Assembly (NCBI RefSeq): GCF_025460835.1 | Contig: NZ_JAMXAY010000005.1 | Span: forward strand, 1-64,000 | DNA: 64,000 nucleotides | Direction of reading: 5' to 3' | Source of the DNA: Parapedobacter soli | GTDB taxonomy: Bacteria > Bacteroidota > Bacteroidia > Sphingobacteriales > Sphingobacteriaceae | In this document: positions 1 to 64,000 of the stretch, one piece after another | Numbering within the stretch: position 1 is the stretch's first letter | How the letters are laid out: each line of letters starts with the position of its first letter | Program-made: the position numbers and the translations under genes | The notes under the pieces: generated by a model | The model's input: only the letters and a program-made list of their open reading frames with translations | Told to the model about the DNA's origin: nothing | Databases searched by the model: none

Positions 1-42
1 AATAATGTACGGCACTATTGCCGCTTAAAAATTAACTAACTA

Positions 43-822
43 TTGAAAGAGGAATTATATGACAAATTCCTGTCTGGCATAAATAACATGAAATTGTTTA
101 TGAAAGCAATGAAGGGTGCGCTAAACGAAAGTAGTACGCTATCCGACCAGCTAGAAGAAAAGATCGATGAGCTAAAGTTCCACCGCATTCCAAAAAATAT
201 GCTACTTACGGACGACTATATTTATTATACCAAAAAAAACCAGTTCGAAAAAGCATCAAGGGTAGAATTCAACGTTCCAATCGATGATCAAAAGGTTCCG
301 GTCACTATTCTTAAAAAAATGTTTCCGGACTCTAAGGATTTATTTGACAGCTTTATAATGATGCACCTAGTCACCTTTCAAATGCAGAAACGGCTTATGC
401 CAACCTGCTTTATTGTTTACAATGATCAGAAAATGCAATTCGTGTCTTTTGACAGCTCGATAAAAACCACTATCTATAGAAAACTATATGAAATAGCAAA
501 TCGTATCGAACCAGACGGAATTATTGACGTTCTATATGTTGGGGAGATGTATAATTACGTCAATACCAAGCAGATTCTCGAATTGGAAAGTAGGGAAAGA
601 ATAAAATATAAAAACTCGGAATCACTAGTATTCTTCAAATCAAGTCGCGACCTGACCATTACGTCCTATTCTTTCGATTCGAACAAGGTAAATGATATGA
701 AATATATAGCTTCTACCCTTCTTAGAAAAGATAACTCATTTAACAATTTGGCATTCATGAAGCCCGTAATCAATGAGTTCAAACGGCTAAATAAAAAAAA
801 TAAAAGCCCTGATTTTTCTTAA
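43..822 (+). CDS. Unrecognised protein of the accessory island
   Basis: I do not recognise this 259-residue protein. It is soluble-looking, with no signal peptide and no membrane segment; it is rich in Lys, Asn, Asp and aromatic residues. An in-frame TAA at 37-39 bounds it on the left. The longest form starts at TTG 43. The first in-frame ATG is at 88, and a purine-rich GAAAGAGGA at 45-53 sits well before an ATG at 59 that is out of frame and stops after seven codons, so the true start is unclear and a small frameshift near the 5' end cannot be ruled out. Base composition is AT-rich like the NACHT and RelA/SpoT genes downstream, and unlike the core genes after 4.9 kb. It could be cargo of the same island, but it is separated from the NACHT gene by 634 bp and a MITE, so it need not share its job. 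Confidence 0.6.
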   Translation: MKEELYDKFLSGINNMKLFMKAMKGALNESSTLSDQLEEKIDELKFHRIPKNMLLTDDYIYYTKKNQFEKASRVEFNVPIDDQKVPVTILKKMFPDSKDLFDSFIMMHLVTFQMQKRLMPTCFIVYNDQKMQFVSFDSSIKTTIYRKLYEIANRIEPDGIIDVLYVGEMYNYVNTKQILELESRERIKYKNSESLVFFKSSRDLTITSYSFDSNKVNDMKYIASTLLRKDNSFNNLAFMKPVINEFKRLNKKNKSPDFS

Positions 823-837
823 GTTCATAACCAATTT

Positions 838-1027
838 CACTAGTGTCCTATTAAAAATCAAGAAACGGACTATTAATAGTTGATTTACAAATTGTTGCAT
901 AGTATTTATGAGTAAACGGACTTCATTTTGTGAAACGATATTTCCTAAAGGAAAAGTGCGTTTCAGACATACTGGACATGATATTTTTAATTTTTAACAA
1001 CGTCCCAAGTTTAGTGGGACACTAGTG
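838..1027. mobile_element. MITE-like element, 190 bp, with 9-bp target duplication
   Basis: The ends are a perfect 11-bp inverted repeat, CACTAGTGTCC at 838-848 and its complement at 1017-1027. Both sides carry the direct repeat AACCAATTT (829-837 and 1028-1036), which reads as a 9-bp target site duplication. Similarity beyond the 11 bp is patchy: the left end continues TATTAAAAATC and the right end, read inward, CACTAAACTTG. The element has no open frame of useful length, so it would have to move with a transposase in trans. The element family is not identified here; a 9-bp duplication is seen in several IS families, so length alone does not decide. Confidence 0.75.
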
Positions 1028-1036
1028 AACCAATTT

Positions 1037-1456
1037 ATGATAATAGCCCAGTGCACATAGGTGATTTGTGCCGGGATACATATCGGCCGCGCTAAGTGTT
1101 TAATACCGCGTCCTTACGCGCTAAGTGATCATAACGTACCATTTATAGTTTGTGATTGCCGCTGTTCTTCAAGAGGGAACGCATTTGAAGACATTTATTG
1201 GTTCAATGAATATAAAAAGCTCTCTATGACGTTGAGGTGTTGAATTTTGTTTCAGGATTAAATTACTTTTGGCATGTTAAATCACCCTCGTATCTTGGCA
1301 TATAAAAGTCGTCAACTTTTATAACGGACTCTTCCACACGTAAATTTTGATCCGTCGGACACGTTTTATTTTAGGACTCAAGTAGTTTCAAATCAATTAT
1401 AGACCTTTGACATCGACATTCGTGACCATAGTTCAAGCTTTCAAATAGAGAATCTT
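1037..1456. other. Non-coding leader of the NACHT gene
   Basis: About 420 bp without a convincing gene. A 60-codon frame at 1061-1243 has no recognisable content and no good ribosome binding site, so I do not call it. The stretch holds an 11-bp direct repeat, CGCGCTAAGTG, at 1088-1098 and 1117-1127, and a possible promoter at 1240-1271. Confidence 0.4.
1240..1271 (+). promoter_or_regulatory. Possible promoter of the NACHT-RelA/SpoT operon
   Basis: TACTTTTG at 1264-1271 fits the Bacteroidota -7 consensus TAnnTTTG. A TTG at 1240-1242 lies 21 bp upstream, two more than the usual 19. It would give a leader of roughly 180 nt before the GTG start at 1457. Confidence 0.3.
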
Positions 1457-3739
1457 GTGAGAGAATTAAATATAAACTATATATTTACCAATCTACCACC
1501 TGTCACAAGAAGGTACAGGTTGGCAAGCAGATATTTGAACCGCGAAAATTGCACTAATACATTTATTATCAATACCATGAGTGAAGTTTTTTTCAGCGAA
1601 CTAGATGAGCTTTATACGCGCTACGGGTATGAACCGCGAAAAAACAAGTCGAATCGCGTATACCTTTTTACGAAAAGCATTTACAACGGTGCAGACATTA
1701 TAAAGACGAGTACAGACGAAGAAGCGGAGGCTCTTAAATTAGAATACTCCAAAGCTGGATATGCTGTAAAAATCCGTAATTACAAAGACATTGAAGATGC
1801 GGAATCGACGCTGTTTAAAGATTTTTTTAAAGCGGATGGCGTTATACAAAACCTGAAAAGAAGATACGATAACTTTGTCCAAAAGCTAATGTATAATCTA
1901 CCAGAAAATGCGAACTACACATATATCCGAAGCTCGTACGATTATACAGAATACAATCTGAATGAAGATACCAACAGTCCAATCTCTTATAGCGCGGAAG
2001 ACGACAATAATTCATTGGTAAACAATGTAGTAGAAAAACTAAACAAACACCAGGGGCCTCTGCTCATAATTATAGAAGCTGCTGCTGGATATGGAAAAAC
2101 TTGTACCGCATACGAGATATTGGATAAATTCATATCGGTACCAGGAAATAAACTACCCTTCTTTACGGAATTGTCTAGGGACAGGAAAGCTTCGATCTTC
2201 AAACATATTTTGGCCTTTGAAATCGAGGAACAATTTTCGAATCGAGTAGATTCAAATGTAGTTATCCACCAAATTAAAAAAGGCAGAATTCCACTTATCA
2301 TTGATGGGTTTGACGAGCTAATTACAAAAGACTTCTCCTTTTCCTCCAACCAGTTTGAGCAGGTAGAAAGCATGCTTTCAACAATTATTGACCTCTTGAC
2401 AGACAATGCTAAAGTCATCATTACTTCACGCAAAACAGCTATATTCAATAGTGAGGAATTCCACAACTGGATGACCGACCGAAATGTTGATTACACACTT
2501 GCTAAAATTACCATATCGGAACCAAAAATTGAGAATTGGTTACACAAGGACCGCTTAGATATAATAAATGCCAACAACTTCCCTGTAGAACAGTTGGCAA
2601 ATCCTGTTCTACTGACTTATTTGCGATATGTCAGAGTAGAGGATTTGAACCAAATGATTGTCGAAAACCAATCAATCGTTGATCGGTACTTTGAATTTCT
2701 CCTTAGCCGCGAACAGGATCGGCAAGGCCTATTGATAGAGCCAGAAACACAACTTAGGATATTTCGGAAGTTGGTGCGTTTCCTTACGGAATGGGATGTA
2801 AAGGCCGAAACGAAAGAGTTTATAAAGGACCTGATACTTGACTACAATAAAACCATATTAGAAGAAACTAAAAAAAAATATACCCCTGACAAGCGGCCGC
2901 GGATAGACCAACTGGCTGATATTCTTTCGAATCATGCTTTTTTAGACCGGAAGGAAAAGGGCATGATCGGAATTGTGAATGAATTTGTATTGGGAACGTT
3001 AGTTGGCGAAAATCTAATTTTAGGAAAATATGCACAATACGACAATGACTTCTACCAAAAACTATCTCAAACATTTGCCCTCTTAGCTGTACAAGCTTTT
3101 CAGGTACAGCCAAGGGAAAACAAGGAGAAGCTCTGGAAGGTATTTAATGACCACCCGTTCCACTACGAACCTCAGTTTTTTTTCAAGGTCGATATTGACT
3201 TTAAGAACGAAATTACTGGAAAGTACAGGATGGCAACATTAAATGATTTCCAGTTGCAGGGATACCAATTTACAAAGGAAAGACAATTTGAAAGCACAAT
3301 TTTCACCGCTTGCACATTCACTGATTGTACGTTTTCACTGACTGCGTTCAAAGATTCATCTTTTGTAAACTGCCGGTTTTACAATTGTGCACTTGTCACC
3401 AACGGTCAAGCCTACTCGGACTCCTTCTTTACAACCTATGGATGTAATGATGATAACGGATTCGTACAGGAAGTTTTTGCCTGTGAAGAATCGCAGGAAG
3501 AAACCGAAGCCAATGTTGAGAGGGAGATCTTAGATCTATATTTCAAGAAAGGCAGTTTGAAACCGAGACACCGACAATTGTCATATATTAAAAATGAACT
3601 TTCAGCTTTGGACTCGAAAACTGTTAGCAGAACTTTACACAATCTTGAAACAGAAGGATATATACAACTTAACGGAGATTTAAGTTTCCTCACTCGTAAG
3701 GGTATTTCTTACTATAACGATAACTATTCAATTGTCTGA
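1457..3739 (+). CDS. NACHT/STAND NTPase with pentapeptide repeats
   Basis: This 760-residue protein looks like a signal-transducing STAND ATPase of the NACHT type, the class used by bacterial and animal innate immunity. Residues 1-190 form an unrecognised N-terminal region. The P-loop is at 208-215 (AAAGYGKT; the usual first Gly is Ala). Walker B is at 279-288 with the NACHT signature DGFDE (283-287), and a sensor TSR follows at 323-325. Residues 330-560 are helical and include the expected winged-helix-like stretch. Residues 608-645 repeat the pattern FxxCxF (pentapeptide repeats), and 690-757 resemble a winged helix-turn-helix. The start is GTG 1457; ATG 1577 is the alternative and would remove 40 residues. 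The next gene follows after 3 bp, so the two are surely co-transcribed. By family logic this is the sensor and switch of a defence module; the trigger is unknown. Confidence 0.8.
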   Translation: MRELNINYIFTNLPPVTRRYRLASRYLNRENCTNTFIINTMSEVFFSELDELYTRYGYEPRKNKSNRVYLFTKSIYNGADIIKTSTDEEAEALKLEYSKAGYAVKIRNYKDIEDAESTLFKDFFKADGVIQNLKRRYDNFVQKLMYNLPENANYTYIRSSYDYTEYNLNEDTNSPISYSAEDDNNSLVNNVVEKLNKHQGPLLIIIEAAAGYGKTCTAYEILDKFISVPGNKLPFFTELSRDRKASIFKHILAFEIEEQFSNRVDSNVVIHQIKKGRIPLIIDGFDELITKDFSFSSNQFEQVESMLSTIIDLLTDNAKVIITSRKTAIFNSEEFHNWMTDRNVDYTLAKITISEPKIENWLHKDRLDIINANNFPVEQLANPVLLTYLRYVRVEDLNQMIVENQSIVDRYFEFLLSREQDRQGLLIEPETQLRIFRKLVRFLTEWDVKAETKEFIKDLILDYNKTILEETKKKYTPDKRPRIDQLADILSNHAFLDRKEKGMIGIVNEFVLGTLVGENLILGKYAQYDNDFYQKLSQTFALLAVQAFQVQPRENKEKLWKVFNDHPFHYEPQFFFKVDIDFKNEITGKYRMATLNDFQLQGYQFTKERQFESTIFTACTFTDCTFSLTAFKDSSFVNCRFYNCALVTNGQAYSDSFFTTYGCNDDNGFVQEVFACEESQEETEANVEREILDLYFKKGSLKPRHRQLSYIKNELSALDSKTVSRTLHNLETEGYIQLNGDLSFLTRKGISYYNDNYSIV

Positions 3740-3742
3740 TAA

Positions 3743-4654
3743 ATGACTGAATACGGAATTGAATTGATAGAAAAAAGGCTAAAAGACAAGCTCACTAATG
3801 AATTGATGAGGACTGGCTTATTATTTCGTCTTTTTTCTAGGGTCAAAGAGCAAACTTCTATTGAAGAAAAATTTACACGCAAATCCTACTCAAAAGAAGG
3901 TGAGCTGATGCAGGACCTAATCGGTTTTAGAATAACAACATACTTCGCCGATGACCTGAAAATAGTCGTGGATTTGTGTGAAAGGCTTTTCGAAAAGGTA
4001 GAACTGGTTTATGATGAGCCAAATACCGAGGTCTTTAAGCCGCTTCGTAAAAACATGATATGTAGATTTCACCGAGATGAGAACGAGTACTTTATTGAGG
4101 TCAAGAAGACTAACGATAGATTTGAACTAATTGACAACACCTTCGAGATACAGTTTCGGACTACTCTCTCTGAAGGATGGCACGAAGTCGACCATATAAT
4201 GAGATACAAGTGCAAGCCGGATTGGGCTGATTTGACCAATGAAAGCCGAATGTTAAATGGGATTTATGCGACACTTGAAACAAATGACCAAGCACTGAAA
4301 GCACTGTTCGAAGATATTGCATACCATCATTACAAATCAAAAAGATGGGAAGCCATGTTGAGGAATAAGCTCCGACTACGATTCTTGCCAAAAAAACTCA
4401 ATGATGAAATTTCCACATACCTGAACAAGAATAGTGAGATTGGAAAAAATATTTTCAAAATTGATAGAAACACCATTATAAATACATATATCAATTCTAC
4501 ATTGGCTTTTAAGGAGGTTACTTTTGATCATTGGATATTCTTTATAAATTATTGCTTTTTGAAGGATGAATTTATAACTTCAAAAACTCCTTCTGTTTTA
4601 ATTGACGAGTTTCAGTTTGCGCTTAATGGGACGTTAGAACAAGGCACGCCATAA
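3743..4654 (+). CDS. RelA/SpoT-fold nucleotidyltransferase
   Basis: The protein of 303 residues carries a RelA/SpoT synthetase domain in its first 160 residues. The ATP-binding motif RVKEQTSIEEK (33-43) matches the RxKxxxSIxxK pattern of the family. DLIGFRI (58-64) matches the following strand, and FEIQFRT (134-140) with W146, H151 and YK (155-156) match the EIQxRT...W..xeH...YK block that holds the catalytic Glu. There is no hydrolase (HD), TGS or ACT domain, so it is a small synthetase, not a long Rel. The NGYxSLH motif that stacks the guanine substrate is not visible; the matching place reads NMICRFH (104-110). Related toxic synthetases make (p)ppApp or pyrophosphorylate tRNA CCA ends. Residues 165-303 are a C-terminal region I do not recognise. 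It starts 3 bp after the NACHT gene, so it is the likely effector of that sensor. Confidence 0.8.
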   Translation: MTEYGIELIEKRLKDKLTNELMRTGLLFRLFSRVKEQTSIEEKFTRKSYSKEGELMQDLIGFRITTYFADDLKIVVDLCERLFEKVELVYDEPNTEVFKPLRKNMICRFHRDENEYFIEVKKTNDRFELIDNTFEIQFRTTLSEGWHEVDHIMRYKCKPDWADLTNESRMLNGIYATLETNDQALKALFEDIAYHHYKSKRWEAMLRNKLRLRFLPKKLNDEISTYLNKNSEIGKNIFKIDRNTIINTYINSTLAFKEVTFDHWIFFINYCFLKDEFITSKTPSVLIDEFQFALNGTLEQGTP

Positions 4655-4735
4655 AACATTGAATGCCATGGGGCATGTCATCGTTTCCAGTTTTCACATA
4701 TTTACACCGTCCAAAAACACTAAAAAGGGCATCAA

Positions 4736-4766
4736 GGGTTCGATTGTGGCCCCGTCCGGACCGCCA
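4736..4766 (+). other. Attachment-site remnant: tRNA 3' end
   Basis: The last 16 bases, CCCGT CCGGACC G CCA at 4751-4766, have exactly the form of a tRNA 3' end: five T-stem bases, seven acceptor bases, discriminator and CCA. GGGTTCGATT at 4736-4745 resembles the T-arm start, but five extra bases (GTGGC, 4746-4750) interrupt it, so no tRNA folds here. No 5' tRNA half precedes it. The acceptor and G discriminator fit tRNA-Asp. This is what is left at the far end of an element that entered the 3' end of a tRNA gene, with the intact tRNA expected left of the window. Confidence 0.6.
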
Positions 4767-4770
4767 GTTT

Positions 4771-4808
4771 AAAACGCAATCATCTATAAAAAAGGTGATT
4801 GCGTTTTT
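4771..4808 (+). terminator. Intrinsic terminator after the tRNA remnant
   Basis: AAAACGCAATCATC (4771-4784) pairs with GGTGATTGCGTTTT (4794-4807) with one mismatch, followed by a T run. It can act in both directions. Its place four bases after the CCA suggests that it was the terminator of the target tRNA gene. It could now end the NACHT-RelA/SpoT transcript. Confidence 0.75.
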
Positions 4809-4904
4809 GTTTTTGAAGTCAACCGTTTCGGTATCTGCTTGGAAGCATGCAGCTTGCTGATCATATTGATCCGGTGCGCCAAAAGCCGTTTGCAATAGTC
4901 CCTT

Positions 4905-5549
4905 TTAGATATACTTCATCTCCATCGCATTGTGGATAAGCGCTGCTACGTTGGTCACCTTAAATTTTTGGAGCAGGTTTCGCCTATGGCTTTCCACCGT
5001 AAGGGGACTAATGAAAATTTTCTCGCCGATTTCGGTAGAGCTGAGCCCCTTGGCCAGCCAGTGGAGCACTTCTTTCTCCCTACGGGTAATTACAGGCAGA
5101 TCTCCTGACTTCACGCTTTCTATAATCTCACGCACGTTATTGCTTAAGCCTAAGCCTCCCGATACTACCTGGCGGATGGCACCCACCACCTCATCACGGG
5201 CAGCGTTCTTGAGCAAGTACCCCGATGCCCCGGCCTGGAGCATGCGCTGGATGATGCTATGCTCATTGATATTACTGATAGCGATGACCTTACAGGCGGG
5301 GTGCAGCTGGTGTATCTCCGAGCACGCATCAATACCGTTTTTACCCGGCATATTGATGTCCAGTAGTACGATATCCACCATCTCTCGTGCCACATAGTCT
5401 AATGCAGCAATTGCATCCGTAAATGTTTCAGCGAGTCGGACGCCGGGGATATCCTGCAGCATGAACGAAAACCCTTGCAACACCACTGGATGATCGTCAA
5501 TAACGATGACATTCAACATATTATCTTCCATATCAGATCGGTATTTCAA
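4905..5549 (-). CDS. NarL/LuxR-type response regulator
   Basis: This is the DNA-binding partner of the sensor kinase upstream. The N-terminal receiver domain (about 13-130) has the acidic pair DD at 18-19 and the phospho-accepting Asp at 64 (LLDINMPGKNG). The C-terminal LuxR helix-turn-helix spans about 148-210 (TRREKEVLHWLAKGLSSTEIG...). The longest frame begins inside the kinase gene with a 17-bp overlap; the in-frame ATG six codons later (5531) lies just after the kinase stop and is equally plausible. Target genes are not visible in the window. Confidence 0.9.
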   Translation of the reverse strand: MKYRSDMEDNMLNVIVIDDHPVVLQGFSFMLQDIPGVRLAETFTDAIAALDYVAREMVDIVLLDINMPGKNGIDACSEIHQLHPACKVIAISNINEHSIIQRMLQAGASGYLLKNAARDEVVGAIRQVVSGGLGLSNNVREIIESVKSGDLPVITRREKEVLHWLAKGLSSTEIGEKIFISPLTVESHRRNLLQKFKVTNVAALIHNAMEMKYI

Positions 5550-7533
5550 TGTTTACGGTAGTGCCCCGGTCTGGCCGGCTTTCCATCTCTAAGCTCCCAT
5601 GTAGCAATGCCACCCTATTTTCCACATTCTTCAATCCAAGCCCTTTCTTACCCACTTCTTTCGGATTAAAACCACAACCATCATCCTCCACGGTCAATGA
5701 GAGGGTTTGGTCGCTCTCACTGCATTGTACAATAACCTGCTTTGCGCATGCATGTTTTATGGCATTATTAAGCAGTTCCTGCACAATCCTATACACTCCG
5801 ATAAGGATCGGCTGTGGATAGTTGGTACTCAAATCAAAACCGTGGAATCTGACCGATGTGGTTGGGGTATCGATATATTTACATAAGTCGGCCAATGCCG
5901 GCTTGAGCCCCATATACAGCAGCGACTCCGGCATCAAGTTTCGGGCCACCCGTCGTAGTTCGTCCACGGATCGATCGAGCTCAACGATTACGGATTCTAT
6001 AGCTTCGTTCGGCACCGATGTCCGTTCCCTTTCTTTTGTTGCAACGGCCGAAAGGCGTAGCTTTACACCTGCCAATAACCCGCCGAGCCCGTCATGCAGA
6101 TCCCTCGAAATCCGGTTCCTTTCCTCCTCTTGCCCCTGCACGATTGAGTGGAATTGCCTAAGCTGTTCCTGCTGTTTAAGTGTCAACAGTTCCTCTTCGT
6201 GCAACCTTTCCTGCTGGTTCAACGCTTGGCGATTGCTACGGGCCAGTCGCCACGAAAAATAAGCTATTGTCAGTGCTATCGTCAAGCTCCCTATTAAGAA
6301 CATGATCCAGAGCCTGTTCCTGTCGATTGCCGATTGTTGCTTCCGATTGGCATCCTGTAGCTTCAGGATTTCATTTTCCCGTTCTACCGTCTGGAATTTC
6401 TTTTCGAGATTAAGTATTTTCAATGCCGTCTCACTCTCTTGCAGCGAATCTTTAGCCAAGGCATAATCCCGCATCTGCTCAAACGCCACTTTGTAATTGC
6501 CGAGATGATACTCTGTATTGGCCATTTCACGCGCACTTAATAGTCGGTTTTGTGCAACGGTATTCGGCGCATGGGTATCTGCTATGGTTAGGTACTTCTT
6601 CGCGTTGGTATAATCTCCCCAATCGCGGTACGTAGCATATATTTCGAAATAGAGATCGCGTTGCGAAAAATCGTCCAATAGATCTTTAGCTATCGCTATC
6701 CCTTGGTGGAAACTCTCCAGTGCGCGGCTTTTGTCCTTAATATTCCGGAAATACATCCCCGCTGTACGATAGTAATATGGAGCATAAGTAGAGTGGGGCA
6801 CCGCCTTCAATTGAATTTTTGCACTATCAAGATATGTTTTCGCCTGCTTGATATCACCCCTACTCATCTCGTTTTTCGCGGCATTCACGAATACGGTCAG
6901 CTTACTCTCATGTGCCTGCTCGAACTTCGACAGTGTATGCATGGCCTGCCCATAATAATAGGCCGCCGATTCAAAATCTTGCAAGTTGGCAAGTATCAGC
7001 CCGATGTTCTGCAGGTGTTGGCTTACGGCACTACTATCGCCAGCCACGCGGGAATAGGGAAGTGTTTTTTCGATAATAATATCCAAGTATTTCGCAGCAC
7101 TATCCTGCGCTTGGAGCAAGGTGCCATAGTTATTCCACGCCCTCGCCTGGTATACGTATGCCCGCGGGAATGTATATTGAGCAAGCAACTTTGCGGCTTT
7201 CAGGTAAAAGTATTTGGCCCGCTCCGGGTCGTGAGCATAAATCACATTTGCACGGTGGTGCCACATTAAGCCTTGGTAATAGCTATTGGGGTGGGTGCCC
7301 ATCATTTGCCGTGCTGTATCAATATATCTGAACGCCTTGGAGGTATCACGATCGCTCCAATAAAAACTCAGGTCGAACAGGCGTTCGATACGCACGCTGT
7401 CGTTCGGCGCCTGCTTCACGAGTCGTTCCAAGCTATCCACAAATGCATTGCCCGCAGCTCCGCCCTCTTGGGCCAATGCAGGCACACAGCAGAGCCCCAC
7501 GATAAGAAAAATAAAGCATCGTTTCATTCGCAA
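5533..7533 (-). CDS. TPR-containing sensor histidine kinase (HisKA_3)
   Basis: A 666-residue membrane sensor. A signal peptide (1-21, ending ALAQ) leads to a periplasmic region with tetratricopeptide-like helical repeats (about 40-370), a coiled stretch, and one membrane segment at about 407-428. The cytoplasmic part has the HisKA_3 dimerisation domain with the phospho-acceptor His480 (ISRDLHDGLGG) and a C-terminal HATPase_c domain (NNAIKHA, DDGCGF, GLGLKN). This is the usual partner of NarL-type regulators, and the regulator gene overlaps its stop. The TPR sensor region is common in Bacteroidota; the ligand cannot be told. Confidence 0.92.
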   Translation of the reverse strand: MRMKRCFIFLIVGLCCVPALAQEGGAAGNAFVDSLERLVKQAPNDSVRIERLFDLSFYWSDRDTSKAFRYIDTARQMMGTHPNSYYQGLMWHHRANVIYAHDPERAKYFYLKAAKLLAQYTFPRAYVYQARAWNNYGTLLQAQDSAAKYLDIIIEKTLPYSRVAGDSSAVSQHLQNIGLILANLQDFESAAYYYGQAMHTLSKFEQAHESKLTVFVNAAKNEMSRGDIKQAKTYLDSAKIQLKAVPHSTYAPYYYRTAGMYFRNIKDKSRALESFHQGIAIAKDLLDDFSQRDLYFEIYATYRDWGDYTNAKKYLTIADTHAPNTVAQNRLLSAREMANTEYHLGNYKVAFEQMRDYALAKDSLQESETALKILNLEKKFQTVERENEILKLQDANRKQQSAIDRNRLWIMFLIGSLTIALTIAYFSWRLARSNRQALNQQERLHEEELLTLKQQEQLRQFHSIVQGQEEERNRISRDLHDGLGGLLAGVKLRLSAVATKERERTSVPNEAIESVIVELDRSVDELRRVARNLMPESLLYMGLKPALADLCKYIDTPTTSVRFHGFDLSTNYPQPILIGVYRIVQELLNNAIKHACAKQVIVQCSESDQTLSLTVEDDGCGFNPKEVGKKGLGLKNVENRVALLHGSLEMESRPDRGTTVNIEIPI

Positions 7534-7700
7534 TATTCAACCGTTCAAAGGTAATGGCATCGAATAGAAAAAGCAATCCCCGAAAACACGTGTTTTTCAG
7601 GCAATACCAACCATAGAAATGTTAAATTTTTTAGTAAAAATTGTAGCCACCCATTGTTTGTTTTAAAATAATTTGTATTTTTACTAAAAATATTAGAGTT

Positions 7701-8312
7701 ATGAATGCAGTATATCCTCATCACTACGGCCTTCATTTGTACGAGTACCTGCTAATCCTCGAACCGAACGGTCTCGTGCAGAAACAACTACGGTCTTTCA
7801 AGCAGTATTTCCTTAGCAATCACCGCTACCCCAATGCCATTGTCTCCAAAGGCCACATCACACTGATGCGTTTTATTCAATATGGCAGTTATGAGAAAAG
7901 CATCATCAGGGAACTTCAGCGGATAGCCGATATAGCTACCCCTTTTAATGTAGAACTATGTGGATTTGGCAGTTTCGGCCACACACTTTTCGTGGATGTC
8001 AGGTCTCCTGCCCCTATCCTCCAGCTGGCATCCAGGCACCGGCAGCAACTTCGGCCTTTGGTAAATGGCGTTAAAGGGCATCCAGCGCGGTTTGTCACCA
8101 AGCCTCACATCACGATTGCCAGGCAACTAACGCCATCGCAACATGCGGCTATATGGCCGATTTGGAACCGCACCGAATACAACGGAGAATTCCGCGCACG
8201 AAACATGACATTGCTGAGGCGGCGTGCAGGCACACTCACCTACTCCACCGTCCATAAATTTGATTTCCTGGGTCTATCCCCCATGTTTATACAGGGGAAG
8301 CTATTTGCGTAA
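7701..8312 (+). CDS. 2H phosphoesterase / 2'-5' RNA ligase-like protein
   Basis: The 203-residue protein has the two HxT motifs of the LigT/2H superfamily: HIT at 52-54 (SKGHITLMRF) and HIT at 136-138 (TKPHITIAR). In the family the two His-Thr pairs line one active site that opens 2',3'-cyclic phosphates or ligates 2'-5' RNA ends. It is a cytosolic stand-alone gene, divergent from the kinase and convergent with the sigma factor gene, with only 13 bp between the stops. The substrate is not predictable. Confidence 0.85.
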   Translation: MNAVYPHHYGLHLYEYLLILEPNGLVQKQLRSFKQYFLSNHRYPNAIVSKGHITLMRFIQYGSYEKSIIRELQRIADIATPFNVELCGFGSFGHTLFVDVRSPAPILQLASRHRQQLRPLVNGVKGHPARFVTKPHITIARQLTPSQHAAIWPIWNRTEYNGEFRARNMTLLRRRAGTLTYSTVHKFDFLGLSPMFIQGKLFA

Positions 8313-8325
8313 CGAGCCTTGGTCA

Positions 8326-8913
8326 TCACCCGGCCCTCAGCGCAGCCTCATCCCCGCACATCATTTTGCGGAGGTTATTGAGTGCATAACGCATCCTACC
8401 AAGTGCAGTATTGATGCTCACGTCGGTAACGGCAGCAATTTCTTTGAAACTCATATCGCCATAGTGCCGCATGATAAGCACCTCTTTCTGATCATCCGGA
8501 AGACGTTGTATCATCCGCCGCAGGTCGCGGTGGGTTTGCTCGCGGATCATCCGTGTTTCCACGCTTTCGTCTGCAAATTGCAGCACATCGAAAATATCAA
8601 ACCCATCGCTGTTTACCACCACTGGTGTGCGCCTTTCCTTTCGGTAGTGGTCTATCACCAAGTTATGTGCAATCCGTATCACCCAAGGCAAGAACTTGCC
8701 TTCTTCATTATAACGGCCGCCCCTCAGGGTATTGATTACCTTAATAAAAGTGTCCTGGAAAATATCTTCCGCCAAGTTCTCATCTTTCACCAACAAATAG
8801 ATGGATGTATATAATTTGGCCTTATATCGGTCTATCAACACCTCTAGCCCGGCTTCATCACCAGCTACATAAAGACCTATGAGCTCTTGGTCCGTTCGTT
8901 GTTCAAGCTTCAT
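8326..8913 (-). CDS. Sigma-70 family RNA polymerase sigma factor (ECF type)
   Basis: The 195-residue protein has the region 2 motifs of ECF factors (YLLVKDENLAEDIFQDTFIKV and FLPWVIRIAHNLVIDHYRK) and a region 4 helix-turn-helix (LPDDQKEVLIMRHYGDMSFKEIA). No anti-sigma gene is next to it; the neighbours are a 2H phosphoesterase and glyA, both in other transcription units. Sigma factors of this RpoE-like type without an anti-sigma neighbour are widespread in Bacteroidota and may control general stress genes; that role is inference. Confidence 0.9.
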   Translation of the reverse strand: MKLEQRTDQELIGLYVAGDEAGLEVLIDRYKAKLYTSIYLLVKDENLAEDIFQDTFIKVINTLRGGRYNEEGKFLPWVIRIAHNLVIDHYRKERRTPVVVNSDGFDIFDVLQFADESVETRMIREQTHRDLRRMIQRLPDDQKEVLIMRHYGDMSFKEIAAVTDVSINTALGRMRYALNNLRKMMCGDEAALRAG

Positions 8914-9100
8914 AATACGCTACTCCCGCTTTTACTATTTTCAACAAATAAGTAATCTCTTTCTTGTAGTCGTATTTCCTATAGTAGCTCTCCTTTCAAT
9001 GATTCGTGTAACTGAGCCAAAGCAAAGCAAAATTTTCAGTAATTCAAAGCTTTTGTTTGAATTTCGCCTTTTTAATCTTTCTTGGCCAAGTTATGTAACA

Positions 9101-9142
9101 AAAAAAGCCTTATCCTCCATGTGGAAGACAAGGCCTCTTTTT
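9101..9142 (-). terminator. Bidirectional terminator after glyA
   Basis: GCCTTATCCTCCA (9107-9119) pairs with TGGAAGACAAGGC (9122-9134) with two wobble positions, flanked by an A run and a T run. It lies 17 bp beyond the glyA stop on the minus strand. Confidence 0.8.
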
Positions 9143-9158
9143 CGCTTCTGAGAGCTGA

Positions 9159-10430
9159 TTATTTGTACAGCGGATAAGCCTCCATCAAGGTTTTCACCTT
9201 ATTATGTATTTTATCCAGCGCTGCTTCATCGTCGTGCTTCAATAAGGCAACATCGATCATCTCTGCAATCTCCAGCATCTGGTCTTCCTTAAGGCCACGC
9301 GTGGTGATTGCTGCCGTACCGAGCCGGATGCCCGAAGTCACAAACGGTGACCGGTCGTCAAACGGCACCATGTTCTTATTGATGGTGATGCCGGCCTTAC
9401 CCAGTGCAGCTTCAGCTGCTTTACCGCTGATACCTTTGTTACGGAGATCTATGAGCATTAAGTGGTTGTCTGTTCCTCCCGATATGATGTTGTACTCTTT
9501 ATTCACGAATGCCTCGGCCAGAACAGCTGCGTTTTTTTTCACTTGGATGATGTACTCCATATAGTCTTCGCTCAGCGCTTCGCCGAACGCGATTGCTTTG
9601 GCTGCAATGATATGCTCTAAAGGCCCACCCTGCGTACCGGGGAATACTGCTAAGTCTAGCAGTGACGTGATGCTCCGGACTTCGCCTTTGGGTGTTTTGA
9701 TACCCCAGGGGTTCTCAAAATCTTTACCCACCATAATGAGGCCACCGCGCGGTCCGCGGAGCGTCTTGTGTGTGGTGGTTGTCACCACGTGGCAGTGCGG
9801 CAACGGGTCGCTAAGCAATCCGCGGGCGATGAGGCCTGCCGGATGGGAAATATCAGCCACAACCAATGCGCCGATTTCATCAGCCACCTTGCGGATGAAA
9901 GCATAGTCCCAATCGCGCGAATAGGCCGATGCGCCGCAAATGATTACCTTTGGTTTTTCCTGTAGGGCCACCTCTTCCAACTGCTTGTAATCAATCAGCC
10001 CCGTTTCTCTATCCACACCATAAAACAGCGGTTGGTACAACTTCCCCGAAAAGTTGACCGGCGAGCCATGGGTAAGGTGTCCGCCGTGGGAAAGGTCGAA
10101 ACCTAAAATCTTGTCGCCCGGCTGCAGTAGTGCCAAAAATACCGCAGCGTTGGCTTGTGCACCCGAGTGCGGCTGCACGTTCACCCACTCAGCATCGAAT
10201 AGCTTTTTAGCCCTTTCGATAGCGACCGTCTCTACTTCGTCTACGACCTCGCAACCGCCGTAATAACGCTTACCGGGCAAGCCCTCGGCATATTTATTGG
10301 TCAACACCGATCCAGCAGCTTCCATCACCTGCTTACTCACAAAGTTTTCCGATGCAATGAGTTCGATGCCTTCCTCTTGGCGCTTGAGCTCTTGGTTGAT
10401 TAACTTGAATATGGTTTCGTCCCTTCTCAT
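9159..10430 (-). CDS. glyA: Serine hydroxymethyltransferase
   Basis: GlyA interconverts serine and glycine with tetrahydrofolate and feeds one-carbon metabolism. The 423 residues match the usual length. Visible marks are the N-terminal ELIASENF, the [12 protein letters not shown]-like substrate region ([10 protein letters not shown]), and the PLP-binding motif [14 protein letters not shown] with the Schiff-base Lys. It is transcribed alone from a canonical promoter upstream and ends at a strong terminator. Confidence 0.97.
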
Positions 10431-10464
10431 TGTGGTACAAAGAATTGAATGTTAAAAAGTTGCG

Positions 10465-10494
10465 CAAAGATATAAACTTGGGCGCAATATTCAA
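10465..10494 (-). promoter_or_regulatory. glyA promoter
   Basis: On the minus strand TATCTTTG (10465-10472) is a perfect TAnnTTTG box and TTG (10492-10494) lies exactly 19 bp upstream. Transcription would start near 10459, about 28 nt before the ATG. Confidence 0.75.
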
Positions 10495-11018
10495 CCCACC
10501 AACTGACTTTTGATGGTTTTTAATGCCATATCATACGGATTCTCCTCCAATGCGGCAATATGCGCCAGTAATACGGTGCTGAGCTCCTTGGCTGTTGCGG
10601 TGGACGGCAGGCCTGCACCCGCATTCCGGATGAGTGCTACCGTATTATCTTTCACCTGTCCGGTGACCGACCACGCCACATCACTCACATACAATTGCTG
10701 TGTGATATTGTGTTGGTATTCGGCCCTTATCTCGTCGACGAGCCGGCGCTCAAACTCCTTTGCGCTGAGGCCGGACATATGCAAGCGTACTGCCGCGTTG
10801 GCCGGATTTATCCGCTCAATCAGCAACACCAACCGTTCGTAAGCCTGTAGCCGCAACGGCAGCACTTCTTTATTTGCAGCATACTTCGCTTCCAACGTCT
10901 TGAGCCGGAAAACGTGGCTGTTATATTTGGTCCAAAACATCCAATTACCCACCCCCACCACCACGCATCCAGCGAATACATACTTGAAAATATCTAAAGA
11001 AAATGAAGCAATATCCAT
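10491..11018 (-). CDS. Membrane-anchored conserved hypothetical protein (DUF7935-like)
   Basis: The 175-residue protein has one N-terminal membrane segment (about 9-30) followed by a cytosolic helical part. I associate it with a conserved Bacteroidota family (DUF7935), but from memory of the pattern only. It contains no enzyme motif that I can see. It sits upstream of glyA on the same strand, yet glyA has its own promoter overlapping the end of this gene. It is divergent from the A-type Fe-S carrier gene. Confidence 0.7.
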   Translation of the reverse strand: MDIASFSLDIFKYVFAGCVVVGVGNWMFWTKYNSHVFRLKTLEAKYAANKEVLPLRLQAYERLVLLIERINPANAAVRLHMSGLSAKEFERRLVDEIRAEYQHNITQQLYVSDVAWSVTGQVKDNTVALIRNAGAGLPSTATAKELSTVLLAHIAALEENPYDMALKTIKSQLVG

Positions 11019-11123
11019 TTATTCCGTTTGTTTAGCGAACGTAAAAAATCCGAACAGCCATACAAAAGTGGGTAATATTTATGTATTTTTGCATGGTTTG
11101 GATGAATTAAATCAGCTAAGAAG

Positions 11124-11477
11124 ATGAGTACAGCAACACAATCACCTTCAGCACCGTTGACATTGACCCAAGGGGCTGTCCAGGAACTCCAGAAACTGAA
11201 GGACCAGCAAGAGCTATCGGAAGACTTCGGATTACGTGTTGGAGTTGAAGGGGGCGGATGCGCCGGAATGAATTATATTTTAGGATTCGACCAAAAGAAA
11301 GACGGCGATTCGGAATACGATATCGAAGGCATACGGATATTCATGAATAAAGCCCACGGTTTGTATCTGGCTGGGATGCAGATTGATTTCAAAGATGGGC
11401 TGGATGCACGCGGTTTCGTGTTCAACAACCCTAACGCCGAGAGCACCTGTGGTTGCGGGTCATCGTTTTCGGCCTAA
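11124..11477 (+). CDS. A-type iron-sulfur carrier (IscA/ErpA/HesB family)
   Basis: The 117-residue protein has the three family cysteines: Cys46 in GGGCAGMNY and Cys109/Cys111 in the C-terminal TCGCGSSF. These ligate an Fe-S cluster or iron that is passed to apo-proteins. The length matches the family. No other isc or suf gene is adjacent. TATTTTTG at 11084-11091 is a possible -7 box, but no -33 element is obvious. Confidence 0.93.
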   Translation: MSTATQSPSAPLTLTQGAVQELQKLKDQQELSEDFGLRVGVEGGGCAGMNYILGFDQKKDGDSEYDIEGIRIFMNKAHGLYLAGMQIDFKDGLDARGFVFNNPNAESTCGCGSSFSA

Positions 11478-11511
11478 TATCCCTGAGATCCTTCTCGAGA
11501 ATCAATGATAC

Positions 11512-11539
11512 GGCCGCGTCTCCACAGTTGTCCGCGGCC
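11512..11539 (+). terminator. Hairpin between Fe-S carrier gene and ileS
   Basis: GGCCGCG (11512-11518) pairs with CGCGGCC (11533-11539) around a 14-nt loop, followed by a pyrimidine-rich TCTTCT. It is GC-rich enough to act as a terminator for the upstream gene, but it lacks a clean T run. Confidence 0.4.
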
Positions 11540-11570
11540 TCTTCTATTCCACCTATAATCAACCTTTCCT

Positions 11571-11600
11571 TTTTCATTTCGTACTAATTCCCTATCTTTG
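11571..11600 (+). promoter_or_regulatory. ileS promoter
   Basis: TATCTTTG at 11593-11600 is a perfect -7 box. TTT at 11571-11573, 19 bp upstream, stands where TTG is expected. The leader would be about 20 nt to the ATG at 11629. Confidence 0.55.
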
Positions 11601-11628
11601 CAACCTCATTTTTGAACACAAACGATTG

Positions 11629-14600
11629 ATGTACAGAGAATACAAGCAGCTGAATTTATCTGAAATCGGCAAGGATATGCTTACTTATTGGCAGCGTGAA
11701 AATATCTTTGAAAAAAGTGTGGATTCGCGGCCGGCAAGCAAGCCCTATACTTTCTACGAAGGCCCCCCTTCTGCCAATGGTATGCCCGGTATACACCACG
11801 TAATGGCACGCACCATCAAAGACATATTCTGCCGTTACAAAACCCTGAAAGGTTACCGGGTGAAACGCAAAGGTGGTTGGGACACACATGGTTTGCCCAT
11901 CGAACTGGCTGTGGAAAAAACGCTTGGCATTACCAAGGAGGATATCGGAAAAACCATCTCAGTCGCCGATTACAATGCGGCGTGCCGCCGGGAAGTGATG
12001 AAGTATACGGACGTATGGAACGACCTCACTGAGAAAATGGGTTATTGGGTCGACCTCGAAAACCCGTATATCACCTACGAAAATGAGTATATCGAGACGC
12101 TGTGGTGGATATTGAAAGAATTATACCGCAAAGGCCTATTGTACAAAGGGTATACTATCCAACCCTACTCGCCCGCTGCAGGCACCGGGCTAAGCTCACA
12201 CGAACTTAACCAGCCGGGCACTTATAAGCCGCTAAAAGATACGACCATAGTTGCTGAGTTCCGCATCAAGAAAGATCAGGTCCACCCAGCCATGGAAATG
12301 CTTTTCGAAGAAGAAAATGAAGATACCGCTTTCCTGGCTTGGACGACCACACCCTGGACACTGCCTGCAAACAGTGCGCTGGTGGTAGGCAAAGACATAC
12401 GCTATGTAAAAATCCGCACATTCAACCAGTATACATTCGAACCGGTTAGCGTGGTATTGGCCAAAGACCTCGTGAGCCGATTCTTCAAACCCGAAGGACA
12501 ACAGGTTCCGCTAAAGGAGTACCAGCGCAATGATAAGACTATCCCCTGGGAGATCAGAGCCGAATTTTTGGGTGCCGAGCTCCTCAACTTAAGGTACCAT
12601 CAATTGATGCCTTACGTTACCAATGAGCTGTTGGAACAAAAGGCTTTCCGAGTCATCGCCGGTGATTTCGTCACCACCGAAGACGGTACCGGTATCGTGC
12701 ATTCATCCGCAACATTTGGTGCAGACGACTTTCGCGTGAGTAAAGAAAATGATGTGCCCGGTGTTTTTGTAAAAGATGAAAACGGCAAAGAAGTCCCTAT
12801 CGTAGATAAGCAGGGCCGGTTTGTCACAGAGATCGGGGAGTTTGGCGGGCGGTTTGTGAAAGAGGAATACTATAGCGATGAAGAACGGGCTGCTGCCGGG
12901 TTCAAGCCCACCGATGTGCTCATCGCCATCAAGCTGAAAGAAGAAAACAAGGCCTTTGAAGTAAAAAAATACGAACACAGCTACCCGCATTGCTGGCGTA
13001 CGGATAAGCCGGTACTTTATTATCCTTTGGATAGCTGGTTCATCCGTACCACTGCTGTGAAAGACGAGTTGGTTACGCTCAACAAAACCATCAACTGGAA
13101 ACCCGAGTCGACCGGCACAGGCCGCTTCGGGAATTGGTTGGAAAACCTGGTAGATTGGAACCTTTCACGCTCCCGCTATTGGGGTACCCCCCTTCCCATC
13201 TGGCGTAGCGAGGATGAAAATGAAGAACTGTGCATCGGCTCCATTGCCGAGCTGAAAGCCAAAATCGAGCAGAGCTTGGCCTCTGACGTACTGGATGAAG
13301 CCGAAAAAGGCAAACTTGAAGAATACCTGGACAAATTCGGCACCGACCAGTTGGATTTGCACCGCCCATACGTAGATGATGTGGTGCTGGTGTCTGATGG
13401 AGGTCAGAAACTTTACCGCGAACCGGATCTTATCGACGTGTGGTTCGACAGCGGTGCCATGCCGTTTGCGCAGTGGGGGCTGGACCAGGAGAAAGTAGCC
13501 GCTGGCGACGACACACCATTCAAGGACGGTTTCGAAGGGGCTTACCCCGCCGATTTCATTGCCGAGGGGGTGGACCAAACGCGGGGCTGGTTTTTCACGC
13601 TGCATGCGATATCCACCATGCTCCGCCATTCCATCGCATTCAAGAATGTGGTATCCAACGGCCTTGTGCTCGACAAAAACGGCAACAAGATGTCGAAACG
13701 CCTCGGTAACGCCGTTGATCCTTTCGCTACCATCGAAACACATAGTGCCGATGCTACCCGCTGGTATATGATCAGTAATGCAGCGCCGTGGGACAACCTT
13801 AAGTTTAACGAAGAGGGGTTGGACGAAGTGCGCCGCAAGTTCTTCGGCACTTTATACAACACTTATGCATTTTTTGCGCTATATGCCAATATAGATCGGT
13901 TCGCTTACAAGGAAGCCGACCTACCTATCGACCAACGGCCGGAAATAGACCGCTGGGTCATCTCCCTGCTCAACACATTGACCCGCGAGGTTGACCATCA
14001 CTATGCCGACTTCGAGCCGACAAAAGCTGCCCGTGCCATCCAAACGTTTGTAGACGAGCACCTCAGTAACTGGTATGTCCGGCTGTGCCGCCGGCGCTTC
14101 TGGAAAGGCGACTATACCGAAGATAAGGTGTCGGCCTACCAGACGCTTTATACGTGCTTGAACACAGTTGCCAAACTCATGTCGCCTATCGCACCGTTTT
14201 TCAGCGACAGGCTCTACCTCGACCTGAATGGTGCAACCCGGAAAGAACAGGCTGAATCGGTACACTTGGCTGATTTCCCCATATACCAAGCTGAATTGGT
14301 GGACAAAGGTTTGGAAGAACGTATGGCCTTGGCACAGGATATCTCGTCCCTCACCCTATCTTTACGCAAGAAAACGGGTATCAACGTGCGTCAGCCACTT
14401 CAAAAAATCTTATTACCCGTGCTGGACGATACGTTCCGGAAGCAGGTGGAACAGGTGGCCGCACTCATCCTTTCTGAGACCAATATCAAGCAAATCGAGT
14501 TCATAGCAGACACTTCAGGTTTGGTGAAGAAGAAAATAAAGCCTAATTTCAAGACTTTAGGCCCGAAAGTAGGGAAAGACATGAAAAAAGTAGCGGCGGC

Positions 14601-15042
14601 TATCCAGGCATTTACGGCCGGGGAAATCGCAGAACTGGAAGAGCTGGGATCTATCGCTATCGCCAACACGCCTTACACTATCCAACTGGCCGATGTGGAA
14701 ATCATTGCGGAGGATGTTGCCGGGTGGCAGGTGGCCAACCTCGGCAAACTTACTGTGGCCCTGGATATCGGCATTACGCCCGAACTGAAAAAAGAGGGTA
14801 TTTCCCGGGAGCTGATAAACCGGATCCAAAACCTGCGCAAAGAGCAGGGCTTGGAAGTAACGGATAGGATAAAGGTAAGTTTGAGTGACGTTCCCGAAAT
14901 TACGGAAGCAGCAACGGGCAATTTATCTTATATTCGCACCGAGATATTGGCAGACTCTTTGATATTCGAAGATAGCCTAGCAACGGGCGATACGATAGAG
15001 ATTGCGGAAAAGGAATTGAATGTATTAATCGAAAAAGTGTAA
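11629..15042 (+). CDS. ileS: Isoleucine--tRNA ligase
   Basis: A full-length class I aminoacyl-tRNA synthetase of 1137 residues, the longer type used by Bacteroidota. The HIGH-type motif is GMPGIHH near residue 53 and the KMSKS-type motif is KMSKR near 687. The editing domain lies between them, and the C-terminal anticodon-binding part includes NLRKEQGLEVTDRI. I start at ATG 11629; a TTG directly before it would add one residue only. The DksA-like gene follows after 4 bp and lspA soon after, so ileS, dksA-like and lspA probably share one transcript ending at 16156. The ileS-lspA linkage is common in bacteria. Confidence 0.96.
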   Translation: MYREYKQLNLSEIGKDMLTYWQRENIFEKSVDSRPASKPYTFYEGPPSANGMPGIHHVMARTIKDIFCRYKTLKGYRVKRKGGWDTHGLPIELAVEKTLGITKEDIGKTISVADYNAACRREVMKYTDVWNDLTEKMGYWVDLENPYITYENEYIETLWWILKELYRKGLLYKGYTIQPYSPAAGTGLSSHELNQPGTYKPLKDTTIVAEFRIKKDQVHPAMEMLFEEENEDTAFLAWTTTPWTLPANSALVVGKDIRYVKIRTFNQYTFEPVSVVLAKDLVSRFFKPEGQQVPLKEYQRNDKTIPWEIRAEFLGAELLNLRYHQLMPYVTNELLEQKAFRVIAGDFVTTEDGTGIVHSSATFGADDFRVSKENDVPGVFVKDENGKEVPIVDKQGRFVTEIGEFGGRFVKEEYYSDEERAAAGFKPTDVLIAIKLKEENKAFEVKKYEHSYPHCWRTDKPVLYYPLDSWFIRTTAVKDELVTLNKTINWKPESTGTGRFGNWLENLVDWNLSRSRYWGTPLPIWRSEDENEELCIGSIAELKAKIEQSLASDVLDEAEKGKLEEYLDKFGTDQLDLHRPYVDDVVLVSDGGQKLYREPDLIDVWFDSGAMPFAQWGLDQEKVAAGDDTPFKDGFEGAYPADFIAEGVDQTRGWFFTLHAISTMLRHSIAFKNVVSNGLVLDKNGNKMSKRLGNAVDPFATIETHSADATRWYMISNAAPWDNLKFNEEGLDEVRRKFFGTLYNTYAFFALYANIDRFAYKEADLPIDQRPEIDRWVISLLNTLTREVDHHYADFEPTKAARAIQTFVDEHLSNWYVRLCRRRFWKGDYTEDKVSAYQTLYTCLNTVAKLMSPIAPFFSDRLYLDLNGATRKEQAESVHLADFPIYQAELVDKGLEERMALAQDISSLTLSLRKKTGINVRQPLQKILLPVLDDTFRKQVEQVAALILSETNIKQIEFIADTSGLVKKKIKPNFKTLGPKVGKDMKKVAAAIQAFTAGEIAELEELGSIAIANTPYTIQLADVEIIAEDVAGWQVANLGKLTVALDIGITPELKKEGISRELINRIQNLRKEQGLEVTDRIKVSLSDVPEITEAATGNLSYIRTEILADSLIFEDSLATGDTIEIAEKELNVLIEKV

Positions 15043-15046
15043 AATT

Positions 15047-15433
15047 ATGGCAAATAGCAACGAAAAAACACGGTATAGTGATGCGGAATTGCAGGAGTTC
15101 AAGGAAATCATCCTCGACAAACTGCGCGTTGCCAAAGAAGAGCTTTCGGCCTTGACCAAGTCGCTGAATAGCAGTAATGGCAATGGTACTGACGATACGG
15201 CAGGAACGTTCAAAACATTGGAAGATGGGTCGGCGACGCTGGAGAAAGAGCAGACCAACCAATTAGCGGCCCGCCAAAAGAAATTCATTGATAATCTCGA
15301 GGCCGCTTTGGTACGTATCGAAAACAAAACATACGGAATCTGCCGCGAAACCGGCAAGCTCATCCAGAAGGAACGGCTGCGTGCAGTGCCGCACACAACC
15401 CTGAGTATGGAAGCCAAATTGAAACAATATTAG
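15047..15433 (+). CDS. TraR/DksA-family protein lacking most zinc cysteines
   Basis: This 128-residue protein has the DksA plan: an N-terminal coiled-coil hairpin (about 10-85) and a C-terminal zinc-finger-like segment (YGICRETGKLIQKERLRAVPH). DksA proteins bind the secondary channel of RNA polymerase and help ppGpp. Only one of the four zinc cysteines remains, at YGIC; the other places read Thr, Ser and Met. The C-terminal fold may therefore stand without zinc. This form is known to me from other Bacteroidota, so it is probably functional. It sits between ileS and lspA. Confidence 0.85.
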   Translation: MANSNEKTRYSDAELQEFKEIILDKLRVAKEELSALTKSLNSSNGNGTDDTAGTFKTLEDGSATLEKEQTNQLAARQKKFIDNLEAALVRIENKTYGICRETGKLIQKERLRAVPHTTLSMEAKLKQY

Positions 15434-15460
15434 ACGGGCAGTCTACTTTGGCTAAGTAAC

Positions 15461-16111
15461 ATGAAAGGTTATACCAAACCCCTCATACTGATTGGATCTG
15501 TACTCTTGGTAGACCAGCTTTCCAAGTTTTGGATAAAACTGAATATGACACTCGGGCAGGAATATAAGATTCTTGGCGACTGGTTCATCATCCATTTTAC
15601 CGAAAACAATGGTATGGCGTTTGGCTTGGAGTTCGGCGGCGAAGCCGGCAAATTGGCACTTTCGCTCTTCCGCATCGCTGCGGTGGTGGGCATTGCCTAT
15701 GGCTTGCATCACATGGTGAAGAAAAAATACCACCGGGGTTTCATCCTCAATGTCGCCCTTATTTTCGCCGGGGCAATGGGCAATATCATCGACTCCACGT
15801 TTTACGGCCTGATTTTCAGTGAAAGCACATGGTTTGAAAAAGCGGTACTATTCCCCCCCGGTGGCGGTTACTCCAGCCTATTTCACGGCAAAGTGGTAGA
15901 CATGCTGTATTTCCCCATCATACAGGGTAATTTCCCTTCGTGGTTCCCAATCTGGGGCGGTGAAGACTTTCTGTTTTTCAGACCGGTGTTCAACATTGCC
16001 GATTCAGCCATCACCATCGGCGTAGCGCTTATTCTGATTTACCAAAAGCGGTATTTCAAAGAAGAGGTAATAGAGCCCCAAAGTTACAACAGCGAAATCA
16101 TCGAAGATTAA
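15461..16111 (+). CDS. lspA: Lipoprotein signal peptidase (signal peptidase II)
   Basis: LspA cleaves the signal peptide of diacylglyceryl-modified prolipoproteins in the inner membrane. The 216-residue protein has four membrane segments and the two aspartate motifs of the active site, GNIIDS and FNIADSAI, plus the NNGMAFG motif. It is longer than the typical 160-170 residues because of an insert between the motifs (around KAVLFPPGGGYSSLF), which is usual in Bacteroidota. The many lipoproteins of the PUL downstream would need it. Confidence 0.95.
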   Translation: MKGYTKPLILIGSVLLVDQLSKFWIKLNMTLGQEYKILGDWFIIHFTENNGMAFGLEFGGEAGKLALSLFRIAAVVGIAYGLHHMVKKKYHRGFILNVALIFAGAMGNIIDSTFYGLIFSESTWFEKAVLFPPGGGYSSLFHGKVVDMLYFPIIQGNFPSWFPIWGGEDFLFFRPVFNIADSAITIGVALILIYQKRYFKEEVIEPQSYNSEIIED

Positions 16112-16129
16112 AACCACATTGGTCAACAT

Positions 16130-16156
16130 AAAAAAAGCGGCACATGCCGCTTTTTT
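16130..16156 (+). terminator. Strong bidirectional terminator between lspA and gnd
   Basis: AAAAAAGCGGCA and TGCCGCTTTTTT form a perfect 12-bp stem around a 2-base loop, with A and T runs at the ends. It separates the convergent ileS-lspA unit and gnd. Confidence 0.92.
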
Positions 16157-16174
16157 CATTTATCATATTTCATA

Positions 16175-17629
16175 CTATACGTCGTAAGTCGTGGACGAGG
16201 TATCACCTCCCCTACCCGTCCAGTTCGTATGGAAAAATTGTCCGCGGGGTTTATCGAGCCGCTCGTAGGTATGCGCTCCGAAATAATCGCGCTGTGCTTG
16301 CAGCAGGTTCGCGGGCAAGCGTTCGCAACGATACCCATCATAAAAAATCACCCCGGCACTCAAGCAGGGCACCGGGATACCGTTTGATATGGCCGCCGCC
16401 ACCACCTTCCGCCAACCTTTTTGCGCAGCATGCAGCTTATCTTTGAAGAAGTCGTCCAAAATGAGGTTCTGCAAACCGGGGTTCTTGTCAAACGCCTCTT
16501 TGATCTTGCCTAAGAATGCCGACCGGATAATGCACCCTTCGCGCCACATCAGGGCTATGCTGCCGTAATTCAGGTTCCAACCATATTCTTTGGCAGCTAC
16601 CGCCATCATCTGGAAACCTTGAGCGTAAGAAATCACCTTAGCCGCATACAATGCATCTCGCAGGTCATCGATAAACGCTTGGCGGTCGCCATCAAATAAC
16701 GGCGCCGGCCCTTGCAATACCTTTGATGCTGCTACACGCTCGTCTTTCAATGCCGACAGGCAGCGCGCAAATACCGATTCGGCAATCAGTGTCAGGGGCA
16801 CACCCAGATCAAGGGCTACCGTACCTGTCCACTTGCCGGTACCTTTCTGCCCGGCGGTGTCGAGTATTTTATCTACCAGCGGGAGCCCATCTTCATCTTT
16901 AAATGCCAGGATATCGCGGGTAATCTCAACCAGGTAGCTATCCAATTCGCCTTCATTCCACTCCTTGAATACCTCGTGCATCTCGTCGGGCACCATACCG
17001 AGCAAATCCTTCATGATTTGGTAGGTTTCGTTGATCAGTTGCATATCGCCATACTCAATGCCGTTGTGCACCATTTTCACAAAATGGCCCGCACCACCAT
17101 CACCTACCCAATCGCAGCAAGGGCTACCATCGGTCACTTTGGCGGCTATCGACTGGAAAATCGGCTTTATGGCCGGCCAGGCTGCCTTCGACCCCCCGGG
17201 CATGATAGACGGCCCCAATAGTGCCCCCTCTTCACCACCGGACACCCCGGTGCCTACATATAATAGCCCTTTGCTTTCCACGTACTCCACCCGGCGCTCC
17301 GTATCAGGAAAATGGGAATTGCCACCGTCGATGATAATATCGCCGGGTTCCAAATGTGGGATTAAGAGCTCGATGAAGTCGTCAACGGGCTTGCCCGCTT
17401 TCACCATCAACATCACTTTGCGCGGGCTCTTCAATGAGCCGATCAAATCTTCGATGGAGGTGGCTCCATAAATGTTTTTACCTTTGGCCCGCCCATTCAC
17501 GAAACGTTCCACTTTATCCACGGTACGGTTGTATGCCGAAACGTGGAATCCTTTACTTTCCATGTTCAGGATGAGGTTTTCGCCCATAACAGCGAGGCCG
17601 ACAACACCTATATCCGATTTTTCTTGCAT
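16175..17629 (-). CDS. gnd: NADP-dependent 6-phosphogluconate dehydrogenase (decarboxylating)
   Basis: Gnd makes ribulose 5-phosphate and NADPH in the oxidative pentose phosphate pathway. The 484 residues start at ATG 17629 (MQEKSDIGVVGLAVMG), which has the ribosome binding site AAAGGA; the frame runs 21 codons further upstream without a better start. The Rossmann motif GLAVMGENL, the GTGVSGGEEGA substrate loop, the active-site KMVHNGIEYGDMQ, and the C-terminal GRGGDTSS are all present. No glucose-6-phosphate dehydrogenase gene is adjacent in the window. Confidence 0.96.
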   Translation of the reverse strand: MQEKSDIGVVGLAVMGENLILNMESKGFHVSAYNRTVDKVERFVNGRAKGKNIYGATSIEDLIGSLKSPRKVMLMVKAGKPVDDFIELLIPHLEPGDIIIDGGNSHFPDTERRVEYVESKGLLYVGTGVSGGEEGALLGPSIMPGGSKAAWPAIKPIFQSIAAKVTDGSPCCDWVGDGGAGHFVKMVHNGIEYGDMQLINETYQIMKDLLGMVPDEMHEVFKEWNEGELDSYLVEITRDILAFKDEDGLPLVDKILDTAGQKGTGKWTGTVALDLGVPLTLIAESVFARCLSALKDERVAASKVLQGPAPLFDGDRQAFIDDLRDALYAAKVISYAQGFQMMAVAAKEYGWNLNYGSIALMWREGCIIRSAFLGKIKEAFDKNPGLQNLILDDFFKDKLHAAQKGWRKVVAAAISNGIPVPCLSAGVIFYDGYRCERLPANLLQAQRDYFGAHTYERLDKPRGQFFHTNWTGRGGDTSSTTYDV

Positions 17630-17710
17630 AGTCTTTTCCTTTTTAGTTCCCAAAGTTATACTTTCAGTAGCAGTAAAAAAACAAAAAGGCAAAAATGTTG
17701 TTCTTAATTC

Positions 17711-18097
17711 ATGGGAACAGAGAAAAAGAAGCGCAACAAAAAGGACATGAAGATGAACACAAAAAACAGTATCGTAACGTATGCCTTAGTAGGACTTGCT
17801 GCCGGCACGGTAGCGTGGTTGCTATTGGGCACCAAAGAAGGGCGCAAACAAATGGACCGCGCAGGCGATGGAATACGGGAGCTCAGCAAGTCCATCCGGA
17901 AGACCACCAAAGAAGGTATCCGTAGGGCGTCTGAAATAGCGAACCGTGCAACAGACGAAATAGACAGCCTGCGGTCTCAAGCCAAGAGCAAAAGCCGTGC
18001 TGCTATCGAAAAAGCGGACCGGGCGGCAAAGAGCGGGGTAGATAAAGCACGTGCCGCAGTGAAAACCGCAAAGCAAAAAGCCGAAGAAGAAATATAA
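17711..18097 (+). CDS. YtxH-domain protein
   Basis: A small protein with one membrane segment (about residues 20-40 of the 128-residue form; TYALVGLAAGTVAWLLLGTKEGRKQM) followed by a long charged Ala/Lys/Arg coiled tail. The Gly-rich helix followed by GTKEGRK is the YtxH signature. Family members are associated with envelope stress and have no known activity. The frame opens at ATG 17711; the ATGs at 17747 and 17753 are closer to the membrane helix and are good alternatives. It is divergent from gnd. Confidence 0.8.
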   Translation: MGTEKKKRNKKDMKMNTKNSIVTYALVGLAAGTVAWLLLGTKEGRKQMDRAGDGIRELSKSIRKTTKEGIRRASEIANRATDEIDSLRSQAKSKSRAAIEKADRAAKSGVDKARAAVKTAKQKAEEEI

Positions 18098-18134
18098 AAT
18101 AACCCCACCATAGCCGCGATTACACGGGAGGTTG

Positions 18135-18142
18135 TATCTTTG
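18135..18142 (+). promoter_or_regulatory. -7 box directly before ccmB
   Basis: TATCTTTG is a perfect TAnnTTTG box only 5 bp before the ATG at 18148, so the mRNA would be leaderless or nearly so. No TTG is seen 19 bp upstream. Confidence 0.4.
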
Positions 18143-18147
18143 CGGCA

Positions 18148-18807
18148 ATGCAAACATTAAAAGCGGTCCGGTCTTTAATCCATAAAGACATTGTATTGGA
18201 GTGGCGGTCCAAGTACGCCATCAACGGTATCCTGCTGTATGTGGTGTCTACGGTGTTTGTCTGCTACCAAGCATTCAAATCCGTAGACCCCACCACTTGG
18301 AACGCGTTGTTCTGGATTATTTTGCTATTTGCATCGGTCAACGCCATCAACAAAAGCTTCGTGCAGGAAAGCCGGGACCGCCAGCTATACTACTACACCA
18401 TCGCAAGCGCCAAGGCCGTCATCCTTTCAAAAGTCATTTACAACATGCTCGTCATGCTATTGCTTTCGTCAATAGCATACTTGGTCTATTCCATCATTTT
18501 CCGTAACCCGCTGGGAGATCCTACGCTCTATTTAGCGGTGGTTGCGTTGGGAGCTGTCGGCTTTGCAGCCGTATTCACCATGGTGGCTGCCATAAGCGCC
18601 AAAGCGGGCAATAACAGCACGCTTATGGCCATCCTCAGCTTCCCCATTATCATACCCATGCTCCTTGTGCTGATCAAGGTTTCTAAAAATGCTATGGATG
18701 GGTTGGAACGTAGCGCCAGTTACGATGAGTTAATGGTACTCTTGGCCATCAACATCATCACCGTTGCCATTTCTTTGCTGTTATTTCCTTACCTTTGGAG
18801 GGACTGA
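18148..18807 (+). CDS. ccmB: Haem exporter / cytochrome c maturation protein CcmB
   Basis: The 219-residue membrane protein has about six transmembrane segments and the CcmB pattern (KDIVLEWRSKYAINGILLY, SFVQESRDRQLYYY). CcmB is the permease of the CcmABCD haem-handling ABC complex used for c-type cytochromes. The ATPase gene ccmA is not next to it, which is common in Bacteroidota. ccmC follows after about 70 bp, and a CcmD-like gene after that. The PVC-type CxxCH protein at the end of the window shows that c-type cytochromes are made. Confidence 0.92.
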   Translation: MQTLKAVRSLIHKDIVLEWRSKYAINGILLYVVSTVFVCYQAFKSVDPTTWNALFWIILLFASVNAINKSFVQESRDRQLYYYTIASAKAVILSKVIYNMLVMLLLSSIAYLVYSIIFRNPLGDPTLYLAVVALGAVGFAAVFTMVAAISAKAGNNSTLMAILSFPIIIPMLLVLIKVSKNAMDGLERSASYDELMVLLAINIITVAISLLLFPYLWRD

Positions 18808-18841
18808 TTGGGGGGATTGGTGATTGGCGACAAGTCTGACA

Positions 18842-18869
18842 TCTCATATCTAATGTCTCATATCTAATA
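18842..18869 (+). repeat. Two tandem 14-bp repeats
   Basis: TCTCATATCTAATG at 18842-18855 is followed directly by TCTCATATCTAATA at 18856-18869, just before ccmC. The role is unknown; it may be a small variable spacer. Confidence 0.7.
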
Positions 18870-18876
18870 GTTGATA

Positions 18877-19545
18877 ATGAAAAAATACTGGTGGAAAATC
18901 CTTGCTGTTTTATTGTTACTTTACAGCATCATCGCCGGACTACTAGGCCCGGTGCCTGCACTACCTATTGTACATGAAACCATCCGCAATGTGTATTTCC
19001 ACGTACCGATGTGGTTCACTATGTTTACGCTCTATACCATATCGGTAGTTTACAGCGTCAAATACCTGTCGTCTGCCGATCCGCACCATGATTTTATCGC
19101 AGTAGAAAGTATCAATGTCGGTATTGTATTCTGTATATTCGGTCTGCTTACCGGCATGTTATGGGCCAACTTCACGTGGGGTGCCCCATGGCCCAATGAC
19201 CCCAAGCTGAACGGTTCGGCCATCGGTACGCTGATGTACCTCGCCTACCTGGTGCTGCGCAACGCACTCGAAGAAGAACAAAAACGGGCACGTATATCGG
19301 CCATATACAATATCTTCGCATTCCCGATCATGATCGTACTTATGTATATCCTTCCCAAAACGACCGATTCGCTCCATCCTGGCGCGGGTGGAAATTCTGG
19401 GTTTGGCGAGTTTGACCTCGACGGGTCGATGAAGGCCGTATTGTACCCCGCGGCGATCGGCTGGATACTTATCGGCATTTGGCTAATGACATTACGGTTC
19501 CGCCTTCGCAAAATGGAATATCAAAACCACACAGCCACCTCATAA
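18877..19545 (+). CDS. ccmC: Cytochrome c biogenesis protein CcmC/CcsA family
   Basis: The 222-residue membrane protein carries the tryptophan-rich haem-handling motif (WANFTWGAPWPNDPK) and the two histidines on either side of it (VHETIRNVYFHVPMWF; the second periplasmic His lies in TDSLHPG). These are the haem ligands of CcmC. I start at ATG 18877; a TTG at 18871 would add two residues. Its neighbours ccmB and the CcmD-like gene support the assignment. Confidence 0.92.
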   Translation: MKKYWWKILAVLLLLYSIIAGLLGPVPALPIVHETIRNVYFHVPMWFTMFTLYTISVVYSVKYLSSADPHHDFIAVESINVGIVFCIFGLLTGMLWANFTWGAPWPNDPKLNGSAIGTLMYLAYLVLRNALEEEQKRARISAIYNIFAFPIMIVLMYILPKTTDSLHPGAGGNSGFGEFDLDGSMKAVLYPAAIGWILIGIWLMTLRFRLRKMEYQNHTATS

Positions 19546-19613
19546 ATATTGGTATAATATCAATCATAAATCGATTAAACGACAAAAATTAACAACGTTT
19601 ATTCTAAAACGAT

Positions 19614-19832
19614 ATGAAAAAAACAATTCTTTTCTTGCTATTAGTTATCAATGGGTTAATGTGTAGTTTTGCCCAATCAAGTAACGGGGTCGAGATGGCC
19701 ACGGGTTTACGTAGTTCGGGTAAGATTTATGTAGTGGTAGCTGTGTTGGTTGTGCTTTTCGTTGGGCTAGCTATTTATCTATTTACCATTGATAGAAAGG
19801 TGTCGCGATTGGAAAAGCACCAAAAACGATAA
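19614..19832 (+). CDS. CcmD-like small membrane protein
   Basis: A 72-residue protein with a signal peptide (cut after about residue 20, CSFAQ) and one membrane helix (about 38-60), ending in a short charged tail RKVSRLEKHQKR. This matches the small CcmD-type proteins found after ccmC in Bacteroidota; CcmD helps release holo-CcmE from the CcmABC complex in proteobacteria. The call rests mainly on size, topology and position. Confidence 0.75.
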   Translation: MKKTILFLLLVINGLMCSFAQSSNGVEMATGLRSSGKIYVVVAVLVVLFVGLAIYLFTIDRKVSRLEKHQKR

Positions 19833-19982
19833 CCAGTTCCACTCACAGACTTTAGGTACCGTACATTACTTAGGCCCGGCATGCCAGTCAATCCGGGTTA
19901 AAGACGATGGTTGCAAACCATCCGATAGGCGTAGGGCAATCAACAAAGTCACCAATAATATATTCTATAAATAAACATTGTT
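19833..19982 (+). other. Leader region of glutamate dehydrogenase gene
   Basis: 150 bp without a gene. It contains the hairpin GATGG-TTGCAAA-CCATC (about 19907-19923) and a GC-rich CCGGCATGCC segment, while the last 30 bases are AT-rich. A structured leader is possible, but it matches no riboswitch that I know. Confidence 0.25.
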
Positions 19983-21419
19983 ATGGCTAAGTCAATAGCA
20001 AAGAAAGAGCAAGAACCTCATTTTTTCAATGACGTATCCGCATTCTTCGACCATGCGGCGCAATTCACCAAGCACCCCCAAGGCTTACTGAACCAGATTA
20101 AGGTATGCAACAGCGTTTACCGGTTCAGTTTCCCTTTTAGGCGGGGCGATAACCTTGAAGTCATTAATGCCTGGCGGGTAGAGCACTCCCAGCACATGTC
20201 GCCTACCAAGGGCGGTATCCGTTACAGCGAGATGGTCAATGAAGATGAAGTTATGGCACTTGCCGCATTGATGACCTACAAATGTGCTATCGTCAATGTA
20301 CCCTTCGGGGGGGCCAAAGGCGGTATAGCCATCAATCCCAAGAATTATTCCATCGGCGAGTTGGAAACCATCACGCGGCGGTACACGGTTGAGTTGGTCA
20401 AGAAAAACTTTATCGGCCCGGCTATCGATGTGCCGGCGCCTGATTACGGTACGGGCGAACGGGAGATGAGTTGGATTGCCGATACGTACACCACCATGAA
20501 CCCTGGCCAACTGGATTCGTTTGCCTGTGTAACGGGCAAGCCCATATCCCTGCATGGCATTGCCGGTCGGAAAGTAGCAACGGGCCGCGGTGTCGGTATC
20601 GCTATCCGCGAATGTGCCAATGTTGCCGAAGACATGAAAGCCATTGGCCTTACACCCGGCATTACCGGCAAGCGGGTTATCGTACAGGGACTCGGGAATG
20701 TGGGTTACAACGCAGCCAAGGTACTCATCGAATTTGGTGCTATTATCGTAGGCGTGTGCGAGTATGACGGCGCTTTGTACAATCCTGACGGACTAGATCC
20801 GGATGCCATCCTCGAACACCGGAAAAATACAGGATCAATATTAGGTTATAGAAAAGCGACAAAATCATTCAAGACACCGGCGGAGGGATTAGAGCAACCG
20901 TGCGACATCCTCGTACCGGCTGCATTAGAAAACCAGCTTACCGAAGAAAATATCGGCCGTATCCAGGCCAAGATCATCGCTGAGGGGGCAAACGGCCCCA
21001 CTACCCCTGGCGCAGCAGATGCCTTCGTCAAAAAAGGGGGCATCATCATCCCCGATATGTATTGCAATGCCGGTGGCGTAACAGTATCCTATTTCGAGTG
21101 GCTGAAAAACCTTTCACACGTTTCTTTTGGCCGCATGGACAAGCGATATGAAGAGATGGCCAACCAGAATTTGATCAATACGGTTGAAACCATGACGGGC
21201 AAATCACTCACGCCCGCAGAGCGGATGACCATCGTGAAAGGCGCCGACGAACTCGAATTGGTCAATTCGGGCTTGGAAGATACGATGATCCGTGCCTACC
21301 ATGAAATCCGGGATATCCGAAATTCCAATAAAGCCATCGATACATTCCGTACGGCGGCGCTGGTAGGTGCCATCAATAAAATAGCCGTTTCTTACCAGAA
21401 TTTGGGTATTTGGCCCTAG
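19983..21419 (+). CDS. Glutamate dehydrogenase (Glu/Leu/Phe/Val family)
   Basis: The enzyme interconverts glutamate and 2-oxoglutarate plus ammonia. The 478-residue protein has the glycine-rich substrate motif KGGIRYSEM, the catalytic Lys in VPFGGAKGG, the [14 protein letters not shown] segment, and the NAD(P) Rossmann motif [11 protein letters not shown]. The best fit is the glutamate type. NAD or NADP preference is not decided by what I can see. The gene is monocistronic: a leader precedes it and a long hairpin follows. Confidence 0.93.
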
Positions 21420-21447
21420 CGGTTTTATAAGAACCCCATAACTAAAC

Positions 21448-21483
21448 CTGTCCATATATTCCGTAGCCGGAGTATATGGACAG
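21448..21483 (+). terminator. Long hairpin after glutamate dehydrogenase gene
   Basis: CTGTCCATATA (21448-21458) pairs perfectly with TATATGGACAG (21473-21483), and TCCG pairs with CGGA inside, with a 4-base loop. No T run follows, so it may be a processing or stabilising hairpin and not a simple intrinsic terminator. Confidence 0.55.
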
Positions 21484-21591
21484 TTGCTATCGGTTATTTT
21501 CAGGAAGCATTGGATAAATAATTGTAGGATATTCAAAATAAAACGTCTACTTTTATGCTTATTGGGAATAACTAACTGAAAAACATAATCC

Positions 21592-23888
21592 ATGGTCGGC
21601 GAACAGCACTATACAGAGGTGTTCCAATCACTGCCTATGCCGTGTTTGATATTGCTCCCCAACGCCCCTCATTTTACCATTGTAAACGTGAGCGACGCCT
21701 ATTTGGCAATCACCAATACACGTAGAGAGAGCATGGTTGGAAAAGGCTTTTTGAAGTGTTCCCCACCAATCCATACCAAAGCGACAACATCTGGCAGAAT
21801 ATTTTCGATGAGGTGATCAGTGAGAAAAAGACCCGCAAAGTACCACCGCAGAAATACGCTTTCCCCACGGGAGACGTACCGGCGCGACTTGATGTGAAAT
21901 ACTTGGAGTTGGTCAATACGCCGGTGCTTGACGATCAGGGGGAAATCAAGTTTATCATCCGCTCGATGAACGACGTCACCGACAACGTGCACTATGAGAA
22001 GTTCTTCGAAGAAACCCAACGCCCAGCCCGGATAGGCAGTTGGGAAGTCAATATGGCCCATCAAACATTTACGTGGTCCGACGGATTACGTGACATCTAT
22101 GAAGTACAGCATGATTATGAGCCTACACTTAGTCGAATCAATGACTTTTTCCCCGATCCGGCAGCCTTAAAGACACTCGAGGATGCCTTTCTGAAAGCTA
22201 CGGAGAATGGCACGGTATTCAGCCTCATACTACCCATGGTTACCGCCAAGGGCAACGAACGCTGGCTATCTATCGTGGGCAAACCCGATCTGGTGGGTGG
22301 CACATGCATCCGCATTTACGGAATAACCCAAGACATAACCGCTAGCAAACGCCTCACAGACCTGGAAAACCTGGAAAGAACGATTCTGGAAAAGAGTGCC
22401 CGCCGGGACACCTCCCTATCTACCGTCCTATCTGAATATATACTTGGCGTGGAAGCTCTCTACCGGGGTCTGTATTGTTCGATACTAGGGGTTCGGAACA
22501 AGCGGTTGGTTAGCTGGGTAGCCCCTTCTCTGCCAGAGTCGTATATTGCGTCCGTCCACGACCTCCCCATCGGTGACGATGTAGGTTCGTGCGGCACGGC
22601 AGCCTTTCGTAAAAAACGAATTATCGTGAGCGACATCTCCGTCGACCCGAAATGGGCCAGCGCTAAGGATGTGGCACTTTCGCACGGTCTCAAAGCCTGT
22701 TGGTCGCACCCCATCGTTGATGCAAAAGGAGGTGTCATCGCCGTGCTCGGCATCTATTACAAACAAGTCAAAGAGCCAAATCCCGACGAGCTGATCATCA
22801 TCGACCGCATGAGTGCGTTGCTTAACATCATTATTGAAAATTGGCAAAATGCCGACCGTATACGCGAGGCAGCGACGATGATAGCTCAGGGGCAGGAACT
22901 TGCCCGTTTCGGCAATTGGCAATTTGACATCGAAAACAACCAAACCACCTGGTCACCCGTGCTGTGCGATATTTACGGCATCAATCCTGCCGTTTATTCT
23001 CCTAGTTTCAAGCATTATTTGGCACTTGTACACCCCGACGACCGAACACAGGTGGAGCAGATGATTGACAAAATCCACCGAACCGGCGAAGACATCGTAT
23101 ATGAAGAACGTATAATACGGCCGAACAACGAAATACGATACCTGAGATCGTGGGTACGGTTAATAGCAAATGCCGAAAAGAAACCTGTAAAGTTAATTGG
23201 TGCCAGCTTGGATGTGACAGAAAGCAAGAAGGCCGAGTTAAAATTGAAACAATTGCATGCCGAACTGGAAAAACACCTCAAAGAAGTGGAGCAGTCTGAG
23301 CAAAAATACAGTGATCTCTTCCACCTTAGCCCTCAGCCCATGTGGGTTTATGACCTAGAAACGTATCGCTTCCTTGATGTCAATGCAGCCGCAATTACCC
23401 ATTACGGATATACACACGAGGAGTTCCTTTCGATGACGCTGATAGACATCCGGCCACCTGAAGAGATACCCAAACTAGAAGCCGCAGTTGCAAGAACACG
23501 GCTTCCCAACAAGCTTTTTTTCAAGGGCACCTTCAAGCATCGCAAGAAAGACGGGGAAATCATCCAAGTGGATATCCAAAGTAATATCATCCAATTCCAT
23601 GGGCGAAAAGCCGAACTTGTGCTGGCAATCGACATCACCGAGAAGCTATACCACATCGAAGCCATAGAGGCCCAAAACAAAAGGCTGCAAGAAATTGCCT
23701 GGATGCAATCACACATGGTAAGGGCTCCGCTGGCCCGCATTATGGGATTAATCGACCTGATCAAAAGCTGCCCTGCACCCGATGTGGACCAAGACCGTTT
23801 GCTACGCGCCGTATACGACTCCGCTATCGAGTTAGACGACATATTGAGAAACATCACTGAAAAGGCAGAACAAATCACCCTTACCTAA
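21592..23888 (+). pseudogene. Frameshifted PAS/GAF sensor with DHp-like C-terminus
   Basis: One sensor gene appears split into two frames. The first 54 codons (21592 to about 21750) encode a PAS start (FTIVNVSDAYLAITNT...MVGKG). The continuation EVFPTNP is in another frame, entered at the run TTTTT near 21748-21752; one extra T would join them. The second frame (from 21756, 710 residues) has PAS (about 85-200), GAF (about 205-365), PAS (375-490) and PAS (510-640). It ends in a histidine-kinase-like dimerisation helix (QSHMVRAPLARIMGLIDL) with no HATPase domain. This ending is common in Sphingobacteriaceae, where a receiver gene follows, as here. The break may be a sequencing error, a recent mutation or a switch in a homopolymer. 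Confidence 0.75.
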
Positions 23889-23898
23889 CAGCAAATCC

Positions 23899-24300
23899 AT
23901 GGAGCTAGATGTACTGGTCATAGATGACGACGAAATTTTCAACTTGATGGCTAATATCATGCTGCGTGATCTGGGAATCACTACACAACCGAAGTGTTTC
24001 ACCAGCGGGCAGGAGGCGTTGGCCTTTATCAGGCAGAGCAAAAAGGGTATTTCCTACCTCCTTTTCCTCGATATCAACATGCCAACGATGAGCGGATGGG
24101 AAGTACTGGACCACCTGGGGGCGATGCCGAATCATCTTGATATCCATGTTGTCATCGTTACGTCGTCGATAGATCGGGCCGACAAGGAAAAGGCCTTGGA
24201 CTTCAAACAGGTTATCAACTTCATGACGAAACCGATAAACCGGGAAGAGCTTTCAGCCCTCAAGGAACATGAGAAAATCGCCGTATTTTTCCCACGCTGA
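23899..24300 (+). CDS. Stand-alone response regulator receiver protein
   Basis: The 133-residue protein is a single receiver domain: acidic triad DDD at 9-11, the phospho-accepting Asp58 in LFLDINMPTMSG, Thr/Ser in VIVTSS and the Lys of MTKP. There is no output domain. It begins 10 bp after the PAS sensor gene, so the two are co-transcribed. The receiver may take phosphate from a kinase elsewhere, since the PAS protein has no ATPase domain. Confidence 0.9.
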   Translation: MELDVLVIDDDEIFNLMANIMLRDLGITTQPKCFTSGQEALAFIRQSKKGISYLLFLDINMPTMSGWEVLDHLGAMPNHLDIHVVIVTSSIDRADKEKALDFKQVINFMTKPINREELSALKEHEKIAVFFPR

Positions 24301-24320
24301 CACGTGGTGCAAGCCAGCAA

Positions 24321-27260
24321 TTACCGTAGTGCTTGCCACAGGATTTCCACGGGATGGTAAGCGAGCCGCTCTGCTCCATCTTTGATTTGATGGCGGCAAC
24401 TGGTGCCGGGGGCAGCAATAAACACCTCCTGCGGCGTAGCTCTTACCGTTGGCAGTAGCACCAATTCACCCACTTTCATGGACACATCATAGTGTTCTTT
24501 CTCATACCCAAAGGAGCCAGCCATGCCACAGCAACCCGAAGGGATCACCGTCACCTCATGCCCTTTCGGGAACGAAAGTATTTTCGTAGTATACTCCACC
24601 AAGTGGAAAGCTTTCTGATAGCAATGTCCATGGAGCTTTATCTTGCGCGGTGTGTCGGCAAACATCGATTGACTAATCCGTCCAGCTTCCATCTCGCGCG
24701 CGAGGAACTCGTCGATCAACAGTGTATTTTTAGCCAACTTGCGGGCGTCGGCCAATAGCTGCTCGTCGGCCAGGTCTGGATATTCATCCCGGAAGGTAAG
24801 GATAGCCGACGGCTCGATACCGAGCAGTGGGGTTTCTGCCGATATCACGTCTTTCAGATACCGGATATTACGATTGGCTATCGCCTTTGCTTTACGCAAC
24901 AGCCCTTTCGAAAGGTAGGTTCGGCCACTTTCCAAATGTTCGGCCAACCGTACGTCATACCCGAGTGCAGATAGCAGCCGGTAAGCCGTTTGGCCGATGG
25001 CCACATCGTTATACTCCGAAAATTCATCACAAAACAAGTAAACCACCCGCCCATTATGCGACTGGCTTTTGCGCCGCGCCTCCCGGTTAATCCATTTGCG
25101 CAATGTTATCTTGCCCACTTCGGGAAGCGACCTATCTTTGGCAAAGCCGAGCACGCCCTTCACCAACGGCGAGAGCACACTGCTCTTTATTACCCAGTTG
25201 TATAGTACAGGTACATAAGACGCCAGCTGCTGTGATTTGGTAAAGTTTGCAATCACCCACGCCCTAAATGGTGTGCCGTTCGCATCGTAGTAATGCTGCA
25301 GGAATTCCGCTTTCATTTTCGTTACGTCTACGCCCGATGGACATTCCGTTTTACACGCTTTGCAGCTCAGGCAGAGGTCCATCACCTCTTTGATCTCCGG
25401 GTGGTCAAACCGGTTCGCCTTCGGCGATGCGGTAAGGTACTGGCGCAGCAGATTGGCCCGTGCACGTGTTGTATCCTTTTCCTCCCGCGTGGCCATATAT
25501 GAAGGGCACATGGTACCCCCTGTTACATGTGTCTTGCGGCAATCGCCCGAGCCTGAGCATTTTTCCGACAGCCGCAGAATACTTTCCTGTTTACGGAAGT
25601 CGAATATGGTATCGATTTTCACGGTACTGGTATCGTGCTCGTAGCGCAGGAATTTGTCCATCGGCGGTGTATCCACGATCTTGCCGGCGTTAAATACACC
25701 TTTAGGGTCGAAGATGGCTTTCACTTCGCGGAGCAGCCCGTATACGGTCTCGCCCAATACTGCGCCGATAAACTCGCCGCGGAGCCGCCCATCGCCATGT
25801 TCACCGCTCAAGGAGCCGTTATATTTTTTCACCAGCTGGGTAGTATCTGCCAGTACCGCTCGGAAAACCCGTTTCCCTTCGTCGGTTTTCAAATTGATCA
25901 GCGGCTCCACATGTAACTCGCCGGCCCCCGCATGGGCGTAGTATGAAGCGTCCAGCCCATGGTGGCTGAGGATACGTTGAAGGTCTTCGATGTAAGCAGG
26001 CAGGTCTTCTGGTGGCACAGCACAATCTTCGATGAGGTTTACGGGTTGCGTATCGCCGGGCAGGTTCCGGATGAGCCCGAGGCCCGCCTTACGCACGTCC
26101 CACACCAGGTTGGTTTTGGGGCCGGTAATCAATGGGTGGGCATAGCCCAACCCCGCAGCCTCCAGCTCGGCCTTCAATGCGCCAGCTTTGCGTTCCACCT
26201 CGTCAAGCGTATCGCCCCTGAATTCAACCATCAGCATTGCTGCCGGGTCGCCCTCGATGAAGAACCTGTTGTATTGGTAGGTCGGGTGCCCTTTGGTAAA
26301 GTCCATGATGTACTTATCTACCAATTCAGAGGCTTCAGGATGGTGGCGCAGTGCCACGATGTTGGCGTGCAACGATTCGATGAGGGTGGTGCAATGTACA
26401 CAAAGCAAGCCCACCTCAGGGGGTGGTAACGGGAGCAGGTTCAGCTTTGCCTCCGTAAGGATGCCCAGGGTACCCTCCGACCCGGCAAGCAGCTTGCAGA
26501 AGTTAAAGGGCTGCTCGGCATCAAGCATCATATCCAGGGCGTAGCCCGTATTGCGCCGGGTAAGCGTGGGCTTGGGATATCCTTTTTTTATAGCTTCGCG
26601 ATTTTTCGCGTCTGCCAGCAAATCATTCATCCGGCGGTAGATATCACCTTCGCGGGTTGCTAGCGTCAGTTTATTAAACAAGGTCGCATCGTCCTGTGCC
26701 TCAAAAATCACTTCCGAGCCATCGTCGAGCAATACCATTGCTTCAAGCAAATGGCTACGGGTATCGCCCCATACGATAGAGTGTAGTCCGCAGGAGTTGT
26801 TGCCCACCATGCCACCCACCATGGCCCGGCTCGCGGTAGATGTCTCGGGGCCAAACATCAACCCGTAAGGTTTTAGGTATGCGTTGAGGTCATCGCGGAT
26901 CACACCCGGCTGCACACGTACCCATCGCTCCGCTACGTTAACCTCCAATATTTCATTGAAGTATTTGGACACGTCTACCACAATACCCCGGCCCACGACT
27001 TGGCCCGCCAAGGACGTGCCTGCAGTACGGGGAATCAGCGTAACGCCATAGGTGGCAGCAAACGCTATAAGCGTTTGCAAATCTACCTTATTATGAGGTA
27101 TGGCAACTGCTATCGGCAACTCCTGATATACAGACGCATCGGTGGCATACGCACGGATCAATGCGCGATGTTCAGCGGTATCGTTGTAATAAAGCCGGCC
27201 TGCCAGCCTGTTGGCTAACTGTCCCAGGCCCTGTGTTATCGTATTTCCATTCCTGTTCAC
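24321..27260 (-). CDS. FAD/Fe-S D-lactate (glycolate-type) dehydrogenase
   Basis: This 979-residue protein fuses a GlcD-like flavoprotein with a GlcF-like iron-sulfur part. The FAD_binding_4 domain lies at about 45-215 (IPRTAGTSLAGQ, MVGGMVGNNSCGLHS) and the FAD-oxidase C-terminal domain at about 255-540. Two ferredoxin-type clusters follow (CSGSGDCRK..MCPSYMAT and CLSCKACKTECPSGV). Cys-rich CCG segments (GHCYQKA, SGCCGMAGSFG) close the protein. Such fusions oxidise D-2-hydroxyacids, most often D-lactate, and pass electrons to the membrane. Monocistronic; convergent with the receiver gene. The exact substrate is not certain. Confidence 0.9.
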   Translation of the reverse strand: MNRNGNTITQGLGQLANRLAGRLYYNDTAEHRALIRAYATDASVYQELPIAVAIPHNKVDLQTLIAFAATYGVTLIPRTAGTSLAGQVVGRGIVVDVSKYFNEILEVNVAERWVRVQPGVIRDDLNAYLKPYGLMFGPETSTASRAMVGGMVGNNSCGLHSIVWGDTRSHLLEAMVLLDDGSEVIFEAQDDATLFNKLTLATREGDIYRRMNDLLADAKNREAIKKGYPKPTLTRRNTGYALDMMLDAEQPFNFCKLLAGSEGTLGILTEAKLNLLPLPPPEVGLLCVHCTTLIESLHANIVALRHHPEASELVDKYIMDFTKGHPTYQYNRFFIEGDPAAMLMVEFRGDTLDEVERKAGALKAELEAAGLGYAHPLITGPKTNLVWDVRKAGLGLIRNLPGDTQPVNLIEDCAVPPEDLPAYIEDLQRILSHHGLDASYYAHAGAGELHVEPLINLKTDEGKRVFRAVLADTTQLVKKYNGSLSGEHGDGRLRGEFIGAVLGETVYGLLREVKAIFDPKGVFNAGKIVDTPPMDKFLRYEHDTSTVKIDTIFDFRKQESILRLSEKCSGSGDCRKTHVTGGTMCPSYMATREEKDTTRARANLLRQYLTASPKANRFDHPEIKEVMDLCLSCKACKTECPSGVDVTKMKAEFLQHYYDANGTPFRAWVIANFTKSQQLASYVPVLYNWVIKSSVLSPLVKGVLGFAKDRSLPEVGKITLRKWINREARRKSQSHNGRVVYLFCDEFSEYNDVAIGQTAYRLLSALGYDVRLAEHLESGRTYLSKGLLRKAKAIANRNIRYLKDVISAETPLLGIEPSAILTFRDEYPDLADEQLLADARKLAKNTLLIDEFLAREMEAGRISQSMFADTPRKIKLHGHCYQKAFHLVEYTTKILSFPKGHEVTVIPSGCCGMAGSFGYEKEHYDVSMKVGELVLLPTVRATPQEVFIAAPGTSCRHQIKDGAERLAYHPVEILWQALR

Positions 27261-27283
27261 GCGGTAAATATAAGTATCATTTA

Positions 27284-27660
27284 GTCATCGATTATTGTTA
27301 TTCCTATTTTTACCATCTTTGTGTCCCGTTCGTTATATTCCAGGATGAGTTTTCCATTTATCAGCATATAAACCTGATTACCGTTCACAATGATATGCTA
27401 CGTATACCATTGTTTATCTGTCACAGACACCGTATTCACCTGCACCTTGTGACCGATTGTCGAAAACCCTTTTGCCTGAAATTGCGCATGGAAATAGATT
27501 CTGGCGTTTGACCCCGTAAAGGTCATCACCTCCAGCTTCGGTTCAAAGTTTTTGAAATCATGGCCGCCAACATCCCCTCGTATAAAAAAGGTGCGCCCGC
27601 TGGCCACTTACCGCAATCGCACCATCCCCACGCTTCTTCAAGCCCCTTTGGCTTTCTAAC
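27284..27660 (-). pseudogene. Remnant of a DUF1080 (3-keto-disaccharide hydrolase) gene
   Basis: On the minus strand, codons from 27607 read GGHDFKNFEPKLEVMTFTGS, NARIYFHAQFQ and GHKVQVNTV, which follow the DUF1080 pattern GDFxnFELkxExm...SGIyFR...GxEvQi. The frame meets a TAG at 27398-27400 and then continues in the same frame with HIIVNGNQVYMLINGKLILEY, the expected next block. Upstream, the GKW segment is in another frame, and no signal peptide region is left. So the gene is dead: one nonsense change, a frameshift and a lost 5' end. It lies beside a sugar operon, which suits a former glycosidase. Confidence 0.75.
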
Positions 27661-27668
27661 CCCCAAAT

Positions 27669-28706
27669 TTAAGAATAACTTCGGTAACTGTATATTTTCG
27701 ACAGCGCCAGGCATTCCTCATAAGGTACAAGGCCGTCCGAGCACGTCGCGTGCGAGAGGCTTGCGGCTGCGGCACAAACACCCAGATCGAGGCACGCTTC
27801 CATACCCCAGTCTTCATGTACCCCAAGCAGCACACCCGCAGCCAATGCGTCGCCCGCACCATTTGCCCCGACGATTTTATCCTGCGGAAGCAGTAGACTG
27901 GGGTGAAAAATACGTCGGCCATCGCGGTGTCCGGCCCACGCCCCATCCGGATGGTGGATAATAATCCACTCGTTCACACCCATTTCGAAAACAATTTCAA
28001 AAGCCTCATTACACCGTTCGGTCATTTCTGTCGGGCCCGCCACATTGATTAGGTCGACCCCCGAGAGCCGGCACGCTTCATACTCATTGAGAAAGAGGTA
28101 ATCGACATGCGGCAACGAGCAAGGGATAATGGTTGCAAACCGATCCGAGTCTTCACTTACCAAATCAACGGAGGTAATAAACCCGGCCTTCTTAGCATCC
28201 TCCAGCACATAAGATGCTTTCGTCCGCCGATCATCCTGGATTTCATCCAAGCGGTCAAGCAGCAGCAGGTAACCCAGATGGAAAATCTTCGCATCGGAAA
28301 CCTTAAAATCAAAATGCTCGGTATCCAACAGCGAATTGGCTCCGCGGTGGTGAAAGAATGTCCGTTTTCCGGTATTCTTTACCGAAGTGACGATGGTATA
28401 GGAGGTCGGCATATCCGGTGTCATCTGCAACTGCCGTACATCTATGCCCGCTTCCCGGCAATGGTCAACTATCCGCACACCGTTAAAGTCATTACCAACC
28501 AGGCCAATGGCCTCCAATGAAAAGGGAGCGCCGAGTTTGGTCAAATCCATCAAGATATTGTAAGCCGACCCACCGTTGCTTGTATACTCATGCAGAATAT
28601 TAACAAGCGATTGTTCCTCGGGAAATTTATCGATTAATTTCACTTGGTCCAGTATCCAATTGCCTGCCACCAGTAGTCCCGATCGGTTCCTATCGTTCTT
28701 AAACAT
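27669..28706 (-). CDS. PfkB-family carbohydrate kinase
   Basis: The 345-residue protein is a ribokinase-fold sugar kinase. It shows the N-terminal GGSAYNILMDLTKLG motif and the catalytic C-terminal GANGAGDALAAG with the base Asp. It is the last gene of a four-gene operon (aldolase, oxidoreductase, isomerase, kinase), 4 bp after the isomerase. The likely substrate is the ketose made by the isomerase, fructose or a relative; that is inference from context. The phosphorylated sugar could then go to the aldolase. Confidence 0.88.
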   Translation of the reverse strand: MFKNDRNRSGLLVAGNWILDQVKLIDKFPEEQSLVNILHEYTSNGGSAYNILMDLTKLGAPFSLEAIGLVGNDFNGVRIVDHCREAGIDVRQLQMTPDMPTSYTIVTSVKNTGKRTFFHHRGANSLLDTEHFDFKVSDAKIFHLGYLLLLDRLDEIQDDRRTKASYVLEDAKKAGFITSVDLVSEDSDRFATIIPCSLPHVDYLFLNEYEACRLSGVDLINVAGPTEMTERCNEAFEIVFEMGVNEWIIIHHPDGAWAGHRDGRRIFHPSLLLPQDKIVGANGAGDALAAGVLLGVHEDWGMEACLDLGVCAAAASLSHATCSDGLVPYEECLALSKIYSYRSYS

Positions 28707-28710
28707 ACCC

Positions 28711-29277
28711 CTATTCGCTTAATAATTTAACCAATGGTGGTTCATCTTCTATGATTTCGGGGAATCGGCCTATTTCGTTATCCCAAAAGAAATTATCGTT
28801 TTCGTCGTCGTTGGCCGTGGATACCTCGCCGATGACACATTCGGCAGAAATCGGGTAAAACGCGTGCCATAACAACGGCGTGATCGTGATACGTTCGCCA
28901 GCATGGATCGTAGTCGGTTCTCCGCTTTTAACGGTACGGTTTTCTCCGTTGACTTTCACGGTGATGAACTCCTGAGTTACAGCGCCAGGGTCTTCTGCCC
29001 ACAATATCACGGCGAGTTGCCCCGCCCGGCAAATGATATCTTCTTTCTTTTGCTTATGATAGTGTGCCGGCGTGGTCTGATCACGCCAGGCGTACATCAA
29101 CTTCTCACAATATTCGGGTTCGGCAGCTAAGTTCACTAACACCAACCCTTCCTTTCGGAAGTTTCCTAATCCGAAATCCGTCACATCCCATGCTGGGTTA
29201 GGTGGCAATACCCAACCATTGCGTTCAAAAAAATTGATCGCCGATCGCACCGCGTAATTTATTTCCGATCTTTTCAT
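28711..29277 (-). CDS. D-lyxose/D-mannose isomerase family protein
   Basis: This 188-residue cupin protein resembles D-lyxose ketol-isomerases, which also turn D-mannose into D-fructose. The metal-binding cupin motif is TPAHYHKQKKEDI, and a second histidine stands in LLWHAFYP; ELSxxEV-like ends are present as VIGEVST. It overlaps the oxidoreductase stop by 4 bp (ATGA). Placed beside GH92 and GH2 mannosidases under a shared operator, the mannose activity is the more likely use. Confidence 0.85.
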   Translation of the reverse strand: MKRSEINYAVRSAINFFERNGWVLPPNPAWDVTDFGLGNFRKEGLVLVNLAAEPEYCEKLMYAWRDQTTPAHYHKQKKEDIICRAGQLAVILWAEDPGAVTQEFITVKVNGENRTVKSGEPTTIHAGERITITPLLWHAFYPISAECVIGEVSTANDDENDNFFWDNEIGRFPEIIEDEPPLVKLLSE

Positions 29278-30419
29278 ATCGCCAACGTATTTGTATAAGG
29301 AACATCCACAAATGCGCCAGTTTCCTGCGAGCGCAGGGCCGCTTTGAAAACCCGGTGGCTATCCACCGCTTCTTCCGGTGTTGCACAGCCAAATTTCCCA
29401 TTTAACAGCCCCTCACGCTCAGCAACGTACGCGGCGATCATCTGCATGAAACAGTCGGGAAAACCCGCTTCAAAAATACCGCCTGTGATGGTCTCAAAGG
29501 GCATCTGAAACCCGAGATCGGTGCGCTTCCACCATTGTTCGGGCCCATTGGTAAACTGCCAGAAAGCCTTGGTATCTTTTGTACTGTAGCGTACGCCGCC
29601 TTCCGTTCCGTAAATCTCGATGTACCACGTGTTTGTTTCTCCCGGCGCCAGCCGCTTCATTTCCAACTGCATGGGCACCTGCTCGCCTCCGATTTCGACC
29701 TGCGTGTTCAGTATTGCATTATTCCATGTATCGCATTCAGCAACGCCACCCTTACCATCGGGTCGTTCGGTAATAATTTTCTGCAGCTGGGCAAACACCT
29801 TCGACGGCCGCCATCCCAACCGCAGCGGCACATGCAGTGCATGCATACCCAAATCACCCATTACCCCTATTTCACCGCAATATTGCGATTGGCGCTTCCA
29901 GTTGATGGGCTTCTGGGCATTCATATCGCTTGCATGGAGAAACCCGGATCGGACTTCGAATATCCGTCCCAGCCGCCCCGACTGCACTTCGCTGATCACC
30001 CGCTGCGGACCGGGAAGAAAAGGCATTTCAGAGCTGCAACGTACAAAGCGCCCCAATTTGGCCGCCTCTGCTGCAATCGCCTCGGCGGCCTCCTGATCAA
30101 TACCAAAAGGCTTCTCACCCAATAGGTCTTTGCCCGCCCGCAGGATATCGAGATACATATGGAGATGCAGGTTGTGCGGAACAGCAATATACACCATGTC
30201 TACCTGGTCGCTGTTAATCAGCTCTTGGTAATCTGTTGTCAGCAGTGCAACGCTGTCTATCTGCTTATACCACGATAAAACCGTCTCGTCCAAATCACAC
30301 ACCGCGGTCAACCGCGCCCGCACGGGAAAATCCTTGAGGGCAAACCATCGCCCGAACGCGCTGGCAGCCTCGCGCCCCATCAATCCCCCGCCTATGATAC
30401 CGATATTTACTGTTTTCAT
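29274..30419 (-). CDS. Gfo/Idh/MocA-family oxidoreductase
   Basis: The 381-residue protein has the N-terminal NAD(P) fold (GIIGGGLMGREA), the strand motif DMVYIAVPHNLH, and the EKPFGID motif with the catalytic Lys. The C-terminal domain is the usual open sheet. Members oxidise or epimerise sugars and inositols, and several Bacteroidota forms act as glycosidases by a redox route. It begins directly after the aldolase stop and is translationally coupled to the isomerase. The substrate is unknown. Confidence 0.9.
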   Translation of the reverse strand: MKTVNIGIIGGGLMGREAASAFGRWFALKDFPVRARLTAVCDLDETVLSWYKQIDSVALLTTDYQELINSDQVDMVYIAVPHNLHLHMYLDILRAGKDLLGEKPFGIDQEAAEAIAAEAAKLGRFVRCSSEMPFLPGPQRVISEVQSGRLGRIFEVRSGFLHASDMNAQKPINWKRQSQYCGEIGVMGDLGMHALHVPLRLGWRPSKVFAQLQKIITERPDGKGGVAECDTWNNAILNTQVEIGGEQVPMQLEMKRLAPGETNTWYIEIYGTEGGVRYSTKDTKAFWQFTNGPEQWWKRTDLGFQMPFETITGGIFEAGFPDCFMQMIAAYVAEREGLLNGKFGCATPEEAVDSHRVFKAALRSQETGAFVDVPYTNTLAI

Positions 30420-31256
30420 TTACTGTTTTTTTAACAATCCGATTACTTCTTCTGGTTTAGCACCCTCATGCACGATGGCCATCAGCGCACGTGTCATCCC
30501 ACTCGGGTTGGCATGCTGGATAACATTCCGTCCGTAAACGATGCCTTTCACACCCTGCTGCATCAAGCCATACGTTCGTTGCAGGATTTCCTCATCCGTT
30601 GCTTTGCCACCTCCTCGCACCAATACGGGGATATCTCCGGCAATTTCCACCACACGGTGGTAATCATTCACGTTATCGGTTGGGTCGGCTTTGATGATGT
30701 CTGCACCCAACTCCACGCCCTGCCTTACCAACGGAATAATTTTCCCGGAATCGCCATTCACCATATACCCGCCAGCCTCGTTATTCGGACGGAATACCAG
30801 CGGCTCTACCATTAATGGGATACCGTAACGTTCCGTCTCCGGCTTAATCTTCAATATATTTTGGATGCATTGGTCGGTTACCTCCGGTTCATCTGGAATG
30901 CTGAACAGGTTTACCACTACGCACACGGCATCCAAACGGATGGCCTGCTCTACGGGATTTTCGATCATACGGCTGAATAAGGTACGTGGTAATTGCTTAC
31001 CGTATACGTTGGCTACATCCGTGCGCAATACCAGCGACGGCTTTTCGCGGCCCGGAATGGACTGCAGGTAATGTGCCTGCCCGATGGTAAGTTGTATGGC
31101 ATCCGGAGCTGCATCTACCAATACATCGACGGCCTTCTTTATATTTTCTATTCCGTTTAAAAATGGATATTCGTTAAAGAATCCGTGATCTATGGCAACA
31201 TCGAAACAGTTGCCTGATTTACTGTTAAAAAGTCTGTTTAATCTGTAATTTTTCAT
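30420..31256 (-). CDS. Class I aldolase, DeoC/FbaB/LsrF family
   Basis: A TIM-barrel Schiff-base aldolase of 278 residues. Marks are FDVAIDHGFF at the start, MVEPLVF, the lysine in DIIKADPTDNV (the likely Schiff base), and the phosphate-binding VLVRGGGK and GIVYGRNVIQH. The family includes archaeal-type fructose-bisphosphate aldolase, LsrF and related enzymes. It is the first gene of the catabolic operon, and a GntR operator lies 105 bp upstream. With the isomerase and kinase it could split the ketose phosphate into three-carbon units. Confidence 0.88.
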   Translation of the reverse strand: MKNYRLNRLFNSKSGNCFDVAIDHGFFNEYPFLNGIENIKKAVDVLVDAAPDAIQLTIGQAHYLQSIPGREKPSLVLRTDVANVYGKQLPRTLFSRMIENPVEQAIRLDAVCVVVNLFSIPDEPEVTDQCIQNILKIKPETERYGIPLMVEPLVFRPNNEAGGYMVNGDSGKIIPLVRQGVELGADIIKADPTDNVNDYHRVVEIAGDIPVLVRGGGKATDEEILQRTYGLMQQGVKGIVYGRNVIQHANPSGMTRALMAIVHEGAKPEEVIGLLKKQ

Positions 31257-31339
31257 TTAATATAATTTGCCCTTTTTTCAGGGGTGAATCACTCTACTGT
31301 TAACCCAATTAATTCTGTCTTTAATTAATCATGAGGTTA

Positions 31340-31376
31340 CAAATATAATAAATCAAATCAACTTGTATATACAAGT
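31340..31376 (-). promoter_or_regulatory. GntR operator and -7 box of the sugar catabolic operon
   Basis: ACTTGTATATACAAGT at 31361-31376 is a perfect 16-bp palindrome and the best copy of the operator found four more times in this locus. On the minus strand TATATTTG (31340-31347) fits a -7 box; the TTG inside the palindrome is 24 bp away, so the core promoter spacing is not canonical. The rest of 31257-31511 holds no gene. Confidence 0.75.
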
Positions 31377-31511
31377 CGCATTTATTTCGTGGTGGGATTT
31401 GTTTTTTTTCGTAGCGGTCCTCTGTGAGATGGTTACATTAATCCTTGATAGACCTTTCGCAAAAAATAGCACCTGGCCGCCCTCTCTTCACCTTTATCAA
31501 TTCATATTGGC

Positions 31512-33848
31512 TTAATTAGTTTCCCCGCCCTGTGCGAAAGTACCGTCCGGAAGGACCTTGCTCACATCCTCACCTTTATATAATAGTTGATATGCTGAAT
31601 CATATTCGGGATGACCTGCCACTTTCACCCAAAGAGTAAACAAATTTGATTTCAAATGCGGCACGCTAAAATGCATCGTTGGTCCCTGAGCGTTCGTAAA
31701 GGGTTCGGCCCCCGGGCAGTCCCATGTAAGTAGTTCCATTTCTTGATTATCGTATTCCAAAGTGACAGCAATCTCGAGCTTTTCCACTTGGTTATACGAA
31801 TCGTTCAATAAGAATAGGTCAAACTCAAAGTCTTCATTCTCTTTCCACACAAACTTCCGTACCCTGGCGCTGGCTAAAATCGGACGACAAGCATCCGTTA
31901 CATCCTTGAAAGCGGGTTTTGGTTCATTAGGCCAATTTACAATGCTGTTGTTTGCGGCAGTCGGCCATGGCTCCTGAAAACACCAATTGAGCGCCATACT
32001 ACAATAAGGTTTCTGCCGACGAGCTTCTTCATAAATGAACTTCAAGCCCTCACCTTGTAATAGTTGGCTGTATTGAACCAATTCCGTTACAGTGTGCGGA
32101 TCACCAAAATATTTTCGAAATGTCGCCATTTCCGTCCAACTGCTATTACGCCACGCGCCAAATCCATGATGTACACTCCAGGTCGTACCCTCTTTAGGAG
32201 GAAAAAGTTCATCGCTTGGAATAAAGCTTTTCAGCACTTCTAGGTTAGAAATACTGGGAACTCCAAACTCAGTATACGCCGTCATGCGCGCTTCAGTCAT
32301 CCACTGAAACACCTCTCTTCCACTTTCTTTATCGTAAAAAAGATAATGCCCATGCCCGACGCCGTAGAAAGGTGACGTATTGATAAACGGAGTGTTCGGA
32401 TCTAATTGGTAGCACACACTGTTTAATAGGCGGAAAGGGAGAGATTGCTCGGTCATGCCGCCCCAATATAATTCATTACCGCCTGACCATAAGGCGAGGC
32501 AAGCATGCTTTTTGAGCCGGTTAACAATCGATGCAGCTTCCTGTTTAAGTACCTTTAGATAACTCGGCTTATCTGTATACACATTGTTTGCCAATGGAAA
32601 ATCCTGCCAGACCAACAGACCGAGTTCATCACATATATCGTAAAATGCCTCCTTATTTACGATTCCTCCGCCCCACACACGTAATAGATTGAAATTTGCA
32701 TTTTTTGCGAGAACAAGTTGTTCGCGGTAGCGCTCCGGGGTAATGGTCCCGATAAAAACCTCGGGGTGAACCCAGTTGCTGCCTTTGCCAAAAATCCGTC
32801 GATTGTTAACTTCTAGTGAAGCAGGCGGCATAGCGCTGGTTGCTGGGAACCCCCAGCTGTCGTTCCATGATTTTTCATTCACAACCAATCGGACCCGGCG
32901 GAATCCGGTTCGGATTATGCGACGTTCGAGTTCACAGTTATTCGTGTCTAGCAGTAAAAATTCAGATACATATAGATTGGGGTCACCGTAGCCATTTGGT
33001 TGCCACAATTTAGGTGATGCTAAATCCGCTGGTATAAATAAGTTGTCAGATGATATCGCTCCTGTCTTTTGCAGCACCGTCCTTCCTTCCGGATCCTTGA
33101 TTGTCCACTCATAGGCACTGCCGGATAATTTAACTCCGCTGATTTCAGCAGTGACTTTCGCATGCGTCAGGTCATCATTTAATACATAGGTCATCGAGAC
33201 GTCATTCAAGCGGACCGGTTGACGCACTGCGAGGTATGTTTCATCCCATATACCGCGGGTAACACATCTGGGGTGCCAATCCCAACCGTAACTGACAGCA
33301 GGTTTAACACTTTCCCGAGCATTTCTCCGGTAACTATCCGGGGTCTCGGGAGACACCTCAAATCCAAGCTTGGGCACGGGGCGCAAAACAACTCTCAATT
33401 CGTTAACGTCCCGTAAATCATCCGTTAAGTCAACGTCTACATAAGTAAACATTCCCTCCTGGTCCCGAATAATCTTCCCATTTAAAACCACCTTAAAGTG
33501 GTAGTCAATACCTTTCGAGAAAAAAAATAGCCGTTCGCCGTCCTTCAGTTCTGGACGTTCAAATATGGTTTTGTAGGTAAACCAAACGTCCTCCATCCAA
33601 TCGAACTGTGCAACGTTATTCCCATACCACCAAGGTTGTTCATAGTTTTCGGCCTTCATCACATCCAATTGAACGGCACCCGGAACCGTCGATTCAAGCC
33701 AATGTTCCGGCTGTTCGCTTTCAGTATTGTGGTAGCCGATTTGCCAAATAGGATAAATTTGTTGAGCCACGGCAGACAAAAGGAGCGTATGAAATAAAGC
33801 AACTAGTGCCGTTATACGTAATAAAATGATACTCGGTTTCAATCTCAT
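31512..33848 (-). CDS. GH2-family beta-mannosidase-like glycosidase
   Basis: The protein removes sugars, probably beta-mannosyl residues, from non-reducing ends. A sugar-binding domain (PGAVQLDVMKAENYEQPWW, YGWDWHP) leads to an immunoglobulin-like domain and the TIM barrel. The acid/base Glu is in LWSGGNELYWG and the nucleophile in AYTEFGVPS, both typical of GH2 mannosidases. I choose ATG 33848, which gives a clean signal peptide (MRLKPSIILLRITALVALF...AVAQ) and 778 residues; the frame extends to 33908 and would overlap the preceding gene. Last gene of the long PUL operon. Confidence 0.88.
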   Translation of the reverse strand: MRLKPSIILLRITALVALFHTLLLSAVAQQIYPIWQIGYHNTESEQPEHWLESTVPGAVQLDVMKAENYEQPWWYGNNVAQFDWMEDVWFTYKTIFERPELKDGERLFFFSKGIDYHFKVVLNGKIIRDQEGMFTYVDVDLTDDLRDVNELRVVLRPVPKLGFEVSPETPDSYRRNARESVKPAVSYGWDWHPRCVTRGIWDETYLAVRQPVRLNDVSMTYVLNDDLTHAKVTAEISGVKLSGSAYEWTIKDPEGRTVLQKTGAISSDNLFIPADLASPKLWQPNGYGDPNLYVSEFLLLDTNNCELERRIIRTGFRRVRLVVNEKSWNDSWGFPATSAMPPASLEVNNRRIFGKGSNWVHPEVFIGTITPERYREQLVLAKNANFNLLRVWGGGIVNKEAFYDICDELGLLVWQDFPLANNVYTDKPSYLKVLKQEAASIVNRLKKHACLALWSGGNELYWGGMTEQSLPFRLLNSVCYQLDPNTPFINTSPFYGVGHGHYLFYDKESGREVFQWMTEARMTAYTEFGVPSISNLEVLKSFIPSDELFPPKEGTTWSVHHGFGAWRNSSWTEMATFRKYFGDPHTVTELVQYSQLLQGEGLKFIYEEARRQKPYCSMALNWCFQEPWPTAANNSIVNWPNEPKPAFKDVTDACRPILASARVRKFVWKENEDFEFDLFLLNDSYNQVEKLEIAVTLEYDNQEMELLTWDCPGAEPFTNAQGPTMHFSVPHLKSNLFTLWVKVAGHPEYDSAYQLLYKGEDVSKVLPDGTFAQGGETN

Positions 33849-33882
33849 TTTTCGCAAAAGTTTATAGAAGTCTAGTTTAACC

Positions 33883-35877
33883 TTATTTGATTTGTCCTTT
33901 GGCTGCATCTTCGTTTTCTTTCAGATAAATCCGGTACAGCTCAAAAAATGTCGGTGCATCAACAAGCGTGATATTCGGGTCCCGCTTTTTTATTTCATCC
34001 ACGATCGACCCATACCAAGTCGGCGACTTTAGCACACTCCGTACCCAAAAGAAAGGAATTGGAGATTCGTTTACCATCTTTACCACGGCGGCCGCGTCCT
34101 CCTCCGGTTCCGAATTCACGTAACCACCCTCCCTCAAAATCGGCACGTTGCCGTGCAAATAGGTACGAGGAACGCGGTTCTCAATCTCGCGGCCCTCAAA
34201 AAAGGGTGTATAACTCTCAATATTTTGCCGCACAATGCCATTCGGACTAAAAGCTGCATATGAATTGAGTCCACTTTCGTTGAGACCAGGAGCGTAGCCG
34301 TCGATTACGAAGCCACTTACACTCAAGCCCCATTTCTGATAATAGGGAATATTATGATTTGCCCACGCTTGCGTTGCGTCCGGCAACCCGGAAATCGGGC
34401 GGGGTGCCTGCAACATACCGGGATTAAGATAGCCCGCACCGTTATCCGCCGCTACGAAATAATCGTTTGGCGTCGCCGTTTCCCGTCGATAGTCAAGGGC
34501 CATTGGCACCCGCTGGGACAATATCGGACTGATAGCCCACATAATCGGTACAATTCCTCTATTTGGGTCGTCCCATATGTAAGGGGTGGTAGTGGAAAGC
34601 CACGAGGAGGCGTCATAGTCACCCGCGTAAAAAATCAATAGCTTTTTATCGCCCAAACTGAGTTTTCCATGCTCGTCCAAATAACCTTGTTTCGACAATT
34701 CCCTAGCGGAAACCCATTCCTGAGGATATTCACTCTTAAGCGGATAATGTTGCCAAAATGAACCATTGGCAAGCGCCCCAAAACTATCTCCTCCTGTAGC
34801 ATCAGCGTCCACAAAAGCATTATATGCACTAATCACGCGCATGAACTCCCACTCGCTTTCGACAGCTCCGTGGCGTCCCCCGTCAAGAACGGTATATTTA
34901 AATCGCCACGCGGGAAAACCACCGATATAGGAAAAAGTACTTCCATTACCATTCTGCTCATAGGCTAACATTAACATCTCTTTTAAAAGTGCTAAATCAG
35001 CCCCTGGCGATTGACCGCGATCATCGGTTGCGGGTTCATCAGCCCAAGGACTCAAATCAAAGAAATAACCTTTTTTGCTCACAAAAAAGTCATGGTTGGA
35101 CAATGTATGGTGGTTAACGGGCGCGACATCGGGTGTCCGCCTCCAATATTGGTCGATGTAATAAGCACCATATTCAGGGTTGCATTTCCCCGTCTCCATA
35201 TAATTATCAATAAACCAGCGGTACGCGTCCGTTTTAGGAGTTCCACCCCGACCAGAACCGTCGAAAATGGAAGATCCGTCTTCATTGACCAACCTCACTT
35301 TGACAGGAATTTTGGGCCCTTCTAGAATTAGTTTACTGTACAACGAATTGGGACTGGAATTGTAACACACTGCAACGAGGTCTTCCGCACCAGCGATTGA
35401 TGAAGCGAGATTACTAGTTGCGGGAACATTTGGATCATACACCACCGCACCGTTAATATCCTCATTGAACTTCGTGACCAAATCTATTATGTTCAGAGCG
35501 CTGTCTACGTTTGCGTTACCCAACCATTTGCTAGGCTGCCGGTATTTATCCCACCAATAGCGGTCAACATTTATACCCTTATCAGGTACTTCAACATAAA
35601 AAAGGTATAAGCGTGGGCTGCTCCGATTTACGATTCCCTGAAGTGTTGCTGCGGTGTGAACGTGCTCCCATATTGTATGAATATCCTCTTCGTTATTCAC
35701 GTTAAGATTATTCAAATATTGCATATCAAAGGTGACCACTGTGTCTTTTACCAACTCGGCATTTTGGGGTTCGCTGTCATTATTTCTTTCCTTATTGCCG
35801 TTGAACTGACAGGCGGTCAATTGTGAAATAAATCCGGCGCACAAAGCAAGAAAGGCGAGACATGATGATTGTTTCAT
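33883..35877 (-). CDS. GxGYxYP-family lipoprotein
   Basis: A 664-residue exported lipoprotein (lipobox LTAC, Cys23) of the GxGYxYP family, whose name motif appears here as GAGYLNPGM. The family occurs in gut and soil Bacteroidota PULs and is thought to act on carbohydrates, although to my knowledge without a firm activity. The N-terminal part (about 50-250) covers the separate N domain (TLQGIVNRSSPRLYLFY). It precedes the GH2 gene, which begins near its stop codon, and follows the tandem TIM-barrel lipoproteins. Confidence 0.8.
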   Translation of the reverse strand: MKQSSCLAFLALCAGFISQLTACQFNGNKERNNDSEPQNAELVKDTVVTFDMQYLNNLNVNNEEDIHTIWEHVHTAATLQGIVNRSSPRLYLFYVEVPDKGINVDRYWWDKYRQPSKWLGNANVDSALNIIDLVTKFNEDINGAVVYDPNVPATSNLASSIAGAEDLVAVCYNSSPNSLYSKLILEGPKIPVKVRLVNEDGSSIFDGSGRGGTPKTDAYRWFIDNYMETGKCNPEYGAYYIDQYWRRTPDVAPVNHHTLSNHDFFVSKKGYFFDLSPWADEPATDDRGQSPGADLALLKEMLMLAYEQNGNGSTFSYIGGFPAWRFKYTVLDGGRHGAVESEWEFMRVISAYNAFVDADATGGDSFGALANGSFWQHYPLKSEYPQEWVSARELSKQGYLDEHGKLSLGDKKLLIFYAGDYDASSWLSTTTPYIWDDPNRGIVPIMWAISPILSQRVPMALDYRRETATPNDYFVAADNGAGYLNPGMLQAPRPISGLPDATQAWANHNIPYYQKWGLSVSGFVIDGYAPGLNESGLNSYAAFSPNGIVRQNIESYTPFFEGREIENRVPRTYLHGNVPILREGGYVNSEPEEDAAAVVKMVNESPIPFFWVRSVLKSPTWYGSIVDEIKKRDPNITLVDAPTFFELYRIYLKENEDAAKGQIK

Positions 35878-35921
35878 ATATTTGAGTGAAATATTTGTAA
35901 ATTATACAACGTTCCTTTGGG

Positions 35922-37112
35922 CTAGTGACTCCATTGAAAACCAAAAGGAAAGAAACGCGTAGCCATTTGACTTTCCGGAGTGTTCGTTCTAAAATTAAGA
36001 TAGCCAAATGTGGTTTCCCGAGCAGTTAATGGATCACAAGTAGCGTCTGTACAATCAATAGATAACCAATCGCTGAAAAGCTGCCAAAACAAAATTCGGT
36101 CAACGCTTTGAATTATTTTACTGTTAAAAACCGTCTCGAAAAAGGCCGCATGCACACTAGCCGCTCTTCCATCTCCAAGTCCGGCGCGCGGAAAGCCGAT
36201 TTCGCCGATTACAATTCTGTTTTGATTCGGCAGGCTCGCCGGATCTTGTAGCCGTGTCACCACACTTTCCCAACGGCTCAAAATCCGATGCATATCGACA
36301 CCCTCTGTATCCATGGGGTAAAGGTGTATATTGGGGATTCCCTTTCCACCCGCCTCATAATAATTTGTCCACCAGTCCAAATAAAGCCATTGATCACCTG
36401 AGATTATTGAACTCGCCAGTACCTCTTTATATGGAACACCATATTCGTCCAGCTTTGCCGCTACCGCGTTATCAAAAAAAGCAGCATACCTTTGTTCACC
36501 ACTTATTTCCGCATTAAACTCATTAAATGGCTCAATTTTCAGCTTTTCAACCATCCAACCTTCGTCCAGACCATGTTTAGTATGCTGACGAACCAAAAAC
36601 TCCGCAATTACATCCGCGACTACGCCGAGCTCTTCATACATACCACCACTCGAGGACTGAACCTTGGCATCAATCCAAGAAGGATAAGGTTTCGAAAATG
36701 CCAAAATCAGCTCCACGTCCCGTTGTTCGTACTGACGTAAAACAGCTAAAAGCGCTAGATCGAACGGATAGTCTCCCTCGACTGGTTCAACGGTTTTTAG
36801 CGTGACAATCTCACGGAATACACTCGCCCGCCAATCATTTCTTTCGAAATGAGCTAGAAGATCGCCAGCTTTCGAAGCAGGCATTAATGGCATATTCTGT
36901 GGCACTCCCTCCATAACCCAAGCATAAGAAGGATAATCGGCTGGAACAATATGGTGTAAATGGGAGAGTAAAAACAATGCGTTAAAACCGACCAATGCTA
37001 CATCTGGAGTATTGGGTTCTGGCTCGCCTCCACCGGTATCATCATTGCCAACATCTTTGGCACAGCTTACCATCGTCGCGAGCAGGATAAATAGTAATGT
37101 ATGTCTCATCAT
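35922..37112 (-). CDS. Putative clan GH-A glycosidase lipoprotein, copy 2
   Basis: The 396-residue protein is a lipoprotein (Cys17 in TMVSC) with a TIM-barrel glycosidase pattern. The strand-4 pair is Asn197-Glu198 in EPFNEFNAE and the strand-7 Glu304 is in VIGEIGFPRAG, with IHLYP between them, as in clan GH-A enzymes such as GH5 and GH39. I cannot place it in a family. It is a close copy of the next gene upstream in transcription (37191-38393): roughly two thirds identical by eye over the whole mature part, including the conserved ending CTDATCD.PLTARETTFGYLNF. It is probably surface-exposed and acts on the same glycan. Confidence 0.72.
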   Translation of the reverse strand: MMRHTLLFILLATMVSCAKDVGNDDTGGGEPEPNTPDVALVGFNALFLLSHLHHIVPADYPSYAWVMEGVPQNMPLMPASKAGDLLAHFERNDWRASVFREIVTLKTVEPVEGDYPFDLALLAVLRQYEQRDVELILAFSKPYPSWIDAKVQSSSGGMYEELGVVADVIAEFLVRQHTKHGLDEGWMVEKLKIEPFNEFNAEISGEQRYAAFFDNAVAAKLDEYGVPYKEVLASSIISGDQWLYLDWWTNYYEAGGKGIPNIHLYPMDTEGVDMHRILSRWESVVTRLQDPASLPNQNRIVIGEIGFPRAGLGDGRAASVHAAFFETVFNSKIIQSVDRILFWQLFSDWLSIDCTDATCDPLTARETTFGYLNFRTNTPESQMATRFFPFGFQWSH

Positions 37113-37190
37113 GGTATACTAGTTAAGCCTTTAATACTATAAACAGAATTTTCCAAACCTTACACCCCACAGTATAACTTTAGGAATTTA

Positions 37191-38393
37191 TTAATGTGTC
37201 CACCAGAACCCGACAGGGAAAAAGCGTGTCATCATTTGAGATTCAGGGGTATCTGTCCTAAAATTCAAATATCCAAAGGTTGTTTCTCTAGCTGTCACTG
37301 GATCACAGGTTGCATCGGTGCAATCGATAGTCAGCCAATCACTAAAAATACGCCAATACACAACCCTATCAACACTTTGAATACGGATACTATTGAAAAT
37401 TGTGTCCAAAAAAGCTGCGTGGACCACAGAAGCACCACCATCTCCCAGTCCGGCACGTGGAAAACCAATTTCGCCAATTACTATCCGATTGTGATTTGGT
37501 AAGCTCGTAGGATTTTGCAATCGTGCCACCACGGTTTCCCAACGGCTTACAATCGTTGAAATGTCTGTGCCCTCGCTTTCCATTGGATAGAGATGAATGT
37601 TGGGAGTTCCCGGACCACCGGCTAGATAGTAGTTTGTCCACCAGTCTAGATAAAGCCACTCATCACTCGAAATAATGGAACTGGCAAGTACTTCTTTGCG
37701 GGGCACACCAAAGTAATCCAGCTTGGAATTGACTGCATTATCTAAAATGGCAGCGTACGATTCATCACCACTCACCTCAGCATTAAATTCATTAAAAGGT
37801 TCGATCTTCAGCTTTTCTGCCATCCAAGTGGAATCGAGACCATACCATATCCGCTGACGCGCCAGAAAGTAAGAAATAACATTTGCCACAACATCCATTT
37901 CTACGGCCATACCTCCGCCTAGCGCCTGTACTTTGGAGGCAATCCACGATGGATAAGGCTTCGAAAATGCTAAAATCAATTCTACATTCCTTTGCTGGTA
38001 CTTTTGCAGTACCGAAAACAATTCCGAATCAAATGGGAAAACCCCTTCTGTTGGCTCAATCGTTTTCAGCGGCAGAATGTCTCGAAAAACGTCAGCATGT
38101 CTCCCATTTATTTCAAAGTTATACAACAAATCTGCGGCTTTGGAAGCCGGCATTGCCGGCATATTTTGAGGAACACCCTGCATGACCCAAGCGTGCTGGG
38201 GATAATATTGAGGCACGACAAAACTTAAATGGGACAGGGCAAACAACTCGTTGAATCCGGATAACGCTGCCTCATTTGATTCGGTTTTGAACGCGGCCTT
38301 ATTATCAATTTGCGTTTTTTCGCAGGATGTGCAAAGACCACCAATCAATATCAAAACCCAGCTCTTATAATATATATATCTTCTTCGTATCAT
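37191..38393 (-). CDS. Putative clan GH-A glycosidase lipoprotein, copy 1
   Basis: This 400-residue lipoprotein (lipobox GLCTSC) is the tandem twin of 35922-37112. It keeps the same putative catalytic residues, the NE pair in EPFNEFNAE and the Glu of VIGEIGFPRAG, and the same length and ending (RFFPVGFWWTH). Differences cluster in the N-terminal 40 residues and in loops, for example IWYGLDSTW against TKHGLDEGW, which suggests divergence in substrate choice after duplication. No known GH family is assigned from the sequence alone. Confidence 0.72.
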   Translation of the reverse strand: MIRRRYIYYKSWVLILIGGLCTSCEKTQIDNKAAFKTESNEAALSGFNELFALSHLSFVVPQYYPQHAWVMQGVPQNMPAMPASKAADLLYNFEINGRHADVFRDILPLKTIEPTEGVFPFDSELFSVLQKYQQRNVELILAFSKPYPSWIASKVQALGGGMAVEMDVVANVISYFLARQRIWYGLDSTWMAEKLKIEPFNEFNAEVSGDESYAAILDNAVNSKLDYFGVPRKEVLASSIISSDEWLYLDWWTNYYLAGGPGTPNIHLYPMESEGTDISTIVSRWETVVARLQNPTSLPNHNRIVIGEIGFPRAGLGDGGASVVHAAFLDTIFNSIRIQSVDRVVYWRIFSDWLTIDCTDATCDPVTARETTFGYLNFRTDTPESQMMTRFFPVGFWWTH

Positions 38394-38444
38394 CTTTCAA
38401 CCTAAGATCATTATTTGACTCAACTCCGTCTTTAGGAACCGATT

Positions 38445-39662
38445 CTAATAGTCTTCGTAAAACTTAATTTCGTCAATCATGACGTCTACTGCACCGCCAC
38501 AAAACAAGTGATACATTCGGAAATAGTTTACGGCGCTTAGGTTTATATCTCCGCCTCTATTGTCAATTATAGCGTCCGAAAGCTTAAGATCGATCTTATT
38601 CCATCCATTATGCAACGTCAACATGGAAAAGTTCCAACTTAATTCCTGATTATCTGGACCGCCTGAACTCGTAATCTCGATAGCTGACCCCCAATCTGGA
38701 ATATTCGTGTTTAACATTTGAACATCAGACACGTATAACCAAAAAGAAAAGACACCGTGCTCCATGCTTACCTCTGTATTGAACGGAGAGGAAAACTGCT
38801 TTTCAAAAACCGGCACCGCATTTGCGTTGAGAGATGTCTTTAATGAGTACGTTCCCTCTCTGCTGTCCGAGGCCAAACTTAGGGGGCCAGCGCTTCCCCA
38901 ACCATCTGTTGTTTCAGCGGCGTCTAACACCTTTCCAGAAGGTTCCGCATTCGGATCAATTTTACCGATTTCAATCTCACTGGCTGGCGCATAATTAGAT
39001 AGCGCTCCCGGAAAACTGCTAACCGCTCCTATTCTAAAGAAATATTTCCTCCCCGATTCAAAAAACGCTGAATTTCGAACCAGATTAAGACCGATTCGAA
39101 ATGTCTCATTCTCGTCTACCTGTTGATTCAATTCCCTTTCGACAGCAACCGATCGAACCCGCTCACCGACTATCGATTCCCCGGAAGCGTAGAGGCCGAT
39201 TTTTTTTACAGCATCGGTGGTCAACTGTTGCAATTTGAATTCAGCTATAATGTTATTCCCCTCCTGTTTTATTGAAACATCTTTCACTCGGATATATGGC
39301 GTCACCATAAAATCAAGCTGGGTGTCTTTACCTATTTCAATTTCCTGTACGTCTATTTGAGAAAAATTCCGTTGATCGGGTTGTATTGTATAAGTATTAG
39401 CAAACAACATGGTGTTGGCATACGTACCATCCGTTTTAACCCTCAAATATTGAGGTGTCACGGGGTCGTACCCATGTTCAATGATTTTAATAGTAGTACC
39501 TTCAACAATATCGGATTGTATCGGTTCACCAGTCTCGGAATCGATTATACGACCGGATAGTTGTGCGTCAGGTCCTCCATAATTATCTAGTTCGCATGAA
39601 CTGAACAATAACAAGCCACACATTAGAACTTGCAGCGTTTCGAAAAAAGTAATTTTATGCAT
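38445..39662 (-). CDS. DUF3823 outer-surface lipoprotein (SusE/F position)
   Basis: A 405-residue lipoprotein (Cys24 in FSSC). Residues 25-120 fit DUF3823: DNYGGPDAQLSGRIIDSETGEPIQSD and the following carboxypeptidase-regulatory-like fold. The middle part is fibronectin-like. The C-terminal 140 residues look like a jelly-roll carbohydrate-binding module (EKQFSSPFNTEVSMEHGVFSF ... INLSAVNYFRMYH). It follows susD by 21 bp, the place where SusE/SusF-type glycan-binding proteins are encoded. It probably binds glycan on the cell surface. Confidence 0.82.
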   Translation of the reverse strand: MHKITFFETLQVLMCGLLLFSSCELDNYGGPDAQLSGRIIDSETGEPIQSDIVEGTTIKIIEHGYDPVTPQYLRVKTDGTYANTMLFANTYTIQPDQRNFSQIDVQEIEIGKDTQLDFMVTPYIRVKDVSIKQEGNNIIAEFKLQQLTTDAVKKIGLYASGESIVGERVRSVAVERELNQQVDENETFRIGLNLVRNSAFFESGRKYFFRIGAVSSFPGALSNYAPASEIEIGKIDPNAEPSGKVLDAAETTDGWGSAGPLSLASDSREGTYSLKTSLNANAVPVFEKQFSSPFNTEVSMEHGVFSFWLYVSDVQMLNTNIPDWGSAIEITSSGGPDNQELSWNFSMLTLHNGWNKIDLKLSDAIIDNRGGDINLSAVNYFRMYHLFCGGAVDVMIDEIKFYEDY

Positions 39663-39683
39663 GATAAGTCGATAAGTGGTTAA

Positions 39684-41600
39684 TCAATACTGGGGGTTCT
39701 GGATCAAGTCGTTAGATCCAATACCGGGTATTGCCGTATAATAATACCTTGATGGAACGGTTAATGCAACTCCTCTCGCGATATATTTCCTTACGAATAT
39801 ATACTTTGGTTGGCCACCGGTCAAATCCAATACTGGACACAGCGCTGTATGAATATAATTGTTGAATACTTCATGTAAGTCTCTACGTCGAATCAAATCC
39901 CACCACCGCTTATTCTCGAACGCTAGTTCAACTCGCCGCTCGCGCAGCACATTTTCTAAACTAAGCGGAATGTCGACCGTATGCCCAGCACGTCGTCGTA
40001 TGGCATTTAATTCATTTTTGGCAATTTCCTGGGCATTTCCGCCTGTATAGCCACTTTCAATCACGGCCTCGGCGTAGTTTAACAACACCTCCGCATACCG
40101 CATTTCTATCCAGTCGTTTGTGGATGCACCCGTATTGGCGTTTCCACTAACCGTCGTTGGAGAAAGAAACTTTTTAAAACTGAATCCGGTCCGAGTCATC
40201 TCGGCAATGTGCTGCGGATCGAACCCGGAATAATCTTTCCATGAATCTGCACCGAACGTATGGTACGTAACACCATTGACCTCAACAGTCGCCTTTTCAG
40301 CCTCTATCACAGGCGTTGCGTCAGGCTTTATAAAGCCTGCCTGAATATTGATCGTTACGCCCTTCCATTCCGTGCCGGGCAGAATAACGGTTGCCCACAA
40401 TCGAGCATCTTTATCCTTAAAGATATCATATGGAGTATCAAATTTCAAGTATGTACGTGCGGCATTGTATCCGTTGTAATCTGAGACATCGCCATCTGCA
40501 GTTGTAACAATGGGTGCGCTTTGCCCAGGCGTAGTGTAACTCTCGTATAAATCCACGAGTTCCAACGAGGGGTTCACCCTACCCGGAAAAGATGACCCGT
40601 CGGCAGTTTGATTTGGATTACACCAGAGATCCATGGTATGACCGTCTGTGAACGGCCTGGTATAACCGAAAGTAAAGATTGCTTCCTCTGGAGCAAGGCT
40701 AGGATTTTGAAACAATGCCATATAATTATTGGCTGCCTCTTCGGCAGAAGCCGGGTTCGGCTTATACAACCGATGCACCCCTCCTTCCATAATTTCTTTG
40801 GACGCGAGAATACATTGTTCGTAATAATCATTGGCGGCCGATGCATCTATCCCAACAAGACCTTTTGATACCGCCTCCCCAGATAGCGGTGCCTTGCTCC
40901 CATATTTTGCTATAGAAGCAGCATGAAGTGCAACGCGTGATTTCAATGCATAAGCAACCCATTTGGTAACCCGCCGCTCATCGTTGCCACTTCGTGACGG
41001 AGGCAGGTACTTCACTGCTTCATCACAATCACTTAATATAAAGTCATACGTGTCCTTTTCGGTACTCCGAGGAACCTTCAACGATTCGATGTCCGGATCA
41101 TAGTCTTGATAGCTGGAAATTACCGGAATACCGCCATACCATTTTGCAAGCGTAAAATAGTTAAACGCCCGCAAGAAATGTGCTTCACTTATCAACTCAT
41201 TTTTCGTCTCTTCTTCAAGAAAAGTAGATGATTGAACGGCCCGTAATAGTAAATTAATATCTCTATTGACCTTATACCCGTCACTCCAATATGAGTATAA
41301 ACTTCTCCGAAATTCCGGTGATTCATTAAACTCCGAATGAGCGGCGTTATCTGCCATTACATCAGACAGGAGTCCATGCCACAGACCATACCCGGAGTGT
41401 GGACCACCCCACGTATAATTGAATTCCTCTGTGGGCAACCTGTAATATAAGTTTGCTAAAAATGCCCGGATACCGTCTTCACTGGATAATATTACATCGC
41501 TACTTACTCTATCAAGCGGTTCCAAGTCCATGATATCCCGGCAACTCATTGAAGTGCCTAGAAAAATTACGACGGTAAATAAAATGCTTTTCCTTTTCAT
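39684..41600 (-). CDS. SusD/RagB family nutrient-binding lipoprotein
   Basis: The 638-residue protein is the lid and ligand-binding partner of the SusC pore. Its lipobox is SMSC (Cys20), followed by the SusD opening RDIMDLEPLDRVSSDVILSSEDGIRAFLANLYYRLP. The TPR-like helices (SEAHFLRAFNYFTLAKWYGGIPV) and the conserved ending ENVLRERRVELAFENKRWWDLIRR are present. It lies 11 bp after susC. Confidence 0.95.
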   Translation of the reverse strand: MKRKSILFTVVIFLGTSMSCRDIMDLEPLDRVSSDVILSSEDGIRAFLANLYYRLPTEEFNYTWGGPHSGYGLWHGLLSDVMADNAAHSEFNESPEFRRSLYSYWSDGYKVNRDINLLLRAVQSSTFLEEETKNELISEAHFLRAFNYFTLAKWYGGIPVISSYQDYDPDIESLKVPRSTEKDTYDFILSDCDEAVKYLPPSRSGNDERRVTKWVAYALKSRVALHAASIAKYGSKAPLSGEAVSKGLVGIDASAANDYYEQCILASKEIMEGGVHRLYKPNPASAEEAANNYMALFQNPSLAPEEAIFTFGYTRPFTDGHTMDLWCNPNQTADGSSFPGRVNPSLELVDLYESYTTPGQSAPIVTTADGDVSDYNGYNAARTYLKFDTPYDIFKDKDARLWATVILPGTEWKGVTINIQAGFIKPDATPVIEAEKATVEVNGVTYHTFGADSWKDYSGFDPQHIAEMTRTGFSFKKFLSPTTVSGNANTGASTNDWIEMRYAEVLLNYAEAVIESGYTGGNAQEIAKNELNAIRRRAGHTVDIPLSLENVLRERRVELAFENKRWWDLIRRRDLHEVFNNYIHTALCPVLDLTGGQPKYIFVRKYIARGVALTVPSRYYYTAIPGIGSNDLIQNPQY

Positions 41601-41611
41601 TGTTATGATCT

Positions 41612-44600
41612 TTATAATGAAATGTTAAGTCCTATGTTAACACTCTTGGTCAACGGATAAACCCAGCCCGCATTATTTCCCCCTTCGCTCCTTTCTGGGT
41701 CGAACGCTCTCACAAACGGGTCGGTAATCGTCCAGAGGTTGTAGCCATTCACATACACACGAAGACCTTGTAAACCAATCCGCTGAAGCACTTGAGAGTT
41801 GACTGAATAGCCTATCTCTACACTTTTTAATCGTAAATAGGATGCTTCCCGACGCCAGACCGAACTTTCATTGTACATCGCGCCCATATCCGGCTGTCGT
41901 CTGACCGCTGGCCATTCCCCGGCGACCCACTCACCGTTAGGGTCGTTCGGATTGGACAAATGCCATCGGTCCATAAAATAGGCGGGCATATTCGCATCAT
42001 TCCAAAGATACGTGCCATAAACGTGGGTAAAACGAAGCGAATACTTTGCAGACCCTTGCCAGAGCATATTAAAGTCAATATTCCGCCATTTAACCCCCAT
42101 TGTCAGTCCATAATGCATTTTAGGATCCCCGCCCCATTCTAAGGGAATGACATCATTTCCATCAATGACTCCGTCATTGTTTACATCACGGTATTGGAAA
42201 TCTCCAGGCAATTCACGGCTATTCCCAAGGGAGCCATTCTGAATGGGCGCATTTACGATATCTTCCTTTGTTTTGAATTGTCCTACATAATCGTACATCC
42301 ACACCACATCGCTCCAGCGACCATTTTGACCATTCCGCCATCGATCCATACTATTGACAAACGGACCACGTTCCGCATACACTACCATTCTACGAGCGAA
42401 ATTGAAGTTAGTGCTCACATTAACGCGCAGGTCGCTTCGGAGACGTTTGGTATAGCTTACTAAAGCCTCGATACCTCGGACGCGGTCCTTATTGAGATTT
42501 TCTTGAGGCATACTTGCCCCGAAGGTATTAGTGAGCGTCCCATATCTCGTGGCTAATAGGCCGCTTCGATCCCGTTGGTAAAGATCAAAGGTGATGTTCA
42601 TGGAGCCATTCAAAAGACCCAAATCAAAGCCAACATCCTTGATTTTTGACGTATACCAAGTCAAATTTTCATTTATTACCCCTGGCGCAGCGACACCAGT
42701 GGTGCGCACCCCCTCCATAAACTCATAGCCACCTTGGTTCAATGCAAAGCCTCCGACATATTGAAATGCGTTACCAGCATTTTCACCGACTACGCCATAC
42801 GAGGCGCGGAATTTCAGGTCAGATACAAACGGAACATTCCTTTTGAAGAACCCTTCTTCAGAGACGCGCCATCCCCCTGAGATAACAGGGAAAAAGCCCC
42901 ACCGACGATCGGGGTGGTACCTATACGAACCGTCATATCTTGACGCAAATTCAAACATGTACTTCGCCAGGTAATCATAGGTGACGCGGCCAACCAGTGA
43001 ACGGTACCCTGCTTGACTATCATAGCCGCTATTCCGTTGGTTATCTGTGTCACCAAAATCAATCTGATCTATCGTATAAAATTGAAATTCCCTCATAAGA
43101 CCAGCGCTCCGGGACCACGACTTACGTTCTTCATACACGGCTGTAGCGCTGAGGTTGTGGCTCTCCGCAAACGTCTTTTTATAATTTAAATGGGCTTGAA
43201 ATTGGAGTTCGTTTCCGTCAGCCCAATTGTTGTGCAATTGTGTTGGGAAGCCGTATGTAAACGGGAGATACAAGTCGTTTGTTCCGTCATAAGTATACAT
43301 ATCAAAACTCTTTTGCAAAGCTTTGCCCATCGCATTACCGCTTTCATAAGAAGCAAGTCCTTTGATTTGCAGCCCCTCCACAAACGGAATTTCGTAAATC
43401 AGACTCGCGACGGATCGAAACGACTTATCCCGATGTCTGGAATAACCCACCGCATCTGCATCCGAAGTTACTACCGAATTCCAAGCTTGGCCGTCAAAAA
43501 CGTATGCCGGGTAGTCTCTGTTGTTATTCGCGTACGGAGCATGTATAGGTTGCAGCGATACAGTACCTCTCATAATACTGAAAAAATCCCAAGCCGGAGA
43601 TTCTGTTTCGTAGTACCTACCTGACAACTCCATATTCACTTTCAGATGTTTCGTTAAGTGGGCTGTTAAATTCGCACGTCCGGAATATTGTCTATAGTTT
43701 ATATCGTTTGATTTTAGCAATCCGCCGTCCGCCATATGCCCAAAACTGGTGTAATAAGTTATTTTATCGTTACCCCCCTCAGCAGAAAGCGTATGTTGAT
43801 GCGATAAGGCGTAATTTCTCATGGTTTCTCCATACCAGTCTGTACTTCTATAACCAGGCGATCCGATCCTCCATTTTTCCAGTTCTTCTTCGGTATATAT
43901 GGGATCCGATCCGACATTCACAGCAGCCTCGTTCCGCAATGTCAGCCATTGGTACGCATTGGTCAACTCCGGTATATCAGTCGGGGTACTAAAACTAGTC
44001 CTTCCGGTATAATGAAACTTATTCTTTCCGGAACTGCCGCGCTTTGTCGTGACGAGAATAACACCGTTACCCGCATTCAAGCCATATATGGCGGCAGCGC
44101 CGTCTTTTAATACAGAGATATTTTCGATATCATCGGGCGTAAGGCGCTGGAACTCCCCCTCATTACTTTGGATACCATCAATGACATACAGCGGCCTACC
44201 AAAGCCGCGAATATTGATTGATGCATCAAAACTGCCGGGCTGCCCACTATTTTGGCGGATTTGTAAACCAGAAACTTTCCCTTGTAGCCGTCCCGCCATG
44301 GAAGTATGTGTTGTCGTTAGTATTTCTTCAGACTTAATGATGCTTACCGCAGCGGTCAGATTCCCTCGCTTTTGGGTACCGTAACCAACGACGACGACTT
44401 CTTCCAAATCATTAACGCTTGCCTCCATCGAAACATCAGCAACCGATTGGCCGGTGATAATTACCTCCGTCGGCTTATACCCTACCATTTTATAAATGAG
44501 CGTGTCGTTGCCGCCCAGCACATTAATAGCATATCGACCATCCACATCCGTCGTCGACACCACGCCACTCCTTTTGGCGCGGATGGTGACCCCTTCAAGC

Positions 44601-44788
44601 GGCGTCTCCTGCGTAGTGGTGACCCGGCCGGTAATGACATTCTGTTGGCTGGCTTGCACAGCAATACGAGCACTATACGTGCTTGCCGCGTTCAAACTTG
44701 AATAGCTGATGCCAATCAACCACACCAGAAGCAAGTAACGACTGATGGGAGTTTTAATTTCACGCATTCTTAATAGATTGACTTTCAT
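41612..44788 (-). CDS. SusC/RagA family TonB-dependent transporter
   Basis: This 1058-residue outer-membrane protein imports oligosaccharides with SusD. After the signal peptide comes a carboxypeptidase-D-regulatory-like domain (about 50-125, ITGRVTTTQETPLEGVTI). The TonB-box-plug region follows (EEVVVVGYGTQKRGNLTAAVS, GSFDASINIRGFGRPLYVIDGI) and then the beta-barrel, ending in VNIGLNISL with the terminal aromatic replaced by Leu. There is no STN domain, so it does not signal to an anti-sigma factor. The start is ATG 44788; an internal ATG at 44767 gives a more compact signal peptide. Confidence 0.95.
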   Translation of the reverse strand: MKVNLLRMREIKTPISRYLLLVWLIGISYSSLNAASTYSARIAVQASQQNVITGRVTTTQETPLEGVTIRAKRSGVVSTTDVDGRYAINVLGGNDTLIYKMVGYKPTEVIITGQSVADVSMEASVNDLEEVVVVGYGTQKRGNLTAAVSIIKSEEILTTTHTSMAGRLQGKVSGLQIRQNSGQPGSFDASINIRGFGRPLYVIDGIQSNEGEFQRLTPDDIENISVLKDGAAAIYGLNAGNGVILVTTKRGSSGKNKFHYTGRTSFSTPTDIPELTNAYQWLTLRNEAAVNVGSDPIYTEEELEKWRIGSPGYRSTDWYGETMRNYALSHQHTLSAEGGNDKITYYTSFGHMADGGLLKSNDINYRQYSGRANLTAHLTKHLKVNMELSGRYYETESPAWDFFSIMRGTVSLQPIHAPYANNNRDYPAYVFDGQAWNSVVTSDADAVGYSRHRDKSFRSVASLIYEIPFVEGLQIKGLASYESGNAMGKALQKSFDMYTYDGTNDLYLPFTYGFPTQLHNNWADGNELQFQAHLNYKKTFAESHNLSATAVYEERKSWSRSAGLMREFQFYTIDQIDFGDTDNQRNSGYDSQAGYRSLVGRVTYDYLAKYMFEFASRYDGSYRYHPDRRWGFFPVISGGWRVSEEGFFKRNVPFVSDLKFRASYGVVGENAGNAFQYVGGFALNQGGYEFMEGVRTTGVAAPGVINENLTWYTSKIKDVGFDLGLLNGSMNITFDLYQRDRSGLLATRYGTLTNTFGASMPQENLNKDRVRGIEALVSYTKRLRSDLRVNVSTNFNFARRMVVYAERGPFVNSMDRWRNGQNGRWSDVVWMYDYVGQFKTKEDIVNAPIQNGSLGNSRELPGDFQYRDVNNDGVIDGNDVIPLEWGGDPKMHYGLTMGVKWRNIDFNMLWQGSAKYSLRFTHVYGTYLWNDANMPAYFMDRWHLSNPNDPNGEWVAGEWPAVRRQPDMGAMYNESSVWRREASYLRLKSVEIGYSVNSQVLQRIGLQGLRVYVNGYNLWTITDPFVRAFDPERSEGGNNAGWVYPLTKSVNIGLNISL

Positions 44789-44840
44789 AACCTTTTCATT
44801 ATTCTAATTGATAGCTTGATTAAAATTTTACGGTTGGTGT

Positions 44841-47180
44841 TCATTTGGCATTTCCATCATGTCTCGGTACACTTCCTTGGTTGTTACGTACTGAAAAAGA
44901 GAAAGGAGCATCCTTTTCGTTCACACTACGGGTGTGATTTGGCATTTTGGACATTTCGAATACAATCGCTGCCCCCTCCGTTAATTCTTCGTGACCAATC
45001 CAGTTTTTCGTGTATCGCTTGCCGTTAAGGGTAGCTTCACCAATGTACCGGCTCGCTGCCTGGTTCCCGGGTGCCGACACGACCACCTGATTACCATTCT
45101 CGAGCATTAATGTGGCATTTTCGAAAAGCGGCGACCCAATCACGTACTGGTCCACTGCTGGGCACACCGGATAAAACCCTAGGGCCGAAAACACATACCA
45201 AGCCGAAGTCTGCCCGTTATCTTCATCACCACAATAACCATCCGGGCCTGAGTGGTAGAGCTTATCCATAACCTCCCTGACCCAGTATTGGGTCTTCCAG
45301 GGTTGGCCTGCGAAGTTGTACAGGTACGTCATGTGCTGTATCGGCTGGTTGCCATGGGCATATTGCCCCATATTCATGATTTGCATCTCGCGAATTTCAT
45401 GAATAACGATTCCGTAGTAGCTCTCATCATACACAGGGGGGAGGATGAACACCGAATCCAGCTTAGCCAGGAATTTCTCCTTTCCGCCCATGAGGTCGAT
45501 CAGTCCTTGGATATCATGGAAAACCGACCAGCTATAGTGCCAACTATTGCCCTCAGTAAAAGCATCGCCCCATTTGAATGGATTAAAAGGCGATTGGAAT
45601 GTTCCATCCGCATTTTTGCCCCGCATCAAGCCAGATGTGGGATCAAACAGGTGTTTGTAGTTGTCCGCTCGTTTGGCAAAACGCTTGACTTCCTCGGCTG
45701 GGCGGCCCAGCTCCTGGGCCAAGCGGTAGATGGCAAAGTCGTTGTAAGCATACTCCAACGTGCGCGCAGCATTTTCATTAATACCCACATCGTATGGCAC
45801 ATAGCCCAACCTGTTGTAAAACGCCACGCCGCGCCGTCCAACTGAGCTAAGCGGCCCTTCGTTCTCACTGTTCTTGAGCAAGGCTTCATACAACGTGTTG
45901 ACATCATAACCCCTCGCTCCTTTCAGGTAAGCTTCGGCCACGATGGATGCTGAATTCGAGCCAATCATACTCTCCCGATGCCCAGGGCTCGCCCATTCGG
46001 GAAGCCAGCCGCTTTCCTTGTAAGTATTTACGAGACCTTCCATGATCTGCCCCGTCAGCGTTGGATACATCAGGTTGAAGAAGGGAAATACAGCTCGGAA
46101 TGTATCCCAGAAACCATTGTCGGTAAACATATAGCCAGGCAATACTTGACCGTTGTACGGGCTGTAATGCACCATATTTCCTTCCTCATCAAACTCATAA
46201 AATTTGCGTGGGTATAGTAACACGCGGTATAAGCATGAATAAAACGTCGCTAATTGATCATCCGTCCCACCGCTAACCTGTATACGGCCCAGTTCAGCGT
46301 TCCATATCGCCTCGCCTTTCGCTCTGATGGCGTCGAATCCATCATTTCCGAGTTCAAGGAGGTTTCGCTCCGCCTGCTCGTGGCAGATGAACGACGACGC
46401 GACACTCGCGTTCACCTTTTCACCGCGTTCGGTTTGAAACGCAATCACACCGATGGCGTGGTTGCCGGTATATTCCAGACTCGGTTGTTTCTGTTTATGG
46501 TCATAGGTAGCTGCATATGTAAACGGCTTATCAAATGTGATGACAAAATAATTCTTAAAATTAGTCGGTACGCCACCGCTGTTTTTCGTTGTGTACCCAA
46601 TCACCTTACGTTCTTCCGGGACGATTTTTATAAACGACCCATCGTCAAACGCGTCAATGACGAGATAGGCACTGTCTGTCTTTGGAAAGGTGAAACGGAA
46701 TTTAGCTGCCCGCTCAGTCGGGGTCACTTCTGCCGTCACATCGTGATCGGCCAAATAAACACTATAATAATGGGGTTTCGCAATTTCCGCCTTGTGGGAG
46801 AACCAGCTCGCCCGCTCATCCTCGTCGATTTTGAGTGTTCCGGTAACCGGCATGAGCGAAAACTGGCCGTAATCACCTATCCAAACGCTGGCTTGGTGAG
46901 TTTGCTTTATGCCTCGGATTTTATCAGCTGAATATTGGTACAGCCAGCCATTACCCATTTTGCCGGTTTGGGGCGACCAGAAATTCATGCCCCAAGGCAG
47001 TGCCGTGACGGGATATTGATTACCATTTGACAATTCAAATTTTGAGTCCGTCCCCATCAAAGGGTTTACAAGGTCAACCGGGTTTCGATCATGCACGGCA
47101 AGCGTAAACTGAGGCGATAACCAAAAAATTACAAAAAGAAAAGTAAACCACCTCAACCCGTAAGATTTGTATAATTGCAT
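44841..47180 (-). CDS. GH92-family alpha-mannosidase
   Basis: The 779-residue secreted protein follows the GH92 plan: N-terminal beta-sandwich opening with DLVNPLMGTD, ALPWGMNFWSPQT and GIKQTHQASVWIGDYGQFSLMPV, then an (alpha/alpha)6 barrel. Marks of the catalytic domain are ETFRAVFPFFNL-type DTFRAVFPFFNLMYP, GHRESMIGSNSAS and HGNQPIQHMTYLYNFAGQPWKTQ, where the family has its acid Glu as GNEP but this protein reads GNQP. DEDNGQTSAWYVFSALGFYPVCP is the calcium and base region. GH92 enzymes are calcium-dependent exo-alpha-mannosidases. A signal peptide of about 28 residues precedes it. Confidence 0.9.
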   Translation of the reverse strand: MQLYKSYGLRWFTFLFVIFWLSPQFTLAVHDRNPVDLVNPLMGTDSKFELSNGNQYPVTALPWGMNFWSPQTGKMGNGWLYQYSADKIRGIKQTHQASVWIGDYGQFSLMPVTGTLKIDEDERASWFSHKAEIAKPHYYSVYLADHDVTAEVTPTERAAKFRFTFPKTDSAYLVIDAFDDGSFIKIVPEERKVIGYTTKNSGGVPTNFKNYFVITFDKPFTYAATYDHKQKQPSLEYTGNHAIGVIAFQTERGEKVNASVASSFICHEQAERNLLELGNDGFDAIRAKGEAIWNAELGRIQVSGGTDDQLATFYSCLYRVLLYPRKFYEFDEEGNMVHYSPYNGQVLPGYMFTDNGFWDTFRAVFPFFNLMYPTLTGQIMEGLVNTYKESGWLPEWASPGHRESMIGSNSASIVAEAYLKGARGYDVNTLYEALLKNSENEGPLSSVGRRGVAFYNRLGYVPYDVGINENAARTLEYAYNDFAIYRLAQELGRPAEEVKRFAKRADNYKHLFDPTSGLMRGKNADGTFQSPFNPFKWGDAFTEGNSWHYSWSVFHDIQGLIDLMGGKEKFLAKLDSVFILPPVYDESYYGIVIHEIREMQIMNMGQYAHGNQPIQHMTYLYNFAGQPWKTQYWVREVMDKLYHSGPDGYCGDEDNGQTSAWYVFSALGFYPVCPAVDQYVIGSPLFENATLMLENGNQVVVSAPGNQAASRYIGEATLNGKRYTKNWIGHEELTEGAAIVFEMSKMPNHTRSVNEKDAPFSFSVRNNQGSVPRHDGNAK

Positions 47181-47212
47181 AAAACTATAAATTAGTCATT
47201 TCAAAACACATT

Positions 47213-49372
47213 TTACCTGACCGGCCTATCCCCCATCTGCAACTCCAGCACCCCGCCCTCCATGAGTTGCCCATGTGTGAAAAAGAGCTCGGCCAGCGGC
47301 TCGCCGTCGAGCTTCGCCTCTTGGATGTACACGTTTTCGTCGGAGTTTCCCTTAGCCATCAGCTCAAACTTCTTCCCATTGGGCAACTGAATCGCAACTT
47401 CCTCGAAAGAGGGGCTACCTATCGTGTAAGTAGGTACGCCGGGTGTCACCTGGAAAAATCCCATCATCGAAAATACGACCCATGCAGACATCGCACCACC
47501 ATCCTCATCACCGGGTATACCGAATACATTGTCGGTAAACCACGTATCCACTAGGCTACGGACACGCTTTTGGGTTTTCCACGGTGAACCGAGGTAGTTA
47601 TACAAGTACGGGATATGCAAGCCGGGTTCGTTCCCCATGACGAACTGACCAACCAACCCCGATGCATCCGGTTGGATAGCCCAGAATTTCCATTTCGACA
47701 GTCCCAGATCTTCCCGAAATAACCGGTCAAGCTTCTCCTCGGCAGCGGCTTTACCCCCCATTAAATCAAACAGACCGTTCAAATCATGCTTCACATGCCA
47801 ATTGTAGGTATAAGCATTATTCTCGGTGAAATATTCGCGGCCAGCAAGGCTCGGATCGTAAGGTTCAATCCATTCCCCAGCTGCATTTTTCGGCCATACC
47901 ATCCCCTTATCTTCCCGGAAGACATTGCGATAGTATTGCGATCGTTTTGAGAACACGTCTTTCTCCTCACTACGGCCTGCGGGGTCCGCCAGCTGGGCGA
48001 TACACCAGTCGCTAAACGCATTCTCGAGCGTAACCGAAACCGCCTGTCGCCTTTCCCAGTTGGGATCTACACGCTCAACGGTCTCTGGCTCACCTGGTGC
48101 CAACCCGGGCATATAGCCATGCTCGTTGAAAAAATCATCCAGCTCGCTGGGAGGGCCGTTTCGCCAAGGAATCAATGTAGCCTCCAACGAATTTTTACGG
48201 AGACCTTCATACGCGGTCTCCACGTCGAAATCACGCAAACCTTTCGCCCACGCATCGGCCATCCACGCCGACGCGTGGTTGCCAACCATCGCTGGCCAGT
48301 CGCCGAAAGCTACGGCAAATGACGGCATCCAGCCGGTTTGGCGGTACATTTCCACGTACGAACGGATCATCGCCTGATCCTTGTCGGGGTCCAAAATCAT
48401 ATTCAGTGGGTGGTGGGCTATGTAAGAATCCCAAACCCAATTATCAACATAGAACGGTCCGTCCGACTCATGCACTTGGTGGTCATATGCACTATAGTAT
48501 CGGCCGTGTTCATTAATGTCGACCATCCGCTCGTAGGTGCGGTACAAGGCGGTATAAAACACCCGCTTCTGCTCGTCATTGCCTTTCACCTTGATCTTAG
48601 ACAAAGCTGCCCGCCAAGCGTCCATGGCCGCCGATTTCGTGGTCTCAAAATCATGGTTTCCTATCTCCTGCTCCAGATTGGCCTTTGCCTGATCCACACT
48701 GATGAAGGAGATACCATATCGCATTTCCAGTACGCCATTTGCTGACTCAACGGTAGCCAATAGGTTTTTCCGGCTATCGTCGCCCCCGGTTTCAACGCTT
48801 TTTACCGTACCGTCTACCGTGCCGTAGAAATACACTTTCATCCCGTTATAGTCTTCTTCGCCCGAAAAAGCATGGTCATTGGGCGACTCCACAAACCCGC
48901 TCGCATTGATAATTGAAAACCGCAATCGATGCGTCGTTGACTGGTCAGCGTTTGTCATCCGGAAGATGCCGCTTCTTTCATTCGGCGTAACCGCCACGCT
49001 ATTATAAGAGATCGCATCCACTACCTCATAAGCATAGGGATGCGCATCCTGACGGTGTATGATAATATTCGACCGCCAGGGGTTGCTTTCCGTGAATACC
49101 GGCAAAAAAGAAAACGACGAACCGATCCGATGAGACACAACCGTAAGGGGAAAACCCGATATCTGATCATCTAACTCATCTTTTTTCAACGGATGCACCC
49201 TCAGCATGCTATTAGGAAGGTGCACAAGTGGTCGGGTGGGCTCCAAGATCAAGCCCACACCGCCTATTGTAGGATCAACATACATCAAAACATCCCCTTC
49301 GACCACATCGGGATGATGGCAACCGGCACAAAGCCATCCGGTAAGCAAGCCAACGATTATATATTTTCGCAT
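47213..49372 (-). CDS. GH92-family alpha-mannosidase lipoprotein
   Basis: A 719-residue lipoprotein (Cys18 in LCAGC) and the first gene of the PUL operon. It keeps the GH92 opening (YVDPTIGGVGLILEPTRPL), the barrel motif NHASAWMADAW and the catalytic GNEPGLHIPYLYNYLGSPWKTQ with the acid Glu, and GDEDGGAMSAWVVFSMMGFFQVTPG. The N-terminal sandwich is shorter and lacks the usual PFGMVQ block, replaced by LPNSMLRVHP, so it belongs to a different GH92 subgroup than its neighbour. The gene starts just downstream of a promoter covered by the GntR operator. Confidence 0.9.
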   Translation of the reverse strand: MRKYIIVGLLTGWLCAGCHHPDVVEGDVLMYVDPTIGGVGLILEPTRPLVHLPNSMLRVHPLKKDELDDQISGFPLTVVSHRIGSSFSFLPVFTESNPWRSNIIIHRQDAHPYAYEVVDAISYNSVAVTPNERSGIFRMTNADQSTTHRLRFSIINASGFVESPNDHAFSGEEDYNGMKVYFYGTVDGTVKSVETGGDDSRKNLLATVESANGVLEMRYGISFISVDQAKANLEQEIGNHDFETTKSAAMDAWRAALSKIKVKGNDEQKRVFYTALYRTYERMVDINEHGRYYSAYDHQVHESDGPFYVDNWVWDSYIAHHPLNMILDPDKDQAMIRSYVEMYRQTGWMPSFAVAFGDWPAMVGNHASAWMADAWAKGLRDFDVETAYEGLRKNSLEATLIPWRNGPPSELDDFFNEHGYMPGLAPGEPETVERVDPNWERRQAVSVTLENAFSDWCIAQLADPAGRSEEKDVFSKRSQYYRNVFREDKGMVWPKNAAGEWIEPYDPSLAGREYFTENNAYTYNWHVKHDLNGLFDLMGGKAAAEEKLDRLFREDLGLSKWKFWAIQPDASGLVGQFVMGNEPGLHIPYLYNYLGSPWKTQKRVRSLVDTWFTDNVFGIPGDEDGGAMSAWVVFSMMGFFQVTPGVPTYTIGSPSFEEVAIQLPNGKKFELMAKGNSDENVYIQEAKLDGEPLAELFFTHGQLMEGGVLELQMGDRPVR

Positions 49373-49418
49373 ATCTGCATTTTACAGGTGATAAAATTGG
49401 TTTCCCTTTACCCTAAAA

Positions 49419-49449
49419 CAAAAGTACAAATTAAGCTTGTATATACAAG
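49419..49449 (-). promoter_or_regulatory. PUL operon promoter with GntR operator over the -33 box
   Basis: On the minus strand TACTTTTG (49419-49426) and TTG (49446-49448) are separated by exactly 19 bp. The palindrome CTTGTATATACAAG (49436-49449) covers the -33 element, so a bound regulator would block polymerase. Confidence 0.78.
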
Positions 49450-49558
49450 AAAAAATAAAAAATATTATACTATCGTTAAACAAATCACTCTAAAATAACA
49501 TACATATTGCTCATAACGAGCGTACTATGTTTATTTAGATAAATGAAAATAAAATAAT

Positions 49559-49574
49559 ATTTGTATATACAAGT
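49559..49574. promoter_or_regulatory. GntR operator, middle copy
   Basis: ATTTGTATATACAAGT differs from the full palindrome in one base. It lies between the two divergent promoters and may allow looping or cooperative binding. The 317-bp intergenic region (49373-49689) otherwise holds only the two flanking sites and AT-rich sequence. Confidence 0.7.
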
Positions 49575-49633
49575 GTTGTTAAAGACACATATTCAAATCG
49601 GATTCATCAAACAAAACCTTCGACCAGACGCAA

Positions 49634-49669
49634 ACTTGTATACACAACAATAAAAATTTGCTAGTTTTG
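49634..49669 (+). promoter_or_regulatory. gntR promoter with partial operator
   Basis: TAGTTTTG at 49662-49669 fits the -7 consensus. ACTTGTATACACAACA at 49634-49649 is a weaker copy of the operator in the -33 zone, which suggests autoregulation. The leader would be short before ATG 49690. Confidence 0.6.
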
Positions 49670-49689
49670 TCTCGATTGATAAGACAGTC

Positions 49690-50406
49690 ATGGCAAAAGA
49701 ACCAAATACACCACTCTATAAGGTACTCATCGACGACCTTAAACGGCAAATCGACGACGGGCGTTATAAAAAAGGAGATTTACTCCCTTCGGAAAATGAC
49801 CTTTGCAAAAGCTATGGTACCACGCGCCCCACTGTACGGCAGGCGTTAGGTGAATTGACACGGATGGGATATATCATCCGCCAACACGGTAAAGGCAGTA
49901 TCGTAAGTGAGCCAAAAAGCGGACTGGGAATTTTATCATTAAAAGGTTCAACCGCAGGAGTAGGCAAGAAAAGTTTGCGTACCGAAATGCTGGTCAAGTC
50001 AAAACGGATGACATGGCCTGTCGATTTCCCGTACGATCTAACGGAAGAACAGCAAGAAGCGGGTTGCATATACCTCGCACGGCTCCGTTATGTAAATGGC
50101 CTGCCCACCCTGTACGAAGAAACCTATATTACCGATATCGACTTGCCCCGTTTTACGATGCATAACGTTGCCAAGAATTCATTATTCGAGACGTTGAAAA
50201 AATACCATCATGTGGAAATCAAGGAAGGCGAACAAAAAATATGGGCTGTCATGGCGGGTAACCACATTGCTGATCTACTTTCGACCAATGCAGAGAACCC
50301 CATCATCCATATGAAACGCAGCATGCAAACCAATAAGCGCAATTTGGTGATCTACTCCTTCCTCTATTGCAATACAGCGGATTATTTCATTCAAGATTAT
50401 TTTTAA
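49690..50406 (+). CDS. GntR-family regulator with UTRA domain (HutC subfamily)
   Basis: The 238-residue protein has the N-terminal winged helix of GntR (LKRQIDDGRYKKGDLLPSENDLCKSYGTTRPTVRQALGELTRMGYIIRQHGKGSIV, about 14-70) and a C-terminal UTRA ligand domain (about 95-235). UTRA regulators usually bind a sugar phosphate or sugar and then release DNA. Palindromes with the half-site CTTGTA stand before its own gene, the PUL, the catabolic operon and the transporter, so it is very likely their repressor. It is the only regulator in the locus; there is no hybrid two-component or ECF/anti-sigma pair. Its stop overlaps the convergent transporter gene by 4 bp. Confidence 0.92.
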   Translation: MAKEPNTPLYKVLIDDLKRQIDDGRYKKGDLLPSENDLCKSYGTTRPTVRQALGELTRMGYIIRQHGKGSIVSEPKSGLGILSLKGSTAGVGKKSLRTEMLVKSKRMTWPVDFPYDLTEEQQEAGCIYLARLRYVNGLPTLYEETYITDIDLPRFTMHNVAKNSLFETLKKYHHVEIKEGEQKIWAVMAGNHIADLLSTNAENPIIHMKRSMQTNKRNLVIYSFLYCNTADYFIQDYF

Positions 50407-51812
50407 TGCCCCCCGCCAACAGGTTCTGATTTCTTAGCCACACCCAGCTTGCGACTACAGTACAACCCGTACGCTGCAATATACGCGTAGCAAATAGCTG
50501 GGATGATAAACGAGGGTTTAAGCCCGATGGTATCGGCCATCCATCCCTGCAAAAGTGGAATCAATGCACCGCCCAGAATACCCATCACTAATAAAGAAGC
50601 CCCTTGGCTCGTATGTGGGCCCAAGCCTGTAATGGCCAGCGTGAAGATGTTTGACCACATGATGGAATTGAACAGACCAACGGCTAAGAGCGTCCACATG
50701 GCCCAGCTGGCCGTACCCCATACGGTGGCCAGTAATAGAACAATGTTCACCAATGCAAACACCAACAACGTACGGGCTGCCTTAGACCGGCCGATCGCGA
50801 AAGCACCGAAGTTGAGCAAAATAAACAATAGGAAGGTTGCAACCTGTGCAAATGTCAAATCGACGATGCTATATATCAAAAGGAACACCAGCATCGCTGC
50901 CACCACCATATACACGGTTTTACGTGCTCCCTTTAATTTATCATTCAACGAGATTGCCCCAAGGAAACGGCCGATCATCGCGCCGCCCCAATATAGTGCC
51001 AGGTAATTCTTACCCACATGCTCTCCCACACCCATAATCTCCGGCTGACCAATGAAGCTGATGATCAGGCTTCCGATGGCGACTTCAGCCCCCACGTAAA
51101 AGAAAATGCCCATTACACCACCCCGTAGCTGGGGGAATGCCAATGCACCGAGCTTTCCGCCGGCTATTTCTTCGGCCTCGAATTTAGGTAAACGCACAAA
51201 CCAGACAAGTACAGCCACCAGGACGAACAACAATCCGAAAATCAGGTACGGAATTTTCGTAGCCTCGGCCGTAATTTCACCGCCGTCGGCGAAAAACTCA
51301 AAAACGAAATAACCGCCCAATACCGGCGCAATGGTGGTGCCCAATGAATTGAACGCCTGAGCCATGTTCAACCTGCTCGACGCACCCTCAGGACCGCCGA
51401 GTATGGCAACGTACGGGTTAGCAGATATCTGCAACAAGGTAAACCCCAATCCCAACGTAAACAAGGCCAACAGGAACATGGAGTATATAGCCATCGTCTC
51501 CGCAGGATAAAAAAGCACACATCCCAATGCTGAAATCACCAAACCAATGATAATTCCACCCTTGTAACCAATCTTGTTGATAGGATCGCCATAGAGATAG
51601 GAAATGAGAAAATAGGCCACCGAGCCAACGAAGTACGCACCAAAAAAAGCAAACTGCACCAACATAGCCTGGAAATAGCTCAGCTGGAAAAGCTCCTTCA
51701 AATGGGGGATCAGGATATCGTTCATGCAGGTGATGAACCCCCACATAAAAAATAGCGTCGTTAAGGTAGAAAGGGCTACTCGGTAGTTTGGCTTATCTTG
51801 TATTTGAGTCAT
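50403..51812 (-). CDS. FucP-like MFS sugar transporter
   Basis: A 12-helix major facilitator of the FucP/GluP family, which moves hexoses such as fucose, glucose or mannose with protons. Marks are FFMWGFITCMNDILIPHLKELFQLSYFQAMLVQFAFFGAYF near the start and the long hydrophobic helices throughout. I start at ATG 51812 (MTQIQDKPNY), giving 469 residues; the frame opens 14 codons earlier but that would place the start against the operator. The operator at 51855-51870 controls it together with the PUL. It probably brings the monosaccharide made by GH92 and GH2 into the cytoplasm. Confidence 0.92.
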   Translation of the reverse strand: MTQIQDKPNYRVALSTLTTLFFMWGFITCMNDILIPHLKELFQLSYFQAMLVQFAFFGAYFVGSVAYFLISYLYGDPINKIGYKGGIIIGLVISALGCVLFYPAETMAIYSMFLLALFTLGLGFTLLQISANPYVAILGGPEGASSRLNMAQAFNSLGTTIAPVLGGYFVFEFFADGGEITAEATKIPYLIFGLLFVLVAVLVWFVRLPKFEAEEIAGGKLGALAFPQLRGGVMGIFFYVGAEVAIGSLIISFIGQPEIMGVGEHVGKNYLALYWGGAMIGRFLGAISLNDKLKGARKTVYMVVAAMLVFLLIYSIVDLTFAQVATFLLFILLNFGAFAIGRSKAARTLLVFALVNIVLLLATVWGTASWAMWTLLAVGLFNSIMWSNIFTLAITGLGPHTSQGASLLVMGILGGALIPLLQGWMADTIGLKPSFIIPAICYAYIAAYGLYCSRKLGVAKKSEPVGGGH

Positions 51813-51837
51813 AATACTGGTATTGATTGTAACAGCA

Positions 51838-51870
51838 CAAACATAAATAAACAAACTTGTATATACAAGA
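51838..51870 (-). promoter_or_regulatory. Transporter promoter with GntR operator
   Basis: On the minus strand TATGTTTG (51838-51845) fits the -7 box and TTG (51866-51868) lies 20 bp upstream. ACTTGTATATACAAGA at 51855-51870 overlaps the -33 element. Confidence 0.7.
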
Positions 51871-51882
51871 CATAGAAAATAC

Positions 51883-53352
51883 TCACCGAATTCCCTTTTT
51901 CGGCTTCACTTCATCCGCATCCATCGTGTAGGGCAACCGCCAAACCCTTCCTTTGGAATCACCGAAATACAGGTGGGACTCACTATGTACATGGGGATCA
52001 CCATCGCCCCAGAAGTACTTAAACGGATCTCTTCCATTCACTACCTTTCTCACATAGTTATGGTTTACGTCACTGTTCTTGGTGATTTGCTTTCTAGACT
52101 TCCAGGTCTTGCCGTTATCTTTGCTTTCCCAAAGCACCAGCTCTCCGCCCCCACCCCACTGCTGCGGCGTATTATCGGTAGGCGCTACCACCATCCACTT
52201 GTCGCCGTCAATCCATAGGCTACCGGTATCATAATTATGGTCTGATGTCGCTATGGTATGATTTTCCCACTTTTCTCCTGTCCAATGGATTACCTGCCAT
52301 TCCCGCATGGCATTTTGCGGACCGGGCTGGTGCCCTACCCCCGAGAGGTAAAGTGCCGCAGGATTGCCGTGCTTGTCGAAAGCAACATCTTTGATGTATA
52401 CATTCTCTCCCTTCGAGAAAAACTCACGGGCCAATGTGGGGTTATCCACTTCAGTGACGGGAATCGAAATCGGAGTGCCATCTACCGTGGTCCACGTACG
52501 ACCGAAATCGGTGGTTTGCAGGTAATAGATATTTGTTCTGAGGTCTACGTTACCGTTGGGATGCCAATTGTAAAAAAACACGATTTTCTCCCCCAGCTGG
52601 CCACTGATTTGATAGTGGCCCGCATTTTTATCTTCCGCCCGCTTTATAGCAACAAGTTGCCGGTCTCCGGTCCATTCCACACCATCCTTACTTGTGCTGA
52701 AGTACAGCAGCCGAACGCCGAGATACTTGGTGAATAGGTGCAAAAAGCCCTCGCCCTCAACATACTTCGGCTGTGGGTAGGTTATCTCCTGTTCCGAAAT
52801 CATCTCGAACCGATCGATGGAATTGGGCAAACTGCTTTTATAGATAAATCCTGGTCGGCCGCGCCCCCTTCCGCTCACAAACACCCAGATATAACCGTCA
52901 GAATCCATGGCGATCGAAGGGTTGTCGTGCGGGTCGAAAACACCGTCTTTATCGTATACTACCGTGGGTTTCTCAACAGTACCCGTTTTATGGTCGTAGC
53001 TCCCAGCCATGCAGACCAGGTAATCCCCTCTCGCCTTTGCTTTGGGGTCGCCGGGGTCGGCATCGCTCATACGGCCTTTCACGATACCACCGTAAACAAA
53101 GAACGTTTTATTTGCTTCGGGCGAATAGATGGCCAGTGGAATATGCTTGGCAGTATAGGTTCCCAACCCTCCGGAATATTTATCCCCGTATTCAGAAAAT
53201 TGGCCTAGTGTAAACCAGATGCCCCGATACCCATCGATTTTGGCATTATTTAATGAGGGGTAGGGTTGTGCTGTGGCCGATAGATAAAAGGCAGATACGG
53301 CAAGGAGACACGCAAATCGAAAGGAATTGGGTTTCTTTTGTGTTCGGATCAT
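51883..53352 (-). CDS. BNR-repeat (BNR_4) secreted protein
   Basis: The 489-residue protein has a signal peptide (cut after about residue 29, SATAQ) and a beta-propeller of BNR repeats with Asp-box-like segments (STSKDGVEWTG, TTDFGRTWTT, ESKDNGKTWKS). Such BNR_4 proteins from Bacteroidota resemble sialidases and some polysaccharide lyases; no catalytic set is certain here. It is upstream of the transporter on the same strand, with the operator between them, so the two need not be one transcript. It probably belongs to the same glycan locus. Confidence 0.78.
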   Translation of the reverse strand: MIRTQKKPNSFRFACLLAVSAFYLSATAQPYPSLNNAKIDGYRGIWFTLGQFSEYGDKYSGGLGTYTAKHIPLAIYSPEANKTFFVYGGIVKGRMSDADPGDPKAKARGDYLVCMAGSYDHKTGTVEKPTVVYDKDGVFDPHDNPSIAMDSDGYIWVFVSGRGRGRPGFIYKSSLPNSIDRFEMISEQEITYPQPKYVEGEGFLHLFTKYLGVRLLYFSTSKDGVEWTGDRQLVAIKRAEDKNAGHYQISGQLGEKIVFFYNWHPNGNVDLRTNIYYLQTTDFGRTWTTVDGTPISIPVTEVDNPTLAREFFSKGENVYIKDVAFDKHGNPAALYLSGVGHQPGPQNAMREWQVIHWTGEKWENHTIATSDHNYDTGSLWIDGDKWMVVAPTDNTPQQWGGGGELVLWESKDNGKTWKSRKQITKNSDVNHNYVRKVVNGRDPFKYFWGDGDPHVHSESHLYFGDSKGRVWRLPYTMDADEVKPKKGIR

Positions 53353-53437
53353 AACATTAACATTGGATTTATATCGGCGGTCCTTGGCGGGATGCTACTC
53401 CTGGCACCGGCAAGGAGTAATCATAAGCAGCCTCAAA

Positions 53438-54790
53438 CTAAGCGTTGAGGCTGCCCAATATAATATCCCGTATTGCAATCGGCTCTAACTCCGCTTCGTG
53501 CTTTTTGTCTTTACTGATTAACAACGGATAATAGTCGACCGGAATATCCACCGCACCATGCGAACCTTTTACCAACGTGGCATCCAGCGGAATGACATCC
53601 ATTACATACCGGAAACCCAGCTTTTTGCGAAGTAGTTTATACCCCCCGCGCAGCTTGGACGACATAAACATCTCGACAGGATCGTAGCCGGGCTTCTTAT
53701 GGATATCCACCACCCGGGCATAATCGGGAGCCACACGGTCGTCCAGCCAGAAATAGTAGGTGAACCAGCTGTCGGCTTCTGCAACTGCCACTATATCGCC
53801 GGCCCGCTCATGGTCGAGGTGGTATTGCTTCTTCCCCTCGTCATCAAGCAGCAATGCAATACCCGGCACTTCGGTGAGCAGCTCTACTACTTGTTGCTTC
53901 ACCGTATCGGTTGCGGTGTAGATGTGGGCAATCTGGTGGTCGGCCACCGCAAATGCTGATGAAGCACCCGCATCGAGCAGCTCCAGTCCCCTTTCTATAC
54001 GGACGGCTAACAATCCGGCTTTGCGAAGCAGCCGATTGATATGCACTGGGCGACAAACGGGCGCAATTCCATACTCGGATAACAGCAGTACATTTGCTCC
54101 CCGCGCTTCGTAGAAGCCTACCATCTTCTCTAACAGGGTATCGATTTCACGCAGCTCCTTCCCGATTTTCGAGGTATCCGGGCCAAACTTCTGCTGACAG
54201 TAGTCCAGATGTGGCAAATAGACCAGGCTCAGCGTAGGGCTGTGTTTCTCCTCGACATACATGGCCGAATTTGCAATCCACTCAGACGACGCAATATTGG
54301 CCCCCGGCCCCCAGAAGCTGAACAGTGGGAACTGTCCGAACCGTTGCTGCAACTCATCGCGCAAAGTCGCTGGGTGGGAATAGCAATCGGGAATCTTACG
54401 GCCATCGGCTAAGTAATTGGGTCGGGGGGTTACCGAATAGTCCGCACTACCATACATATTATACCACCAGAATAGTTGGGCACAGGTGAACCCTGGGTCG
54501 ATACGCTTTGCGGTATCCCACACGCTTTCGCCTTGTACCAGCTTATTGGATTGCTTCCAGAATTTCACTTCACTATCAACGCGGTCATACCAACCGTTGG
54601 CCACAATTCCGTGTTGCGATGGCCACAACCCTGTAAGGTAAGTGGTTTGCATAGACGTTGTGACCGCCGGCAAGTGCGGTTTTATCCGGCTTACATAGGC
54701 ATTCTTTACATAGCTAGCCAAGAAAGGCGTATGTTCGCCTATTACAGCGGACGATAGTCCTACGACATCAATGACAACAGTTTTTCGCAT
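53438..54790 (-). CDS. eboF: Alkaline-phosphatase-superfamily protein EboF
   Basis: The last gene of the ebo operon, 450 residues. It has the nucleotide pyrophosphatase/phosphodiesterase fold: metal Asp in VIDVVGLSS, the nucleophile Thr in LPAVTTSMQTTYLTGLWPSQHGI, LVYLPHLDYCQQKFG, and the SEYGIAPV and GSHG metal sites. No signal peptide is seen, so it is cytosolic. Its exact reaction in the ebo pathway is not known to me. It starts 7 bp after eboE. Confidence 0.85.
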   Translation of the reverse strand: MRKTVVIDVVGLSSAVIGEHTPFLASYVKNAYVSRIKPHLPAVTTSMQTTYLTGLWPSQHGIVANGWYDRVDSEVKFWKQSNKLVQGESVWDTAKRIDPGFTCAQLFWWYNMYGSADYSVTPRPNYLADGRKIPDCYSHPATLRDELQQRFGQFPLFSFWGPGANIASSEWIANSAMYVEEKHSPTLSLVYLPHLDYCQQKFGPDTSKIGKELREIDTLLEKMVGFYEARGANVLLLSEYGIAPVCRPVHINRLLRKAGLLAVRIERGLELLDAGASSAFAVADHQIAHIYTATDTVKQQVVELLTEVPGIALLLDDEGKKQYHLDHERAGDIVAVAEADSWFTYYFWLDDRVAPDYARVVDIHKKPGYDPVEMFMSSKLRGGYKLLRKKLGFRYVMDVIPLDATLVKGSHGAVDIPVDYYPLLISKDKKHEAELEPIAIRDIILGSLNA

Positions 54791-54797
54791 AACAACC

Positions 54798-56012
54798 TCA
54801 TTCTTGTAATTGATCTATCACCCAATTCAGCTCACGCGAGATGGATTCAGCTATCGGTAATTGGAGCCGTTCGGGCAAAACACCCCAGGTATACGTTTCG
54901 GCTTCCAGGTGCCCCGTAAGCAACTTGCTTTTGTGCAGAGCAAGTACATCGAGAATATCCGATTGCGTGGATTGCAGTGTTCCCAGGTCTTCCAGGAATA
55001 TCGGGATGTGGAAATGCGAGCGCCACGCGATGGTCTGCTCATCGAAAAGGGCACTTTGGGCATCGGGCAGATCGTTGAAGCGCCGAAGCTGCCCATCCCT
55101 TTGCTGGGCTATGACTTGGTGTAGGTAAGTAGGCTCATCAAATGCCATGAACGCATCGCCTACCGCCTGCCGGGCGGCGGTGTCTGATGGCATAGCTGCC
55201 TTTAGGGCTGCACTAATCTGGAACTTGCCTATCTGGATACCTCGTTGCGCCAAGGCTTCAACCACCGCATGGTGATCTTCGTAACCTAATGCAAAATGGC
55301 AGACGTCATAACATAACTGGATATGCCTTTTGAGGGCTTCCTCGGCTTCCGTAGCCGTCATCCCAAGTGTAGCGGCAAATATTTTAACAGCTGTGGGAAC
55401 CAACTCGTCTTCATACCAACTGATAAACTCATCGCCCGTTTCCAATACGCCATCGGGCTCGGGCTCAATATCGAGGTGCAACACCTTGCCATATTTGCGG
55501 TACACTTGTACAAGGTACAACGCTACGTCCGCCACCTGCGCCGTCGCACGCGCACGCATCGTCTGCCACTTGTTTTCACTCTCATTATACCAATGCCGGT
55601 ATGCCAGTGGCGAAGTGGATATCCCGCCATCTATGTTTTCCGGCAGCAACTGCAACAGGATATCAAATAGGCGCTTGGTATATTGCAGCCGCTCATCGGT
55701 GGTCCAATCGGGTGCATGCACGTGCGCTTTGACAACATCTTCATGGAAGTCACCAAAAGGAAACCCATTCATCGTAAACACGTAGGCATTTTCGTGATCC
55801 AGCCAAGCCTTAAACTCATCAAGCTTGCCACTATCCAGCAACGCCCTACTTGCCAGATTGGAAAGGCGCAACCCCAATCCCATTGCGTCATGTGGCGAAA
55901 CTGCCTGCTTCACTTTTGGGAAATGCATTTTAAGCAGTTGGAAATGGTCCTCCCACTGCTCTCCACCGTGTATATTCGTACAATAAGTAAGGTGCCCGTA
56001 GCGTGTAATCAT
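54798..56012 (-). CDS. eboE: Metabolite traffic protein EboE
   Basis: The 404-residue protein is a TIM-barrel member of the sugar-isomerase-like superfamily (CTNIHGGEQW near the start, LHLDIEPEPDG, LCYDVCHFALGYE). These segments carry the likely metal residues Glu, Asp and His. EboE is part of the conserved ebo cluster that moves a precursor to the periplasm in scytonemin-making cyanobacteria. It begins one base after the eboD stop. Confidence 0.88.
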   Translation of the reverse strand: MITRYGHLTYCTNIHGGEQWEDHFQLLKMHFPKVKQAVSPHDAMGLGLRLSNLASRALLDSGKLDEFKAWLDHENAYVFTMNGFPFGDFHEDVVKAHVHAPDWTTDERLQYTKRLFDILLQLLPENIDGGISTSPLAYRHWYNESENKWQTMRARATAQVADVALYLVQVYRKYGKVLHLDIEPEPDGVLETGDEFISWYEDELVPTAVKIFAATLGMTATEAEEALKRHIQLCYDVCHFALGYEDHHAVVEALAQRGIQIGKFQISAALKAAMPSDTAARQAVGDAFMAFDEPTYLHQVIAQQRDGQLRRFNDLPDAQSALFDEQTIAWRSHFHIPIFLEDLGTLQSTQSDILDVLALHKSKLLTGHLEAETYTWGVLPERLQLPIAESISRELNWVIDQLQE

Positions 56013-56013
56013 A

Positions 56014-57174
56014 TCAATTTACTAAATGAACGCCCTCTTGCAATGCTGCAGCTGCCCGCAAAACGTTTTCCGCTTCCAGTTCGTGCACTTCCACCCCACG
56101 CCCGATGGCGCTGAGCAGCATAATGGTGAGCCTGCCTCCCAAATGCTCGCGAAACTCTTCTAAACCAGCCAGTAATGGGTGGTCTGCGGCTGCACCACCC
56201 AAAAGCGGGTGGAAAATAGGCAATTCCAACGCCTGCAGCACAGACAACACGCGCTGCGCATCTTGGGGCGGGAGCAGGCCAACAATGGCCGAATAAACGG
56301 TGTCCAACGCAATGCCAATAGCCACAGCCTCGCCGTGCAGTACCTCGAAACCAGACAGCTGCTCCAACTTGTGTGCACTCCAGTGGCCAAAATCCAACGG
56401 CCTGGAAGACCCGAATTCAAACGGATCCGCACCCGCGATGTGCTGGAGATGCAGCTCGGCACAACGGAAAATGAGTTCATCCATGACCTCCCCATCACGG
56501 CGGCGCAGGCTTCCGGCATGTGCTTCTATCCAGTCAAAGAAAGCAGCATCCTTGATTAACGCTACCTTAACGGCCTCGGAGATACCTGACGCCCACGCAC
56601 GGTCATCAAGCGTTAGCAGGAACCGGTTATCATTAAATACGGCAACGGGTGGGCTGAATGTACCCACAAAATTTTTCTTGCCGCGGTAGTTGATGCCATT
56701 TTTCACGCCCATGCCCGAGTCGTTTTGGGAAAGTACCGTGGTGGGCACACGCAAATGGCGGATTCCGCGGTGTGCAACCGCTGTGGCATAGCCTATGGCA
56801 TCGAGTACCGCGCCGCCACCAATGGCCATGATATACGAGTGGCGGTCAATACCGTAGCGATCCACGGCCTCGATGATACGGTCTACATGCTCCCGATGGT
56901 TTTTGATAGCCTCGCCTCCGGGTACCACCAGGATATCACTTACCAGCTGTACCGCAGGCTCCGGATTAAGGTAATCCCGGATTTGGTCAACCAGTGTCGG
57001 ATGGCACCTGGCTACGCCTTCATCCACCGCCACCAGAAGCTTCGGCACCGGCCCGTCCAGGCGCTCCGCAAAAAAACGGCTCAGCAAGCGGTTTTCGAGC
57101 GTAAACAAGCCCGAGGTAAAATGGATATCATATTGGTAAGAAACCGAGAATTTCTGCTTAATAATAGACTTCAT
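56014..57174 (-). CDS. eboD: 3-dehydroquinate-synthase-like protein EboD
   Basis: A sugar-phosphate cyclase of the AroB superfamily, 386 residues from ATG 57174. NAD-binding GGEAIKNH and MAIGGGAVLDAIGYATAVAHRG and the metal site around DFGHWSAHKLEQLSGFEVLHGEAVAIGI are clear. As part of ebo it is not the housekeeping shikimate enzyme; family members cyclise other sugar phosphates, and the product here is unknown. The frame runs 37 codons further upstream into eboC, but that part looks non-coding, so I use the start after the eboC stop. Confidence 0.88.
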   Translation of the reverse strand: MKSIIKQKFSVSYQYDIHFTSGLFTLENRLLSRFFAERLDGPVPKLLVAVDEGVARCHPTLVDQIRDYLNPEPAVQLVSDILVVPGGEAIKNHREHVDRIIEAVDRYGIDRHSYIMAIGGGAVLDAIGYATAVAHRGIRHLRVPTTVLSQNDSGMGVKNGINYRGKKNFVGTFSPPVAVFNDNRFLLTLDDRAWASGISEAVKVALIKDAAFFDWIEAHAGSLRRRDGEVMDELIFRCAELHLQHIAGADPFEFGSSRPLDFGHWSAHKLEQLSGFEVLHGEAVAIGIALDTVYSAIVGLLPPQDAQRVLSVLQALELPIFHPLLGGAAADHPLLAGLEEFREHLGGRLTIMLLSAIGRGVEVHELEAENVLRAAAALQEGVHLVN

Positions 57175-57181
57175 AAAAAAA

Positions 57182-58069
57182 TTAAGTAACAGCAAAGCGT
57201 TTGCCCAACCAAATGGATAGGGGGAATAACGACAATGTGAAGAACGTGAACGCCCACATGCCCGCGGCCGCCGTCCAAGCGGCATTCATAAAAATCAGTC
57301 CAATAACGCCGTGCTTCACAGATCGGCGGACATCGCCGGCTTCCATTGTCCGGATAGCCTTGACCAGCGGCGGAAACACAAATGCGATAAATGGTAGCAC
57401 CATCCCAATGGCCAAGAAGCTGCTTTGGTAATGTAAACCGAAAGCCACGATACACGCAACAACAACGCTATATAATATAGCCGAAAGGTACATAGGTACC
57501 CGCTGCCCCCCATGTACCTCTCCCCGGCTGATGGTGGTAACCGCTGCGATGTAAATAACCGGCACGAATGCCAGGAACCAAAGCTGGCCCAATGCCAGTA
57601 GCGAGTAGCTCATACCCAACGTCAAGTTGAGGCCGCGGCACAACCCCATGGCTAGCGGGCCCGTAACCGGATGGTGCTTGGCCCACCTATCGTAAACCAA
57701 ACACATCAACACGATAGAAACAGCGATCAGCACCGTAGGCATGCCCAAAGGGCTGACAGCAGCTATCCCAACAACGAAAAGAAACGTTCCCAACAGGGCA
57801 GCCGCCCGCTTGGATACCTTGCCGCTGGGGATGGGCCGCTCGGGCCGTTCAATGGCATCGATTTCCGCATCGAAGACATCGTTGAAAACCACCCCGCCTC
57901 CATAAAGTCCCATCGTAGCAACGATGAGTACAGCCAATGTGGGCCACGCCAAGGTAGATCCTTCGGGCACAAATAACAACGCAATGGAAATGCCGGCCAA
58001 CACATCCGAAATAGCCGTGACGATATTTGCCGGCCGCATCAATTGCAGATACGGTTTCAGTGTCCCCAT
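57182..58069 (-). CDS. eboC: UbiA-like prenyltransferase EboC
   Basis: An integral membrane protein of 295 residues with about eight helices. The first Asp-rich motif is NDVFDAEID and is followed by ERPERPIPSGKVS, the UbiA pattern that binds prenyl diphosphate through magnesium. The second motif is weaker (YDRWAKH). It may attach a prenyl group to the product of EboD or a related precursor. It starts 6 bp after eboB. Confidence 0.9.
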   Translation of the reverse strand: MGTLKPYLQLMRPANIVTAISDVLAGISIALLFVPEGSTLAWPTLAVLIVATMGLYGGGVVFNDVFDAEIDAIERPERPIPSGKVSKRAAALLGTFLFVVGIAAVSPLGMPTVLIAVSIVLMCLVYDRWAKHHPVTGPLAMGLCRGLNLTLGMSYSLLALGQLWFLAFVPVIYIAAVTTISRGEVHGGQRVPMYLSAILYSVVVACIVAFGLHYQSSFLAIGMVLPFIAFVFPPLVKAIRTMEAGDVRRSVKHGVIGLIFMNAAWTAAAGMWAFTFFTLSLFPLSIWLGKRFAVT

Positions 58070-58075
58070 CCGCGG

Positions 58076-59056
58076 CTATGAAATAATGATGGAGCCTGCA
58101 TCGCGCCGCGGCTGCTGCCCCCCACGCAATACCGTGTTGCCCTCGAATTTCTGTGCTTGGTCAATCTGGATTTCCTTGGCAAGCATCCCTTCGTCCAACT
58201 GGCCGCTTTGGGCAAACGCCGTTACTGCATTCCCGTAGCAAACCAAGTCGATTGTTTCGCGGCTTATGCCGCTTTTTACCATCAGTGCCGCTGTCTTGGG
58301 CACCGCCAGCGGGTCGCTGATTCCCCAATCCGCCGCGGAGTTGACCATAATACGTTCGGGGCCATACTCTTTGACGAGCTGCACCATGCGCTCATTGCCC
58401 ATTTTGGTGAACGGATAAATCGTAAATGCTGCCCAGAAACCCCTGTCGAGCACCTCCTTTACCGTTTCTTCCGTATTATGGTCTATGATGACCATCTTGG
58501 GGTCGAGCCCGTGCTCAAGGGCAATATCCATGCTGCGCGATGTACCGCGTGTTTTATCGCGGTGTGGGGTATGCACCTGTACGGGTAGCCCGGCCTCCTT
58601 TGCCAGCTCTAGTTGTAGGCGGTAATATTTTTCTTCCGCGGCAGTTTGGTCGTCAAACCCGATTTCGCCAATGCCGACCACCCCTTCTTTATAGATATAG
58701 AAAGGCAACAACTCCATTACCTGCTCGGCCAATGCTTCGTTGTTCGCCTCGCGTGAGTTCAGCCCGATGGTACAGAAGTGGCGGATGCCGAATTGTGACG
58801 ACCGGAATCGCTCCCAACCAATCAGGCTGCTGTAATAATCGCGGAACGTATCGATACCCGTCCGTGGTTGCCCCACCCAAAACGCCGGTTCGATCAAGCC
58901 GACGATACCCGCATCGGCCATAGCCTGGTAGTCGTCGGTAGTTCGCGAAACCATGTGGATATGCGGGTCGAAAAACCGAAACCCCTTGACTAGTTCTAAG
59001 TCCAACGCTATGCGCTCTCCCATAGACGCACGGTCCTGCTCATGATAACTGCACAT
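58076..59056 (-). CDS. eboB: TatD-family metal-dependent hydrolase EboB
   Basis: The 326-residue protein has the amidohydrolase TIM-barrel metal sites: HxH in FFDPHIHM, Glu in GIGEIGFDD, and His in PVQVHTPHRD and VIIDHNTEE. TatD proteins are nucleases or hydrolases, while this branch is tied to ebo clusters. I start at ATG 59056 (MCSYHEQDRASMG); ATG 59023 is the alternative. The frame runs further upstream inside eboA, where the translation looks non-coding. The gap after eboA is 31 bp. Confidence 0.88.
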   Translation of the reverse strand: MCSYHEQDRASMGERIALDLELVKGFRFFDPHIHMVSRTTDDYQAMADAGIVGLIEPAFWVGQPRTGIDTFRDYYSSLIGWERFRSSQFGIRHFCTIGLNSREANNEALAEQVMELLPFYIYKEGVVGIGEIGFDDQTAAEEKYYRLQLELAKEAGLPVQVHTPHRDKTRGTSRSMDIALEHGLDPKMVIIDHNTEETVKEVLDRGFWAAFTIYPFTKMGNERMVQLVKEYGPERIMVNSAADWGISDPLAVPKTAALMVKSGISRETIDLVCYGNAVTAFAQSGQLDEGMLAKEIQIDQAQKFEGNTVLRGGQQPRRDAGSIIIS

Positions 59057-59087
59057 TATTATATCGTTATTTGTAGTATCTTTTAAA

Positions 59088-59972
59088 TTATTGCTCCCAC
59101 GCTTCCCAGGGGGTACCGCGGCTTTCCGAAAACGACGCGGGCACCTCATGCTCCTTGAGGTAACGTTGGGCCGGGTCATAATCGCTATGTGCGAATGCAT
59201 ACGCTATCGCTTGCCTTTCGAGTGGCTGGCGGCTTTCTATTGCCAACTGCGACATCAAATCAAATGCCCGCTCACCGATAAACGGACCCACGAGAATCCA
59301 CAGCATCGGGTTAATCTCGCGCTGCGCAGCATGGCGCTCATACGCATAGTCTGTCAACGACTGTGCCAAGCGTAAATTGTTTCGCTGTCTGAGGCCGGTG
59401 ATGCCGGCGATATCCTCATCCGTAAAAAAAGCCTTGAGTACCATCTGGTTCCACGATTCTTCATCGAGAAAACGCGCCGGATACGGATTGTTCACAATCA
59501 CGGTATGCCGCACAGAGCCAATATTACTCCGTATCCCTTCCTTGCAGCGCTCGCGCCATGCTTCCGGGTAATGATAAACCGGTAGCGCAGCGTAAAGAGC
59601 CACCAGCTCTTCCATCTCACCATATTTGAACAGCTGCTCAATCAACCGTACATAAGCCGCTTCATCCAGCTTCGGAATACGGGTCAATAGCCACACCCGG
59701 GCCAGCTTCACCACCGACCACTCCGTCACCACCAATGAAAGCCCGCCCGGCCCTTCATAGGGCTCACCTAAGGAAATTGCCGTCGGAGTATCTCCCGACT
59801 TGAGTTGCCGCGGCAACGATGTGAATACCCTAGCAATTACGCCCGGGGTTGGGTTGTCGGCGAGTCCTCCAACCTGAGATGAGAGCCATTGCCACGCCGG
59901 TGCATTAAGGTGCGATTTTAATGCCTTACCGATGGCATCATCGGTAGCCACACTGCTTGTATTTACGTCCAC
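59088..59972 (-). CDS. eboA: EboA-domain protein
   Basis: The first gene of the ebo operon, 294 residues. The protein is mostly helical, like the EboA family, and has no enzyme motif that I recognise. It begins with GTG 59972 after AAGGGGG; an ATG two bases upstream is out of frame. In other organisms eboA heads the same cluster. The canonical promoter at 60010-60040 gives a leader of about 30 nt. Confidence 0.85.
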   Translation of the reverse strand: MDVNTSSVATDDAIGKALKSHLNAPAWQWLSSQVGGLADNPTPGVIARVFTSLPRQLKSGDTPTAISLGEPYEGPGGLSLVVTEWSVVKLARVWLLTRIPKLDEAAYVRLIEQLFKYGEMEELVALYAALPVYHYPEAWRERCKEGIRSNIGSVRHTVIVNNPYPARFLDEESWNQMVLKAFFTDEDIAGITGLRQRNNLRLAQSLTDYAYERHAAQREINPMLWILVGPFIGERAFDLMSQLAIESRQPLERQAIAYAFAHSDYDPAQRYLKEHEVPASFSESRGTPWEAWEQ

Positions 59973-60009
59973 ATTATCCCCCTTTCAATGAAAAGAATCG
60001 TGCAATCCA

Positions 60010-60040
60010 CAAAATTACGATTTTAAAACACTCCGTCAAG
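60010..60040 (-). promoter_or_regulatory. ebo operon promoter
   Basis: On the minus strand TAATTTTG (60010-60017) is a perfect -7 box and CTTG (60037-60040) puts TTG exactly 19 bp upstream. Transcription would start near 60003. Confidence 0.75.
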
Positions 60041-60088
60041 CCCGAACACCCTGTCGTTTGTCACAAAATCACCTAGTTAATCACCTAC

Positions 60089-60529
60089 TTACGCCGGTAT
60101 TGGCTTATGTGTGCTGATGGCGAGGCGGTTCCACACGTTAATTGTGGCAACGGCCATAATAACCTGTGCCAAGTAGTGTTCTCCCAGAATTTCCAGGGCG
60201 GCGTCATAGGTCGCTTTGGTGAGACCTTGCTCGCTGATCAACGTGACCTCCTCGGTTACTTGCAAAAGGATACGCTCTTCTTCTGTGAACAGCTCGGTTT
60301 CGCGCCATGCGCTGAGCAGGAAGATGCGTTGCGGGGTTTCCCCGTATTTCAGCGCATCTTTAGTATGCATGTCAAGGCAGAAAGCACAGCCATTGAGCTG
60401 CGACGCCCGGATTTTAATCAGTTCTTTATGGATGGGCGTAAGCTGCGACTGCGCCAAGTACTTTTCCAATGCGCGTACAGCTTCATAAGCTTGGGGCTCA
60501 AGTTGATCGATCGAAATACGTTTTTCCAT
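60089..60529 (-). CDS. Carboxymuconolactone decarboxylase (AhpD-like) family protein
   Basis: A small helical protein of 146 residues with the redox pair CxxC followed by His (NGCAFCLDMHTKDA), the AhpD-like peroxidase core signature. Members reduce peroxiredoxins or scavenge peroxides. I start at ATG 60529 (MEKRISIDQL); the frame continues 18 codons upstream without a better site. It is a separate unit, with about 100 bp to the PVC-type gene. Confidence 0.9.
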   Translation of the reverse strand: MEKRISIDQLEPQAYEAVRALEKYLAQSQLTPIHKELIKIRASQLNGCAFCLDMHTKDALKYGETPQRIFLLSAWRETELFTEEERILLQVTEEVTLISEQGLTKATYDAALEILGEHYLAQVIMAVATINVWNRLAISTHKPIPA

Positions 60530-60629
60530 GATGTGATTTATTAAGATGGCATAAAGATACCGTCTTATTCCAGGAAAACGCACTTATAGGCCGTAAAAAC
60601 CATATCCATCGGACAAAAAATTCATTTAC

Positions 60630-63600
60630 TTACTTCCCCATGACCAACCTGGTTTGTGCTTCGCCGTCAATCAGGCGTACTAACAGGTCGCCTTCCTTAC
60701 GCATATCCCGGTCGATTGCAAGCACCACTTGACTCGTTCCCGGTGATAGCGAAGCGGTGAGGGCCCCATCTTGGATAGCTGCGGATTTTTCATCTACCCA
60801 GGCCGTTATGCCCGCACCGTCATTAAAACTGAACGTAACATCTCCCGGCGTAAGAACTTCAACCTGGAATTTCACCAAACTGATGCGTTTATTTTCGTCG
60901 ACGCCCACAATTGGCAGCTCATCGATTGGCAATGCACCGGATGCGGTGCTGTACAACGACCTGCCTCCAAATGCGTTGTCTTGAGACACGGCCCCAATGC
61001 CTCCCGCCTTGATCTTATCCCGAAGCTCATCGTTGACGGATACAGCGTGCCACAGCCGCACAAATCGCTCGGTGGGCACCCTGAAGCTCCCCGACTTGCC
61101 CAGCTTGGAAAGGTAACTCACCAGATCGATGAACTCCTGCTTATCCAGGCTTGCGGTGAGGCCCGGCGGCATGAGCGATCCCGGTATCTTTTCCCGCGTT
61201 TCGATACTTTCTTTCGGTATGGCAATCTCTTGGCCTGTAACATTGCGTACTATGATCTCACTAGGCCTGTCGGTAACCAGGTATCCCATCATTTCGCTAC
61301 CGTCGGTACGTACCACGCGCTGCAATTCGTATCCCTCTTTGATAGACTCCGTGGGGTAGATAATGGACTTTATGATTGTTTCGGCGGGCGAGCTGGTTCC
61401 AAGACTGCTCAAGTCGGGCCCTATCAGTCCACCTGCGCCGCCAATGGCATGGCAGGTCATACAAGCGAGTTCCCGTTTGCGGAAAATCAGTTCGCCCTGC
61501 ACGGGGCTTCCTTTCCGCTGTGCTTCCGAAGCCAGCTCTTTGATCTGTTCGGCATCGAGGTCTTGCGGCATGCGCTCGGCCGGCAGCACCCCGCCGGACG
61601 CTTCCAAACCCTGGATTAGTAACTTGACGTCATCTTTCTCCCTACGATCCCAAGGTACCGAGGTTTGCAGATGCTGACGCACGGCTACCGCTACCTCTTC
61701 TGGGATACGGGTATTTACAAGTACACGGGCTAATGCGTTTGTGCGTCCACCATCGGTAAGGAAAGCGTCGAATACCCCATGGGCTTGCTCCGGGTTATCC
61801 AGCTTATCCATCAGTCCCACACCAATCTTAGCGGCTGTGGCCGCGTTGAGCTGTGCCAGTTGCGAAACGGCAATCAGCCGGAGGTCTAGCGGCTGCTGCC
61901 CCACTGCGATATCTTTCAGGAGCATTTCTGCCGCTCCCGGATTTATCGCTGCCAATGCACCCATTGCCGTCTTGGCGTAGTTTCGGTTTTTGTGTATAAC
62001 AAACTTTTTCAGCTGGGGTTCGAGTACTTTGACTTTTAACGCCCCGGCAGCCCGCATCGCCGCCATGGTAGTGGCTTCATCAGTGCCATCAATAACTTCT
62101 TGAAGGCGGCCTAACCCACGGTTTGCTACAACCTGCCGATTCACTGCTGCGTTTTCGATTGCGGCTAATTCGCCGGAAATATCAGACTGTCCTCCGGAAA
62201 ACCTTTCCATGGCGACATCCAGCACATCGTTCAGCTCATCTATCCCTCCTCGCTTTCCAATGGCCGATAGCACGTCTTTCCGATACTGCTGCGGAACCTC
62301 ACCCTGCTTATACAGCTGTGTTAAAATCGCGATGGCATCGGCACTGGCGGCAGACTTCAACGCGTATGATGTTTTAGCGGGATCGCCGAAATACGTGGGG
62401 TCGTTTTTGAGATTCGCGAGCCACTCGGGTTCTAGTTGCCTTAAGGTTTGCCACAATGCGAAGTCTAGGAATTCGTCCATGGGCTGGTCCAATACGTCGA
62501 GGGCCGTTTTCGCGGCCGCGGCGGTGTTCAAGTCGCGGAGTGCGATTACGGCTTCAAGGCGTACCTGGGGATGCGTATCGATGACTGCTTTTTGCAGGAC
62601 AGCATCTAAGTTGTCCACTTCTTCGTGCCAGAGCTGCAACGACCGCAGCGCCCCGCTCCGCACTTGGTGGCTTTGTGCGTTCAACAGGTCTTCCAACAGC
62701 TGGCCATTATACGTGTCAATTGCTTGAAACACCCACAAACCCTCAAGTTTCAATCGCTCGTATTCATCATTTTTACGATTAAGGCCGTCTATCCACTTTT
62801 GGAGAGGTGTGGCGACTTCCCCGGCACCCTTTTCTTTCAGCAGCTGCCGTGCTTGCTCACGTGTCCACATCTCCGGCGCCTCCAAAGCTTCTAGAAGGTT
62901 TTCAACCGATGCGCCTACCAGTTTCGGTTTCTTCACCATTGCTTTCCGCTTGGCGGTGATGCGCCATATACGGCCCCGTTCCCTATCGCGCCGGGGGTCG
63001 TGGAAATCTACTTCTCCGTGCTGGATAATTGGATTATACCAATCGGCAATGTATATCGCTCCATCGGGCCCTAGGGAAATATCTACCGGCCGGAATGCCA
63101 CATGGTCTGTCCAAAGCAGGTCGGGCATCTGTTTGGACGCGTAGCCGCTACCCTGCTCCTCCAGCTCAAAGCGGTTGACCCTGTTGGCGCGGAAGTCATT
63201 CGTAATCAAGCTTCCTGCCCATGATTCGGGCAGGTGTCTCCCCGATACGATTTCCAACCCCGAGTGTTTGGGCTGACCGGGATTCAGTCCACGGAGTATT
63301 TCTTCGGCACCCGGCGATGCCAGGAAGGTGGCACCTGGGAACGCATAGTTGATCCCTTCCTCTCCGGCCCCATCGGTAAGGAACGATTGGCCATAGCGGT
63401 CGAAGCGCAACCCCCACGGGTTCACCAGGCCCTTTGCGTAAACATCGAGCTCCCGTGTCTGCGGATTGAGCTTCCATACGCCTCCACCCTCCAAGCGCCG
63501 GATTCCCCACGGGGTTTCGACGTGGCTATGGATATAAATCGACTGGTTGAAGTAAAGCCGCCCCTCGGGACCCCACCGGAATGTATGGATGAGGTGGTGG

Positions 63601-64000
63601 GTGTCGCCCGTCCCGAATCCGTCTAATATCCTTCTGCGGGTATCCGCTTTGCCGTCGCCGTCCGTATCTGACAGGTGAAGGATTTCCGTAGCATTTGCCA
63701 CGTAAACCCCACCATCACCCGGTAGGATCCCTGTAGGTTGGTTCAGCCCTTCTGCAAAAACAGTAGATTTGTCTGCAACCCCGTCGCCGTCGGTATCTTC
63801 GAGAATGAATACCTTATCGTTGGCCTCTTCCCCCGTTTTAAGGTGCGGATAGGCGGTACTGCTGATTACCCACAAGCGCCCCGCAGCGTCCCAATTCATC
63901 TGAATGGGCTTTGCCACAAGCGGTTCTGATGCAAAAAGGGTTACTTCAAACCCATCAGCAACCTGGAAGGATTGGAGCTCATGCCGGGGATCATCTTCCG
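60630..64000 (-). CDS. PVC-type haem-binding CxxCH protein, 5' end outside the window
   Basis: A large secreted protein, of which more than 1100 residues are seen; the frame stays open to the window edge, and its first visible residues (ELQSFQVADGFEVTLFASEPL) match the start of the dehydrogenase propeller, so the signal peptide lies beyond 64000. Order: a six-bladed propeller (DTDGDGVADKSTVF repeats), a HEAT-repeat region (about the middle third), a c-type haem site CMTCHAIGG, and a C-terminal domain with RVPTERF and a carbohydrate-module-like end. The haem is attached by the Ccm system encoded at 18 kb. The family may oxidise sugars or alcohols; the substrate is unknown. Confidence 0.88.
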   Translation of the reverse strand, partial: EDDPRHELQSFQVADGFEVTLFASEPLVAKPIQMNWDAAGRLWVISSTAYPHLKTGEEANDKVFILEDTDGDGVADKSTVFAEGLNQPTGILPGDGGVYVANATEILHLSDTDGDGKADTRRRILDGFGTGDTHHLIHTFRWGPEGRLYFNQSIYIHSHVETPWGIRRLEGGGVWKLNPQTRELDVYAKGLVNPWGLRFDRYGQSFLTDGAGEEGINYAFPGATFLASPGAEEILRGLNPGQPKHSGLEIVSGRHLPESWAGSLITNDFRANRVNRFELEEQGSGYASKQMPDLLWTDHVAFRPVDISLGPDGAIYIADWYNPIIQHGEVDFHDPRRDRERGRIWRITAKRKAMVKKPKLVGASVENLLEALEAPEMWTREQARQLLKEKGAGEVATPLQKWIDGLNRKNDEYERLKLEGLWVFQAIDTYNGQLLEDLLNAQSHQVRSGALRSLQLWHEEVDNLDAVLQKAVIDTHPQVRLEAVIALRDLNTAAAAKTALDVLDQPMDEFLDFALWQTLRQLEPEWLANLKNDPTYFGDPAKTSYALKSAASADAIAILTQLYKQGEVPQQYRKDVLSAIGKRGGIDELNDVLDVAMERFSGGQSDISGELAAIENAAVNRQVVANRGLGRLQEVIDGTDEATTMAAMRAAGALKVKVLEPQLKKFVIHKNRNYAKTAMGALAAINPGAAEMLLKDIAVGQQPLDLRLIAVSQLAQLNAATAAKIGVGLMDKLDNPEQAHGVFDAFLTDGGRTNALARVLVNTRIPEEVAVAVRQHLQTSVPWDRREKDDVKLLIQGLEASGGVLPAERMPQDLDAEQIKELASEAQRKGSPVQGELIFRKRELACMTCHAIGGAGGLIGPDLSSLGTSSPAETIIKSIIYPTESIKEGYELQRVVRTDGSEMMGYLVTDRPSEIIVRNVTGQEIAIPKESIETREKIPGSLMPPGLTASLDKQEFIDLVSYLSKLGKSGSFRVPTERFVRLWHAVSVNDELRDKIKAGGIGAVSQDNAFGGRSLYSTASGALPIDELPIVGVDENKRISLVKFQVEVLTPGDVTFSFNDGAGITAWVDEKSAAIQDGALTASLSPGTSQVVLAIDRDMRKEGDLLVRLIDGEAQTRLVMGK

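Follow-up and report, generated by a model that had tools for sequence, protein, structure and literature searches.

A tRNA-Asp 3' end as the probable integration site of a serine-integrase conjugative element in Parapedobacter soli

We have analysed a window of 64,000 nucleotides from Parapedobacter soli; contig C123, one of 177 in the genome, begins with it. Its left part belongs to a genomic island, and the location of this island at the tRNA-Asp gene is firmly established. The boundary found in the window is very probably an attR site, formed when a serine integrase inserted an integrative conjugative element, at least 72 kb long, at the 3' end of tRNA-Asp. The likely enzyme is the recombinase LSR1, with a crossover in the four bases CCGC. 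The features of the window are the following:

1–45 (no strand): probable end of a multicopy insertion sequence, which breaks the assembly between contig C112 and the window contig; flanked by the repeat AAAGAG
43–822 (forward strand): C-terminal part of an island gene, function not assigned; the N-terminal part is the last open reading frame of C112
1457–3739 (forward strand): cargo; NACHT NTPase with an inactive-nuclease N-terminus and pentapeptide repeats (Pfam NA-iREase2 8.8e-35, NACHT 8e-6)
3743–4654 (forward strand): cargo; RelA/SpoT-domain protein (Pfam RelA_SpoT 1e-12)
4730–4764 (forward strand): CATCAAGGGTTCGATTGTGGCCCCGTCCGGACCGC, island right end, interpreted as the arm of attR that stems from attP; six related right ends are found in genomes G081, G134 and G055
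4736–4743 (forward strand): T-loop-like block GGGTTCGA, whose distance to CCGC exceeds that in the tRNA by 5 bp; proposed zinc-ribbon motif
4746–4750 (forward strand): GTGGC, the five extra bases of the initial annotation; linker part of the arm, with counterpart bases in related arms
4761–4764 (forward strand): CCGC, smallest segment common to attL, attR and the related elements; the G055 and G081 ends lead us to place the crossover in it
4765–4766 (forward strand): CA, host bases after the ancestral tRNA-Asp; identical CAGTTTAAAACGCAATCAT after the intact tRNA-Asp in genome G005
4771–4807 (forward strand): original tRNA-Asp terminator, 15-pair stem and T-run; found after the intact tRNA-Asp in G005 and after a remnant in G008
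4905–5549 (reverse strand): LuxR-type response regulator, on the host side
7701–15042 (no strand): core block with 2H phosphoesterase, ECF sigma, glyA, IscA-type and ileS genes; ancestral right flank of tRNA-Asp in G007 and G008, partly in G006

The two ends of the island

The sequence CCCGTCCGGACCGCCA at 4751–4766 occurs a single time in the whole 5.17 Mb genome, and a stretch of 25 bases across the site has a chance expectation of 0.00 within the window. The initial annotation had read it as a perfect tRNA 3' end lacking a 5' half, followed by a terminator, with AT-rich genes on one side and core genes on the other. This description agrees with our results. The window has no tRNA 5' half, because both ARAGORN (zero tRNA genes) and an Rfam search (zero matches) were empty for it. 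A terminator-like hairpin with a 15-pair stem and a T-rich tail is found at 4771–4807. The G+C content is 0.30–0.42 to the left of the junction, compared with about 0.45–0.55 to its right.

The only tRNA-Asp gene of the genome lies in contig C112, at 88897–88971. Its 3' end has 14 bases in common with the window site, CCCGTCCGGACCGC, which are followed by TG in the tRNA-Asp context and by CA in the window; beyond the common bases we find ..TGAGCGGGAGAATTGAAAAATTCTCCCGC in C112 and ..CAGTTTAAAACGCAATCATC in the window. An intact tRNA gene ending in ..GACCGCCA had been predicted, together with an integrase. Both the gene and the integrase are present in C112, but the predicted ending had to be rejected for this genome: the intact gene ends in ..GACCGCTG, because the island brings its own downstream sequence and terminator.

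Genus relatives have prfA directly to the left of tRNA-Asp. In G007 and G008 this pair is followed, in one contig and within 4–9 kb downstream, by the genes for 2H phosphoesterase, ECF sigma, glyA, the IscA-type protein and ileS; in the contig piece read from G006 the first two of this block (2H phosphoesterase and ECF sigma) are found near prfA–tRNA-Asp. The genome studied here has the left part, prfA–tRNA-Asp, in C112 and the right part at 7701–15042 of the window. With an intact tRNA-Asp at the other end and the ancestral flank at the window end, the proposal of an island boundary in tRNA-Asp is confirmed. The 2H–glyA–ileS genes were chosen as a marker of the locus because orthologues of the response regulator, which was rejected for this purpose, lie elsewhere in the relatives. 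The comparison with relatives that had been suggested also gave the expected result: in G005 the window's terminator (CAGTTTAAAACGCAATCATTTG..GTGGTTGCGTTTTTGTTTTG) comes directly after the intact tRNA-Asp. However the region past the terminator in G005 is unlike that of the window, which counts against our interpretation.

The window starts at a contig edge, so there is no assembled DNA to its left. Contig C112 and the window contig can be linked because their ends carry two halves of one gene. The last open reading frame of C112 (155803–156344) matches the first 167 residues of a Chryseobacterium protein of 420 amino acids, and the first one of the window (43–822) matches its remaining residues; the identities are 79% and 70–71%, and the two parts meet at the same residue. 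The last 44 bases of C112 recur at contig ends elsewhere, in C169 and C177, and AAAGAG (6 bp) can be read on both sides of the break. The gene appears to have been split by an insertion sequence, and C112 would join the window through an unassembled copy of it. The split gene supports a continuous element between the two ends, while the insertion sequence gap itself is unassembled. From the split gene and the insertion sequence at the break, the island therefore comprises C112:88972–156344, the unassembled insertion sequence and positions 1–4764 of the window: 67.4 kb plus 4.8 kb plus the insertion sequence, at least 72 kb. The same 420-residue protein is also found at loci L098 and L099 (9506–10768), in the latter with a tRNA-Arg and a further large serine recombinase nearby.

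The surroundings of tRNA-Asp have other peculiarities. In C112 about 75 extra bases (about 88820–88896, L044) are placed between the usual promoter region and the tRNA gene. They are missing in the genus relatives and include a degenerate stretch similar to a T-arm and acceptor, GGGTTCAGGTCCCGCCCGGAC. In G008 (C1, L075, 9007–11747) tRNA-Asp is followed by two remnants of its 3' end without the extra bases (10827 and 11731). Such successive remnants indicate that the locus is a hotspot of repeated integration, apparently also for another kind of element. Downstream of its tRNA-Asp, G002 (C37; L083, about 9996–10056) retains the same left end over about 60 bp but lacks the recombinase gene; the match is 97% over 116 bp when the tRNA is included, and we interpret it as the trace of a lost element.

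Related right ends and the position of the crossover

The distance from GGTTCGA to CCGC is 17 bases at the window site, compared with 12 in the intact tRNA-Asp. The five extra bases seen in the initial annotation thus correspond to a real difference in spacing, but they do not look like inserted bases which broke a T-arm, since the same spacing recurs in related ends. A private insertion of GTGGC is also rejected by the equivalent bases of the related arms. We have found six relatives of the window's arm: G081:C69:7251, G134:C35:32104, 37968 and 39740, and G055:C3:704854 and 710906. Their layout is TATCAARGGTTYGATTGT, then a CCC..CCGC segment, then varied downstream sequence. All seven right ends, the window included, have GGTTYGATTGT in common. 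Between GGTTYGA and CCGC six of them have 17 bases and one G055 arm has 16, whereas there are 12 in tRNA-Asp, in tRNA-Ser and in the simple remnants of G008 and G081. The G055 arm, with a spacing 4 rather than 5 bases longer than that of the tRNA, counts against our interpretation. The pattern AAGGGTTYGA-N17-CCRC has 8 matches in 24 genomes, compared with one control match; 6 of the 8 are this arm, and the other two are unlike it and apparently due to chance. The genomes with the arm are those with the closest relatives of LSR1 that were found, G081 (71%) and G134 (68%), plus G055. A search for the exact layout in 20 other genomes gave no such arm.

Two of these genomes help to locate the crossover. 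A single contig of G055 contains prfA, tRNA-Asp, a remnant similar to LSR1, cargo of about 3 kb, the arm ..CCCCGTACAGTCCGC and then a terminator; the tRNA-Asp reads ..CCCGTCCATTCCGC, and the element is decayed. The G081 arm ..CCCGTACAGCCCGC continues into AACAAAAGCCTTA, a sequence also found after a tRNA-Asp of this genome (..CATTCCGC). Counted back from the junction, arm and host have CCGC in common in G081 and TCCGC in G055; we therefore assume that element sequence gives way to host sequence at CCGC. If the element in the window behaves in the same way, the ten bases CCCGTCCGGA probably derive from the element, with host sequence from CCGC onward. The acceptor-like part is unlike the host tRNA in most right ends and is therefore probably mainly element sequence.

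A possible variant, to which we give clearly less credit, accepts the serine integrase and attributes CCCGTCCGGA to the host, either through a crossover further to the left or through gene conversion with the tRNA gene. These ten bases, immediately to the left of CCGC, match exactly the species-specific acceptor bases of the host tRNA-Asp, as also happens in one G134 arm (37968), so that a host remnant or gene conversion fits them as well as a mimic borne by the element. On the other hand five of the seven arms have non-host bases almost up to CCGC, and a single integrase family should share a single crossover point.

It is improbable that the right end comes from a second, different element accreted to the right of the one with LSR1. 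Tandem ends do exist in G134 (three arms) and in G008, and the island has two serine recombinases and several transposases. Nevertheless there is no second tRNA-Asp-like junction in the 67 kb of C112 to the right of the tRNA, and the arm and the LSR family occur together; in G055 they bound one small element.

Still less probable is a tyrosine-recombinase island, in which the remnant would be the host tRNA 3' end left by a crossover in the T-loop and the five bases a later insertion: the 14 bases are indeed those of the host tRNA-Asp 3' end, and G008 at this locus and G081 beside a tRNA-Asp have remnants without extra bases, but the tRNA is adjoined by serine and not by tyrosine recombinases, the longer spacing in six other right ends of three genomes excludes a private insertion, the acceptor-like bases of most related ends differ from those of the host, and in place of an uninterrupted tRNA 3'-end repeat including the T-loop we find a 14-bp repeat with a T-loop-like block offset by 5 bp.

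The arms of G134 deserve a separate comment. All three (C35: 32104, 37968 and 39740) are in tandem, in a contig whose LSR is at tRNA-Ser. Two of them are followed by the same terminator and one by a left-end hairpin of the LSR type, an attP-like junction. We rejected the idea that the terminator belongs to tRNA-Ser, since in G055 it is found after tRNA-Asp. With its nearest LSR at tRNA-Ser but two arms with a tRNA-Asp terminator, the contig is rearranged or composite, a further point against our interpretation.

LSR1 and its proposed mode of integration

Two proteins with Resolvase and Recombinase domains, LSR1 and LSR2, are found next to tRNA-Asp; no tyrosine integrase was found among the genes examined next to this tRNA. 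The crossover by a tyrosine recombinase assumed in the initial annotation is thus contradicted, since the adjoining integrases are large serine recombinases. LSR1 has 531 amino acids and is coded in the minus strand of C112 at 88916–90511 (L076:9917–11512), adjoining the tRNA. It matches the A118 integrase, whose structure has been solved in this part, over the DNA-binding domains (3.9e-5). We favour it as the enzyme responsible for the insertion, although the presence of LSR2 in the island counts against this assignment.

Homologues of LSR1 (E at most 1e-80) are found in 49 of 400 genomes of the order. We have read 30 of them. In most cases the 3' end of a tRNA-Ser, tRNA-Asp, tRNA-Arg or tmRNA lies just beyond the 3' end of the gene, and a terminator hairpin comes next to it on the element side. 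In 18 of the 30 the reading frame clearly continues past the junction and enters the RNA gene on its antisense strand; several of the remainder are damaged genes or cases in which automatic placement of the boundary failed. The right ends of homologues at tRNA-Ser and tmRNA were searched for within 80 kb in four genomes and were not found, which counts against our interpretation; the 5-bp offset is shown for one subfamily only. The open reading frame of LSR1 and those of its homologues L101–L129 have no stop before the att junction, and their last residues are antisense to the host tRNA or tmRNA. The C-terminal tail of LSR1 is LSGPDGTRTRDPMRDRHVF in the integrated state, and the circle that we deduce would give LSGPDGATIEPLMPFLVFLDGVNM.

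The mechanism we propose is that a serine integrase inserts the element at the 3' end of tRNA-Asp, with a crossover inside the CCGC segment, where the acceptor stem ends. On the left side the tRNA would stay whole and gain the element's own terminator hairpin; on the right side the attP arm of the element would be followed by the old tRNA terminator. Since attP and attB have to be bound by one and the same integrase, this arm would resemble the T-arm and the 3' strand of the acceptor; its T-loop-like motif lies farther out by 5 bp. The junction of the circle would read CATCAAGGGTTCGATTGTGGCCCCGTCCGGACCGC-TGAGCGGGAGAATTG and the empty site GGGTTCGAGTCCCGTCCGGACCGC-CAGTTTAAAACG.

In serine integrases the recombinase domain is equally placed on attP and attB, while on attB the zinc-ribbon domain is nearer to the centre by 5 bp (PMC3783163). 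The attB of A118 is T-rich in positions 17–19, with G15 and C11 conserved (PMC3783163). When the CC of CCGC is taken as the central dinucleotide, a count by hand gives T18, T17, G15 and C11 in the tRNA, which in our reading would be the positions favoured in A118 attB. For the arm studied, 6 of 7 cases show an attP motif whose distance from the centre exceeds that in attB by 5 bp; GGGTTCGA would then be the zinc-ribbon motif. The P' and B' half-sites have a weak motif similarity. As a tentative generalization, a family of serine integrases of Bacteroidota might use the 3' ends of tRNA and tmRNA as attB and read the T-loop as zinc-ribbon motif, with an attP arm which mimics the tRNA at a 5-bp offset. 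The integrase gene would span the crossover, its last residues being antisense to the tRNA when integrated and coded by the attP arm before integration, and the behaviour of the enzyme might depend on its state.

Content of the island and known systems

From the tRNA inward, the island has the two large serine recombinases (531 and 555 aa) and a D12-class methyltransferase, followed by a MobC-like coupling protein, TraM, TraK, TraJ, TraG, ParA and a MobA-type relaxase. After these conjugation genes come metal resistance genes: a CusA-type RND pump, a copper P-type ATPase and MerA. There are also several transposases. Judged by its gene content, the island is an integrative conjugative element.

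The integrase of A118 from Listeria (LI), described by Rutherford et al. 2013 (PMC3783163), has Resolvase, Recombinase and zinc-ribbon domains arranged as in LSR1, and the distance of its motif from the centre is 5 bp greater in attP than in attB, as in the island arm when compared with the tRNA. The island differs in having a tRNA 3' end as attB and a T-loop sequence as motif, in a conjugative element. To our knowledge the A118 integrase does not use a tRNA site. Conjugative transposons of the CTnDOT type in Bacteroidota have TraG, TraJ, TraK, TraM, a MobC-like coupling protein and a relaxase as the island does, but the latter has serine and not tyrosine recombinases at its integrating end, and its target is tRNA-Asp. 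The nearest named NCBIfam models for LSR1 are the SCCmec recombinases CcrA (5e-26) and CcrB (2.8e-25), with matches far below the family cut-offs. The SCCmec Ccr recombinases integrate at the end of a gene, like the island; however the LSR1 family targets tRNA and tmRNA, and cargo and host phylum are different. The islands detected by Islander and TIGER also lie at a tRNA 3' end and leave the tRNA intact. They typically have a long block of identity and a tyrosine integrase, whereas only 14 bases are shared here and 4 in the related elements.

Serine integrases of mycobacteriophages are described as avoiding tRNA genes (PMC9262239), and tRNA sites have been linked to tyrosine recombinases (PMC5704250). 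A family which uses tRNA and tmRNA ends would depart from the general description of serine integrases as avoiding tRNA genes. If our interpretation is true, it offers a natural test, in many hosts, of the structural model for the recognition of attP and attB, because the motif of the host is the almost invariant T-loop. It would also explain how such ends could be missed or misread by island finders that rely on long direct repeats, and would provide integrases for conserved landing sites. The literature we compared consists of open-access papers, and elements of this kind may already be included in the TIGER and Islander data sets.

The cargo next to the boundary gave no match with PADLOC. 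It has a gene for a NACHT protein with an inactive-nuclease domain directly followed by that of a RelA/SpoT-domain protein (1457–4654), a possible defence pair outside the PADLOC models. The AT-rich gap before the NACHT gene contains an imperfect inverted repeat of 31 nt (825–855 and 1010–1040, 77%) around 154 nt, possibly a small mobile repeat.

Follow-up and report, generated by a model that had tools for sequence, protein, structure and literature searches.

Glycoside hydrolases of clan GH-A share two ordered glutamates, the first of which follows an asparagine in most families, and one family of this clan, GH5, includes beta-mannanases and endoglucanases. Loci that combine GxGYxYP proteins with mannan-directed enzymes are represented by PUL 69 of B. 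thetaiotaomicron, which we take to be the locus later named MAN-PUL3. According to excerpts of one report, this PUL responds to alpha-mannan and holds the GxGYxYP genes BT3857 and BT3859, a further GxGYxYP gene of the same bacterium, BT2200, immediately precedes a GH92 gene, and the specificity of GxGYxYP proteins was unknown as of 2014 (PMC4071793).

Here, we analysed a window, that is, the whole stretch of 64,000 nucleotides from Parapedobacter soli (contig NZ_JAMXAY010000005.1), in which a GxGYxYP gene follows two adjacent genes without a recognisable family. We consider it fairly probable that their products are surface retaining endo-beta-glycosidases of clan GH-A, predicted to act on a mannose-containing glycan.

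Results

Two constrained copies of one protein plan

An earlier note on this DNA had described two adjacent genes of the same plan, about two thirds identical and located in a PUL, whose products contain an Asn-Glu pair and a later Glu. Both open reading frames are indeed present, intact with zero internal stops, separated by 78 bp and flanked by the DUF3823 gene and the GxGYxYP gene:

37191..38393, minus strand: orphan lipoprotein A, upstream copy, 400 aa (open reading frame, no family match)
35922..37112, minus strand: orphan lipoprotein B, downstream copy, 396 aa (open reading frame, no family match)

The alignment of A with B spans 390 columns with 67% identity and 80% positives, as the note had estimated by eye, and 255 of the 360 residues of the mature parts are identical. 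The nucleotide identity is 65.7%, and the NG86 method gave a dN of 0.24 for the whole proteins and of 0.20 for the mature part; a finite dS was not obtained for the two copies, which reads as saturation. With this nucleotide identity and without a finite dS, a recent tandem duplication is out as the origin of the two genes, and A and B appear to be copies that diverged long ago and are kept by purifying selection. Of the 20-residue blocks, two are most conserved, each with 19 identical residues: block 299-318, which spans the second Glu, and block 359-378, which contains the C-T-D-A-T-C common to both copies. Both N-termini are hydrophobic by eye and are predicted to be lipoprotein signals, with Cys24 in A (LCTSC, a non-canonical lipobox) and Cys17 in B (TMVSC).

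An ordered array of putative active-site residues

The Asn-Glu pair and the later Glu, which stands in a G-E-I-G context, belong to an ordered array that is shared by both copies: N201-E202, H267-x-Y269, E308-x-G310 and W347 in A, and N197-E198, H263-x-Y265, E304-x-G306 and W343 in B. Judged by residue order, the two-Glu trait of clan GH-A is present in A and B. In A as in B, successive elements are 65, 41 and 39 residues apart. All three steps fall within those of GH5 (58-74, 26-84 and 26-42), of which the middle range, from H-x-Y to the second Glu, is wide.

For comparison, we used references of six GH-A Pfam families from Bacteroidota genomes, keeping 82 of 100 loci (left out were 16 weak or partial ones, a GH53 locus with a stop in the matched stretch, L058, and a GH5 locus with an empty frame, L097). 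The GH5 (27 sequences), GH53 (16) and GH26 (24) sets each contain exactly two Glu columns conserved to at least 80%, in the context N-E or H-E for the first and E-x-G or E-x-A for the second. The distance between both Glu in the first-listed sequence is 87 in GH5, 111 in GH53 and 93 in GH26, and ranges from 87 to 116 over the first-listed GH5, GH26, GH39, GH53, GH113 and GHcc references; in the orphan pair it is 106. The GH5 set also conserves the H-x-Y and the W, plus an earlier Arg and His. This strand-3 His, present in 26 of the 27 GH5 references, has no counterpart in the pair, as no His is common to A and B between residues 56 and 266.

The full pattern (N-E, H-x-Y, E-x-G and W in GH5 spacings) was found in 21/27 GH5 references and in none of the GH53 (0/16), GH113 (0/7), GH26 (0/24), GH39 (0/5) and GHcc (0/3) references. 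Of the 67 proteins with 250 aa or more that the window and four comparison loci encode, only the two orphans carry it (0/65 others). When copy A was shuffled, 17 of 20,000 sequences contained the pattern, and none of 20,000 did when the invariant A/B consensus was shuffled, a statistic that is generous since the array had been spotted before it was devised. Dropping the Gly raised these counts to 132 and 11 of 20,000, respectively, and extended the pattern to 25/27 GH5, 4/5 GH39 and 2/3 GHcc references. We read the array as putatively catalytic, in line with both Glu and their contexts having stayed invariant at a dN of 0.20 in the mature part and without a finite dS.

Search for relatives

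Neither copy matched a Pfam family at E <= 1 or at E <= 10, where weak matches up to E 10 are mostly dropped by the HMMER filters, and NCBIfam, PHROGs and PADLOC returned nothing for the pair. A search of the PDB sequences with copy A and with a two-row profile gave only two ribosomal-protein matches (E 1.7 and 2.2). Thus, the outcome that would have spoken against the earlier note, clear similarity to an established GH family, did not appear in Pfam, NCBIfam, PHROGs or the PDB sequences.

Whole-genome searches were made in four draws that overlap, so that their counts are not additive. At E <= 0.001, only the window's own genome was hit among 301 family genomes (copy A as query) and among 395 phylum genomes (profile as query). 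Among 400 order genomes the best match after the own genome had an E of 0.011, and among 345 class genomes the best other match had an E of 0.0046. The latter was ruled out as a relative, as its frame crosses five stops. Of the weak order-level matches (E 0.011 to 3.0), the best (L004) lies by eye in an ABC-transporter-like ATPase and another (L010) within a HAD-like protein, and both were set aside as noise. The own genome also yielded a weak match of GH128 type (L135), which by eye represents another GH-A protein, of 393 aa.

Two peptide-pattern scans over 84,980 species returned 22 and 69 pattern stretches, none of which encodes a relative; such scans detect only sequences that agree almost exactly over 7-8 consecutive residues, and relatives of moderate identity would escape them. 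Plasmids searched with copy A gave only unrelated partial matches (best E 0.9), and no relatives were found in phages, searched with copy B, or in viral contigs. A description of the pair was not found in the literature, judged by titles and the starts of abstracts. The pair can be called rare on these results, and the word unique is not supported.

Profile alignments and structure models

Of the six families aligned to the pair with HHalign, GH53 gave a modest signal: a score of 24.0 over residues 266-314, which places E308 on the second Glu of GH53, with 1 of 120 column shuffles scoring as high. The GHcc alignment was reached by 2/60 shuffles and covers only residues 248-271, away from both Glu. 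The remaining families lay deeper within the shuffle range (5/60 as high for GH5, 6/40 for GH26, 20/40 for GH39 and 35/40 for GH113). When the GH-A families were aligned with each other, 6 of the 15 pairings reached a probability of 70-97% and the other nine stayed at or below about 31%, the reference sets being partly misread.

Two AlphaFold models were built from the two sequences only and reached a mean pLDDT of 38.7 and 41.0 and a pTM of 0.29 and 0.36 for models 1 and 2, respectively. In the low-confidence model 2, both Glu lie at or beside the end of a short strand, 155-159 before N161-E162 and 265-269 with E268 (model numbering). Foldseek ranked GH-A structures at positions 1-11 for this model, with a best E of 0.018 and none at E <= 0.001, and 15 of the top 20 were GH-A; ranks 1-11 presumably belong to GH5 or GH35, with ranks 1-10 GH5-type. 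The equally low-confidence model 1 gave scattered matches, 3 of the top 20 being GH-A and again none at E <= 0.001. In VIA-align, the best Z for model 2 was 6.1 (heparanase, 92 residues, rmsd 2.9), a common level by the tool's own note; its 50 rows, drawn from the chains preselected by Foldseek, included 39 that are GH-A judging from their description or presumed family. These results hint at, but do not prove, a (beta/alpha)8 barrel, in which the two Glu would fall on strands 4 and 7, going by their order in the sequence and by these poor models. The earlier assignment to GH-A without an assignable family was borne out in its lack of a match in Pfam, NCBIfam, PHROGs and the PDB sequences and in its GH5-like order and spacing; its barrel stays a prediction, both models being of low confidence.

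Could the pair belong to an existing family after all? As a divergent branch of either GH5 or GH53, or of some other CAZy family of GH-A that lacks a Pfam model, it would work by the same mechanism, and this reading would agree with the GH5 spacings of the array, with the local GH53 alignment and with the presumably GH5-type top ranks of model 2. We nevertheless hold such a branch to be decidedly unlikely: Pfam gave no match up to E 10, albeit with filters that drop most weak matches, the strand-3 His of GH5 is absent, and the HHalign score to GH5 is reached by shuffled columns. The poor models and weak profile scores would also suit a lipoprotein of some other fold that is no glycosidase and carries N-E, H-x-Y, E-x-G and W by chance. 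This we regard as highly improbable, given both the total absence of the array from shuffles of the invariant consensus and the PUL in which the genes lie.

The locus and its glycan context

The PUL location claimed earlier was confirmed by the Pfam assignments of the genes around the pair:

27669..31256, minus strand: PfkB kinase, D-lyxose-isomerase-family cupin, Gfo/Idh oxidoreductase and DeoC/LacD aldolase (Pfam)
31512..33908, minus strand: GH2, nearest solved relatives beta-mannosidases (Pfam PF22666/PF02836; 5n6u 2e-65, 2je8 9e-58)
33883..35877, minus strand: GxGYxYP putative glycoside hydrolase (Pfam PF14323 1e-25, PF16216, PF20957)
38445..39662, minus strand: DUF3823 (SusE-position) lipoprotein, 405 aa (Pfam PF12866/PF18003)
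39684..41600, minus strand: SusD-like protein (Pfam SusD_RagB, SusD-like_3)
41612..44788, minus strand: SusC-like TonB-dependent transporter (Pfam Plug, CarbopepD_reg_2; 59%/56% identical to its counterparts in the congener loci L038/L039)
44841..47180, minus strand: GH92, alpha-mannosidase family (Pfam PF07971 7e-176; TIGR01180)
47213..49372, minus strand: second GH92 (Pfam PF07971 2e-156)
49690..50406, plus strand: GntR/UTRA regulator, divergent from the locus (Pfam PF00392, PF07702)
50403..51854, minus strand: MFS transporter (Pfam PF07690)

Read along the minus strand from 49372 to 27669, the order is GH92, GH92, SusC, SusD, DUF3823, A, B, GxGYxYP, GH2, DeoC/LacD aldolase, Gfo/Idh oxidoreductase, D-lyxose-isomerase family and PfkB kinase. 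A promoter scan gave 43 sites where 34.2 were expected (sd 6.0), and a terminator scan gave 17 where 19.8 were expected. The genes at 27669..31256 likely form an intracellular hexose pathway, and the MFS transporter is possibly the carrier of the released sugar. D-lyxose isomerases act on mannose too. From the two GH92 genes, the GH2, the D-lyxose-isomerase-family cupin and the precedent of GxGYxYP genes in PUL 69, a mannose-rich glycan is likely to be the food of this locus. The beta-mannosidase-like GH2 beside GH92 suggests that this glycan also has beta-linkages, which would be a target for a GH-A enzyme to cut.

The position of the pair bears on a further alternative. Binding lipoproteins are usual in the SusE/SGBP position after susD, and A and B directly follow susD and the DUF3823 gene. 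They may thus be barrel-type surface glycan-binding proteins, with a GH-A-like fold whose catalysis was lost or never used, which capture glycan for SusD; the presence of two similar copies is as compatible with binding as with cutting, and the missing strand-3 His of GH5 would fit. A binder, however, would not have to retain both Glu, and the array of N-E, E-x-G, H-x-Y and W is invariant, so that we consider a purely binding role unlikely and prefer that of a glycosidase.

The remainder of the window holds further gene groups. At the locus edge, a BNR_4 family protein (51883-53352, minus strand) adjoins the MFS transporter and the GntR regulator and is possibly a further glycan-active enzyme. 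At 53438-59972 on the minus strand, Pfam assigns a phosphodiesterase, a DHQ-synthase-like protein, a UbiA prenyltransferase and a TatD-like protein, with unassigned genes after the phosphodiesterase and at the end; this run is presumably an ebo (EboA-F) cluster. At 1457-4654 on the plus strand, a NACHT protein of low GC that carries an inactive-REase domain adjoins a RelA/SpoT-domain protein; these two genes, for which no PADLOC match was found, are perhaps an immune module.

Congener loci and a proposed gain of the pair

Is the pair a common part of loci of this type? Nearly full-length relatives of the GxGYxYP protein, at 58-60% identity, occur in four genomes besides the own one among 201 family genomes drawn. 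In G188 and G007 the gene lies outside such a locus. The other two, G045 and G068 (2 of 8 other same-genus genomes drawn), have a related locus from which the orphan pair is absent. There, the row runs SusC, SusD, DUF3823, GxGYxYP, a second GxGYxYP and GH92, with a gap of 10 bp between DUF3823 and GxGYxYP; G045 has an extra GH92 upstream, past a 418-aa protein, and the stretch of G068 ends before that place. Compared with the window, SusC/D are 56-60% and the GH92 proteins 76-86% identical.

The congener loci (L038 and L039) carry, besides the second GxGYxYP gene (11034-12812 and 8107-9882, respectively), a gene for a 400-aa lipoprotein-like protein (15281-16486 and 4524-5726), which adjoins the GH92 gene and has no Pfam match.

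The congener DUF3823 proteins are shorter and align by BLAST to residues 7-232 and 11-232 only of the window protein. Its residues 233-405 (173 residues; 38448-38966, minus strand) have no counterpart in the two congeners, and residues 225-405, searched alone, gave no Pfam or PDB match. This additional C-terminal stretch is perhaps a new carbohydrate-binding domain. In the simplest account, the pair and the DUF3823 extra stretch were added to, or arrived with, the block from SusC to GH2. A later gain of this block would fit its GC3, although it is not proven by it: the seven genes in 31512-44788 have a GC3 of 0.40-0.48, below the values on either side (0.53-0.60 for three genes scored within 27669-31256, 0.55-0.59 for both GH92 genes). 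Loss of the pair in the congeners, rather than gain in the window genome, is a possible alternative.

Discussion

Here, we found a pair of intact, constrained genes within a GxGYxYP/GH92 locus that have an invariant residue array at identical spacing and no recognisable relatives in the searched sets. What the earlier note observed has held, and its GH-A interpretation is plausible and partly supported.

We propose that A and B would be cell-surface lipoproteins with a (beta/alpha)8 catalytic domain of the clan GH-A type. They would hydrolyse a beta-glycosidic bond with retention, with E202/E198 as acid/base and E308/E304 as nucleophile, in a -1 subsite that may be lined by H267-x-Y269 and W347. 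Endo-cleavage of a mannose-containing glycan at the outer membrane would yield pieces for import by SusC/D, on which the GH92 alpha-mannosidases, the GxGYxYP protein and the GH2 enzyme may then act, and inside the cell mannose would be isomerised, phosphorylated and split. We speculate that A and B diverged toward different positions or decorations of one glycan.

The pair probably represents a new rare family, as set apart by comparison with Pfam, NCBIfam, PHROGs and PDB sequences, and gene context suggests its link to mannan. More tentatively, and with somewhat less than even confidence, we propose that it founds a new, very rare GH family of clan GH-A, whose two adjacent paralogues were gained together with a new domain, resembling a glycan-binding one, at the SusE position and enable an existing GxGYxYP/GH92 mannan locus to attack a glycan whose internal beta-linkages are out of reach for related loci. 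Provided that they are active, A and B would constitute a new GH family whose active site is readable and could name the glycan that this type of locus attacks, for which the congener loci without the pair provide a ready natural comparison.

Comparison with known systems

Among the beta-mannanases, GH113 and GH26 resemble the pair in the similar spacing of their two Glu and in a fitting substrate class. The pair differs from GH113 by the lack of a Pfam PF22612 match and by an HHalign score that most shuffles reach (35/40), and from GH26 by the lack of a PF02156 match, by an Asn-Glu in place of the His-Glu of GH26 and by an HHalign score to which 6/40 shuffles are equal. The likeness to the GH53 endo-beta-1,4-galactanases lies in residues 266-314, where LYP to GEIGFP aligns to SFYP to VVETAYP of GH53, second Glu on second Glu. 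However, this covers 40 columns only, a PF07745 match is lacking, and the H-x-Y pattern occurs in 0/16 GH53 references. GH5 is set apart from the pair by the absent PF00150 match, the absent strand-3 His and an HHalign score within the shuffle range, but it shares the ordered N-E, H-x-Y, E-x-G and W at matching spacings, and GH5-type structures fill the top Foldseek rows for the low-confidence model 2.

At the level of the locus, pair-like genes are unmentioned for PUL 69 in the excerpts of its report (PMC4071793), and the orphan pair and a beta-mannosidase-like GH2 are additional components of the locus described here. The two have in common that GxGYxYP genes stand within a PUL that is mannan-directed in B. 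thetaiotaomicron, by the same excerpts, and likely so here.
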